Positions 1 to 64,000 of a DNA stretch of 64,000 nt are shown in pieces (the first letter of the stretch is position 1; each line of letters begins with the position of its first letter). Source of the stretch: Coffea arabica (lineage: Eukaryota; Streptophyta; Magnoliopsida; Gentianales; Rubiaceae); contig NC_092324.1 of NCBI RefSeq assembly GCF_036785885.1, positions 23,239,001 through 23,303,000 on the forward strand. The letters are read 5' to 3'. The position numbers and the translations under genes are program-made. The notes below the pieces were generated by a model. It did not search any database and had not been told where the DNA came from. It was given only the letters and a program-made list of their open reading frames with translations.

Positions 1-496
1 ATTAGAAAAGTTTCCCAGATAAGTTTTATGAGTAAATATAGTTTTTAGATGATTTTTTCTAGTATTAGTTAGTTTTTGAGAAATTAAGAACGTATATCGG
101 ATGTGGGACCCACTAGTGTGGGAAGGTATAGGATTTAATCCATTTTGTATAGGTTAATTAATTTTAAGAAGAAGGTTAGAAACCTTAAGTGAGCAAAATC
201 CCTAATGTTATGATTTATTAGAAGTTTTAAGTGGGTTTAAACCTAATTTTGCCCTTGACAAAAAGGTTATTGTTTAATTACTTTTATGTGGGATAAAGCA
301 TGCTTAAGTGTAAGTGATTAAGATGAGAAAGTGATTAGTGAGGTAATTAAGTGTGATTACATGTTTTAAAAGAGATTAAGTTATGACTTATGGAGTAAAT
401 TGAAAGATTATCAAATGTGTGAGGGAAATTGTATAAGAAAGAGAAAGTTAAAGTGCAAGGGTTTAAACAACAAATAAAGCATTTTTGTGATTGGTT

Positions 497-556
497 AGCT
501 ATAAGAAATATCTCCCAAAGCTTTGACTATATGTTGTCTTACAACTTATAAGAAAC
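497..556 (+). promoter_or_regulatory. Putative LTR A promoter (TATA boxes)
   Basis: Two TATA-like boxes occur, CTATAAGA near 499 and TTATAAGA near 547. They precede a GA-rich stretch that looks like a plant 5' untranslated leader. The second lies about 227 nt upstream of the 5' splice site at 772, close to the equivalent spacing in LTRs B, C, D and E. The start of transcription itself is inferred. Confidence 0.4.
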
Positions 557-2410
557 AAAACAAAAACAAAACAAAAATTGAAGAGAAATTTGAGAGAGAG
601 GGCCGGCCACCTTGAAGAGAGAGTGAGAGCCGTGAGAAGAGAAAGAAAAAAAGAAAAGGAAAGCTTGCTTTGGTGCATCATTTTTGCTCTTCAATCTTGA
701 GTTTGGATCTTGGAGAAACAACTTAAGCACTTGATTGTTGTGGGTGATCATCTACAAAGCTTGAATCAAAGGTAAGAAAGTCTATTTGAAGACTTAAGTT
801 GATTATTGTTTGATGAACTAGTGGTTATTTTGGCATAGGACCCTAGTTGTGCTTGATTGTGGTACCTCTTATGCCTATCACATGTTTTTATGGAGTACTT
901 GGGTTAATTTTAGTGTTATTTGGTTGCTGAAAATTCGGCCAAGAAGAGGAAAGAATTTGGGTTTCTTGCTAATGCTTTCCTTACTTGTTTTAGTTGAGAA
1001 ATGGACTTGTAGTGGTTATGTTTGATGAATTGCCTCACTTGATTTGGTTGGTTACTTGCAAAAAGCTGATTTGGGTAAGAAACCCTAGACTCTATTAGGC
1101 TAATTTAGCTTAGCTTATGGTTAGTGAGATAGAGTTTGGTTAGTGAGAGGTTGGATTAAGTTCATTGGTGCAAATGAAATTTGGTTAGGGATTGTGGTTG
1201 ATGATTGTTCAATTTGGTATTGACTTGGGAGGGGAATTTCGGACCATTTGTAGGCCATTTAGATGTTAGTATATGTGTGTTTAATTGGTACAAAAGTGGT
1301 TGAAAAACCTGCATAAGAACCATGAAAACGAACCATATGTTTGCGACATTTGAAACCGGCAAAATGGGTAAACAGGGCAACCCAGAACCTGAACTTGAGC
1401 TCCATTTTTCTTAATGTTCCGTGCTGATTCAGAAGTTTTGTAAAACATAAAAGTCGTAGCCCCTTGAGTCCTGAGTATTCCTGCAAAATTTCAGGTCAAT
1501 CGGATTAGCGTAGCCTGAGTTATCGACGAAATGCTCAAGCCTGTTTTGACCCTCTGGTTCTACGCGTTTTCTGATTTTGTTTCTGCCCATGACTTTTCGA
1601 TTTTTATAGAGTTCGATCTGGGTGCCGACTCCTTCATAAGAAGTTTAGATCTTGATCTCAGCTTCGAAACGGTATAAAGTACGTCGAAAACCGAGTTCCG
1701 TAGCTCCGGTTATGATCAAAACAATATCGCTCGTCAGAACTGCCTTGTATTTGGACAGTTCTGACGGGTACGTTGGCACTCGAATTTTGTTTTGTTCTGA
1801 ATAGATTCAGGTCTTGGCCAAAACATGAAAGTTTTAACCTTATGTCTCAGCTTTCTAATGCCTTTGGAATTTCTTAATTTCGATTTCTGAGCCGTGAGTT
1901 ACGGCCTTGCAAACAGGGCCTGTTTGGTAACTCGCAATGAAACAGCTGGAACTGTTTCACGCAATTTTCACCTATACCCTTTGAGATCTGGGTTGCGATG
2001 TCTTCATGAACATTGTAGCCCTTCCTCTTAGCTTCGTAACGGTACCTCATGTACCTTGATCCGATATTCCTAGCCTAAATTTTGACCAAAACGGTTTGAG
2101 ATGGCCGACTTGGCCATTTCCGTTTGCCGTTCTGCGCGGACGTGTGCGGCCGTTTTGCCGTTTCCGCACTTGCGCGTGCCAATTTTGCTGTTTGGCTTAT
2201 TTCAAGTATGTTAGTTGCCGTTTGTGATATATTGTGACATCACCTTCGATTTCAGACAGTGGTGAGCTAGGCGGTGCCGGTGGGGCCCACTACTAGCCAA
2301 CACACAAAGTGAATTCCGCCTTTATACTACTTTTGGTATTTTGAGTAAGTATTCAGGCCGCTCTTATGTGTTAGTTGTTTATGTGTTTCGTTATGCGTAA
2401 AAAGGGTACC

Positions 2411-2443
2411 TAGGCGAGAGTGTACTTTATCGCGCTCGACCTA
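2411..2443 (+). other. Conserved LTR hairpin 1 (loop TACTTTAT), element A
   Basis: The left arm TAGGCGAGAGTG and the right arm CGCGCTCGACCTA flank the octamer TACTTTAT at 2423-2430. Pairing holds for about eleven positions, with one G-U pair, one A-G mismatch and one bulged A. The same loop on different stems occurs in LTRs B, C, D and E. Confidence 0.6.
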
Positions 2444-2783
2444 AACCCTAATTTGCGCGCTTATTTGTACATGACAAATGTATATAAGAAATTTTGGGAA
2501 CTAAAACCCTTGAGCTTGTGGCTCGGGGTGACTTTTGTATAATTTTGTGAATTTTGTGAGTTTGAGGTTGAACTCAATACCTAGATGGACTATTCGAGCC
2601 GGTTAGGGCTTGGTCGAAGTCAGTCCAACTTGGTTTGAGGTCACCAAGTTTGTGACCCGAGCTTATGCTTAAAGCTCAAGTTTGTGATTTCGTTCGCCTG
2701 GGCAAGTTTGTGAGGTGACTGGCCAGTGAGGGTGATAAGGTGTCGGTGGGTGTACAAGTGAAGTTCTACGGACCTTATTTATG

Positions 2784-2839
2784 GTCGACGGAGTGTCGAC
2801 AGGAGATCAAGCATGGCAAATGAATTGGCTTTGGAGCCA
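2784..2839 (+). other. Conserved LTR hairpins 2 and 3, element A
   Basis: Hairpin 2 is GTCGAC-GGAGT-GTCGAC (2784-2800). Hairpin 3 is TGGCT-TTGG-AGCCA (2826-2839 including flanks), followed by CCCGTATCCTT. Equivalent hairpins with compensatory arm changes occur in C, D and E. Both lie inside the candidate intron, upstream of its 3' splice site. Confidence 0.5.
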
Positions 2840-3321
2840 CCCGTATCCTTATTATGTGATGTTACTTTTCTGCTTTTGCTTTACTCTTACTGTGTAAATG
2901 TTGCTACGTGAAATTTACGCTTTTGCCCCTGTTTACTTACTAAGCTTTTAGCTTACCCCATTCCGTTTGTTTTCCTTAGCAGGGGCCGACGCGGGTACGT
3001 TTGGGGCTCATACACTAGTTTAGTAGGTTGGCTTGTAATAGTTGAACTTTTAGGATGTTTGTTTTATTCTGGTGGTTTGTATTAGGACCCTTCTTAGGGT
3101 CTCCCTTTTGGTTTTGGTTGTAATTAGACAGTTGTAATAGTAAGAGCAGGTACTTTTGGAGAATGTAATTATAACTCTTTTGGGATTGTATATAGTATGT
3201 ATAGTACTCTTTTGGATTTTCTGGCTTTTATTGCTTTAAGTTTTGAGTCCTGGCGCGAGCTAGGCAGGCGGCCCGCCGATACCCTTGGGTTCGCCCTTGG
3301 GAGAAATGGGGTCGTCACAGT

Positions 3322-3333
3322 CGGTATCAGAGC
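3322..3333 (+). other. Primer-binding site of element A (initiator Met tRNA type)
   Basis: CGGTATCAGAGC lies two bases after the LTR terminus CA. Eleven consecutive bases match the usual plant iMet site TGGTATCAGAGCC; the first T is replaced by C. Confidence 0.8.
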
Positions 3334-3463
3334 GCCTAGGTTAGAGGACTTGGGCAATTGTGGGACATACGCGATAGGCATTAGGCATATTGGATTCTTT
3401 TAAGTTGAATGATATCTTTTAAGTTGAAATGCCGGTTGACTGACGACTTAATGTTTTGAAGGT

Positions 3464-3955
3464 ATGGACCCAGGCAGTTCGAGTAGGAGGGGCCCAGAGG
3501 ATCGACCGCTGCGTAAGCGGGCTATCCGTTATCGACAGAGGCTGGGAGAGCCTTACACTTTGTACTCCCCCTTCGACCAGGTGTCGCGCCGACCCTGCGC
3601 GTGTTGGTATACTTACGGCTATCCCGACGAGATAGTCTTAGCATTGGATGATGAGCGTTATCACCTCGACAGGACGGTCGAGACTCTGAGGGAGCAGCTT
3701 GAGGAGGCTAGACAGTTTAGCCGCTGGCAGGCGTTACGCGTTAGGGGCCTGGAGCGGGACCTCCGGGACACACACCAGCACCTCTTCTCTTTGAAGAGGC
3801 AGCTTAGGGAGAGGGCCCGGAGTATCACGTTTGACTGCGGGGTCTTGCTAGATATGGCCGCGGAGGCACCCCCGCGAGCTACTGGGCCAGAGCAGATAGG
3901 CGAGATTGGTACTTTAGGTTCCGTTGGGGACCAGGGCCCTAGGGGAGGCGTTTAG
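3464..3955 (+). CDS. ORF0 of element A: charged, coiled-coil-like protein upstream of gag
   Basis: This is an uninterrupted 163-codon ORF lying between the primer-binding site and gag, starting ATGGACCCAGG and ending GGCGTTTAG. I do not recognise the product. The N-terminus is rich in Ser, Arg and Pro (SSSRRGPEDRPLRKR). The middle (about residues 60-120) is a highly charged heptad-like segment (LREQLEEARQ, LKRQLRERA) that would form a coiled coil, and the end is Gly/Pro-rich. Base composition is clearly GC-richer than the flanking LTR and leader, which supports real coding in an otherwise decaying element. Extra ORFs before gag are known in Ogre/Tat elements, but this element's primer site and gag point to a chromovirus. 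No counterpart is evident in B. A role as RNA-binding or assembly accessory is only a guess. The stretches 3334-3463 and 3956-4271 around it hold untranslated leader with nothing else recognisable. Confidence 0.55.
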   Translation: MDPGSSSRRGPEDRPLRKRAIRYRQRLGEPYTLYSPFDQVSRRPCACWYTYGYPDEIVLALDDERYHLDRTVETLREQLEEARQFSRWQALRVRGLERDLRDTHQHLFSLKRQLRERARSITFDCGVLLDMAAEAPPRATGPEQIGEIGTLGSVGDQGPRGGV

Positions 3956-4271
3956 GGTCGCTTTCGTCTTTTGATTAGCTGGTAGATTCCTTTTGTTAAA
4001 ACTGGCATGACCACTTTCTTTCTTTATTTGGTTGGCCGACTAGATCTTGGAGCCGGAGTGCTCATGTGTACATCGGGTTTTGTACCGACTGGAGGTCGGT
4101 AATCTGTAAATCTTTTGGTGTGATTTTGTATATCTATGTATATATTTGAGTAGCATTTTGAATTTATCCTTTGTGTGTCTTTTGTTCGTACGCTTTACGT
4201 CCGTACTTTTGCTCATAGTCCGGATAATAAGTTTATGTGGAATGTTACGATCTATAGACGTTTGCACTTAA

Positions 4272-5354
4272 ATGGCCTCCGGTACTCGAGGTGGAGGCAG
4301 AGGAGGTAGAGGGCGAGCACGAAGCCCTGAAAGAGAACAAGGACCAGAACCAGATCAAGTCGCTACAGCCATCCAGCGGATGGCCGATTTACTAGAGCAA
4401 ATGACAAATCAACAGGGCCAAGGAAGCGGTATGGGGAATCCTGGACATAATCCGGGACATAATCCAGGCAATCACGAGGGTGAAGACCGTGCCTTGGAGC
4501 GATTCCAAAAATTCGCACCCCCAAAGTTTATCGGTGGGGCCGACCCTGACTTAGCGGAGGGTTGGCTAGACCGTATGTTAGACATATTTGCCGCGCTTAG
4601 GTATTCAGAGGAGCGGCAGATATCCTTTGCGGTCTTTCAGTTTGAAGGGGCCGCTCGAGCCTGGTGGAATGTAATCAAAGCCACGTGGGAGCGCGAACAG
4701 ACTCCTTGGACCTGGATCAACTTCACACGGGAGTTTAATGAAAAATATTTACCACCCATTGTGCAAGAAAAACGGGAAGATGATTTCATCCGCCTACGTC
4801 AAGGGGCCTCGAGTGTGGCGGAGTACGAAACTCAGTTCACTAAACTTTCTCGCTTTGCCCCAGAGCTGGTGTTAACGGAGCAGAAACGAATCCGTCGATT
4901 CGTTCAAGGTTTAAATGTGGAAATCCAGGAATCGTTAGCAGCGGCTTAGTTGAATACGTTTAGCCAAGCGCTAGAAAAAGCACAGCGAATTGAGACTGCC
5001 AGAGGACAGGTTAAAGCCTTCCACGATCGGAAAAGGAGGCAACCTAGCTCAAATGATTCCATGGTCGGACAAAGCTCGCGAAACGAGCCATCTGCCAAGA
5101 TAAATAAAGGTACGGATGGTCCACGACCTGCAAGGACCCCGAATAACTTTGTGCGGGGTCAGGTAGTGCAAGAGGGGCCGAGGAGTGTCCAGCGTGGAGG
5201 GGCAAGTACAGCCGCCAAGTCAACCTGTGGTTTCTGTGGGGGCAATCACACCGATGAAAATTGCTGGAAGAATAGTTCGGTACGCAAATGCTTCAAATGT
5301 GGCAGCACCGAACATCTGATTGCCCGGTGCCCTAAGATGCAGAAGGAGGGACTG
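4272..5354 (+). pseudogene. gag: gag of gypsy element A, nonsense-broken and 3'-truncated
   Basis: This encodes the retrotransposon capsid/nucleocapsid polyprotein. It starts at ATGGCCTCCGG with an RG-rich tail, followed by the Retrotrans_gag core (ALERFQKFAPPKF at about residue 75, then ARAWWNVIK, FNEKYLPP and SVAEYETQFTKLS). A TAG codon at 4947-4949 interrupts the frame exactly where the B copies read Gln (AAQ), so it fits a C-to-T change in a CAG codon. The same frame continues through two zinc knuckles. The first has the spacing CX2CX3HX4C, one residue short of the usual CX2CX4HX4C; the second is canonical (CFKCGSTEHLIARC). The frame then runs into LTR B sequence from about 5355, so protease and pol are lost. 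It is related to, but clearly diverged from, the B gag. Confidence 0.85.
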
Positions 5355-6027
5355 GGTGACCTGGGTGAACGTTTGGTATACTCGAGTATTACCTTGTAGG
5401 TTGGTGGAGCCAGGGCCAATTTCCAGGCGGGGGTGAATGAAATGAACGAATGAACGAACGAACGAGGGTTTATTTATAGAAATGAAATTTTCAAATGATT
5501 GGAGGAATAAGGGGAAATGTCAGGAGAACGAATGAATGATCGAATGAATTGCTTCCTGTGAGCCGTATCCTTTTCATGAATGTTTTATCGCTTTCCATTG
5601 TAAATGTTTCGTGAAGTAGTGATATTCCATGTTAGTGTATTGGATTGATTGTTTTATTATGTGTTCAGAACCTCACTGAGCTTTTAGCTCATCCCTTTTA
5701 TTTTGTTTTCCTTAACAGGGGAAGGCACGCAAGGATGAGAGCTTGGTATAGACTCGTTTTGTCTAGCTCTTTGTTTTGTAATGGTTCTCGCCCTAGTGCT
5801 TGGCACGGGCTGGTTGTATGGTGAAGTGAGAACCTTTGTACATTTGATGGTTGTACTTTTGAGATAGCAATGTATAAAATTTTGTTTTAAGTTTTGGATC
5901 CTTGTTTTGCTCTTTCTGGTGGTTGTATTTCTGATTTTCTTGAGTGAACGACTGAGTCCCGGCGAGAGCTGGGCAGGCGGTCCGCCGAACCCTTTGGTTC
6001 GCCTTAGGGGGAGGTGGGGCTGTCACA
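5355..6027 (+). mobile_element. Truncated LTR (B1) opening tandem array B
   Basis: This matches the last ~670 bp of the 3015-bp LTR B (compare 10299-10970) and ends GGGGCTGTCACA directly before a primer site. The preceding ~2.35 kb of the LTR is missing and replaced by element A gag. It retains the palindrome around TACTCGAGTA, the 3' splice-site consensus (AG at 5717-5718) and the conserved terminal block. A few bases differ from B2, including one extra G in the run after GGAGCC. Confidence 0.9.
5431..5466 (+). repeat. GAAT/GAAC microsatellite-like stretch in LTR B
   Basis: A short run of imperfect GAAC/GAAT tetramers occurs (AATGAACGAATGAACGAACG and neighbours). The same run is found at the equivalent place in LTRs B2, B3 and B4, so it belongs to the LTR. 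Confidence 0.7.
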
Positions 6028-6029
6028 GG

Positions 6030-6042
6030 TGGTATCAAAGCC
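6030..6042 (+). other. Primer-binding site, array B unit 1
   Basis: TGGTATCAAAGCC lies two bases after the LTR terminus and differs from the iMet-type site by one base (A for G). The same site occurs at 10973-10985 and 15916-15928. Confidence 0.85.
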
Positions 6043-6715
6043 TGCTTCGCGTGGTCTCTACGCGGAGTGAGCCTGGACTGAGTGGTGAAGATGTATAAAT
6101 AGGTATAAAGGATTAAGTGCTCGTTCGAGCCTAAGCTCTGAATTGTGACTGTTATAGGCCTTAAATTTTCTTATGGTATTTGACGACCATAAATAGGTAC
6201 GTCTGGTAGGAATTTCGATTGTAGATGGTTTACTCTTGGGACTGGCCAGCTCGAGAGGGGAATTGTCTTATTTCGGATTCTTGTGCCTGAGTACTCCAGA
6301 GTTGAGGCGGTGTTAAGTATGTGGGATTTGCATTTCGGGAACATGAACAAGTTTTGCTTGGCTAGAATAAGACAGGAGGTCAAGGGACAACTAGGTTGGT
6401 TGATAAGTGACGTGAGAGACCGGACGAGGTTATTTGACTGCGACCGGGATGATATCGCCTTTACTTTTGATTTGCTCTTATACCGTTATGAGATGACATT
6501 GGTTTGAGTAGTTGTGCATATGATTATTTGTTTAATTTGACATGTATTTGTGCATTTGATTGTCTACCATCTTGATACATGGTGTGTATATGTGTATATG
6601 TCTGTGGTGTAATTGGTGTGCTAGAATTCGATTACTTTTGTCACTTTCCTGTATTTATTCGCTGAATTATATTTTTTGGGAGGGGAAAAAAAAAGAGGGG
6701 GAAAAACATATACAT
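6043..6715 (+). other. Untranslated leader of B unit 1 with a block shared with D
   Basis: This leader separates the primer site from gag. Bases 6198-6303 match the internal region of array D (minus strand, 35967-36082), with runs such as GGTAGGAAT, TTTACTCTTGGGAC and GGATTCTTGT. A 74-codon ORF at 6283-6507 is present in all three units but shows no recognisable domain, so I do not call it a gene. An A/G-rich run lies just before the gag start. Confidence 0.6.
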
Positions 6716-7944
6716 ATGGAGGGAAGACGTAGTCGCGGACGTGGTAGTGGCCGTGGTACTAAGCGAGCCCAGGAACCAAGGGCAGAAAGGGAAACATCGG
6801 CGGAGCCAGTACAAGGACCAAGGGTTGAAGCCAGAGACCAAGTGGCGACGGCCATTCAACAAATGACCAATATTCTAGCACAGTTGGTGGACCAACAAGG
6901 TCAAATGCCCGTGCATCAACCCCAAAACCCTGAAATAGGAGAAGATCGGGCCCTTGAGAGGTTTCAAAAGTTTACACCTCCAAAATTCGCTGGAGGGCCT
7001 GATCCGGACATCGTTGAACAGTGGTTAGAGGCCATGGTGAATATATTCACAGCTTTGAACTACACTGAACAGAGACAAGTGAACTTTGTAGTGTTTCAAT
7101 TTGAAGGACCGGCTCGGGCATGGTGGAACGTAATTAGAGCAAAGTGGGAAAGAGAACGGACTGTATGGACGTGGGCGAACTTTGTAAAAGAATTTAACGA
7201 GAAGTACCTCCCACCTCTAGACCAAGAAAGGAGGGATGACGAATTTATTGGACTACGCCAGGAGACCTTAAGTGTGGCTGAATACGAAACAAAATTTACC
7301 AAACTATCCAAGTTTGCTTCCGAATTAGTAGCCACGGAACCGAGAAGAGTAAGGCGGTTCATACAGGGATTGAACTTGGACATCCAGGAGGCGTTAGCGG
7401 CGGCGCAAGTGAATACCTTTACGGAGGCTCTGGAGAAAGCCCAACGAATTGAGAATGCCAAGGCACAGATAAAGGCCTCTCAAAATCGAAAAAGGGTACA
7501 CCTGGTAGTGTGACTGGGGAATCAAGTGAATCGATAGTCCCTTCCAAAGTGCAGAAAGTGAACTTTTTGCCCCACCCACCATGGACAATAGGAGCGTTAG
7601 ATGAACGATCTACAAAAGGAAGTCAAGTAGGCTCTTATCAAAAAAGCCAACAAGTGGCTTCTTCCTTGACTTGTGGCTACTGTGGAAAAGCCAATCACAC
7701 TGAGAGTGATTGTTGGAGGAAAGGGCGGAAGTGTTTGATTTGTGGAAGTGGTGACCATCAGGTTAGCAGCTGCCCGAGGAAACAGTCACGTGAAAGTGGT
7801 CCTCAGCGACTAGAGGGCACTACATCAAAACAAGCGAATGAAAGAGGGAACCGAACAAAAGTACCGGCAAGGGTATATGCTTTAGACAACCAAAGAGCTC
7901 CTGAGCCATCTGAAGGTAAAATTTCGAGGACAAAATTTCCTTAA
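6716..7944 (+). pseudogene. gag: gag of array B unit 1, frameshifted before the zinc knuckles
   Basis: This encodes a gypsy Gag. I take the ATG at 6716 (MEGRRSRGRG) rather than the upstream in-frame ATG at 6560, because homology with the A gag and the RG-rich tail begin there. Residues 3-16 are Arg/Gly-rich; residues 79-255 carry the Retrotrans_gag core (ALERFQKFTPPKF, ARAWWNVIR, FNEKYLPPL, SVAEYETKFTKLS). The frame stops at 7513. The nucleocapsid part continues in the -1 frame to 7944, with two canonical CX2CX4HX4C knuckles (CGYCGKANHTESDC and CLICGSGDHQVSSC). The shift lies in the A-rich run near 7489-7494. After a motif typical of the gag-protease border (RVYALDNQ), the frame ends almost at once in the polypurine tract, so all of pol has been deleted. 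The structure fits the non-autonomous TR-GAG class of plant elements. Confidence 0.88.
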
Positions 7945-7955
7945 GGGGGAGAGAG
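7943..7955 (+). other. Polypurine tract, array B unit 1
   Basis: AAGGGGGAGAGAG abuts the LTR start TGTGAGAGCCC at 7956, as expected for the plus-strand primer. The gag frame ends inside the same short segment. Confidence 0.85.
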
Positions 7956-10132
7956 TGTGAGAGCCCGTAGCTTTCTTAAGTACTAGGTTTTATTTTTCTT
8001 TTAATTGCACGCTTTTCCACATTTTATTTATTCGAAAATTGTGAAATAAATTTTATGAGTAAATATAGTCTTTAGATGATTTTTCTAGTGTCGGTCAGTT
8101 TCTGAGAAATTAAGAGCATATATTGGACGTAGGACCCGCTAGTGCGAAAAGTTCGGAAAAATTCGGTCAACTAGGTTAAGTTTTGGATACTGGAGTTAAT
8201 TTACCGGGTGTTAAGAGATAAGTAAAGGATGCTAAGTGGATTGGTATAAGAGAGACAAAAGTTAGGCAAGTCATAAATGAGGTGACAAGTGTCACCATGA
8301 GAGAGGTTCTTACCTAAGACCACTATTCACCTTTTCTAATTGACCAAATAAATCACAAAATTAACCAAAAATTCACCATTTTTCTCTCCTCTTTGGCCGG
8401 CTCTCTCTCTCAAGAAAGGAAGAAAGAAAGCTCTCCAAGTTGCTTCAATCTTTGCTCCAATCTTCTAAATCAACCATTGGAATTTGTTTTTGCTCCATAG
8501 AAAACATTGAGTGTTAGTGAGGTGTTGTGTGGAGTTATTTGGAAAGCTAAGAGGACCAATTGCTCCCTCTCTCTTGTTTCTAAGGTGAGTTGAGAAGAAC
8601 CACTTTCCTTCCTCTAATGATGACTAATTTATTATTAGTAGTGGTAGAAGATGAAACTTTATGGATTACATCTTGAGTTTTGGTTGAATTGGTGAAGTTT
8701 TCTATTTATTGGTGATTTTTCTGTTTTCATATGAACATGATTGTGTGGCTGTCTATGATGATTGGAAATGATGTTTAATGACTCTAGGAGGTGGAAAAAG
8801 TGATTAATTGCAACCAATTTCTGGTTTGGAAGAAATTTGAAAAAGTTAGGGTTTGTTGTTCTTCATTCAGCCCGAATTGGTAGCTCCTATTTAGAGGCCG
8901 AATTGGCCTTACCTTAAAACATGAAAGTTGTAAATAATTCCATTTTAGATGTTCCTAAAAAATTTCAGGTCAATCGGAGTAGCGTAGAATGAGAAAAGTC
9001 GAAATTACCCTTGCTGTCCTGGTTTTACCCCAAATTGAGAATTGCTTCTGTAATTGGTTCCTTTGGTTAGGAATGATTCCGAATTGGATGTTAAGGTCTT
9101 CTGATGAAATGTAACCCTGTGTCTTAGCTTTCAGCTGGTTTTGGAATTTCTGGATTTGGACTTGGATAGCCTGATTTATGATGTTTCCGCTAGAATGCAT
9201 TATGTGAATCTGTTTTTGTGATTCTGGTGTAGTATCTTGCATTTTTGACCTGGTTACACTCGAAACTGGGTTGAGTGACCTTCTGTAATATTGTAACCCT
9301 ATCTCTTAGCTTAGAAACGGTGGGTCTTGTACCCTTATCCGATAATCGTAGTGTCTTAGGTGCTATTACCGCAAAATGAGGTCAAAAACTGTTTTTTTTT
9401 CAGGGCTAAAGCTAAATCTTTTCCGGATTTTTCTGGTTTCCTCTAATGCTTATGTATGCTTATGGAACCCTCTTTCAGTAGTATTTGGCATTGGTTTATG
9501 ACTTGTAATCGAGTCTTATTGTGCATATTGGAATATTTTAGGGCTTGACTTTCATTTCCGGTCATTTTCCTAGCTAAATTCCGTACTTGAACTAAATTCC
9601 GTACTTGAATGATTTTCAGCCTAGTGAACGGCTTTTGGAAATGAGATTATTTTGTGTGAGATGTTGGGACTGATTTGAGGAAATAATGAAGCCATTAATG
9701 GTTGGAAAATAGGTAAACACAAGGGATTTGCTGCCGAAATTTTTCTTGAAGGCTAGTTGGATTCCGACTTGTCTTTGGTCCAAGTGCTTTTTGCCGCAAA
9801 ATTTTATAACCCTTTTTAGTTTAGTTTTACGTTTGGTTTATGAAACCCTAGATATTTCCGACCATCAGTCCAAATGCCCCGTTTCGCTTTAAAGTCATTT
9901 TTATGCGTTTTACTCATCATTTATTGGGTTTCTTCGATTTCACCTAATTGGTTGTGCGATATTCTTTCTCGTTGAATCTTAGGTTTTCTCGGTGATTAAG
10001 GATACTATCCAGAAGGATATTTTGCATAGTTAGGTGAGTGTTCCTTTTTTGTTATGTTTCTTGATTATATGGCTTGTATATATGACTGATAACATGTTAA
10101 ACGCTTTCAATGAGTAGCCAAAACGAGTTTTC

Positions 10133-10165
10133 TAGGCGAGTGTGTACTTTATCGCACTCAGCCTA
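10133..10165 (+). other. Conserved LTR hairpin 1 (loop TACTTTAT), LTR B2
   Basis: TAGGCGAGTGTG and CGCACTCAGCCTA flank TACTTTAT (10145-10152). Twelve pairs form, with one G-U pair and one bulged A. The same sequence occurs near 15076 in B3. B4 has it near 23178, with one change in the outer stem. Confidence 0.65.
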
Positions 10166-10318
10166 AATGATTGTGAAATTTTCAATGAATGAACGATTGA
10201 AATGTTACTTGTGCATGAATGTAAGCCTTTTGGCTGAACTGGCCACTGCCCTTGTTACCGATCGACTCGAGCCAGAAGCGGACTCGGTCGGGCGATATGG
10301 TGACCTGGGTGAACGTTT

Positions 10319-10337
10319 GGTATACTCGAGTATTACC
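10319..10337 (+). other. Near-palindrome around TACTCGAGTA, LTR B2
   Basis: GGTATACTCGAGTATTACC is a 19-nt near-palindrome with a perfect 10-bp core. It recurs in B1, C (22367-22385), D (32848-32866) and, less perfectly, in E (59961-59979), always between hairpin 1 and hairpins 2/3. It could be a dimeric protein-binding site. Confidence 0.5.
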
Positions 10338-11658
10338 TTGTAGGTTGGTGGAGCCTGGCCAATTTCCAGGAGGGGGTGAATGAAATGAACGAATGAACGA
10401 ACGAACGAGGGTTTATTTATAGAAATGAAATTTTCAAATGATTGGAGGAATAAGGGGAAATGTCAGGAGAACGAATGAATGATCGAATGAATTGCTCCCT
10501 GTTAGCCGTATCCTTTTCATGAATGTTTTATCGCTTTCCATTGTAAATGTTTCGTGAAGTAGTGATATTCCATGTTAGTGTATTGGATTGATTGTTTTAT
10601 TATGTGTTCAGAACCTCACTGAGCTTTTAGCTCATCCCTTTTATTTTGTTTTCCTTAACAGGGGAAGGCACGCAAGGATGAGAGCTTGGTATAGACTCGT
10701 TTTGTCTAGCTCTTTGTTTTGTAATGGTTCTCGCCCTAGTGCTTGGCACGGGCTGGTTGTATGGTGAAGTGAGAACCTTTGTACATTTGATGGTTGTACT
10801 TTTGAGATAGCAATGTATAAAATTTTGTTTTAAGTTTTGGATCCTTGTTTTGCTCTTTCTGGTGGTTGTATTTCTGATTTTCTTGAGTGAACGACTGAGT
10901 CCCGGCGAGAGCTGGGCAGGCGGTCCGCCGAACCCTTTGGTTCGCCTTAGGGGGAGGTGGGGCTGTCACAGGTGGTATCAAAGCCTGCTTCGCGTGGTCT
11001 CTACGCGGAGTGAGCCTGGACTGAGTGGTGAAGAGGTATAAATAGGTATAAAGGATTAAGTGCTCGTTCGAGCCTAAGCTCTGAATTGTGACTGTTATAG
11101 GCCTTAAATTTTCTTGTGGTATTTGAGGACCATAAATAGGTACGTCTGGTAGGAATTTCGATTGTAGATGGTTTACTCTTGGGACTGGCCAGCTCGAGAG
11201 GGGAATTGTCTTATTTCGGATTCTTGTGCCTGAGTACTCCAGTGTTGAGGCGGTGTTAAGTATGTGGGATTTGCATTTCGGGAACATGAACAAGTTTTGC
11301 TTGGCTAGAATAAGACAGGAGGTCAAGGGACAACTAGGTTGGTTGATAAGTGACGTGAGAGACCGGACGAGGTTATTTGACTGCGACCGGGATGATATCG
11401 CCTTTACTTTTGATTTGCTCTTATACCGTTATGAGATGACATTGGTTTGAGTAGTTGTGCATATGATTATTTGTTTAATTTGACATGTATTTGTGCATTT
11501 GATTGTCTACCATCTTGATACATGGTGTGTATATGTGTATATGTCTGTGGTGTAATTGGTGTGCTAGAATTCGATTACTTTTGTCACTTTCCTGTATTTA
11601 TTCGCTGAATTATATTTTTTGGGAGGGGAAAAAAAAAGAGGGGGAAAAACATATACAT

Positions 11659-12887
11659 ATGGAGGGAAGACGTAGTCGCGGACGTGGTAGTGGCCGTGGT
11701 ACTAAGCGAGCCCAGGAACCAAGGGCAGAAAGGGAAACATCGGCGGAGCCAGTACAAGGACCAAGGGTTGAAGCCAGAGACCAAGTGGCGACGGCCATTC
11801 AACAAATGACCAATATTCTAGCACAGTTGGTGGACCAACAAGGTCAAATGCCCGTGCATCAACCCCAAAACCCTGAAATAGGAGAAGATCGGGCCCTTGA
11901 GAGGTTTCAAAAGTTTACACCTCCAAAATTCGCTGGAGGGCCTGATCCGGACATCGTTGAACAGTGGTTAGAGGCCATGGTGAATATATTCACAGCTTTG
12001 AACTACACTGAACAGAGACAAGTGAACTTTGTAGTGTTTCAATTTGAAGGACCGGCTCGGGCATGGTGGAACGTAATTAGAGCAAAGTGGGAAAGAGAAC
12101 GGACTGTATGGACGTGGGCGAACTTTGTAAAAGAATTTAACGAGAAGTACCTCCCACCTCTAGACCAAGAAAGGAGGGATGACGAATTTATTGGACTACG
12201 CCAGGAGACCTTAAGTGTGGCTGAATACGAAACAAAATTTACCAAACTATCCAAGTTTGCTTCCGAATTAGTAGCCACGGAACCGAGAAGAGTAAGGCGG
12301 TTCATACAGGGATTGAACTTGGACATCCAGGAGGCGTTAGCGGCGGCGCAAGTGAATACCTTTACGGAGGCTCTGGAGAAAGCCCAACGAATTGAGAATG
12401 CCAAGGCACAGATAAAGGCCTCTCAAAATCGAAAAAGGGTACACCTGGTAGTGTGACTGGGGAATCAAGTGAATCGATAGTCCCTTCCAAAGTGCAGAAA
12501 GTGAACTTTTTGCCCCACCCACCATGGACAATAGGAGCGTTAGATGAACGATCTACAAAAGGAAGTCAAGTAGGCTCTTATCAAAAAAGCCAACAAGTGG
12601 CTTCTTCCTTGACTTGTGGCTACTGTGGAAAAGCCAATCACACTGAGAGTGATTGTTGGAGGAAAGGGCGGAAGTGTTTGATTTGTGGAAGTGGTGACCA
12701 TCAGGTTAGCAGCTGCCCGAGGAAACAGTCACGTGAAAGTGGTCCTCAGCGACTAGAGGGCACTACATCAAAACAAGCGAATGAAAGAGGGAACCGAACA
12801 AAAGTACCGGCAAGGGTATATGCTTTAGACAACCAAAGAGCTCCTGAGCCATCTGAAGGTAAAATTTCGAGGACAAAATTTCCTTAA
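11659..12887 (+). pseudogene. gag: gag of array B unit 2, frameshifted
   Basis: This copy encodes the same Gag as unit 1 (6716-7944), 4943 bp downstream, with identical predicted protein in both frames: a 265-residue capsid part ending at 12456, then the two-knuckle nucleocapsid part in the -1 frame to 12887. It carries the same frameshift in the same A-rich run, so the lesion or recoding signal predates the tandem amplification. Its internal region (10971-12898) has the same primer site, leader block (11141-11246) and polypurine tract as unit 1. Confidence 0.88.
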
Positions 12888-12898
12888 GGGGGAGAGAG

Positions 12899-15800
12899 TG
12901 TGAGAGCCCGTAGCTTTCTTAAGTACTAGGTTTTATTTTTCTTTTAATTGCACGCTTTTCCACATTTTATTTATTCGAAAATTGTGAAATAAATTTTATG
13001 AGTAAATATAGTCTTTAGATGATTTTTCTAGTGTCGGTTAGTTTCTGAGAAATTAAGAGCATATATTGGACGTAGGACCCGCTAGTGCGAAAAGTTCGGA
13101 AAAATTCGGTCAACTAGGTTAAGTTTTGGATACTGGAGTTAATTTACCGGGTGTTAAGAGATAAGTAAAGGATGCTAAGTGGATTGGTATAAGAGAGACA
13201 AAAGTTAGGCAAGTCATAAATGAGGTGACAAGTGTCACCATGAGAGAGGTTCTTACCTAAGACCACTATTCACCTTTTCTAATTGACCAAATAAATCACA
13301 AAATTAACCAAAAATTCACCATTTTTCTCTCCTCTTTGGCCGGCTCTCTCTCTCAAGAAAGGAAGAAAGAAAGCTCTCCAAGTTGCTTCAATCTTTGCTC
13401 CAATCTTCTAAATCAACCATTGGAATTTGTTTTTGCTCCATAGAAAACATTGAGTGTTAGTGAGGTGTTGTGTGGAGTTATTTGGAAAGCTAAGAGGACC
13501 AATTGCTCCCTCTCTCTTGTTTCTAAGGTGAGTTGAGAAGAACCACTTTCCTTCCTCTAATGATGCCTAATTTATGATTAGTGGTGGTAGAAGATGAAAC
13601 TTTATGGATTACATCTTGAGTTTTGGTTGAATTGGTGAAGTTTTCTATTTATTGGTGATTTTTCTGTTTTCATATGAACATGATTGTGTGGCTATCTATG
13701 ATGATTGGAAATGATGTGTAATGACTCTAGGAGGTGGAAAAAGTGATTAATTGCAACCAATTTCTGGTTTGGAAGAAATTTGAAAAAGTTAGGGTTTGTT
13801 GTTCTTCATTCTGCCTGAATTTGTAGCTCCTAGTTAGAGGCCGAATTGGCCTTAGCTTAAAACATTAAAGTTGTAGGGAATGACATTTTAGAGGTTCCTA
13901 CAAAATATTAGGTCAATCGGAGTAGCGTAGAATGAAACAAGTCGAAATTACCCTTACTGTCCTGGTTTTACCCAAAATTGAGAATTGCTTCTGTAATTGG
14001 TTGCTTTGGTTAGGAATGCTTCCGAATTGGATGTTGAGGTCTTCTTATGAAATATATCCCTATTTCTTAGCTTTCATCTGGTTTTGGAATTTCTGGATTT
14101 GGACTTGGATAGCCTGATTTATGATGTTTCCGCTAGAATGCGTTATGTGAATCTGTTTTTGTGATTCTGGTGAAGTATCTTGCATTTTTGACCTGGTTAC
14201 ACTCGAAACTAGGTTGAGTGACCTTCTACAATATTGTAGCCCTATCTCTTAGCTTCGAAACGGTGGGTCTTGGACCCTTATCCGATAATCGTAGTGTCTT
14301 AGGTGCCATTACCGTAAAATGAGGTCAAAAACTATTTTTTTTTCAGGGCTAAAGCTAAATCTTTTCCGGATTTTTCTGGTTTCCTCTAATGCTTATGTAT
14401 GCTTATGGAACCCTCTTTCAGTAGTATTTGGCATTGGTTTATGACTTGTAATCGAGTCTTATTGTGCTTATTGGAATATTTTAGGGCTTGACTTTCATTT
14501 CCGATCATTTTCCTAGCTAAATTCCGTACTTGAACTAAATTCCGTACTTGAATGATTTTCAGCCTAGTGAACGGCTTTTGGAAATGAGATTATTTTGTGT
14601 GAGATGTTGGGACTGATTTGAGGAAATAATGAAGCCATTAATGGTTGGAAAATAGGTAAACACAAGGGATTTGCTGCCGAAATTTTTCTTGAAGGCTAGT
14701 TGGATTCCGACTTGTCTTTGGTCCAAGTGCTTTTTGCCGCAAAATTTTATAACCCTTTTTAGTTTAGTTTTACGTTTGGTTTATGAAACCCTAGATATTT
14801 CCGACCATCAGTCCAAATGCCCCGTTTCGCTTTAAAGTCATTTTTATGCGTTTTACTCATCATTTATTGGGTTTCTTCGATTTCACCTAATTGGTTGTGC
14901 GATATTCTTTCTCGTTGAATCTTAGGTTTTCTCGGTGATTAAGGATACTATCCAGAAGGATATTTTGCATAGTTAGGTGAGTGTTCCTTTTTTGTTATGT
15001 TTCTTGATTATATGGCTTGTATATATGACTGATAACATGTTAAACGCTTTCAATGAGTAGCCAAAACGAGTTTTCTAGGCGAGTGTGTACTTTATCGCAC
15101 TCAGCCTAAATGATTGTGAAATTTTCAATGAATGAACGATTGATATGTTACTTGTGCATGAATGTAAGCCTTTTGGCTGAACTGGCCACTGCCCTTGTTA
15201 CCGATCGACTCGAGCCAGAAGCGGACTCGGTCGGGCGATATGGTGACCTGGGTGAACGTTTGGTATACTCGAGTATTACCTTGTAGGTTGGTGGAGCCTG
15301 GCCAATTTCCAGGAGGGGGTGAATGAAATGAACGAATGAACGAACGAACGAGGGTTTATTTATAGAAATGAAATTTTCAAATGATTGGAGGAATAAGGGG
15401 AAATGTCAGGAGAACGAATGAATGATCGAATGAATTGCTCCCTGTTAGCCGTATCCTTTTCATGAATGTTTTATCGCTTTCCATTGTAAATGTTTCGTGA
15501 AGTAGTGATATTCCATGTTAGTGTATTGGATTGATTGTTTTATTATGTGTTCAGAACCTCACTGAGCTTTTCGCTCATCCCTTTTATTTTGTTTTCCTTA
15601 ACAGGGGAAGGCACGCAAGGATGAGAGCTTGGTATAGACTCGTTTTGTCTAGCTCTTTGTTTTGTAATGGTTCTCGCCCTAGTGCTTGGCACGGGCTGGT
15701 TGTATGGTGAAGTGAGAACCTTTGTACATTTGATGGTTGTACTTTTGAGATAGCAATGTATAAAATTTTGTTTTAAGTTTTGGATCCTTGTTTTGCTCTT

Positions 15801-15913
15801 TCTGGTGGTTGTATTTCTGATTTTCTTGAGTGAACGACTGAGTCCCGGCGAGAGCTGGGCAGGCGGTCCGCCGAACCCTTTGGTTCGCCTTAGGGGGAGG
15901 TGGGGCTGTCACA
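12899..15913 (+). mobile_element. LTR B3 (3015 bp, complete)
   Basis: It is the same LTR as B2, with the same TGTGAGAGCCC start and GCTGTCACA end. It matches B4 closely along its length and matches B2 closely except at about 13560-14490, where B2 is diverged. It carries the candidate intron 13528-15604 and hairpin 1 near 15076-15108. Confidence 0.92.
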
Positions 15914-16600
15914 GGTGGTATCAAAGCCTGCTTCGCGTGGTCTCTACGCGGAGTGAGCCTGGACTGAGTGGTGAAGAGGTATAAATAGGTATAAAGGATT
16001 AAGTGCTCGTTCGAGCCTAAGCTCTGAATTGTGACTGTTATAGGCCTTAAATTTTCTTGTGGTATTTGAGGACCATAAATAGGTACGTCTGGTAGGAATT
16101 TCGATTGTAGATGGTTTACTCTTGGGACTGGCCAGCTCGAGAGGGGAATTGTCTTATTTCGGATTCTTGTGCCTGAGTACTCCAGAGTTGAGGCGGTGTT
16201 AAGTATGTGGGATTTGCATTTCGGGAACATGAACAAGTTTTGCTTGGCTAGAATAAGACAGGAGGTCAAGGGACAACTAGGTTGGTTGATAAGTGACGTG
16301 AGAGACCGGACGAGGTTATTTGACTGCGACCGGGATGATATCGCCTTTACTTTTGATTTGCTCTTATACCGTTATGAGATGACATTGGTTTGAGTAGTTG
16401 TGCATATGATTATTTGTTTAATTTGACATGTATTTGTGCATTTGATTGTCTACCATCTTGATACATGGTGTGTATATGTGTATATGTCTGTGGTGTAATT
16501 GGTGTGCTAGAATTCGATTACTTTTGTCACTTTCCTGTATTTATTCGCTGAATTATATTTTTTGGGAGGGGAAAAAAAAGAGGGGGAAAAACATATACAT

Positions 16601-17829
16601 ATGGAGGGAAGACGTAGTCGCGGACGTGGTAGTGGCCGTGGTACTAAGCGAGCCCAGGAACCAAGGGCAGAAAGGGAAACATCGGCGGAGCCAGTACAAG
16701 GACCAAGGGTTGAAGCCAGAGACCAAGTGGCGACGGCCATTCAACAAATGACCAATATTCTAGCACAGTTGGTGGACCAACAAGGTCAAATGCCCGTGCA
16801 TCAACCCCAAAACCCTGAAATAGGAGAAGATCGGGCCCTTGAGAGGTTTCAAAAGTTTACACCTCCAAAATTCGCTGGAGGGCCTGATCCGGACATCGTT
16901 GAACAGTGGTTAGAGGCCATGGTGAATATATTCACAGCTTTGAACTACACTGAACAGAGACAAGTGAACTTTGTAGTGTTTCAATTTGAAGGACCGGCTC
17001 GGGCATGGTGGAACGTAATTAGAGCAAAGTGGGAAAGAGAACGGACTGTATGGACGTGGGCGAACTTTGTAAAAGAATTTAACGAGAAGTACCTCCCACC
17101 TCTAGACCAAGAAAGGAGGGATGACGAATTTATTGGACTACGCCAGGAGACCTTAAGTGTGGCTGAATACGAAACAAAATTTACCAAACTATCCAAGTTT
17201 GCTTCCGAATTAGTAGCCACGGAACCGAGAAGAGTAAGGCGGTTCATACAGGGATTGAACTTGGACATCCAGGAGGCGTTAGCGGCGGCGCAAGTGAATA
17301 CCTTTACGGAGGCTCTGGAGAAAGCCCAACGAATTGAGAATGCCAAGGCACAGATAAAGGCCTCTCAAAATCGAAAAAGGGTACACCTGGTAGTGTGACT
17401 GGGGAATCAAGTGAATCGATAGTCCCTTCCAAAGTGCAGAAAGTGAACTTTTTGCCCCACCCACCATGGACAATAGGAGCGTTAGATGAACGATCTACAA
17501 AAGGAAGTCAAGTAGGCTCTTATCAAAAAAGCCAACAAGTGGCTTCTTCCTTGACTTGTGGCTACTGTGGAAAAGCCAATCACACTGAGAGTGATTGTTG
17601 GAGGAAAGGGCGGAAGTGTTTGATTTGTGGAAGTGGTGACCATCAGGTTAGCAGCTGCCCGAGGAAACAGTCACGTGAAAGTGGTCCTCAGCGACTAGAG
17701 GGCACTACATCAAAACAAGCGAATGAAAGAGGGAACCGAACAAAAGTACCGGCAAGGGTATATGCTTTAGACAACCAAAGAGCTCCTGAGCCATCTGAAG
17801 GTAAAATTTCGAGGACAAAATTTCCTTAA
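16601..17829 (+). pseudogene. gag: gag of array B unit 3, frameshifted
   Basis: This is the third copy of the B gag, with start ATGGAGGGAAG at 16601, capsid part ending at 17398 and nucleocapsid part in the -1 frame to 17829. The protein matches units 1 and 2, and the same frameshift is present. One A is missing from the run just upstream of the start codon compared with the other units, which shifts the long upstream frame but not gag. The internal region 15914-17840 has the usual primer site and polypurine tract. Confidence 0.88.
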
Positions 17830-17840
17830 GGGGGAGAGAG

Positions 17841-19979
17841 TGTGAGAGCCCGTAGCTTTCTTAAGTACTAGGTTTTATTTTTCTTTTAATTGCACGCTTT
17901 TCCACATTTTATTTATTCGAAAATTGTGAAATAAATTTTATGAGTAAATATAGTCTTTAGATGATTTTTCTAGTGTCGGTCAGTTTCTGAGAAATTAAGA
18001 GCATATATTGGACGTAGGACCCGCTAGTGCGAAAAGTTCGGAAAAATTCGGTCAACTAGGTTAAGTTTTGGATACTGGAGTTAATTTACCGGGTGTTAAG
18101 AGATAAGTAAAGGATGCTAAGTGGATTGGTATAAGAGAGACAAAAGTTAGGCAAGTCATAAATGAGGTGACAAGTGTCACCATGAGAGAGGTTCTTACCT
18201 AAGACCACTATTCACCTTTTCTAATTGACCAAATAAATCACAAAATTAACCAGAAATTCACCATTTTTCTCTCCTCTTTGGCCGGCTCTCTCTCTCAAGA
18301 AAGGAAGAAAGAAAGCTCTCCAAGTTGCTTCAATCTTTGCTCCAATCTTCTAAATCAACCATTGGAATTTGTTTTTTCTCCAAAGAAAACATTAAGTGAG
18401 TGTTAGTGAGGTGTTGTGTGGAGTTATTTGGAAAGCTAAGAGGACCAATTGCTCCCTCTCTCTTGTTTCTAAGGTGAGTTGAGAAGAACCACTTTCCTTC
18501 CTCTAATGATGCCTAATTTATGATTAGTGGTGGTAGAAGATGAAACTTTATGGATTACATCTTGAGTTTTGGTTGAATTGGTGAAGTTTTCTATTTATTG
18601 GTGATTTTTCTGTTTTCATATGAACATGATTGTGTGGCTATCTATGATGATTGGAAATGATGTGTAATGACTCTAGGAGGTGGAAAAAGTGATTAATTGC
18701 AACCAATTTCTGGTTTGGAAGAAATTTGAAAAAGTTAGGGTTTGTTGTTCTTCATTCTGCCTGAATTTGTAGCTCCTAGTTAGAGGCCGAATTGGCCTTA
18801 GCTTAAAACATTAAAGTTGTAGGGAATGACATTTTAGAGGTTCCTACAAAATATTAGGTCAATCGGAGTAGCGTAGAATGAAACAAGTCGAAATTACCCT
18901 TACTGTCCTGGTTTTACCCAAAATTGAGAATTGCTTCTGTAATTGGTTGCTTTGGTTAGGAATGCTTCCGAATTGGATGTTGAGGTCTTCTTATGAAATA
19001 TATCCCTATTTCTTAGCTTTCATCTGGTTTTGGAATTTCTGGATTTGGACTTGGATAGCCTGATTTATGATGTTTCCGCTAGAATGCGTTATGTGAATCT
19101 GTTTTTGTGATTCTGGTGAAGTATCTTGCATTTTTGACCTGGTTACACTCGAAACTAGGTTGAGTGACCTTCTACAATATTGTAGCCCTATCTCTTAGCT
19201 TCGAAACGGTGGGTCTTGGACCCTTATCCGATAATCGTAGTGTCTTAGGTGCCATTACCGTAAAATGAGGTCAAAAACTATTTTTTTTTCAGGGCTAAAG
19301 CTAAATCTTTTCCGGATTTTTCTGGTTTCCTCTAATGCTTATGTATGCTTATGGAACCCTCTTTCAGTAGTATTTGGCATTGGTTTATGACTTGTAATCG
19401 AGTCTTATTGTGCTTATTGGAATATTTTAGGGCTTGACTTTCATTTCCGATCATTTTCCTAGCTAAATTCCGTACTTGAACTAAATTCCGTACTTGAATG
19501 ATTTTCAGCCTAGTGAACGGCTTTTGAAAATGAGATTATTTTGTGTGAGATGTTGGGACTGATTTGAGGAAATAATGAAGCCATTAATGGCTGGAAAATA
19601 GGTAAACACAAGGGATTTGCTGCCGAAATTTTTCTTGAAGGCTAGTTGGATCCCGACTTGTCTTTGGTCCAAGTGCTTTTTGCCGCAAAATTTTATAACC
19701 CTTTTTAGTTTAGTTTTGCGTTTGGTTTATGAAACCCTAGATATTTCCGACCATCAGTCCAAATGCCCCGTTTCGCTTTAAAGTCATTTTTATGCGTTTT
19801 ACTCATCATTTATCGGGTTTCTTCGATTTCACCTAATTGGTTGTGGTATATTCTTTCTCGTTGAATCTTAGGTTTTCTCGGTGATTAAGGATACTATCCA
19901 GAAGGATATTTTGCATAGTTAGGTGAGTGTTCCTTGTTTGTTATGTTTCTTGATTATATGGCTTGTATATATGACTGAT
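17841..19979 (+). mobile_element. LTR B4, first segment (interrupted)
   Basis: This is the beginning of the last LTR of array B, starting TGTGAGAGCCC. It stops at 19979 where solo LTR C is inserted after the target site CTGAT. The LTR continues at 23130-23937 and 57506-57587. The three parts sum to about 3019 bp, matching B2 and B3. It has a few private changes, such as a short duplication near 18394 (AAGTGAGTGTTAGTGAG). Confidence 0.9.
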
Positions 19980-22105
19980 TGTGAGAACCCGTATTTTTCC
20001 CATTTTCTAGGTTTTATTATTTTCCGTGGCTTGTTTTCTGCATTTTCGTGATTAGGAAAAATTTCTAGATACTTTTAAGGAGCAGATATAATTTTTAGGT
20101 GATTTTTCTAGTATCAAATAGATTTTTAGAAATTAAGAGCATATACTGGACGTGGGACCCACTGGTGCGAAAAGTTCAGAAAAATTCGGCCAACTAGATT
20201 AAGTTTTGAATACTGGAATTAATTTACCGGGTGTTAAGAGATAAGTAGAGGGTGCTAAGTGGATTGATATAAGAGAGACAAGGTTGCTGAACATTTATGA
20301 AAAGGTGACAAGTGTCACCATTTGAGAGGTTGAACCTTAAGACCACTATTCATGGTCTTACCATTTGACTTAAATAAACCAAAAATGACCCAAAAATCAT
20401 CAAAATATCCTCCATGGTGGCCGAGCTTCTTGAGCAACAAAAGAAAGAAAGCTCTTCAAGATTTTAGCTTCAATCTTGCTTCAATCATTAAAACCAACCA
20501 TCCAACCTTGATTTTCCTCCATAAAACACCTTCAAGTAGTGTTTGTGAGTTGTTGTGTGAAGTTATTTGGAAACTTAAGGTGACCAATAGCTCTCTCTCT
20601 CTTGTGTTAAAGGTAAGTTGTGAAGAACCACCCTCCTCCCTTAATTGATGCTTAAATCATGCTTAGTGGTTGTATGAGATGCAAATTTATGGGTTATTTC
20701 TTGATTTGTGATTGAAATGATGAAGTTTTATTATTTTTGGGGATTTTTCTGTTTTAATATAAGCATGATTGTGTGGCTATCTATGATGATTATAAATGAT
20801 ATATAAGGCATCTAGAAGGTGGAAAAAGTGGAAGATTGCAAGTAATTTCTGTTTTGGAAGAAAATTGAAAAAACCTAGGGTTCATGAAGCTACATTCTGT
20901 CCGAATTTTTAGGTCCTAGATAGAGGCCGAATTGGCCTTGGCTTAAAACATGAAAGTTGTAGGGAATGACAGTTTAGAGGTTCCTACAAAATTTCAGGTC
21001 AATCGGAGTAGTGTAGAATGAGATAAGTTGAAATTACTATTGCTGTTCTGGTTTTACCCGAAATTGAGAAGTGCGTCTGTAATGGGTTGTTTTGGCTGGA
21101 ATTGATTCCGAATTGGTTGTTGAGGCCTTTTGATGAAATTTACCCCTGTTTCTTAGCTTTCAGTTGGTTTTGGAATTTCTGGATTTGGACTTGTAGAACC
21201 TGAGTTATGATGTTTCCGCTAGAATGCGTTTTGGTGAATCTGTTTTACGTTTTTGATGTAGTATCTTGCATTTTTGACCTGTTTGCACTCAAAACTGGGT
21301 TGAGTGACCTTCTGTGATGTTGTAGCCCTGTATTTTAGATTCGAAATGGTGGATCTTTCACCCTAATCCTATAATCGTAGTGAAATTGGTGCCATTACCG
21401 CAAAATGAGGACAAAAACTGTTTTTTTTTCAGGGCCAAAGCTAATTGCATTTCCGAATTTTCTGGTTTCCTCTATTGTTTGTGTATGCTTAGGGAACCCT
21501 ATTTTGGTAGTATGTAGAATTGGTTTATGACTTATAATCGAGTCTTATTGTATTTATTTGAATAGTTTAGGGCTTGACTTTCATATCCGGTCATTTCCTA
21601 GCTAAATTTTGTACTTGAATGCCATTAAGCCTAGTGCACGGCTTTTGGGAATGAGATTATTTTTGTACGAGATGTTGGGACTGATTTGAGGAAATAATGA
21701 AGCCATGATGGCTGGAAAATAGGTAAAAACAAGGGATATGCTGCCGAAATTTTTCTTGAAGGCTAGTTGGATTTACTTGTGATTTGAACGAAGGGCTTTT
21801 GGGTTGTTTGAGCTTAGGTCTTCATGTTACCTTTTCGTTACCAAAAACCATGTTTTGCACCCTTGCTTTAGTAATTATTTGGCAAGGCATACGACTGGTA
21901 GTCGAGCCTCACATGTGCATTCTGTATACTCAATTTTGAAAGTGGAACCTTCAATTGTTTTCCTTGGATTATTTTAGGGTTTCTTGGTGATTAAAGCTCT
22001 CTTTTGGGAGGTATCTGCACTGACCCTGGTGAGTGTACTACTCACTTGTGTGTTATGATATGGCTTTGATATGTGAACTTGAGATGTTGAATGTTAATTG
22101 ATTGG

Positions 22106-22133
22106 AGTGAGAGTGTACTTTATCACTCTCACT
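22106..22133 (+). other. Conserved LTR hairpin 1 (loop TACTTTAT), LTR C
   Basis: AGTGAGAGTG and CACTCTCACT are perfect 10-bp arms around TACTTTAT (22116-22123). The arm sequence differs from A, B and D while pairing is kept. Confidence 0.65.
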
Positions 22134-22477
22134 TATTGTTTCGCATGTTATTGAAAAGTTATTGGAATGTTATATGAAATGTTATATGAAATGAAATACA
22201 TGACTTAGTGTCGTTTGGACGAGTCTCCAACGACTACAAATGTTATCAATGAGCTCAACCCCATTGGTAGTTGATTGAATCGAGCCGGCGAGGGCTTGGT
22301 CGTGCCAATTAATGAACCTTGGGTAAAGTTATATGGAATCTTGTAGTATGCGAGACTCTCGATTCCGGTATACTCGAGTAATACCAAAGTGCAAGTGTTT
22401 GGAGTTCGGGCCCGGTAGGGGGATGTTAGGTGGAAGGAGTGGGAGTAAAGTGGAGTCTACGGTTGGTTACCTTTGAA

Positions 22478-22541
22478 CATTGACGGAGGGTCAATGACGT
22501 CCGATCAAGAAATGCAAACGAGGAAAGGGCTCTTGAGAGCC
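22478..22541 (+). other. Conserved LTR hairpins 2 and 3, LTR C
   Basis: Hairpin 2 is CATTGAC-GGAGG-GTCAATG (22478-22496), with perfect 7-bp arms. Hairpin 3 is GGCTCT-TG-AGAGCC (22528-22541), followed by ATCTGTATCCTT. Both recur in E with the same arms and in A and D with compensatory changes. Confidence 0.55.
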
Positions 22542-23129
22542 ATCTGTATCCTTTTATCACCATATTTGACGTGTGCCTTTGCTTATTTTACTATATTGAA
22601 TGAAAGCTTGATGCTTATATGCACTTGCTTGCGTAAGTGATAGTATCTCACTGGGCAATTAGCTCACACCAATCCTTTTGTTTTCCTTACAGGAATATGA
22701 CTCTTTTTGGAATGAATCTTGATAGATGGTTGCCGAATGAACTAGATGTATATCTCTTTTGTATTGTATATGAAGTGAAACCCTAAATGTATCTTTGGGG
22801 CCGTTTTCACTTTCAATTTGGCAAACCGTGTATATATTCATTTTTGACAACTTTTATATGTCACTTTGGATTGTATTTGCTAAAGTTCAAGATGTGAATG
22901 TTTGTTCGATATTTGGTTGCGTTCTGACGGGTCGGTTACTATTCATGACCGATTCCGGATTTCATTTTTTTTATTTTGGGTTATATTGCCCTTTTACCTT
23001 GTTTACGCGCGTTATACGTTCCGGAACGACATAGATTGCTCTAAACTGCACCGTTAGTCCTGGCGAGAGTTGGGCAGGCAGTCCGCTAACCCCTTTGGTT
23101 CGCCTTAGGGGAAAGGTGGGGCTGTCACA

Positions 23130-23937
23130 CTGATAACATGTTAAACGCTTTCAATGAGTAGCCAAAACGAGTTTTCTAGGCGAGTGTGTACTTTATCGCA
23201 CTCAACCTAAATGATTGTGAAATTTTCAATGAATGAACGATTGAAATGTTACTTGTGCATGAATGTAAGCCTTTTGGCTGAACTGGCCACTGCCCTTGTT
23301 ACTGATCGACTCGAGCCAGAAGCGGACTCGGTCGGGCGATATGGTGACCTGGGTGAACGTTTGGTATACTCGAGTATTACCTTGTAGGTTGGTGGAGTCT
23401 GGCCAATTTCCAGGAGGGGGTGAATGAAATGAACGAATGAACGAACGAACGAGGGTTTATTTATAGAAATGAAATTTTCAAATGATTGGAGGAATAAGGG
23501 GAAATGTCAGGAGAACGAATGAATGATCGAATGAATTACTCCCTGTGAGCCGTATCCTTTTCATGAATGTTTTATCGCTTTCCATTGTAAATGTTTCGTG
23601 AAGTAGTGATATTCCATGTTAGTTTATTGGATTGATTGTTTTATTATGTGTTCGGAACCTCACTGAGCTTTTAGCTCATCTCTTTAATTTTGTTTTCCTT
23701 AACAGGGGAAGGCACACAAGGATGAGAGCTTGGTATAGACTCGTTTTGTCTAGCTCTTTGTTTTGTAATGGTTCTCGCCCTAGTGCTTGGCACGGGCTGG
23801 TTGTATGGTGAAGTGAGAACCTTTGTACATTTGATGGTTGTACTTTTGAGATAGCAATGTATAAAATTTTGTTTTAAGTTTTGGATCCTTGTTTTGCTCT
23901 TTCTGGTGGTTGTATTTCTGATTTTCTTGAGTGAACG
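23130..23937 (+). mobile_element. LTR B4, second segment
   Basis: LTR B resumes with the duplicated CTGAT then AACATGTTAAACGC and matches B3 from that point. It holds hairpin 1 near 23178-23206, the TACTCGAGTA palindrome and the 3' splice consensus near 23704. It ends at the target GAACG (23933-23937), where the Sirevirus is inserted. Confidence 0.9.
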
Positions 23938-25135
23938 TGTTATTCTTGGTTTTGATGATCACAAAAGTTCGTCTATACTGACCAAGATTGATCAGGCCTG
24001 ATGGAACAAGGAAAGCATATGTTTGATTGACTCCAGTCTACGATGCTTTGGATGTGGCAAAAAAGATTGAAATAATATAAACGAATTTAGTCATTGTTTT
24101 GTTCCGATCAAAGATACTGTCTTTTAAGTATGTCTAGTTTGTCATTCTTGGTACTTTGAAATGTTTATCTAACCTCCTTCAAATACAAGTGTTTTTGTCT
24201 ATCCAAGAATCAGGTTCAAATATGTCATGAAATGCAAGACAACCAAAATGAGAAGCAAAAACAGGACAATCAGGTCGGACGGCCGAAAGGAAACTGTCGG
24301 ACGTCCGGAAGGATCGGACGCACACCTCGGACGCATATCAACCAGATCGGACGTCCGAAAAATTCCAAGATAACTTGCTAGCTCTCGGCCTACGATCGGA
24401 CGCTGTGCTGTCGGACCACAAAAATCTCATCGGACGTCCGAACTTCAACTTGGCGGTTTTCGGACGTTTGGTTCGGACGATGATTTGATCGTCGGACGTC
24501 CGAAAGCCCCAACGGCTAGCTGACCCTTCATCTGCCTTCTATCCATTGGAAGCTTTAATGAAGCCCATTTTTGTTCCCCTTTAAAGGAAAACTGTTCTGA
24601 ACGAAGGAAGAACTTTTGCACACTTTGTTTACAAGATCTCAAGAGATATTTTAGCTAGAAAATAGTCTCCAAAGCAAGATTTGTTTTAAAGTGGTGTGAA
24701 TTTCTGGTGAGCATTTCTTTTGTGACTGAAAGGATCTTTAGTGTAGCTTTGTTGAGGGTTTTCTGAGTGATTGTAAAACTTCTTAGCTTGACTAAGTGAG
24801 GCTTAGGGCAAGGAGGAAGTGCTCCCTCCATTGTACATCTAGTTGATCTTCTTCCATCTAAGAGAAGTTGCTCTTCCTAGTGTGTGGTCTTCAAGTTTGA
24901 GGATAGCTTGGTAGACACTTGGTTTGATTCCCTAATTTACTTTTCTGTTTAATAAAATTCTCATTGTTTGTCTATACTTGTGTTTCTGATCAATATTGCT
25001 CTTGTCTTCTAATCTACTTGGTTGATCATTACTAGAAAAGAAGGTAAATTTTTATTAAAGAAAAAGTGCATAAATTTGGTTAAGATTTTAATCAACCCAA
25101 TTCACCCCCCCTCTTGGTTGTCTTTGGGACTTACA
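23938..25135 (+). mobile_element. 5' LTR of the Sirevirus (1198 bp)
   Basis: It runs from TGTTATTC to CTTACA, followed by the primer site. A cluster of CGGACGTCCG-type palindromes lies at 24274-24510 in an otherwise AT-rich LTR. The end has a run of C (TTCACCCCCCCTC) typical of these elements. Confidence 0.92.
24274..24510 (+). promoter_or_regulatory. Cluster of CGGACGTCCG palindromes in Sirevirus LTR
   Basis: Perfect or near copies of the 12-bp palindrome TCGGACGTCCGA recur many times within 240 bp, making a local CpG-rich island. Part of the cluster is repeated in the 3' LTR at 56773-56880. A similar cluster lies between pol and the third ORF. It may be a multimeric regulatory site and a methylation target; function is not shown. 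Confidence 0.5.
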
Positions 25136-25137
25136 AT

Positions 25138-25149
25138 TGGTATCAGAGC
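25138..25149 (+). other. Primer-binding site of the Sirevirus
   Basis: TGGTATCAGAGC follows the LTR terminus by two bases and matches the plant initiator-Met tRNA site. Confidence 0.9.
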
Positions 25150-25190
25150 TTGGTCTCCTTGAGATTAAGCTCTAACGGCTTGGAGTAAAG

Positions 25191-28100
25191 ATGACAACCA
25201 GTCATGCTATGTTTGTTGAGGGGCAATCTGTTACTAGGCCTCCCATGTTCAGTGGCTCCAACTATGTTAGCTGGAAAGAACGGATGATTATCTTTTTGTA
25301 ATCTATTGATATTGAACTGTGGTTTATTGTGAGTGAAGGACCGCATGAAGCTAACTTTCTTGATGCAGATACAGGGCTGCTTCGGCCAAAAATGAGAGCT
25401 GAAATGAATGCTCAAGATAGGACTAACCTCACATTGAATGCCAAGGCCATGAATGTTCTTTATAGTGCCTTAGATTCAAATGAATCAATTAGAGTGAAAG
25501 GCTGTAAATCAGCCAAAGAAATGTGGGATAAGTTAAGAGAAATCCATGAGGGTGGTGACAATGTGAGAGAACAGAGAAAGGCCATCTTGGTCACAAAGTA
25601 TGAATCATTTAAGATTGAACCTCTTGAGGATATTGACAAAATGTTTTGCAGGTTCACTGACTTGATCAAAGATCTCGAGGTGTTGGGCAAAGAGTACACC
25701 TTGGGAGAGAAGAACAGAAAAATTCTCAATGCATTGGGCAAAGAATGGGAAAATAAAGTGACTGCAATAGAGGAGGCTAAGGATTTAAGTTCTGTGCCTA
25801 TTGAATCTATCATTAACTCACTAACCTCTTATGAGTTAAAACTGAAATCTAAAGTGCAGGAGGAAGAGGATGCTAGAGCAAAAAGAAATATTGCTCTAAA
25901 GACTACTCAAAGTGAAGATGATCCAGCTCACTTGGATGATGAAGATTCGGATGGTGATGATAATGATCTTGCTCTCATCACAAGAGGTTTCAAAAGAATC
26001 TTGAATAAAAAGAAGTTCAGAAAGGGAGGACCTAGCAATCAATTCCAAAATTATTCATCAAATGCAAGGAACAAAGGAAAACAAGAATTCAACAAGAAGC
26101 AAGTGGACAAATGCTATGAATGTGGACAGCCTGGACACTATGCAAACGAATGCCCCATGAAGAAAATGAAAGATGGAAAAACTGATCGAAAGCCAAGATT
26201 CAACAACTTCCAGATTACTTGGAGTGAATGCAACTCTGAAGGGGAAGTTGAAGAAGAGGAAGAATCAGCTCAAATGGCCTTCATGGCTATTGGAGATAAT
26301 GAGGAAAAAGGATCAAACAAGTCCAAATGGTTTATTGATAGCGGCTGCTCAAGGCATATGACCGGTGATCCCTCCTTGTTCATAAAGCTAAAATCAAAAT
26401 CAAGTGGAAAGGTGACATTCGGTGATGATGTGAAAGCTAAGACAATTGGTATAGGAGATGTTGGTAAGGATGGTGAAACTTTTGTCCATAATGTGCTCTT
26501 AGTTGATAACTTAAGTTATAACTTGCTTAGTGTTAGTCAATTATGTGATAAAGACTTGAATGTGTTATTCAAAAAACATGAATGCATTGTGCTTGATTCC
26601 AAATATAATATTGTGTTCAAAGGTAAGAGGTTCAACGACATATATATTGTGGTTCTTGATAAAGTTGATTCATCTAGCTTGAAATGTCTTAAAGCCTCAA
26701 ATGAAGATCCTTGGTTGTGGCATAGAAGACTTTGTCATTTTAACATGGATTTACTAAAGGAAATTTCGAAAAAGGAGTTGGTTAGAGGCTTGCCAAAAAT
26801 CAGTTTTGATAAGGACAAAATATGTGATGCATGTCAATTTGGGAAGCAAACAAAAAATTCCTTTAAACCTAAGATGTGTGTATCTACTTCTAAACCTTTG
26901 GAACTCTTGCATCTTGATTTATTTGGTCCCACTCAAATTACTAGCTTGGGTGGTAAAAGATATTGTTTTGTAATTGTTGATGATTATTCTAGATACACTT
27001 GGGTGCTATTTCTTGCTCATAAAGATGATGCCTTCAAGAATTTTACTTCATTGTTTGCTAAAGTGCAAAATCTGCTTGGCTTAAAAATTGTTAGCATTAG
27101 AAGTGATAATGGAACGGAATTCAAATATTGTGGTTTTCCAGATTTCTGTGATCATAATGGCATTACACATGAGTTTTCAATTGCAAGAACTCCACAACAA
27201 AATGGTGTTGTAGAAAGGAAAAACAGGACACTACAAGAGGCTGCTAGAACTATGTTAAGTGAATGTAGTTTGCCTAAATACCTTTGGGCTGAAGCGGTAA
27301 ACACTGCATGTTATGTGATGAATAGAATACTTTTGAGACCTATTTTAAAGAAAACTCCTTATGAGCTGATTTTTGATAAGAAACCTACGGTTGGTTATTT
27401 CAAAGTATTTGGTTGTAAATGCTTTATTTTGAATCTAAAGGAACATCTTGGTAAGTTTGATAAAAAATCTGATGAAGGAATATTTTTGGGGTATTGTGAG
27501 AATAAAAGAGGATATAGAGTTTTTAATAGAAGGACTCTTGTGATTGAAGAAGCTATACATATAACATTTGATGAAACAAATGATGATAATTCCAAAAGTT
27601 CGTGTGAGGATGATGATGTAGGTGTTCGAGAAGGAATGGAAAAGCTATCAATTGGAAATGAAGGAAGCTCTAAACCAGCAGCAACTGAAATGGAAAATGA
27701 AGTTCATAATGATCAAGAAGAAGAAGATGAAGACAAAAATGATGATCCACTCAAAGATCTTCCCAAGGCTTGGAAATTCAGCCAAAATCATCCAAAAGAG
27801 CTTATAATTGGTGATCCATCCGAGAAGGTAAACACTCGTTCCTCATCTAGAAAATTGATTGACAATTTTGCTTTAGTTTCTCTCTTTGAACCCAAAAATA
27901 TCAATGATGCTTTAAAGGATGAAAACTGGATTTTCGCAATGCAAGAAGAACTAAATCAATTTGAGAGAAATGAAGTTTGGACACTTGTTAATAGACCTCA
28001 AAATCAACCTATCATTGGTACAAAGTGGATTTTTAGAAATAAGTTGGATGATAAAGGTGTTGTTGTAAGAAATAAAGCCAGATTAGTTGCCAAAGGATAT

Positions 28101-29418
28101 GCACAAGAAGAAGGAATTGATTTTGATGAAACATTTGCTCCCGTAGCAATATTAGAATCTATTAGAATGCTTCTTGCTTTTGCATGCTTTAAAGGCTTCA
28201 AATTGTTTCAAATGGATGTTAAAAGTGCCTTTTTTAAATGGTTTTATTGATCAAGAAGTATATGTGGATCAACCCCCCGGTTTTGAAAATACAAAATTTC
28301 CAAGTCATGTGTTTAAACTATCTAAAGCTTTATATGGTCTAAAACAGGCTCCAAGAGCTTGGTATGAAAGACTAAGTGGTTTTTTGATTGAAAATGGTTT
28401 CAAAAGGGGTGTTGTGGACACCACACTTTTTACTAAGCAAGTGTTGAATGACCTTCTTATTGTGCAAATATATGTTGATGATATTATTTTTGGTGCTACT
28501 AATGAGTATCTATGCAAGGAGTTTTCCACCACTATGCAAAATGAATTTGAAATGAGTATGATGGGAGAATTAAATTTCTTCCTTGGACTTCAAATACATC
28601 AAGCGCTTGAGGGAATTTTTATAAATCAAGCAAAATATACCAAGGAATTGCTGAAAAGGTTTGGCATGGAGGACTCAAAGCAAGTTGGAACTCCAATGTG
28701 CACTTCTACAAAGCTTGACAAAGATGAAGAAGGTAATCATGTGGATGAAAAGCATTATAGAGGTATGATCGGAAGCCTACTCTATTTAACCGCAAGTAGA
28801 CCTGATATTATGTTTGCTGTTTGCTTGTGTGCTAGATTTCAATCTTGTCCAAAAGAATCACATTTGAATGCTGTAAAAAGGATTTTTAGGTATTTGAAAG
28901 GTACATTAGACTATGGTCTTTGGTATGCTAGATCTAATGAGTTTGCACTATATGGTTATTCGGATGCTGATTTTGGAGGTTGTCGTGTGGATAGAAAGAG
29001 TACTAGTGGAACTTGTCATTTTCTTGGAAATTGTTTAGTCTCTTGGTTTAGCAAAAAGCAAAATGCAATATCTTTGTCTACAACCGAAGCGGAATATATT
29101 GCCGCTAGTGCATGTTGTGCTCAACTTTTATGGATGAAGCACACTTTGAATGATTTTGGATTGTTGTATGACTGCATGCCTGTATTCTGTGATAATACTA
29201 GTGCTATAAATTTGACCAAAAATCCTATTCATCATTCTAGGACAAAGCACATAGATATAAAGCATCACTTCATTCGTGATCTTGTTCAAAAAGGTGAAAT
29301 ATGTGTAAATTATGTTTGTTCTAAAGATCAATTTGCTGATATTTTTACCAAAGCTCTGCCATTAGATCAGTTCATTCATCTAAGATCAAAATTAGGAATA
29401 ATCGAAAAATCATCCTAA
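25191..29418 (+). pseudogene. gag-pol: Sirevirus gag-pol, broken by one stop and one frameshift
   Basis: This encodes the copia polyprotein. The ATG at 25191 opens a gag N-terminus. An in-frame TAA at 25299-25301 follows MIIFL where homologues usually have Gln, so it fits a C-to-T nonsense change. The frame continues through gag, one zinc knuckle ([14 protein letters not shown], near 26110), the protease motif DSG (from 26337), the gag-pre-integrase HHCC region (HRRLCHFN ... CDACQFGK), the integrase catalytic Asp, Asp and Glu ([24 protein letters not shown]) and the start of reverse transcriptase (GTKWIFRNK). One extra T in the run at 28230-28235 shifts the frame, so the first reading ends at 28250. 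The rest reads in the +1 frame to 29418 with the RT catalytic motif YVDDIIF and RNase H (YSDADFGG, TEAEYIAAS, KHIDIKHH). The length is normal for the family. Confidence 0.92.
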
Positions 29419-29432
29419 AATTTCTCAAAGTC

Positions 29433-29548
29433 TTCGAACGTCCGAAAGAAGATGAACGGACGTCCGATGATGTTCTTCAGCCATTTTCCAGAATTGCGCC
29501 TGTTCGGACGCAACTGTCGGACGCACAACTTCGTTCGGCCGTCCGACA
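29433..29548 (+). promoter_or_regulatory. Second CGGACGTCCG cluster, between pol and the third ORF
   Basis: Starting 15 nt after the pol stop, several CGGACGTCCG-like and CGGACGCA motifs recur, ending in GTCCGACAGTGCAACGGCT. The LTR cluster ends similarly (GTCCGAAAGCCCCAACGGCT). The rest of the gap to 29910 looks like an AT-rich leader. The block could be an internal promoter for the third ORF; this is inference. Confidence 0.4.
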
Positions 29549-29910
29549 GTGCAACGGCTCATTTTTTAAAACAACTTTCTTCCTCATTTGCTTCAGACTC
29601 TTCCCATTTTATTTCCTCTCGGACGAAAACCCTCTTGTCTCTCACTCTCAAATTCATATCGTTCTGAAGCCCCCATTCCAAAATTGACTCAACCAAAACA
29701 GTTCCTGATCAATTGCGAGTCATTATTCCTGATCATTTCACAGAATCATCTATCACTTCGCACATTCCCAAATTTTCTTCAAAACCCTATCTTTTCATAA
29801 CCGCTCTGTCAAATCTTCTACAAGGCTTTTTTGTTCCAAAATTTTTGTGCGATTCACTTTCCTACTACTGTGTGTATCATTTGCATCTATCATTCCATAC
29901 ATTTCGCACA

Positions 29911-31376
29911 ATGGTGAATCTAAGGGGAGGAAAAGTTACTGCCGGACGCAAGCATCCACTCAGGGATGAGGATGAGAGTCTTCCCACTGTCAAACGGACA
30001 TCCAAACGCTTCAAAAGAGGAGCTATCAAGGGTCAAATGTCACGGCCTACACCACAACCCTCCTCTCAGCCTGAATCTGGACAGGGGACATCTTCTCAAC
30101 CGCCTCCAAAATCAGCCCCTCCTCCTACATTCTTTGATGATGCTGCGAAAGACAAATACTCCTGGATATCCCAGAAGGGTGTCATCCCTCAAAGAACTGT
30201 AAACCCCTCTGAATTTTGCTCCATAGGTTTAGAATCCATTCTGAGTCTATTTGCTTTCCAGAAATGGTCACATCTTATTTCTATGCCAAATGTCTACTAT
30301 CCTGATATGTTGCATCAATTTTTTGCCAATCTTAGGAAATGTTCTGACCAAACTGAAATATTTTCCAGGGTTAATGGGGTAGACTTAATCTTTGACTCTG
30401 AAATTGTGAACTCCATTTTAAATACTACCATTGAACGTTTATGCAAAGATAAGATTGCTAATTTCTTTTCCTATGAAGAGCTCCCGACTGCGGCAAATCA
30501 TTTTGATGGGACAAAAATGTTAACCTATTTCAAAAGAAGTTTTTCCTCACCTGCTGATGCTAAATTGAATGATCTGGCCCCTGTGAATTTAATTGCTTTT
30601 TCTATCATTTCAAACCTGCTTGTGCCTACTGATGGCCATAGAACTGATGCAAACAAAATGGAGTTGTACCTCTTTTATTGTTTTCAAGAAAAAATTCGTA
30701 TTGATTTTGGTTTTGTCATGTGCAAGTTTTTACTTCGCTATGCCACTGATTCTCGCAGAAAATTATCTTATGGAAAGTTTCTTCAAAAGATTTTTGAGTT
30801 TTACAAAGTCCCTATTCTAGGTGTTTGTCCTAAAGAAGCATCTTCTTATGCCTTTACAAAAGGGTATTTTGAAAGGAAAAATCTTGTTTTTAAAGATAAT
30901 CTGTGGGCTTATAAGGGTGTATCATCTAGTGAACTTAGGTCTAAGGCTGCACATGATCCTTCATCTATTCCACTCACTCCCATTCATCCTAGGAAATCTG
31001 CCTCTAAGGCATCTTCCTCTTCCAGTGATGAAGTAATTGAGCTCCTTCGTGAACTCAAACAGCATGTTCTTCTTCTAGAACATGGTCTAATGCTCACTAT
31101 GTCCTCTGAGCAACAAACTGCCTTCCTAGACAAAAAGAACCTCCTGTTTCCCCCCCTGTTGTTGAGGAAGTTTCCCATGACAAAGAGTCACACCCCACTG
31201 ATCCAAGTTCATCAATTCCGGATCCTGGTTCTTCAACCCCTGTGACTCCTCATGGCACCTCTACATCAGATAAAGGCAAGGCACCAGTTGAAGAGGCTGC
31301 TGAAAATGATGAAGAAACTGAAGAGGAGGATCTTGATCAATATCAGCTCTCTCGGAGGACACCTGGATCCACTTAG
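29911..31376 (+). pseudogene. Sirevirus third ORF (envelope-like / plant transposon-associated protein), frameshifted
   Basis: This ORF lies downstream of pol, where SIRE1-like elements carry a so-called envelope-like ORF. I take the ATG at 29911 (MVNLRGGK); the frame is open from 29713. The N-terminus is basic with a nuclear-signal-like stretch (KRTSKRFKRG), then Pro/Ser/Gln-rich. A folded-looking central domain (about residues 80-320) contains motifs such as FDSEIVNSIL, KMELYLFY and RRKLSYGKFL. I see no convincing signal peptide or membrane segment, so a true envelope role is doubtful. The tail is acidic and Ser/Pro-rich. Between about 31105 and 31150 the frame shifts: the annotated reading continues as unlikely sequence to 31245, while the -1 frame gives a low-complexity acidic tail (EEAAENDEETEEEDL) ending at 31376. 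Confidence 0.6.
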
Positions 31377-31925
31377 TTCATCATTTAGGACATTTGCATT
31401 TTGTTTGTCTCTTTTATGTTTTTGTGGTATTCAACAATGAATATGTAATGTAATGGATATTTTAAGTTTCTTTTTGGATGTCTAAGTACTGTTTTGATGG
31501 ATGTCTGAATATGTTGATGAATGATTGTCTATTCTGCTTATGTGAATGTAATGAATTTGTGGATTGTCTATTCTGATTGATGGTCTAAGTTTTAATGTGT
31601 TGATGTGATTGGTTGCCCGTTTGTGATGACAAAAAGGGGGAGATGATTGGATTGAGTGATGATTGATGATTGGTGATGTTGGCATGATTGATGATTGGTG
31701 ATGTTAGGATATGTTGGATTGATTGTTTAAATTTGGATTGGCTGATATGCTTAATTGTTTAACTCGGATGGGCAGCCTTGTGAGGGGGAGTTTTTCAAAA
31801 TTTTCAAATTTTGTGATTCACTAAGACAGGGGGAGTTCTTGTCTATTTTGAAAGGGGGAGTTTTCATTGCAATCATAAAATTTCATTTCAAACTTTTGTT
31901 TTGTCATCATCAAAAAGGGGGAGAA
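31377..31925 (+). other. Sirevirus 3' untranslated region with five polypurine-tract-like motifs
   Basis: This is TG-rich non-coding sequence with five GGGGGAG motifs: AAAAAGGGGGAG (31631), TGAGGGGGAG (31781), ACAGGGGGAG (about 31826), AAAGGGGGAG (31851) and AAAAAGGGGGAG (31912). The last abuts the 3' LTR. Multiple polypurine tracts have been described for Sireviruses. Around 31560-31720 TGATTG/GATGATTG short repeats are frequent. Confidence 0.75.
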
Positions 31926-32107
31926 TGTTATTCTTGGTTTTGATGATCACAAAAGTTCGTTTATACTGACCAAGATTGATCAGGCCTGATGGAACAAGGA
32001 AAGCATATGTTTGATTGACTCCAGTCTACGATGCTTTGGATGTGGCAAACAAGATTGAAATAATATAAACGAATTTAGTCATTGTTTTGTTCCGATCAAA
32101 GATACTG
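31926..32107 (+). mobile_element. 3' LTR of the Sirevirus, first segment
   Basis: It starts TGTTATTCTTGG as in the 5' LTR and matches it to GATACTG, where LTR D1 begins (TGTGACG at 32108). It differs from the 5' LTR at a few sites, such as CAAACAAG for CAAAAAAG. Confidence 0.9.
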
Positions 32108-32680
32108 TGTGACGACCCCACCTTTCCCTAAGGCGTACCAAAGGGTTCGGCAGACCGCCTGCCCAGCTCTCGCCAGGACTCACTCACTATCTCAATCGAG
32201 TCACGTACACACATCCATGAACCATAAATAACATTCCCAATTCAAGCTTATAATTTACATTAATAGAAATCGAAGTACAAAGTCTCAATACACCAAACTA
32301 GTTCAGAACGTATACAATCCAAGTACAACATGTTTCATTCGAGGAATAGCGCGAGTACAAGACCAAAAAGTCAAAAGTCAAACAAAAGGCTACGCTAGTC
32401 TTTTACAAGTCTCACGCATCACTCGTACCCCTGAAAGGAAAACAAATGGAGTGGAATGAGCTAAGAGCCCAGTGAGGTTCCAAATAGCAAATTGACCATT
32501 ATTTATAAGTACGAGTTTTCGATATAGCAAAGTAATGAGCATAAAGTGTTCATAAAGTGTTCATAAATATGAACAGTAGCACGTCAAGTAGCAATCTTAA
32601 AATGAGCGCATGTAGAAAATTTTTCAAAAGAAACAATAATCCAATAAACAATAATCATTCCAAAGTATAAGGATACGGAT

Positions 32681-32750
32681 GACTCTCAGGAGTCAAATTC
32701 CCATTGCATTACCAGAAGCTTGATCCCGTAGTAGTTGACACTCCGTCAAC
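32681..32750 (-). other. Conserved LTR hairpins 2 and 3, LTR D1
   Basis: On the + strand, GTTGAC-ACTCC-GTCAAC (32734-32750) is hairpin 2, and TGACTC-TCAG-GAGTCA around 32680-32695 is hairpin 3, next to GGATACGG. In D2-D6 one arm base of hairpin 2 has changed (GTTGAT), breaking one pair. Confidence 0.5.
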
Positions 32751-33048
32751 TTTCAAGTAAGTAACCAATCCAGTAGAACACCACTTAAACGACTCTCCGT
32801 CCACCGTTCAACCCCCAACTGGGCCCAAAATCCTCAAGAACACGGGTGGTAATACTCGAGTATACCGATTAGTCGAGGAGATATCACTCCACTCTACGAT
32901 ACAAGAGACCTAGGGTTCGTTACCCAATCGACCAAGCCCTTGCCGGCTCGACTAGAGTAACTCGCCACAGGATTTCTGGAATTCCAGGAAGTGCGCGCAT
33001 CATAAACAAGTATATCAAGTCAATTGCAACAATAAACAAGTATATCAC

Positions 33049-33086
33049 GTAAGGGCAAGTGCGATAAAGTACACTCTTGCCCTTAC
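33049..33086 (-). other. Conserved LTR hairpin 1 (loop TACTTTAT), LTR D1
   Basis: On the + strand, GTAAGGGCAAG (33049-33059) pairs with CTTGCCCTTAC (33076-33086), an 11-bp perfect outer stem, plus a three-pair inner stem next to the loop ATAAAGTA (33064-33071). This is TACTTTAT on the minus strand. One mismatch separates the stems. It repeats in each D unit. Confidence 0.7.
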
Positions 33087-35574
33087 AATTCACGTATATA
33101 ACATGTAATCAGATTGGTCACGTATCAAGTTCAAGTATCAAGTTCAATTCGGTATTTGAAAGCACTAACCCAAAAGATATAGTGCTACTGGTCACTTTCA
33201 GGTTATACTCCGAGTTCGGAGTCCAAATCTGCGATAAAACTCAATTTGAGAACTTTGAAACATGACTAGAGTTCGAAACTTAGACGTTTCGTTCAATAAG
33301 AATCAAGAAATTGAAATTCACTTGGAGAATACTCGTGAGATACTCGCTCACTTTTTAAATGATAAAACTTTGTAACATTTATACTTGAAATGGTCATGCG
33401 AGTCGAAAGTACAAGGGAAAACGTACTTTGAGCAATCATTATTTCATTTCCCAAGGGTACAAGTTCGGCCAAATCCTTACTTATATACCTCGAACAAGAA
33501 GACTCAAGTACCCTAGATGGTTCAAGTACTATTCATATCAACTCGACCCAAGTCGCAAGTGTATTTATATAGTCCTCGAGCGTAAATTTGGGCAGCATGC
33601 CCTTTGTGTTTACCTAATTTTCCAGCCATTTAGGATTCATTATTTTTCTTCAACAACAGCCCAACAACATACATATCAGCAATTTATGTCAAGAGCCGTT
33701 CCATAGGCTCACAATATCATAACAACAAGAACCGCATCAAGTACAAGTGCAGAAATTCAATGTGGCACAAGACAGATTTGACGTATACAAGCGGAAATAA
33801 CTTGTCCGAGGCTACGCTTATTGGATTAAGGCGAAACCTATGCCGTTTCGAAGCTAAGACACAAAGCTACAACATTCATGAAGGTCACTTAGTCCATTTC
33901 CTAATGTAACTTAGTCAAAATCTCAGACTACTAAACCAGAAACCAATTCATCGGCTGTTTAAACGCATTATGCTGTAGCGGACCTAACTCAGTGTACACA
34001 AGTCCGAATCAGGTTTTCTTTGAGGCATTTTAAAGCTACTTCAGAACACTAAAACTTTTATGTTTTGGCCCAGAGCTAAATCAGAATGGATCCTGATCAA
34101 AAATCGTGATAAACTGGACTGAACTGAAGAAACGGACTGCTGGGAAATTCTTAAAACAGCAAGGGTATTTTGGACTTTTCACGACCTCCGTTGCTCCGAT
34201 TGAGCTGAAATTTTACAGGCACCTATAAAATGCCATTCTATACAACTTTCCTTCTTTGACCAAAGGCCAATTCGGCCTCTAACATATAGGTACAATTTCG
34301 GACAGAATGCTTGGGAAATTTTCCAGAAATCTGGAATTTTTAGCTCTAAGTGTAATTTCCTCAAATTTCTGGTTCTAATCACCACTAAACAACCTTATAT
34401 AACCTTAATTGCAACATTTACACATCATACATCACATTGAGCAGAAAATCAGAACCCCTAGTTCATCAAATAAATTGGGGAAAACCTCTAAATCATGCTA
34501 ATCATCCATGATTCCACCACTATAATCAAACTACTAACTTAATTTAACAAAATCAAAAGCAAAACTTAGAGAGATGAGTTCTCTTACCTTGGTTAGAAGT
34601 CTCTAAAAGCAGCCCCAAGCTTTCCTTTTCCAAACTTTCACCACCAAACACTAACTAACCACTCAAAGACAAGATTAATCGGTTTCTTTTGTTTGATTTC
34701 TCACTTTGTTGGTGGATTGAAGAAGAAATGGAGAAGAGTTTTGTTTTTCCTCTCTTGTTCTTACTCTCTCTCTCTCTCGACTCTTAGCAGCAGAAAATGA
34801 AGAGAAATGAAGCTGATTTTTGTCTTATAAGGAGTAAGAAGGTTAGAGTTAATTAAGACCACAATTTGGCTAACACTTGGACAATTCTTAGCCACTAATT
34901 TTTCTCTTTCTTCCCCTTGCTTATAAGCCACAAATTTCGGTCCCCTTAGCTGTAATATAAGAAGATATTTTGGCTCAAATATCAATAAGCTTGTGGTGCA
35001 AGAAAGTGGTGGTCCAGTGGTGCGTTCAAACGGTAGTGCGCGGGACCCGCCGGTTCGCGCCGTTTTTCTTAAAAACTCACGTACTAGGGTTTTTACTTCC
35101 CATTCACTAACCTTATTTTACTGCTACTACTCACATATTATTTTTCACTTAAAAGTCACTTTTAATCTCCAAATTTAATCCTTACTCTGTACCGAAAATT
35201 CATCCGGCGAAAAATCGCGAAAACCCTAATTTTACTCCAAACTTGAAACCAAAGCGTAAAACCTTATTTTCTAGGTTTATTTACACTTATCATGGGATAA
35301 TTGGATAGTAGGGCTTTAATAAATGATAATCTTCAAATAAAAAGAAATTTTTAAGAAAACGTGAGGAATTTTCCAATTCCAGTAATTAAAATTAGGGTTT
35401 CAATTAAAATATGAGAGATTTAGGAAAACCGGTTAGTCACAAGTAAACTAGGGTTTTTGGCTACAATATTAGGGTTTCTAGTCTTTTAAACCAAAATAAG
35501 GTTTTAAATCAACCCAAAGAAATACACTTTAATATTTTCTTCACAAACAACCTCCTAATATTCGGGATGTTACA

Positions 35575-36349
35575 ATCTCCCCTCCTTAAAAGAATTTCGT
35601 CCTCGAAATTCATACATGCACTTCGAATAACATAGGGTATTTTCCTTATATATATCATCCAATTGTGCCATCTCACAGATTCACTGGAACTCAAGTGATA
35701 GCCTGTCAGGCAGATCAACAGATCAGGGTAAGTAACTAAACACAAGTAATAATCTAACCATATACCGGTTGGTTGAAAAATCGAATGAGACGGACGGGAG
35801 GGTAGAACATAATCGGGGCAATATCTTAAAATGACATCAAGGAAGCATAACCAAGGGAAGAAGAAAGAAATCGGTCTTTGGCGAGACTTTCTCGACATAT
35901 ACTACAACCTAATCATCCTCTATAGGAACCCTAGCCAAACTATTACTCGATTCGTCCATGAAAACACTCCTGGGTGTTCAGGTACAAGAATCCACAATAA
36001 GGTAATTCACAACTCGAGCCGGCCGGTCCCAAGAGTAAATTACCCATATTAGAGATTCCTACCCAGCATACATATCTAAGGTCCCCAACAATAGACAATT
36101 GTTCCACACTTAACAAGTCAATCCCCACAGTCCAAGAACCTTCTCCCGGCACGAGCTCGATAGGAGCTCTGATACCATCTGTAACAGTTCTCAGGGTCAC
36201 ATTACAGGGTACCTATCAGCTTGCCACCCGCACGCGGGCATCCCCTACGGAGAGTTTCGCTTCGTGACTCTTCATGAACGAGAGGCTCGGGGCTTTTCCA
36301 GACGAAGGACTTAAGGTCCCAACTGTCGGCATATGGCTCTGATACCATC
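35575..36349 (-). other. Internal region of D unit 1 (775 bp, no coding capacity)
   Basis: Read on the minus strand it starts with the primer site TGGTATCAGAGCC (36347-36335), a perfect iMet match two bases from the LTR. It ends with a polypurine tract next to 35574. Between them I find no gag or pol. A second primer-site-like sequence preceded by an LTR-end-like TGTTACAGA occurs at 36177-36165. Bases 35967-36082 match the leader of array B. A frame running through the polypurine tract (FEDEILLRRG) is the relic of a pol C-terminus, not a gene. Confidence 0.8.
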
Positions 36350-39300
36350 TGTGACGACCCCACCTTTCCCTAAGGCGTACCAAAGGGTTCGGCAGACCGC
36401 CTGCCCAGCTCTCACCAGGACTCACTCACTATCTCAATCGAGTCACGTACACACATCCATGAACCATAAATAACATTCCCAATTCAAGCTTATAATTTAC
36501 ATTAATAGAAATCGAAGTACAAAGTCTCAATACACCAAACTAGTTCAGAACGTATACAATCCAAGTACAACATGTTTCATTCGAGGAATAGCGCGAGTAC
36601 AAGACCAAAAAGTCAAAAGTCAAACAAAAGGCTACGCTAGTCTTTTACAAGTCTCACGCATCACTCGTACCCCTGAAAGGAAAACAAATGGAGTGGAATG
36701 AGCTAAGAGCCCAGTGAGGTTCCAAATAGCAAATTGACCATTATTTATAAGTACGAGTTTTCGATATAGCAAAGTAACGAGCATAAAGTGTTCATAAAGT
36801 GTTCATAAATGTGAACAGTAGCACGTCAAGTAGCAATCTTAAAATGAGCGCATGTAGAAAATTTTTCAAAAGAAACAATAATCCAATAAACAATAATCAT
36901 TCCAAAGTATAAGGATACGGATGACTCTCAGGAGTCAAATTCCCATTGCATTACCAGAAGCTTGATCCCGTAGTAGTTGATACTCCGTCAACTTTCAAGT
37001 AAGTAACCAATCCAGTAGAACACCACTTAAACGACTCTCCGTCCACCGTTCAACCCCCAGCTGGGCCCAAAATCCTCAAGAACACGGGTGGTAATACTCG
37101 AGTATACCGATTAGTCAAGGAGATATCACTCCACTCGACGATACAAGAGACCCAGGGTTCGTTACCCAATCGACCAAGCCCTTGCCGGCTCGACTAGAGT
37201 AACTCGCCACAGGGTTTCTGGAATTCCAGGAAGTGCGCGCATCATAAACAAGTATATCAAGTCAATTGCAACAATAAACAAGTATATCACGTAAGGGCAA
37301 GTGCGATAAAGTACACTCTTGCCCTTACAATTCACGTATATAACATGTAATCAGATTGGTCACGTATCAAGTTCAAGTATCAAGTTCAATTCGGTATTTG
37401 AAAGCACTCACCCAAAAGATATAGTGCTACTGGTCACTTTCAGGTTATACTCCGAGTTCGGAGTCCAAATCTGCGATAAAACTCAATTTGAGAACTTTGA
37501 AACATGACTAGAGTTCGAAACTTAGACGTTTCGTTCAATAAGAATCAAGAAATTGAAATTCACTTGGAGAATACTCGTGAGATACTCGCTCACTTTTTAA
37601 ATGATAAAACTTTGTAACATTTATACTTGAAATGGTCATGCGAGTCGAAAGTACAAGGGAAAACGTACTTTGAGCAATCATTATTTCATTTCCCAAGGGT
37701 ACAAGTTCGGCCAAATCCTTACTTATATACCTCGAACAAGAAGACTCAAGTACCCTAGATGGTTCAAGTACTATTCATATCAACTCGACCCAAGTCGCAA
37801 GTGTATTTATATAGTCCTCGAGCGTAAATTTGGGCAGCATGCCCTTTGTGTTTACCTAATTTTCCAGCCATTTAGGCTTCATTATTTTTCTTCAACAACA
37901 GCCCAACAACATACATATCAGCAATTTATGTCAAGAGCCGTTCCATAGGCTCACAATATCATAACAACAAGAACCGCATCAAGTACAAGTGCAGAAATTC
38001 AATGTGGCACAAGACAGATTTGACGTATACAAGCGGAAATAACTTGTCCGAGGCTACGCTTATTGGATTAAGGCGAAACCTATGCCGTTTCGAAGCTAAG
38101 ACACAAAGCTACAACATTCATGAAGGTCACTTAGTCCATTTCCTAATGTAACTTAGTCAAAATCTCAGACTACTAAACCAGAAACCAATTCATCGGCTGT
38201 TTAAACGCATTATGCTGTAGCGGACCTAACTCAGTGTACACAAGTCCGAATCAGGTTTTCTTTGAGGCATTTTAAAGCTACTTCAGAACACTAAAACTTT
38301 TATGTTTTGGCCCAGAGCTAAATCAGAATGGATCCTGATCAAAAATCGTGATAAACTGGACTGAACTGAAGAAACGGACTGCTGGGAAATTCTTAAAACA
38401 GCAAGGGTATTTTGGACTTTTCACGACCTCCGTTGCTCCGATTGAGCTGAAATTTTACAGGCACCTATAAAATGCCATTCTATACAACTTTCCTTCTTTG
38501 ACCAAAGGCCAATTCGGCCTCTAACATATAGGTACAATTTCGGACAGAATGCTTGGGAAATTTTCCAGAAATCTGGAATTTTTAGCTCTAAGTGTAATTT
38601 CCTCAAATTTCTGGTTCTAATCACCACTAAACAACCTTATATAACCTTAATTGCAACATTTACACATCATACATCACATTGAGCAGAAAATCAGAACCCC
38701 TAGTTCATCAAATAAATTGGGGAAAACCTCTAAATCATGCTAATCATCCATGATTCCACCACTATAATCAAACTACTAACTTAATTTAACAAAATCAAAA
38801 GCAAAACTTAGAGAGATGAGTTCTCTTACCTTGGTTAGAAGTCTCTAAAAGCAGCCCCAAGCTTTCCTTTTCCAAACTTTCACCACCAAACACTAACTAA
38901 CCACTCAAAGACAAGATTAATCGGTTTCTTTTGTTTGATTTCTCACTTTGTTGGTGGATTGAAGAAGAAATGGAGAAGAGTTTTGTTTTTCCTCTCTTGT
39001 TCTTACTCTCTCTCTCTCTCGACTCTTAGCAGCAGAAAATGAAGAGAAATGAAGCTGATTTTTGTCTTATAAGGAGTAAGAAGGTTAGAGTTAATTAAGA
39101 CCACAATTTGGCTAACACTTGGACAATTCTTAGCCACTAATTTTTCTCTTTCTTCCCCTTGCTTATAAGCCACAAATTTCGGTCCCCTTAGCTGTAATAT
39201 AAGAAGATATTTTGGCTCAAATATCAATAAGCTTGTGGTGCAAGAAAGTGGTGGTCCAGTGGTGCGTTCAAACGGTAGTGCGCGGGACCCGCCGGTTCGC

Positions 39301-40591
39301 GCCGTTTTTCTTAAAAACTCACGTACTAGGGTTTTTACTTCCCATTCACTAACCTTATTTTACTGCTACTACTCACATATTATTTTTCACTTAAAAGTCA
39401 CTTTTAATCTCCAAATTTAATCCTTACTCTGTACCGAAAATTCATCCGGCGAAAAATCGCGAAAACCCTAATTTTACTCCAAACTTGAAACCAAAGCGTA
39501 AAACCTTATTTTCTAGGTTTATTTACACTTATCATGGGATAATTGGATAGTAGGGCTTTAATAAATGATAATCTTCAAATAAAAAGAAATTTTTAAGAAA
39601 ACGTGAGGAATTTTCCAATTCCAGTAATTAAAATTAGGGTTTCAATTAAAATATGAGAGATTTAGGAAAACCGGTTAGTCACAAGTAAACTAGGGTTTTT
39701 GGCTACAATATTAGGGTTTCTAGTCTTTTAAACCAAAATAAGGTTTTAAATCAACCCAAAGAAATACACTTTAATATTTTCTTCACAAACAACCTCCTAA
39801 TATTCGGGATGTTACAATCTCCCCTCCTTAAAAGAATTTCGTCCTCGAAATTCATACATGCACTTCGAATAACATAGGGTATTTTCCTTATATATATCAT
39901 CCAATTGTGCCATCTCACAGATTCACTGGAACTCAAGTGATAGCCTGTCAGGCAGATCAACAGATCAGGGTAAGTAACTAAACACAAGTAATAATCTAAC
40001 CATATACCGGTTGGTTGAAAAATCGAATGAGACGGACGGGAGGGTAGAACATAATCGGGGCAATATCTTAAAATGACATCAAGGAAGCATAACCAAGGGA
40101 AGAAGAAAGAAATCGGTCTTTGGCGAGACTTTCTCGACATATACTACAACCTAATCATCCTCTATAGGAACCCTAGCCAAACTATTACTCGATTCGTCCA
40201 TGAAAACACTCCTGGGTGTTCAGGTACAAGAATCCACAATAAGGTAATTCACAACTCGAGCCGGCCGGTCCCAAGAGTAAATTACCCATATTAGAGATTC
40301 CTACCCAGCATACATATCTAAGGTCCCCAACAATAGACAATTGTTCCACACTTAACAAGTCAATCCCCACAGTCCAAGAACCTTCTCCCGGCACGAGCTC
40401 GATAGGAGCTCTGATACCATCTGTAACAGTTCTCAGGGTCACATTACAGGGTACCTATCAGCTTGCCACCCGCACGCGGGCATCCCCTACGGAGAGTTTC
40501 GCTTCGTGACTCTTCATGAACGAGAGGCTCGGGGCTTTTCCAGACGAAGGACTTAAGGTCCCAACTGTCGGCATATGGCTCTGATACCATC
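36350..40591 (-). mobile_element. Array D unit 2 (LTR 36350-39816, internal 39817-40591)
   Basis: This is a full 4242-bp unit. Compared with D1 the LTR has the variants CTCACCAGG, TAACGAGC, GTTGATACTCC and AGCACTCACCC, all shared with units 3-6. The candidate intron lies at about 36673-38829, with hairpin 1 near 37291-37328. Confidence 0.92.
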
Positions 40592-43500
40592 TGTGACGAC
40601 CCCACCTTTCCCTAAGGCGTACCAAAGGGTTCGGCAGACCGCCTGCCCAGCTCTCACCAGGACTCACTCACTATCTCAATCGAGTCACGTACACACATCC
40701 ATGAACCATAAATAACATTCCCAATTCAAGCTTATAATTTACATTAATAGAAATCGAAGTACAAAGTCTCAATACACCAAACTAGTTCAGAACGTATACA
40801 ATCCAAGTACAACATGTTTCATTCGAGGAATAGCGCGAGTACAAGACCAAAAAGTCAAAAGTCAAACAAAAGGCTACGCTAGTCTTTTACAAGTCTCACG
40901 CATCACTCGTACCCCTGAAAGGAAAACAAATGGAGTGGAATGAGCTAAGAGCCCAGTGAGGTTCCAAATAGCAAATTGACCATTATTTATAAGTACGAGT
41001 TTTCGATATAGCAAAGTAACGAGCATAAAGTGTTCATAAAGTGTTCATAAATGTGAACAGTAGCACGTCAAGTAGCAATCTTAAAATGAGCGCATGTAGA
41101 AAATTTTTCAAAAGAAACAATAATCCAATAAACAATAATCATTCCAAAGTATAAGGATACGGATGACTCTCAGGAGTCAAATTCCCATTGCATTACCAGA
41201 AGCTTGATCCCGTAGTAGTTGATACTCCGTCAACTTTCAAGTAAGTAACCAATCCAGTAGAACACCACTTAAACGACTCTCCGTCCACCGTTCAACCCCC
41301 AGCTGGGCCCAAAATCCTCAAGAACACGGGTGGTAATACTCGAGTATACCGATTAGTCAAGGAGATATCACTCCACTCGACGATACAAGAGACCCAGGGT
41401 TCGTTACCCAATCGACCAAGCCCTTGCCGGCTCGACTAGAGTAACTCGCCACAGGGTTTCTGGAATTCCAGGAAGTGCGCGCATCATAAACAAGTATATC
41501 AAGTCAATTGCAACAATAAACAAGTATATCACGTAAGGGCAAGTGCGATAAAGTACACTCTTGCCCTTACAATTCACGTATATAACATGTAATCAGATTG
41601 GTCACGTATCAAGTTCAAGTATCAAGTTCAATTCGGTATTTGAAAGCACTCACCCAAAAGATATAGTGCTACTGGTCACTTTCAGGTTATACTCCGAGTT
41701 CGGAGTCCAAATCTGCGATAAAACTCAATTTGAGAACTTTGAAACATGACTAGAGTTCGAAACTTAGACGTTTCGTTCAATAAGAATCAAGAAATTGAAA
41801 TTCACTTGGAGAATACTCGTGAGATACTCGCTCACTTTTTAAATGATAAAACTTTGTAACATTTATACTTGAAATGGTCATGCGAGTCGAAAGTACAAGG
41901 GAAAACGTACTTTGAGCAATCATTATTTCATTTCCCAAGGGTACAAGTTCGGCCAAATCCTTACTTATATACCTCGAACAAGAAGACTCAAGTACCCTAG
42001 ATGGTTCAAGTACTATTCATATCAACTCGACCCAAGTCGCAAGTGTATTTATATAGTCCTCGAGCGTAAATTTGGGCAGCATGCCCTTTGTGTTTACCTA
42101 ATTTTCCAGCCATTTAGGCTTCATTATTTTTCTTCAACAACAGCCCAACAACATACATATCAGCAATTTATGTCAAGAGCCGTTCCATAGGCTCACAATA
42201 TCATAACAACAAGAACCGCATCAAGTACAAGTGCAGAAATTCAATGTGGCACAAGACAGATTTGACGTATACAAGCGGAAATAACTTGTCCGAGGCTACG
42301 CTTATTGGATTAAGGCGAAACCTATGCCGTTTCGAAGCTAAGACACAAAGCTACAACATTCATGAAGGTCACTTAGTCCATTTCCTAATGTAACTTAGTC
42401 AAAATCTCAGACTACTAAACCAGAAACCAATTCATCGGCTGTTTAAACGCATTATGCTGTAGCGGACCTAACTCAGTGTACACAAGTCCGAATCAGGTTT
42501 TCTTTGAGGCATTTTAAAGCTACTTCAGAACACTAAAACTTTTATGTTTTGGCCCAGAGCTAAATCAGAATGGATCCTGATCAAAAATCGTGATAAACTG
42601 GACTGAACTGAAGAAACGGACTGCTGGGAAATTCTTAAAACAGCAAGGGTATTTTGGACTTTTCACGACCTCCGTTGCTCCGATTGAGCTGAAATTTTAC
42701 AGGCACCTATAAAATGCCATTCTATACAACTTTCCTTCTTTGACCAAAGGCCAATTCGGCCTCTAACATATAGGTACAATTTCGGACAGAATGCTTGGGA
42801 AATTTTCCAGAAATCTGGAATTTTTAGCTCTAAGTGTAATTTCCTCAAATTTCTGGTTCTAATCACCACTAAACAACCTTATATAACCTTAATTGCAACA
42901 TTTACACATCATACATCACATTGAGCAGAAAATCAGAACCCCTAGTTCATCAAATAAATTGGGGAAAACCTCTAAATCATGCTAATCATCCATGATTCCA
43001 CCACTATAATCAAACTACTAACTTAATTTAACAAAATCAAAAGCAAAACTTAGAGAGATGAGTTCTCTTACCTTGGTTAGAAGTCTCTAAAAGCAGCCCC
43101 AAGCTTTCCTTTTCCAAACTTTCACCACCAAACACTAACTAACCACTCAAAGACAAGATTAATCGGTTTCTTTTGTTTGATTTCTCACTTTGTTGGTGGA
43201 TTGAAGAAGAAATGGAGAAGAGTTTTGTTTTTCCTCTCTTGTTCTTACTCTCTCTCTCTCTCGACTCTTAGCAGCAGAAAATGAAGAGAAATGAAGCTGA
43301 TTTTTGTCTTATAAGGAGTAAGAAGGTTAGAGTTAATTAAGACCACAATTTGGCTAACACTTGGACAATTCTTAGCCACTAATTTTTCTCTTTCTTCCCC
43401 TTGCTTATAAGCCACAAATTTCGGTCCCCTTAGCTGTAATATAAGAAGATATTTTGGCTCAAATATCAATAAGCTTGTGGTGCAAGAAAGTGGTGGTCCA

Positions 43501-44833
43501 GTGGTGCGTTCAAACGGTAGTGCGCGGGACCCGCCGGTTCGCGCCGTTTTTCTTAAAAACTCACGTACTAGGGTTTTTACTTCCCATTCACTAACCTTAT
43601 TTTACTGCTACTACTCACATATTATTTTTCACTTAAAAGTCACTTTTAATCTCCAAATTTAATCCTTACTCTGTACCGAAAATTCATCCGGCGAAAAATC
43701 GCGAAAACCCTAATTTTACTCCAAACTTGAAACCAAAGCGTAAAACCTTATTTTCTAGGTTTATTTACACTTATCATGGGATAATTGGATAGTAGGGCTT
43801 TAATAAATGATAATCTTCAAATAAAAAGAAATTTTTAAGAAAACGTGAGGAATTTTCCAATTCCAGTAATTAAAATTAGGGTTTCAATTAAAATATGAGA
43901 GATTTAGGAAAACCGGTTAGTCACAAGTAAACTAGGGTTTTTGGCTACAATATTAGGGTTTCTAGTCTTTTAAACCAAAATAAGGTTTTAAATCAACCCA
44001 AAGAAATACACTTTAATATTTTCTTCACAAACAACCTCCTAATATTCGGGATGTTACAATCTCCCCTCCTTAAAAGAATTTCGTCCTCGAAATTCATACA
44101 TGCACTTCGAATAACATAGGGTATTTTCCTTATATATATCATCCAATTGTGCCATCTCACAGATTCACTGGAACTCAAGTGATAGCCTGTCAGGCAGATC
44201 AACAGATCAGGGTAAGTAACTAAACACAAGTAATAATCTAACCATATACCGGTTGGTTGAAAAATCGAATGAGACGGACGGGAGGGTAGAACATAATCGG
44301 GGCAATATCTTAAAATGACATCAAGGAAGCATAACCAAGGGAAGAAGAAAGAAATCGGTCTTTGGCGAGACTTTCTCGACATATACTACAACCTAATCAT
44401 CCTCTATAGGAACCCTAGCCAAACTATTACTCGATTCGTCCATGAAAACACTCCTGGGTGTTCAGGTACAAGAATCCACAATAAGGTAATTCACAACTCG
44501 AGCCGGCCGGTCCCAAGAGTAAATTACCCATATTAGAGATTCCTACCCAGCATACATATCTAAGGTCCCCAACAATAGACAATTGTTCCACACTTAACAA
44601 GTCAATCCCCACAGTCCAAGAACCTTCTCCCGGCACGAGCTCGATAGGAGCTCTGATACCATCTGTAACAGTTCTCAGGGTCACATTACAGGGTACCTAT
44701 CAGCTTGCCACCCGCACGCGGGCATCCCCTACGGAGAGTTTCGCTTCGTGACTCTTCATGAACGAGAGGCTCGGGGCTTTTCCAGACGAAGGACTTAAGG
44801 TCCCAACTGTCGGCATATGGCTCTGATACCATC
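40592..44833 (-). mobile_element. Array D unit 3 (LTR 40592-44058, internal 44059-44833)
   Basis: I noticed no difference from unit 2 when reading both. It has the same primer site, polypurine tract, intron signals and hairpins at +4242 bp. Confidence 0.92.
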
Positions 44834-47800
44834 TGTGACGACCCCACCTTTCCCTAAGGCGTACCAAAGGGTTCGGCAGACCGCCTGCCCAGCTCTCACC
44901 AGGACTCACTCACTATCTCAATCGAGTCACGTACACACATCCATGAACCATAAATAACATTCCCAATTCAAGCTTATAATTTACATTAATAGAAATCGAA
45001 GTACAAAGTCTCAATACACCAAACTAGTTCAGAACGTATACAATCCAAGTACAACATGTTTCATTCGAGGAATAGCGCGAGTACAAGACCAAAAAGTCAA
45101 AAGTCAAACAAAAGGCTACGCTAGTCTTTTACAAGTCTCACGCATCACTCGTACCCCTGAAAGGAAAACAAATGGAGTGGAATGAGCTAAGAGCCCAGTG
45201 AGGTTCCAAATAGCAAATTGACCATTATTTATAAGTACGAGTTTTCGATATAGCAAAGTAACGAGCATAAAGTGTTCATAAAGTGTTCATAAATGTGAAC
45301 AGTAGCACGTCAAGTAGCAATCTTAAAATGAGCGCATGTAGAAAATTTTTCAAAAGAAACAATAATCCAATAAACAATAATCATTCCAAAGTATAAGGAT
45401 ACGGATGACTCTCAGGAGTCAAATTCCCATTGCATTACCAGAAGCTTGATCCCGTAGTAGTTGATACTCCGTCAACTTTCAAGTAAGTAACCAATCCAGT
45501 AGAACACCACTTAAACGACTCTCCGTCCACCGTTCAACCCCCAGCTGGGCCCAAAATCCTCAAGAACACGGGTGGTAATACTCGAGTATACCGATTAGTC
45601 AAGGAGATATCACTCCACTCGACGATACAAGAGACCCAGGGTTCGTTACCCAATCGACCAAGCCCTTGCCGGCTCGACTAGAGTAACTCGCCACAGGGTT
45701 TCTGGAATTCCAGGAAGTGCGCGCATCATAAACAAGTATATCAAGTCAATTGCAACAATAAACAAGTATATCACGTAAGGGCAAGTGCGATAAAGTACAC
45801 TCTTGCCCTTACAATTCACGTATATAACATGTAATCAGATTGGTCACGTATCAAGTTCAAGTATCAAGTTCAATTCGGTATTTGAAAGCACTCACCCAAA
45901 AGATATAGTGCTACTGGTCACTTTCAGGTTATACTCCGAGTTCGGAGTCCAAATCTGCGATAAAACTCAATTTGAGAACTTTGAAACATGACTAGAGTTC
46001 GAAACTTAGACGTTTCGTTCAATAAGAATCAAGAAATTGAAATTCACTTGGAGAATACTCGTGAGATACTCGCTCACTTTTTAAATGATAAAACTTTGTA
46101 ACATTTATACTTGAAATGGTCATGCGAGTCGAAAGTACAAGGGAAAACGTACTTTGAGCAATCATTATTTCATTTCCCAAGGGTACAAGTTCGGCCAAAT
46201 CCTTACTTATATACCTCGAACAAGAAGACTCAAGTACCCTAGATGGTTCAAGTACTATTCATATCAACTCGACCCAAGTCGCAAGTGTATTTATATAGTC
46301 CTCGAGCGTAAATTTGGGCAGCATGCCCTTTGTGTTTACCTAATTTTCCAGCCATTTAGGCTTCATTATTTTTCTTCAACAACAGCCCAACAACATACAT
46401 ATCAGCAATTTATGTCAAGAGCCGTTCCATAGGCTCACAATATCATAACAACAAGAACCGCATCAAGTACAAGTGCAGAAATTCAATGTGGCACAAGACA
46501 GATTTGACGTATACAAGCGGAAATAACTTGTCCGAGGCTACGCTTATTGGATTAAGGCGAAACCTATGCCGTTTCGAAGCTAAGACACAAAGCTACAACA
46601 TTCATGAAGGTCACTTAGTCCATTTCCTAATGTAACTTAGTCAAAATCTCAGACTACTAAACCAGAAACCAATTCATCGGCTGTTTAAACGCATTATGCT
46701 GTAGCGGACCTAACTCAGTGTACACAAGTCCGAATCAGGTTTTCTTTGAGGCATTTTAAAGCTACTTCAGAACACTAAAACTTTTATGTTTTGGCCCAGA
46801 GCTAAATCAGAATGGATCCTGATCAAAAATCGTGATAAACTGGACTGAACTGAAGAAACGGACTGCTGGGAAATTCTTAAAACAGCAAGGGTATTTTGGA
46901 CTTTTCACGACCTCCGTTGCTCCGATTGAGCTGAAATTTTACAGGCACCTATAAAATGCCATTCTATACAACTTTCCTTCTTTGACCAAAGGCCAATTCG
47001 GCCTCTAACATATAGGTACAATTTCGGACAGAATGCTTGGGAAATTTTCCAGAAATCTGGAATTTTTAGCTCTAAGTGTAATTTCCTCAAATTTCTGGTT
47101 CTAATCACCACTAAACAACCTTATATAACCTTAATTGCAACATTTACACATCATACATCACATTGAGCAGAAAATCAGAACCCCTAGTTCATCAAATAAA
47201 TTGGGGAAAACCTCTAAATCATGCTAATCATCCATGATTCCACCACTATAATCAAACTACTAACTTAATTTAACAAAATCAAAAGCAAAACTTAGAGAGA
47301 TGAGTTCTCTTACCTTGGTTAGAAGTCTCTAAAAGCAGCCCCAAGCTTTCCTTTTCCAAACTTTCACCACCAAACACTAACTAACCACTCAAAGACAAGA
47401 TTAATCGGTTTCTTTTGTTTGATTTCTCACTTTGTTGGTGGATTGAAGAAGAAATGGAGAAGAGTTTTGTTTTTCCTCTCTTGTTCTTACTCTCTCTCTC
47501 TCTCGACTCTTAGCAGCAGAAAATGAAGAGAAATGAAGCTGATTTTTGTCTTATAAGGAGTAAGAAGGTTAGAGTTAATTAAGACCACAATTTGGCTAAC
47601 ACTTGGACAATTCTTAGCCACTAATTTTTCTCTTTCTTCCCCTTGCTTATAAGCCACAAATTTCGGTCCCCTTAGCTGTAATATAAGAAGATATTTTGGC
47701 TCAAATATCAATAAGCTTGTGGTGCAAGAAAGTGGTGGTCCAGTGGTGCGTTCAAACGGTAGTGCGCGGGACCCGCCGGTTCGCGCCGTTTTTCTTAAAA

Positions 47801-49075
47801 ACTCACGTACTAGGGTTTTTACTTCCCATTCACTAACCTTATTTTACTGCTACTACTCACATATTATTTTTCACTTAAAAGTCACTTTTAATCTCCAAAT
47901 TTAATCCTTACTCTGTACCGAAAATTCATCCGGCGAAAAATCGCGAAAACCCTAATTTTACTCCAAACTTGAAACCAAAGCGTAAAACCTTATTTTCTAG
48001 GTTTATTTACACTTATCATGGGATAATTGGATAGTAGGGCTTTAATAAATGATAATCTTCAAATAAAAAGAAATTTTTAAGAAAACGTGAGGAATTTTCC
48101 AATTCCAGTAATTAAAATTAGGGTTTCAATTAAAATATGAGAGATTTAGGAAAACCGGTTAGTCACAAGTAAACTAGGGTTTTTGGCTACAATATTAGGG
48201 TTTCTAGTCTTTTAAACCAAAATAAGGTTTTAAATCAACCCAAAGAAATACACTTTAATATTTTCTTCACAAACAACCTCCTAATATTCGGGATGTTACA
48301 ATCTCCCCTCCTTAAAAGAATTTCGTCCTCGAAATTCATACATGCACTTCGAATAACATAGGGTATTTTCCTTATATATATCATCCAATTGTGCCATCTC
48401 ACAGATTCACTGGAACTCAAGTGATAGCCTGTCAGGCAGATCAACAGATCAGGGTAAGTAACTAAACACAAGTAATAATCTAACCATATACCGGTTGGTT
48501 GAAAAATCGAATGAGACGGACGGGAGGGTAGAACATAATCGGGGCAATATCTTAAAATGACATCAAGGAAGCATAACCAAGGGAAGAAGAAAGAAATCGG
48601 TCTTTGGCGAGACTTTCTCGACATATACTACAACCTAATCATCCTCTATAGGAACCCTAGCCAAACTATTACTCGATTCGTCCATGAAAACACTCCTGGG
48701 TGTTCAGGTACAAGAATCCACAATAAGGTAATTCACAACTCGAGCCGGCCGGTCCCAAGAGTAAATTACCCATATTAGAGATTCCTACCCAGCATACATA
48801 TCTAAGGTCCCCAACAATAGACAATTGTTCCACACTTAACAAGTCAATCCCCACAGTCCAAGAACCTTCTCCCGGCACGAGCTCGATAGGAGCTCTGATA
48901 CCATCTGTAACAGTTCTCAGGGTCACATTACAGGGTACCTATCAGCTTGCCACCCGCACGCGGGCATCCCCTACGGAGAGTTTCGCTTCGTGACTCTTCA
49001 TGAACGAGAGGCTCGGGGCTTTTCCAGACGAAGGACTTAAGGTCCCAACTGTCGGCATATGGCTCTGATACCATC
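44834..49075 (-). mobile_element. Array D unit 4 (LTR 44834-48300, internal 48301-49075)
   Basis: This unit appears identical to units 2 and 3. Such identity over 4.2 kb implies very recent amplification or ongoing homogenisation; alternatively copy number could be affected by assembly. Confidence 0.92.
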
Positions 49076-52000
49076 TGTGACGACCCCACCTTTCCCTAAG
49101 GCGTACCAAAGGGTTCGGCAGACCGCCTGCCCAGCTCTCACCAGGACTCACTCACTATCTCAATCGAGTCACGTACACACATCCATGAACCATAAATAAC
49201 ATTCCCAATTCAAGCTTATAATTTACATTAATAGAAATCGAAGTACAAAGTCTCAATACACCAAACTAGTTCAGAACGTATACAATCCAAGTACAACATG
49301 TTTCATTCGAGGAATAGCGCGAGTACAAGACCAAAAAGTCAAAAGTCAAACAAAAGGCTACGCTAGTCTTTTACAAGTCTCACGCATCACTCGTACCCCT
49401 GAAAGGAAAACAAATGGAGTGGAATGAGCTAAGAGCCCAGTGAGGTTCCAAATAGCAAATTGACCATTATTTATAAGTACGAGTTTTCGATATAGCAAAG
49501 TAACGAGCATAAAGTGTTCATAAAGTGTTCATAAATGTGAACAGTAGCACGTCAAGTAGCAATCTTAAAATGAGCGCATGTAGAAAATTTTTCAAAAGAA
49601 ACAATAATCCAATAAACAATAATCATTCCAAAGTATAAGGATACGGATGACTCTCAGGAGTCAAATTCCCATTGCATTACCAGAAGCTTGATCCCGTAGT
49701 AGTTGATACTCCGTCAACTTTCAAGTAAGTAACCAATCCAGTAGAACACCACTTAAACGACTCTCCGTCCACCGTTCAACCCCCAGCTGGGCCCAAAATC
49801 CTCAAGAACACGGGTGGTAATACTCGAGTATACCGATTAGTCAAGGAGATATCACTCCACTCGACGATACAAGAGACCCAGGGTTCGTTACCCAATCGAC
49901 CAAGCCCTTGCCGGCTCGACTAGAGTAACTCGCCACAGGGTTTCTGGAATTCCAGGAAGTGCGCGCATCATAAACAAGTATATCAAGTCAATTGCAACAA
50001 TAAACAAGTATATCACGTAAGGGCAAGTGCGATAAAGTACACTCTTGCCCTTACAATTCACGTATATAACATGTAATCAGATTGGTCACGTATCAAGTTC
50101 AAGTATCAAGTTCAATTCGGTATTTGAAAGCACTCACCCAAAAGATATAGTGCTACTGGTCACTTTCAGGTTATACTCCGAGTTCGGAGTCCAAATCTGC
50201 GATAAAACTCAATTTGAGAACTTTGAAACATGACTAGAGTTCGAAACTTAGACGTTTCGTTCAATAAGAATCAAGAAATTGAAATTCACTTGGAGAATAC
50301 TCGTGAGATACTCGCTCACTTTTTAAATGATAAAACTTTGTAACATTTATACTTGAAATGGTCATGCGAGTCGAAAGTACAAGGGAAAACGTACTTTGAG
50401 CAATCATTATTTCATTTCCCAAGGGTACAAGTTCGGCCAAATCCTTACTTATATACCTCGAACAAGAAGACTCAAGTACCCTAGATGGTTCAAGTACTAT
50501 TCATATCAACTCGACCCAAGTCGCAAGTGTATTTATATAGTCCTCGAGCGTAAATTTGGGCAGCATGCCCTTTGTGTTTACCTAATTTTCCAGCCATTTA
50601 GGCTTCATTATTTTTCTTCAACAACAGCCCAACAACATACATATCAGCAATTTATGTCAAGAGCCGTTCCATAGGCTCACAATATCATAACAACAAGAAC
50701 CGCATCAAGTACAAGTGCAGAAATTCAATGTGGCACAAGACAGATTTGACGTATACAAGCGGAAATAACTTGTCCGAGGCTACGCTTATTGGATTAAGGC
50801 GAAACCTATGCCGTTTCGAAGCTAAGACACAAAGCTACAACATTCATGAAGGTCACTTAGTCCATTTCCTAATGTAACTTAGTCAAAATCTCAGACTACT
50901 AAACCAGAAACCAATTCATCGGCTGTTTAAACGCATTATGCTGTAGCGGACCTAACTCAGTGTACACAAGTCCGAATCAGGTTTTCTTTGAGGCATTTTA
51001 AAGCTACTTCAGAACACTAAAACTTTTATGTTTTGGCCCAGAGCTAAATCAGAATGGATCCTGATCAAAAATCGTGATAAACTGGACTGAACTGAAGAAA
51101 CGGACTGCTGGGAAATTCTTAAAACAGCAAGGGTATTTTGGACTTTTCACGACCTCCGTTGCTCCGATTGAGCTGAAATTTTACAGGCACCTATAAAATG
51201 CCATTCTATACAACTTTCCTTCTTTGACCAAAGGCCAATTCGGCCTCTAACATATAGGTACAATTTCGGACAGAATGCTTGGGAAATTTTCCAGAAATCT
51301 GGAATTTTTAGCTCTAAGTGTAATTTCCTCAAATTTCTGGTTCTAATCACCACTAAACAACCTTATATAACCTTAATTGCAACATTTACACATCATACAT
51401 CACATTGAGCAGAAAATCAGAACCCCTAGTTCATCAAATAAATTGGGGAAAACCTCTAAATCATGCTAATCATCCATGATTCCACCACTATAATCAAACT
51501 ACTAACTTAATTTAACAAAATCAAAAGCAAAACTTAGAGAGATGAGTTCTCTTACCTTGGTTAGAAGTCTCTAAAAGCAGCCCCAAGCTTTCCTTTTCCA
51601 AACTTTCACCACCAAACACTAACTAACCACTCAAAGACAAGATTAATCGGTTTCTTTTGTTTGATTTCTCACTTTGTTGGTGGATTGAAGAAGAAATGGA
51701 GAAGAGTTTTGTTTTTCCTCTCTTGTTCTTACTCTCTCTCTCTCTCGACTCTTAGCAGCAGAAAATGAAGAGAAATGAAGCTGATTTTTGTCTTATAAGG
51801 AGTAAGAAGGTTAGAGTTAATTAAGACCACAATTTGGCTAACACTTGGACAATTCTTAGCCACTAATTTTTCTCTTTCTTCCCCTTGCTTATAAGCCACA
51901 AATTTCGGTCCCCTTAGCTGTAATATAAGAAGATATTTTGGCTCAAATATCAATAAGCTTGTGGTGCAAGAAAGTGGTGGTCCAGTGGTGCGTTCAAACG

Positions 52001-53317
52001 GTAGTGCGCGGGACCCGCCGGTTCGCGCCGTTTTTCTTAAAAACTCACGTACTAGGGTTTTTACTTCCCATTCACTAACCTTATTTTACTGCTACTACTC
52101 ACATATTATTTTTCACTTAAAAGTCACTTTTAATCTCCAAATTTAATCCTTACTCTGTACCGAAAATTCATCCGGCGAAAAATCGCGAAAACCCTAATTT
52201 TACTCCAAACTTGAAACCAAAGCGTAAAACCTTATTTTCTAGGTTTATTTACACTTATCATGGGATAATTGGATAGTAGGGCTTTAATAAATGATAATCT
52301 TCAAATAAAAAGAAATTTTTAAGAAAACGTGAGGAATTTTCCAATTCCAGTAATTAAAATTAGGGTTTCAATTAAAATATGAGAGATTTAGGAAAACCGG
52401 TTAGTCACAAGTAAACTAGGGTTTTTGGCTACAATATTAGGGTTTCTAGTCTTTTAAACCAAAATAAGGTTTTAAATCAACCCAAAGAAATACACTTTAA
52501 TATTTTCTTCACAAACAACCTCCTAATATTCGGGATGTTACAATCTCCCCTCCTTAAAAGAATTTCGTCCTCGAAATTCATACATGCACTTCGAATAACA
52601 TAGGGTATTTTCCTTATATATATCATCCAATTGTGCCATCTCACAGATTCACTGGAACTCAAGTGATAGCCTGTCAGGCAGATCAACAGATCAGGGTAAG
52701 TAACTAAACACAAGTAATAATCTAACCATATACCGGTTGGTTGAAAAATCGAATGAGACGGACGGGAGGGTAGAACATAATCGGGGCAATATCTTAAAAT
52801 GACATCAAGGAAGCATAACCAAGGGAAGAAGAAAGAAATCGGTCTTTGGCGAGACTTTCTCGACATATACTACAACCTAATCATCCTCTATAGGAACCCT
52901 AGCCAAACTATTACTCGATTCGTCCATGAAAACACTCCTGGGTGTTCAGGTACAAGAATCCACAATAAGGTAATTCACAACTCGAGCCGGCCGGTCCCAA
53001 GAGTAAATTACCCATATTAGAGATTCCTACCCAGCATACATATCTAAGGTCCCCAACAATAGACAATTGTTCCACACTTAACAAGTCAATCCCCACAGTC
53101 CAAGAACCTTCTCCCGGCACGAGCTCGATAGGAGCTCTGATACCATCTGTAACAGTTCTCAGGGTCACATTACAGGGTACCTATCAGCTTGCCACCCGCA
53201 CGCGGGCATCCCCTACGGAGAGTTTCGCTTCGTGACTCTTCATGAACGAGAGGCTCGGGGCTTTTCCAGACGAAGGACTTAAGGTCCCAACTGTCGGCAT
53301 ATGGCTCTGATACCATC
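49076..53317 (-). mobile_element. Array D unit 5 (LTR 49076-52542, internal 52543-53317)
   Basis: This unit appears identical to units 2-4. The internal region again has a primer site at its right end and a polypurine tract at its left end. Confidence 0.92.
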
Positions 53318-56300
53318 TGTGACGACCCCACCTTTCCCTAAGGCGTACCAAAGGGTTCGGCAGACCGCCTGCCCAGCTCTCACCAGGACTCACTCACTAT
53401 CTCAATCGAGTCACGTACACACATCCATGAACCATAAATAACATTCCCAATTCAAGCTTATAATTTACATTAATAGAAATCGAAGTACAAAGTCTCAATA
53501 CACCAAACTAGTTCAGAACGTATACAATCCAAGTACAACATGTTTCATTCGAGGAATAGCGCGAGTACAAGACCAAAAAGTCAAAAGTCAAACAAAAGGC
53601 TACGCTAGTCTTTTACAAGTCTCACGCATCACTCGTACCCCTGAAAGGAAAACAAATGGAGTGGAATGAGCTAAGAGCCCAGTGAGGTTCCAAATAGCAA
53701 ATTGACCATTATTTATAAGTACGAGTTTTCGATATAGCAAAGTAACGAGCATAAAGTGTTCATAAAGTGTTCATAAATGTGAACAGTAGCACGTCAAGTA
53801 GCAATCTTAAAATGAGCGCATGTAGAAAATTTTTCAAAAGAAACAATAATCCAATAAACAATAATCATTCCAAAGTATAAGGATACGGATGACTCTCAGG
53901 AGTCAAATTCCCATTGCATTACCAGAAGCTTGATCCCGTAGTAGTTGATACTCCGTCAACTTTCAAGTAAGTAACCAATCCAGCAGAACACCACTTAAAC
54001 GACTCTCCGTCCACCGTTCAACCCCCAGCTGGGCCCAAAATCCTCAAGAACACGGGTGGTAATACTCGAGTATACCGATTAGTCAAGGAGATATCACTCC
54101 ACTCGACGATACAAGAGACCCAGGGTTCGTTACCCAATCGACCAAGCCCTTGCCGGCTCGACTAGAGTAACTCGCCACAGGGTTTCTGGAATTCCAGGAA
54201 GTGCGCGCATCATAAACAAGTATATCAAGTCAATTGCAACAATAAACAAGTATATCACGTAAGGGCAAGTGCGATAAAGTACACTCTTGCCCTTACAATT
54301 CACGTATATAACATGTAATCAGATTGGTCACGTATCAAGTTCAAGTATCAAGTTCAATTCGGTATTTGAAAGCACTCACCCAAAAGATATAGTGCTACTG
54401 GTCACTTTCAGGTTATACTCCGAGTTCGGAGTCCAAATCTGCGATAAAACTCAATTTGAGAACTTTGAAACATGACTAGAGTTCGAAACTTAGACGTTTC
54501 GTTCAATAAGAATCAAGAAATTGAAATTCACTTGGAGAATACTCGTGAGATACTCTCTCACTTTTTAAATGATAAAACTTTGTAACATTTATACTTGAAA
54601 TGGTCATGCGAGTCGAAAGTACAAGGGAAAACGTACTTTGAGCAATCATTATTTCATTTCCCAAGGGTACAAGTTCGGCCAAATCCTTACTTATATACCT
54701 CGAACAAGAAGACTCAAGTACCCTAGATGGTTCAAGTACTATTCATATCAACTCGACCCAAGTCGCAAGTGTATTTATATAGTCCTCGAGCGTAAATTTG
54801 GGCAGCATGCCCTTTGTGTTTACCTAATTTTCCAGCCATTTAGGCTTCATTATTTTTCTTCAACAACAGCCCAACAACATACATATCAGCAATTTATGTC
54901 AAGAGCCGTTCCATAGGCTCACAATATCATAACAACAAGAACCGCATCAAGTACAAGTGCAGAAATTCAATGTGGCACAAGACAGATTTGACGTATACAA
55001 GCGGAAATAACTTGTCCGAGGCTACGCTTATTGGATTAAGGCGAAACCTATGCCGTTTCGAAGCTAAGACACAAAGCTACAACATTCATGAAGGTCACTT
55101 AGTCCATTTCCTAATGTAACTTAGTCAAAATCTCAGACTACTAAACCAGAAACCAATTCATCGGCTGTTTAAACGCATTATGCTGTAGCGGACCTAACTC
55201 AGTGTACACAAGTCCGAATCAGGTTTTCTTTGAGGCATTTTAAAGCTACTTCAGAACACTAAAACTTTTATGTTTTGGCCCAGAGCTAAATCAGAATGGA
55301 TCCTGATCAAAAATCGTGATAAACTGGACTGAACTGAAGAAACGGACTGCTGGGAAATTCTTAAAACAGCAAGGGTATTTTGGACTTTTCACGACCTCCG
55401 TTGCTCCGATTGAGCTGAAATTTTACAGGCACCTATAAAATGCCATTCTATACAACTTTCCTTCTTTGACCAAAGGCCAATTCGGCCTCTAACATATAGG
55501 TACAATTTCGGACAGAATGCTTGGGAAATTTTCCAGAAATCTGGAATTTTTAGCTCTAAGTGTAATTTCCTCAAATTTCTGGTTCTAATCACCACTAAAC
55601 AACCTTATATAACCTTAATTGCAACATTTACACATCATACATCACATTGAGCAGAAAATCAGAACCCCTAGTTCATCAAATAAATTGGGGAAAACCTCTA
55701 AATCATGCTAATCATCCATGATTCCACCACTATAATCAAACTACTAACTTAATTTAACAAAATCAAAAGCAAAACTTAGAGAGATGAGTTCTCTTACCTT
55801 GGTTAGAAGTCTCTAAAAGCAGCCCCAAGCTTTCCTTTTCCAAACTTTCACCACCAAACACTAACTAACCACTCAAAGACAAGATTAATCGGTTTCTTTT
55901 GTTTGATTTCTCACTTTGTTGGTGGATTGAAGAAGAAATGGAGAAGAGTTTTGTTTTTCCTCTCTTGTTCTTACTCTCTCTCTCTCTCGGCTCTTAGCAG
56001 CAGAAAATGAAGAGAAATGAAGCTGATTTTTGTCTTATAAGGAGTAAGAAGGTTAGAGTTAATTAAGACCACAATTTGGCTAACACTTGGACAATTCTTA
56101 GCCACTAATTTTTCTCTTTCTTCCCCTTGCTTATAAGCCACAAATTTCGGTCCCCTTAGCTGTAATATAAGAAGATATTTTGGCTCAAATATCAATAAGC
56201 TTGTGGTGCAAGAAAGTGGTGGTCCAGTGGTGCGTTCAAACGGTAGTGCGCGGGACCCGCCGGTTCGCGCCGTTTTTCTTAAAAACTCACGTACTAGGGT

Positions 56301-56772
56301 TTTTACTTCCCATTCACTAACCTTATTTTACTGCTACTACTCACATATTATTTTTCACTTAAAAGTCACTTTTAATCTCCAAATTTAATCCTTACTCTGT
56401 ACCGAAAATTCATCCGGCGAAAAATCGCGAAAACCCTAATTTTACTCCAAACTTGAAACCAAAGCGTAAAACCTTATTTTCTAGGTTTATTTACACTTAT
56501 CATGGGATAATTGGATAGTAGGGCTTTAATAAATGATAATCTTCAAATAAAAAGAAATTTTTAAGAAAACGTGAGGAATTTTCCAATTCCAGTAATTAAA
56601 ATTAGGGTTTCAATTAAAATATGAGAGATTTAGGAAAACCGGTTAGTCACAAGTAAACTAGGGTTTTTTGCTACAATATTAGGGTTTCTAGTCTTTTAAA
56701 CCAAAATAAGGTTTTAAATCAACCCAAAGAAATACACTTTAATATTTTCTTCACAAACAACCTCCTAATATT
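53318..56772 (-). mobile_element. LTR D6, lacking the last 12 bp (5' LTR of the array)
   Basis: This is the right-most LTR. It stops after CTCCTAATATT, 12 bp short of the terminus GATGTTACA seen in the other copies, and then joins Sirevirus LTR sequence. Private changes include CCAGCAGAAC near 53982, ATACTCTCTCAC near 54555, CTCTCGGCTC near 55990 and a T for G near 56667. Confidence 0.9.
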
Positions 56773-57505
56773 TGTGCTGTCGGACGACAAAAATCTCATC
56801 GGACGTCCGAACTTCAACTTGGCGGTTTTCGGACGTTTGGTTCGGACGATGATTTGATCGTCGGACGTCCGAAAGCCCCAACGGCTAGCTGACCCTTCAT
56901 CTGCCTTCTATCCGTTGGAAGCTTTAATGAAGCCCATTTTCTGTTCCCCTTTAAAAGAAAACTGTTCTGAACGAAGGAAGAACTTTTGCACACTTTGTTT
57001 ACAAGATCTCAAGAGATATTTTAGCTAGAAAATAGTCTCCAAAGCAAGATTTGTTTTAAAGTGGTGTGAATTTCTGGTGAGCATTTCTTTTGTGACTGAA
57101 ATGATCTTTAGTGTAGCTTTGTTGAGGGTTTTCTGAGTGATTGTAAAACTTCTTAGCTTGACTAAGTGAGGCTTAGGGCAAGGAGGAAGTGCTCCCTCCA
57201 TTGTACATCTAGTTGATCTTCTTCCATCTAAGAGAAGTTGCTCTTCCTAGTGTGTGGTCTTCAAGTTTGAGGATAGCTTGGTAGACACTTGGTTTGATTC
57301 CCTAATTTACTTTTCTGCTTAATAAAATTCTCATTGCTTGTCTATACTTGTGTTTCTGATCAATATTGCTCTTGTCTTCTAATCTACTTGGTTGATCATT
57401 ACTAGAAAAGAAGGTAAATTTTTATTAAAGAAAAAGTGCATAAATTTGGTTAAGATTTTAATCAACCCAATTCACCCCCCCTCTTGGTTGTCTTTGGGAC
57501 TTACA
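56773..57505 (+). mobile_element. 3' LTR of the Sirevirus, second segment
   Basis: It resumes at the position equivalent to 24404 of the 5' LTR, so about 284 bp (equivalent to 24120-24403) are missing at the array D insertion. It then matches the 5' LTR to the terminus ACTTACA, followed by the target duplicate GAACG. Confidence 0.9.
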
Positions 57506-57587
57506 GAACGATTGAGTCCCGGCGAGAGCTGGGCAGGCGGTCCGCCGAACCCTTTGGTTCGCCTTAGGGGGAGGTGGGGCTGTCACA
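57506..57587 (+). mobile_element. LTR B4, third segment and right end of array B
   Basis: After the duplicated GAACG, the conserved LTR B end follows (CCCGGCGAGAGCTGGGCAGG through GGGGCTGTCACA). No primer site follows, so this is the outer 3' LTR end of array B, and the flanking DNA belongs to element F. Confidence 0.9.
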
Positions 57588-59053
57588 TAATTCAGTACGC
57601 AGCAGGGTGAACAGACACGGTTAGTGTTGTGAAATATCAAAATTGTCCATTGGACTAGACCTATGAGAGTCAGGTGTATTTTTGTCTTTTTACAGGCTAC
57701 ATTACTCCGATTGAGCTGAAATTTTGCAGGCTACTATAAAAAATCATTATCTACAACTTTCATGTTTTATGATAAGCCTAATTCGGCCTGTAACATGGTG
57801 AACTAGAACCGGACAGAACAGGGCACTAAGGATTTTCACTTCTGGAATTTTGCTACATTCAAGGTATAATTCACATTTATAGCTTAAAACCATCACTACC
57901 ACCTCATATACAAACTTATATACATCATATACCATCCACCCAATAAGAAATAGGGCTGAACAATACAAAACCCTACCTTACTAATGCACCCAAAATCATC
58001 ACAACTACTTGTATAGCTACCAATTTAATCAAAACATGAGTTGTATAGCAACTTAAGCCAAAAATAAAAGAACCAAAGATAAGGGACAACCAATATACCT
58101 CAATAACAAGCTTACAAAGGATATCCTCCACCACTCCTTGCAAAGTTTAGCTTCCAAGCTTCCCAAGCTCCCAAACTAGTGATTCATCGGTTTAGTTTTT
58201 CTTGTTTTCACTCAAAATGTTGGATTCAAGGTTGGAAATTGGAAAGCTCTCTTCACTCTTCTCCCTCTCTCTCTCACGGCTGCTAGGCAGAAAATGAAGG
58301 CTCAATGAAGCTTCAAGAAGGTTAAAAATGATAGAAATGAATTTGGGTCAAAGATGACAAGTGTCACACTTTGATTGGTAGTCAAATTTTGTTCTTTTCT
58401 CTCTTATTTTTGGTCCAATATTTTGGCTGCCTTGAAGATATTTTGGGGCTGATATTAATCACTTAATAGCAGGGAGATTAAGATAATAAAGTAGTGCTCA
58501 AGTGGTGCACTCACTCGGTAACAAACGGTACCCGTCGGTTCAACCCCTTTTTTCTTAAATCGCGTATACTAGGGTTTTATCTTATAATTCACTAACTTAT
58601 TATCATCACTTCTAATCACACACTTAATATCATCTAAAACTCACTCTTAATCACCAAATTTAGTACACACTCCGTACCGGTTAATCACACTATGAAAAGA
58701 CGTGAAAACCCTAATTCGCGCTAATTTAAAAACGGAAAGGGAAAACCTTTACTTTCATGTTCATTTGCACTTATTGTGGGGTGATTGGGTGGTAGGGCTA
58801 TTATAAAATCATAAGTTCCAAATAAAAGGGGATTTTTAAGAAAAACGTGAGGGATTTTAAAATTCCATAAATTGAATTTAGGGTTTCGGTTGAAATATGA
58901 GAAATTTGAGAAAACGGTCAATCACAAGTGAAACTAGGGTTTTGATTAGACTTCAGGGTTTCTAGTCTGTAAAACAAAACAATAAGACAAAGAAACCGTA
59001 ATATTCTCTTTGAAACTAAACAACAATAGTACCCTAAAAGTTGGGGTATCACA
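57588..59053 (-). mobile_element. Partial LTR of element F (D-like gypsy), interrupted by array B
   Basis: Read on the minus strand it begins TGTGATACCCC at 59053. It shares with LTR D the promoter-leader layout, a GA-rich leader, a 5' splice-like AG/GTATAT at 58098, and the module with TCCGATTGAGCTGAAATTTT and CTACAACTTTC. It stops at 57588 where array B begins, so the hairpin half of the LTR is missing here. F is the oldest host layer visible. Confidence 0.8.
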
Positions 59054-59227
59054 ATCTCCCCTCCTTCAAAGAATTTCGTCCTCGAAATTCATACATTTAT
59101 TCATAAATAAGCATAAGCAAAATAAAATAGTTATGAGATTCAATACAAGCATTTTCAAAACACAATGAAAATAACATACCATCGTTATATACATATCGTA
59201 GCAATTCACACATCCTATGGTACATTA
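59054..59227 (-). mobile_element. Internal remnant of element F with polypurine tract
   Basis: ATCTCCCCTCCTT next to the LTR is the polypurine tract on the minus strand, followed by the usual pol-end relic (TTTCGTCCTCGAAATTC). The remaining ~130 bp is AT-rich with no recognisable coding. It is cut at 59227 by the insertion of element E; the expected target duplicate is CATTA. Confidence 0.7.
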
Positions 59228-59803
59228 TGTGACAGCCCCACCTTCCCCTAAGGCGAACCAAAGAGGTTAGCGGACTGCCTGCCCAGCTCTCGCCAGGACT
59301 AACGGTGCAGTATAGAGCGATCTATTGCGTTCCGGAACTTATAACGCGCGTAAACAAGGCAAAAGGGCAAAATAACCCAAAATAAAAAAAAAATTCGGAG
59401 TCGGCCATGAATAGTAACCGACCCGTCAGAACGCAACCAAATATCGAACAAACATTCACATCTTGAACTTTAGCAAATACAATCCAAAGTGACGTACAAA
59501 AGTTGTCAAAAGTGAATATATACACGGTTTGCCAAATTGAAAGTGAAAACGGCCCTAAAGATACATTTAGGGTTTCACTTCATATACAATACAAAAAAAA
59601 AAATATACATCTAGTTCATTCGGCAACCATCTATCCAAAAAGAGTCATATTCCTGTAAGGAAAACAAAAGGAACGGTGTGAGCCAATTGCCCAGTGAGAT
59701 ACTATCACTTACGCAACCAAGTGCATATAAGCATCAAGCTTTCAATCAATATAATAAAAATAAGCAAGGCACACGTCAAATATGGTGATAAAAGGATACA
59801 GAT

Positions 59804-59868
59804 GGCTCTCAAGAGCCCTTTTCCTCGTTTGCATTTCTTGATCGAACGTCATTGACTCTCCGTCAATG
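59804..59868 (-). other. Conserved LTR hairpins 2 and 3, LTR E
   Basis: Hairpin 2 is CATTGAC-TCTCC-GTCAATG (59850-59868, + strand), with perfect 7-bp arms. Hairpin 3 is GGCTCT-CA-AGAGCC (59804-59817), beside GGATACAGAT. Confidence 0.55.
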
Positions 59869-60212
59869 TTCAACAATAACCATCCGTAGACTCCACTTTA
59901 CTTCCATTCCTTCCACCTAACATTCCCCAACCGGTCCCGAAATCCAAACACGTGCATTGTGGTATTACTCGAGTAAACCGGAATCGAGAGTCTATCATAC
60001 TACAAGATTCCATATAACATTGCCCCAAGGCACATTAATTGGCACGACCAAGCCCTCGCCGGTTCGATTCAATCAATTACCAATAGGGTTGAGCTCATTG
60101 ATAACATTTGTAGTCGTTGGAGACTCGTCCAAACGACACCAAGTCATGTATTTCATTTCATATAACATTTCATATAACATTCCAATAACTTTCCAATAAC
60201 ATGCGAAACAAT

Positions 60213-60242
60213 AAGTGAGAGTGATAAAGTACACTCTCACTT
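60213..60242 (-). other. Conserved LTR hairpin 1 (loop TACTTTAT), LTR E
   Basis: AAGTGAGAGTG (60213-60223) and CACTCTCACTT (60232-60242) are perfect 11-bp arms around ATAAAGTA, which is TACTTTAT on the minus strand. Confidence 0.7.
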
Positions 60243-61978
60243 CAATCAATTAACATTCAACATCTCAAGTTCAAATATCAAAGCCATATAATAGCACACA
60301 AGTGAGTAGTACACTCACCAAGCTAGCAAATGTGGTTTCATGCACTTCCGTCAAAAGAACGTTGTGCACCACGGTCACGTCCTAAAACATGCAAACAAAT
60401 ACAATGAGACTAGATAATGAGTCATAAACCAAGGCCAAACATGACCCCAATAGGGTTCCATAAGCATATACAAACATTAAAGGAAACCAGAAATTTCGGA
60501 AATGTAACTAGCTTTGGCCCTGAAAAAAACAGTTTTTGTCCTCATTTTGCGGTAATGGCACCAATTTCACTACGATTATCGGATGAGGGTGCAAGACCCA
60601 CCATTTCGAAGCTAAAAGACAGGGCTACAACATCACAGAAGGTCACTCAACCCAGTTTTGAGTGTAAACAGGTAAAAAATGCAAGATACTACATCAAAAA
60701 TGTAAAACAGATTCACCAAAACGCATTCTAGCGGAAACATCATACCTCAGGTTCTCCAAGTCCAAATCCAGAAATTCAAAAACCAACTGAAAGCTAAGAA
60801 ACAGGGCTAAATTTCATCAGAAGGCCTCAACAACCAATTCGGAAGCAATTCCAGCCAAAACAACCAATTACAGGCGCAGTTCTTACATTAGGGTAAAACC
60901 AGAACAGCAATAGTAATTTTGACTTATCTCATTCTACACTACTCCGATTGACCTGAAATTTTGTAGGAACCTCTAAAATTTCATTCCCTACAACTTTCAT
61001 GTTTTAATCCAAGGCCAATTCGGCCTCTAAATAGGACCTAAAAATTCGGGCAGAATGCTCCCTCAAGAACCCTAATTTTCTGAAATTTCTTCCAAACCAG
61101 AAATTGGTTGCAATTAATCACTTTTTCCACCTCCTAGAGTCATTATATACCATTTCTAATCATCATAGATAGCCACACAATCATGCTTATATTAAAACAG
61201 AAAAATCCCCAAAAATAATAAAACTTCATCATTTCAACCACAAATCAAGAAATAATCCATAAACTTGCATCTCATACTACCACTAAGCATGATTTAAGCA
61301 TCAATTAAAGGAGGAGGGTGGTTCTTCACAACTTACCTTAAGAACAAGAGAGAGAGAGCTATTGGTCACCTTAACTTTCCAAAAAACTTCACACAACAAC
61401 TCACCAACACTTCCTTAAGTGGTTTTATGGAACAAAATCAAGGTTGGATGGTTGGTTTTGATGATTTGGAACAAGATTGAAGTGTTTTCTTCCTTGTGCT
61501 TGGAGTAAGAGAGAGAGAAAGAGAGCAAGAGAGGGCCGGCCACCTTAGAGGATTTTTTGATGATTTTTGGCTCATTTTTGGTTTATTTAAGTCAAATGGT
61601 AAGACCATGAATAGTAGTCTTAAGGTTCAACCACTCAAATGGTGACACTTGTCACCTTTTATTAAATACCTACCTAACTTGTCTCTCTCATATCAATCCA
61701 AATTGCAACCTCTACTTATCTCTTAACACCCGATAAATTAATTCAAGTATTCAAAACTTAACCTAGTTGGCCGAATTTTTCCGAACTTTTCGCACTAATG
61801 GGTCCCACGTCCGGTATACGCTCTTAATTTCTCAAAACCTATTCGATACTAGAAAAATCATCTAAAAATTATATCTGCTCCTTAAATTCATCTAGCAATT
61901 TTTCTAATCACGAAAATGTAGAAAACAAGCCATGAAAAATACGAGAAACCTAGAAAATGAAAATTACGGGTTCTCACA

Positions 61979-61993
61979 CTCTCTCCCCCTTAA
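61979..61993 (-). other. Polypurine tract of element E
   Basis: On the minus strand TTAAGGGGGAGAGAG abuts the LTR start. It is the same tract as in array B. Confidence 0.85.
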
Positions 61994-62021
61994 AAGAATT
62001 TCGCCCTCGAAATTTCTCACC

Positions 62022-64000
62022 TTAACTCACGAAAAGGTTAGGGTATTTCGTTCGCATTTCTTCTTCCACTTCCCAGGTAGCTTCCTCTACCCCATGGTTT
62101 CTCCACAGTATCTTCACCAATGGAATCTGCTTGTTTCTTAGCTCTTTGACTTTCCGGTCAAGCACTTGGACAGGTTTTTCTTCGTAAGCAAGCGATTCGT
62201 CTACGTCGATCTCCTCTGGTTGTAAGACATGGGTTGGGTCGGGATAGTATTTCTTTAGCATCGAGACGTGGAAAACGTCGTGAATTCGAGAGAGACTGGA
62301 CGGCAGCTCTAATCGATACGCTACCGCTCCTATTCTTTGGAGAATCTTGTAAGGTCCAACGAACCTCGGTTGGAGCTTCTTTCCTTTGCCTGCTGTGACA
62401 CTCCGTAAAGGGGTGACTTTAAGAAATACATGGTCTCCAACCTCGAACTCCAAATCTTTTCTCCGGTTGTCGGCGTAGCTCTTTTGTCGGCTTTGAACTG
62501 TTTGGAGTCGTTGCCGTATCAACTTGACATTTTCTCGAGCTTCCTCCATCCAAGGAATAGTGGTTGGATCTATGGCCTTCCTCTCGCCAACTTCATCCCA
62601 ATAAATTGGTGATCGGCATTTTTGTCCATATAGTGCTTCATATGGAGCCATTTGAATCGACGAATGGTAGCTATTGTTGTACGCAAACTCTACCAAGGTC
62701 ATGTGTTGACCCCAGTTGCCTCCAAAATCCAGAATGCAAGTTCGTAGCATGTCCTCGAGAGTTTGAATGGTTCGTTCTGATTGTCCATCCGTCTGTGGGT
62801 GATAGGTCGTGCTCAAGTTGAGTTTCGTCCCTAGAGTCTCCTGGAACTTTTGTCAAAATCGAGATACGAAACGTGGATCTCGATCAGAGACGATGCTCAC
62901 CGGAACACCGTACAGCTTTACAATCTCGTCCATGTACAGTTGAGCCAACTTATCCATGGAATACTTCATGTTCACCGGTAAGAAATGGGCCGACTTGGTT
63001 AATCGATCGACGATCACCCAAACGGCATCGTATCCTCGCTGCGTTCGCGGCAAACCTGAAACGAAGTCCATGGTGATGTTTTCCCACTTGCATTCAGGTA
63101 TCTCAAGGGGTTGTAACAAGCCCGATGGTTTTTGATGCCCTGCTTTAACTTGTTGGCAAATGAGACATTTTTGCACGTACAGAGCAATTTCCTTCTTCAT
63201 ATTGTCCCACTAATAGGTTCCTTTCAGGTCTTGATACATCTTGCTACTACCCGGATGGATTGTATACTTAGATCGATGGGCTTCCTCCAGAATCTCTGTT
63301 TTCAACGATTCATCCTTCGGCACCACTATTCGATTTCGATATTTTAAAATACCCTCAGGACCAAAATTGAAATCAGTGGTTTCTCCTTTTTCCACTTTCT
63401 CTCCCCACTTCCGTACCATCTGATCCTCCTTTTGAGCTTCTTTAATTCTCTCCAAGAGAGTGGAAGTCACTTTAATATTGCCAAAAATCACCTTATGGCT
63501 CCCAGGGCAGGGTTTCCATTCACACACGGAGTCTAACAATTCCCACTCTTTGATCATTAGACTCGCGACCTGAGCTTTGCGACTTAGGGCATCAGTCACC
63601 ACGTTCGCCTTTCCTGGATAGTAGTTGATGGTACAGTCGTAATCTTCCAGAAATTCCATCCACCGTCGCTGCCTCATGTTTAATTCCTTTTGTGAGAAAA
63701 GGTACCTCAGACTTTTGTGATCGGAGTAAACCTCGAAGGTTACCCCATATAGGTAGTGTCTCCACTTTTTAAGAGCGAAAACAACGGCAGCTAGCTCCAG
63801 ATCGTGGGTCGGGTAATTTTGCTCGTGGGGTTTTAACTTCCTCGAGGCAAAAGAGATCACATTTCGGTTTTGCATTAGTACACAACCCAGACCTTCTCGT
63901 GATGCATCAGTATACACAGCATATTCGTCCACCCCGTTTGGTAAAACTAGCACTGGAGCCATGGTCAATCTTTTCTTTAATTCTTGAAAACTTGTCTCAC
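62022..64000 (-). pseudogene. pol: pol of gypsy element E (end of RT, RNase H, integrase, chromodomain), two nonsense codons
   Basis: This is a single frame on the minus strand that enters from beyond the window. From the N-terminal side: the end of reverse transcriptase ([10 protein letters not shown]), RNase H ([13 protein letters not shown], then [13 protein letters not shown] and DHKSLRYLF), the integrase HHCC zinc region ([10 protein letters not shown] ... CLICQQVK), the integrase catalytic core ([27 protein letters not shown]), the GPY-like C-terminal domain ([12 protein letters not shown]) and a chromodomain-like tail ([12 protein letters not shown]). It ends 43 bp from the LTR. Two stops interrupt it, at 63210-63212 (TAG) and 62853-62855 (TGA), both where homologues have Trp, so each fits one G-to-A change. 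The features place it in the Tekay/Del chromoviruses. It is the only gypsy pol in the window, and the lesions suggest recent inactivation. Confidence 0.92.

Follow-up and report, generated by a model that had tools for sequence, protein, structure and literature searches.

A small hairpin with a nearly invariant 8-nt loop occupies the same position in the long terminal repeats (LTRs) of five LTR families (A to E) in the window, i.e., the whole 64-kb stretch of Coffea arabica DNA that was analysed, and it probably serves as a tag through which the RNA of these elements is recognised. The function that we favour, with a probability of roughly 0.4, is the selection of unspliced RNA into particles, in which Gag or a partner of Gag would bind the loop.

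The loop octamer, TACTTTAT, is present in 14 copies in the whole window vs 3.2 expected, and none of 100 shuffles reached 14. Twelve of the 14 copies lie in one type of hairpin (one copy each in A, C, and E, three in B, and six in the units of D); the hairpin is absent at the other two, 1674 and 58486, both on the minus strand. All the octamer sites listed in the original prediction were located (Table 1), most of its other details hold, and RNAfold reproduced the stems described there. The stem scores at this loop were matched by 0.016–1.5% of window positions. When a 46-nt piece centered on the loop was ranked by folding energy among 530 pieces from its own region, it was 8th in A, 10th in B, 5th in C, 2nd in D, and 4th in E. 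A second E-type LTR with an identical hairpin is present in a further stretch, L123.

Table 1. Positions of the hairpins, splice-site-like sequences, and LTR parts (window coordinates unless a stretch is named)
Feature	Position	Strand	Remarks
Family A hairpin	2408..2446	+	octamer at 2423
Family B hairpin (gag-only element)	10130..10168	+	octamer at 10145
Family B hairpin, adjoining tandem unit	15073..15111	+	octamer at 15088
Family C hairpin	22101..22139	+	octamer at 22116
B4 hairpin, B-type LTR fragment	23174..23212	+	octamer at 23189; G-to-A relative to B in the 3′ arm opens one pair
Family D hairpin	33048..33086	-	11-bp outer stem, 1x1 mismatch, 3-bp inner stem; loop TACTTTAT 33064-33071
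Further D-unit hairpins, like 33048..33086	37290-37328, 41532-41570, 45774-45812, 50016-50054, 54258-54296	-	octamer in each of the five units
Family E hairpin	60208..60246	-	octamer at 60224; LTR downstream of chromodomain-type integrase end
A 5′ splice-site-like GTAAGTAT	2345..2350	+	
B 5′ splice-site-like AGGTGAGTGT	10034..10039	+	
C 5′ splice-site-like GGTGAGTGT	22029..22034	+	
D 5′ splice-site-like GGTGAGTG	33164..33169	-	98 nt 5′ of loop; offset measured on unit 37290-37328
E 5′ splice-site-like GGTGAGTGT	60313..60318	-	87 nt 5′ of loop; self-folds GTGAGT/ACTCAC
E upstream AAG/GTAAGT	61331..61339	-	1105 nt upstream; past CT-rich stretch; candidate exon 1 end
B 3′ splice-site-like module, like that of D	10589..10667	+	
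D 3′ splice-site-like module	32423..32499	-	CTCAC, small stem, TTTGTTTTCCTTTCAG/G
E 3′ splice-site-like module, like that of D	59645..59725	-	
E LTR	59228..61979	-	2752 nt, TGTGAGA...GTCACA; polypurine tract ahead at 61991
D conserved LTR terminal ~89 nt	32108..32196	-	primer-binding-site-like TGGTATCAGAGC after D LTR ends, e.g., 36336-36347
LTR ends without hairpin, window	5939-6027 (fragment starting at 5355); 57501-57587		
LTR ends without hairpin, other stretches	L154 (four), L167 (two), L123 7460, L169 (two), L157 849, L161 6372		

A covariance model built from six hairpins was run on 18 further 10-kb coffee stretches picked by coordinate, ten of them (L154-L158 and L167-L171) within ~10-120 kb of D copies or of the window and eight (L159-L166) at 22.0 Mb of eight other contigs. 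Nine of the 18 stretches contained a total of 15 more sense-strand hairpins with E 2.7e-5 or better (5 in L154-L158, 3 in L159-L166, and 7 in L167-L171); 12 of these 15 come from the ten stretches close to known copies, where the lineage is dense. More families carry the hairpin than the five originally named. Furthermore, a profile made from the final 90 nt of the LTR, searched independently in the window, in the stretches L122 and L123, and in the 18 stretches, identified 38 LTR 3′ ends, 25 of which have the hairpin upstream. An LTR end lies downstream within the same stretch for 12 of the 15 new hairpins, and the remaining three (L167 9155, L163 797, and L171 1248) are close to a stretch end or in a rearranged copy. 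No hairpin was found in the eight stretches that lack an LTR end.

The hairpin had been placed always about 830–1000 bp before the LTR 3′ end. The distance measured in the window is 829–1017 nt; over 17 LTRs it extends to 780–1299 nt, and the “always” fails at the 13 of 38 ends that have no hairpin upstream (Table 1), two of which (one in L154 and L157 849) have less than 910 nt of upstream sequence. In the tandem units of L154 and L167, the hairpin is truly absent, and the covariance model is also empty there. These are short tandem families (2596-bp units in L154, 2373- and 2334-bp units in L167) that keep the splice-site-like modules, so the hairpin is not indispensable for every family. 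Among 1820 genome-wide candidates for D copies, 40 were scored, 39 at 99% and one, the window itself, at 100%; the 30 D loci retrieved all bear the identical D hairpin, and such copies are too alike to be of use for covariation testing. In the IMG/VR viral collection, the motif had one match and a looser pattern at least 120, and no relative of the integrase end was found there.

Covariation was assessed on 21 distinct rows (6 from the window, 14 from the coordinate-picked stretches, and one from L140), with identical copies omitted and the two identical L163 copies counted once. In the inner eight pairs, 93.5% of the 168 cells are standard pairs vs 24–57% when the 3′ side is slid by 1–3 columns. 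Thirteen cells changed on both sides vs a shuffled mean of 5.5, a value reached in 0 of 500 shuffles. Two of the five shuffle measures do not rise above chance, namely the count of pairs showing a double change (3 vs 2.2 in the shuffles, reached in 163/500) and that of further pair types (9 vs 9.4, 401/500); over twelve pairs, the same two measures were reached in 432 and 455 of 500 shuffles. At single pairs, -2/+2 is UG in 16 rows, UA in 3, and CG in 2; -4/+4 is UA in 11, AU in 3, GC in 2, and unpaired in 5; -7/+7 is GC in 17, AU in 3, and unpaired in 1; and -8/+8 is CG in 8, UA in 5, UG in 4, and unpaired in 4. Some of the double changes rest on few families: AU at -4 is seen only in C, E, and L167E, and GC at -4 only in two L171 rows.

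Simple shuffles are inflated by the relatedness of the rows, and this, with the two measures at chance, is what one would expect if the hairpin were a product of chance and shared ancestry, a short stretch that has still not diverged. Against this reading stands a tree-based null, in which substitutions are placed randomly on the tree of the rows. For the inner eight pairs, 10 of 2000 simulations attained the observed pairing and 4 of 2000 the observed number of double changes. The twelve-pair ungapped model (80.6% paired) exceeds the tree null in double changes (7/2000) and is not above it in paired cells (540/2000); the four outer pairs, set for the bulge, gave 164/2000 for pairing and 41/2000 for double changes. 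A single bulged base is present further out in A, B, L158, L156a, and others, and such bases break the ungapped alignment, which makes the outer pairs less regular. When all pairs were tested against the tree null on the 21 rows, none was significant, the best stem pair being 2nd of 990 with E 0.78, a result that agrees with shared ancestry and that comes from a test of low power, given only 21 rows with few changes. The covariation is therefore modest: the pooled tree-aware tests pass and no single pair does, which supports the structure as a whole and not pair by pair.

The conservation around the loop also speaks against undiverged ancestry. On 13 rows in ungapped register, mean identity is 0.63–0.85 in the core, from 8 nt before to 15 nt after the loop; on the upstream side, it has dropped to 0.30 at 13 nt and stays at 0.27–0.38 out to 60 nt, and on the downstream side, it is 0.25–0.35 from 20 nt past the loop start, with 0.43 in intermediate bins. 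With flanks so diverged, and with the slid-arm controls and the pooled tests of the inner pairs as given above, we consider shared ancestry the most improbable of the explanations weighed here. Furthermore, each row’s own arms fold at a mean of -15.4 kcal/mol vs -11.6 kcal/mol for swapped arms (15 rows; 0 of 5000 permutations, which ignore the kinship of the rows).

These comparisons qualify two descriptions in the original prediction. The outer stems, described as unrelated, do differ freely in their outer half; in their inner part, homology can be recognised in every row, with G-C at -5 in 21/21. The loop, described as invariant, is nearly so, since 17 of 21 rows read TACTTTAT and the others TACCTTAT (one row), TACTTTAC (one row), and TACTTGAT (two rows).

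The same prediction left the choice between a selected RNA structure and a cruciform. One arm of an inverted repeat can serve as the template for repair of the other, with a result that looks like compensatory change, and C, D, and E have nearly perfect stems; a DNA-level feature (a cruciform or a protein-binding dyad) or the correction of a quasi-palindrome during reverse transcription could in principle have produced such arms. The U-G at -2/+2 in 16 of 21 rows and the mismatches at -4/+4 in 5 of 21 persist uncorrected, and such lasting U-G pairs and mismatches argue against the view that the covariation arose by correction of one arm from the other. Within the inner eight pairs, there are 23 G-U cells vs 5 A-C cells, counts that would be reversed on the antisense strand, and the covariance model scores 11–21 bits on the antisense vs 26–52 bits on the sense strand. 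The G-U excess and the weaker antisense scores point to an RNA of the sense strand and not to a DNA cruciform. Moreover, the loop and its closing bases are conserved as sequence and the flanks are not. We thus regard a DNA-level origin as very improbable, and the cruciform half of the prediction is disfavoured; the RNA half is supported by the two-sided changes, the island of conservation, the recurrence, and the G-U asymmetry, which together suggest a selected RNA structure.

The elements that host the hairpin differ in coding capacity. The E integrase end matches SH3_Tf2-1 (2.5e-29) and, at E 4.8e-4 and 20.4 bits, below the 25.1 cutoff, Chromo; some close relatives carry PF00385. The LTRs of B (~3016 nt) and E start with TGTGAGA behind a polypurine tract; LTR ends read GTCACA. 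In A, B, and D, the LTR ends are followed by the primer-binding-site-like TGGTATCARAGC, with one mismatch in A, which we take to be a primer-binding site of the tRNA-Met type. The integrase with its chromodomain-type end, the long LTRs, and the Met-type primer-binding site are those of Tekay/Del, and we infer that the host elements are Tekay/Del-type chromoviruses. In beet, Tekay LTRs measure ~2.6–3.0 kb except for one of 1.0 kb, and the primer-binding site is complementary to tRNA-Met (PMC3605345).

In family B, the gag frame (6560-7510) is followed after ~440 nt by the next LTR, with the polypurine tract and LTR at 7943-7955, which leaves no space for pol. B therefore corresponds to the TR-GAG type, a gag between two LTRs (PMC9784723), from which it differs in that its units stand in a tandem array. 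D has ~0.77 kb between its LTRs and no open frame of at least 180 aa in its units. The hairpin is thus common to E, with its integrase and chromodomain-type end, to the gag-bearing B, and to the frameless D.

Several of these elements form arrays. The stretch 32108-56772 of the window is a head-to-tail array of almost six protein-less D units with a 4242-bp period, 99.6–99.9% alike, in which the repeated unit is the LTR plus a short internal part; many D copies elsewhere stand ~4.1 kb apart. D also has two primer-binding-site-like sequences 170 nt apart (36166-36177 and 36336-36347, minus strand), likewise in four further units, and the second follows GTTACAGA, which resembles a duplicated LTR end. 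The gag-only tandem array at 5355-19979, present also in L122, has 4943-bp units that are 98–99% alike and share LTRs, and L154 and L167 (1371-6078) hold short LTR tandem arrays in which donor-like sites and a module of acceptor type are kept. Between the window’s arrays, at 25302-31242, lie gag-pol frames of copia type and a Transposase_32 frame.

Splice-site-like sequences surround the hairpin. A 5′ splice-site-like GT[AG]AGT lies 73–132 nt upstream of it in 15 of 19 rows, ten of which read GGTGAGTGT. Of the four exceptions, L158 has its site at -230, L156b reads GCTGAGTGC, L163b is too short (its sister L163a has GGTGAGTGT), and L171b has a rearranged junction. Two of the 15, L167 and L171a, have the weaker CATGTGAGTG at this position, plus GAGGTGAGTGA at -228 and -190. 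In C, E, L167E, and L171c, the donor-like site is able to form a fold of its own. In E, an upstream AAG/GTAAGT (Table 1) has the top score of its region under an approximate plant donor matrix.

Downstream, a module resembling a branch point and 3′ splice site was found in 39 copies, 28 of them distinct rows: a branch-point-like CTCAC is present in 20 of the 28 (by eye), AGCTYA in 25, and the pyrimidine tract with CAG/G in 24, the CAG being lost in three L169 rows and one L171 row. The pyrimidine tract begins 504–629 nt past the loop start in A to E, close to the ~500–620 nt to the candidate 3′ splice site that had been predicted. The length from donor to acceptor is 615–739 in 10 of 11 rows and 1474 in L161; T and G+C content gave no clear intron signal. 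A second small stem, GAGCT/AGCTC, stands between the CTCAC and the pyrimidine tract (28 rows; 32423-32499 on the minus strand and 2917-2989 in the window); in A, it becomes TAAGCT/AGCTTA, a compensatory change, and C/E and L169 are among the rows that pair less well.

This arrangement suggests that some of the transcripts have a spliced leader and that the hairpin would survive only in unspliced RNA. The conservation of a hairpin that splicing would remove suggests that it acts in unspliced RNA or in the splicing process, and its location within a probable leader intron makes packaging or splicing more likely than translation of the spliced mRNA.

The main rival is that the hairpin regulates splicing, setting the ratio of spliced to full-length RNA through the 5′ splice site close by; to do so, it would either bind a repressor or sequester a donor-like 5′ arm in the stem. 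The spacing agrees with this, the hairpin lying on average 97 nt (sd 17) past the donor-like site in 12 rows out of 19 (left out were the E duplicate, three rows with the site further away or weaker, and three without a site). In L156a, L167, and L169 (3 of 19 rows), GGTGAGTGT is the sequence of the 5′ arm itself, and in B and L158 this arm reads AGGCGAGTGT; to the eye, the arms of C/E, L161, L163/L170, and L157 are poor donors. Pairing between the 3′ arm and the donor-like site is feasible, at a mean of -10.9 kcal/mol vs -6.4 kcal/mol for shuffled arms, but the two do not co-vary (own -10.85, swapped -10.78, permutation P 0.42), and a donor-to-3′-arm switch was rejected as a co-evolving pair on this result. 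No observation ties the near-invariant loop to splicing control. Overall, we consider it a serious but unlikely alternative.

Our favoured reading remains selection into particles. The hairpin would act as a cis-acting RNA element in which a variable stem displays an 8-nt loop, UACUUUAU, that hardly varies and is in most cases closed by GUG/CRC; it lies close to the 5′ boundary of a probable intron within the LTR-encoded leader. This leader would be spliced in some transcripts, leaving the hairpin in unspliced RNA alone, where a protein supplied by an autonomous element, which is probably Gag, or a host factor that acts together with this protein, would bind the loop and select the unspliced genomic RNA for particles. 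Two features of the elements would be explained in this way. The LTRs would keep the intron because only unspliced RNA is packaged, as reverse transcription of spliced RNA should give intron-less LTRs, and the protein-less families would bear the same tag because they are packaged by the protein of the autonomous member. It is the presence of the hairpin in coding and non-coding families, with the putative intron kept in the LTRs, that leads us to favour particle selection. Conversely, the loop is unlike what we take to be a typical G-rich nucleocapsid site, which counts against this reading. More tentatively, and with doubt, the hairpin may be a lineage-wide identity tag, maintained through compensatory changes within the leader intron of the LTR, by which the autonomous Tekay protein would recognise the unspliced RNA of itself and of its protein-less kin; if the tag reading is true, the Gag-less and gag-only families would be copied in trans.

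RNAs bound by proteins typically have a conserved single-stranded loop on a free stem, and the same placement, in RNA expected to retain the intron, would also suit an element for nuclear export, stability, or translation of the unspliced RNA, with a host protein in place of Gag as its reader. The constitutive transport element and the Rev response element are structured intronic RNAs that act on unspliced transcripts; the putative intronic location is alike, and the coffee hairpin is much smaller. No Rfam family matches at its gathering score anywhere in the window, and we judge such a role to be rather improbable.

For particle selection, known systems offer partial parallels. In HIV-1, the SL3/psi packaging signal lies downstream of the major splice donor, and SL2 is the donor hairpin. 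The coffee hairpin would similarly be a small leader hairpin soon after a 5′ splice(-like) site, present in unspliced RNA only; unlike that of HIV-1, it lies inside the LTR, before the primer-binding site, it has the 8-nt UACUUUAU loop, and the binding of Gag is a proposal. The barley elements BARE1 and BARE2 (Ty1/copia) have separate RNA pools, splicing, and a packaged relative unable to make Gag, and are a precedent, in plant LTR elements, for split RNA pools and packaging in trans (PMC3735527). They belong to the copia superfamily, their 104-nt intron is one whose splicing favours a Gag-only RNA, and the words hairpin and stem-loop are absent from the main text of that paper (PMC3735527). 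In Ogre, a plant Ty3/gypsy element, an intron is likewise spliced from a subset of transcripts (PMC6317226), as we suppose for the coffee elements.

Two partners for the loop were considered and are not supported. A kissing-loop dimer does not fit, TACTTTAT having no 6-nt palindrome (by eye) and only the 4-nt GTAC across the closing G. As a long-range partner, ATAAAGTA was found 3 times vs 1.7 expected, in 3 of 19 rows and at unlike places; four overlapping 7-mers complementary to the loop gave observed/expected counts of 5/6.7, 3/6.3, 4/3.0, and 0/4.1 within 1400 nt.

A literature search over titles and the starts of abstracts, covering few subscription papers, retrieved no description of such an element for a Tekay LTR, and a search with the loop sequence gave no LTR title among the matches listed. 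To our knowledge, the discrimination between genomic RNA and mRNA by plant Ty3/gypsy elements, and the mobilisation of their protein-less relatives, are largely open questions. A defined element of ~35 nt in coding and non-coding families makes them accessible to probing, binding, and reporter assays, and the hairpin is also a marker for finding the non-coding members of the lineage.

Other parts of the LTR show their own patterns. The last ~90 nt are highly conserved (38 places, e.g., 59228-59316 on the minus strand), beside the primer-binding site, and the 3′ end has apparent small inverted repeats, CGAACC/GGTTCG in B. In the upstream halves (e.g., -900 to -400 from the loop in E), short stretches such as AAAACATGAAAGTTGTA and TTTCAGGTCAATCGGAG recur across families. 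C and E are alike at both ends and not in the stretch directly before the donor-like site, and C (19980-23129 of the window) resembles a mosaic LTR, with a junction to LTR sequence of B type at 23129.
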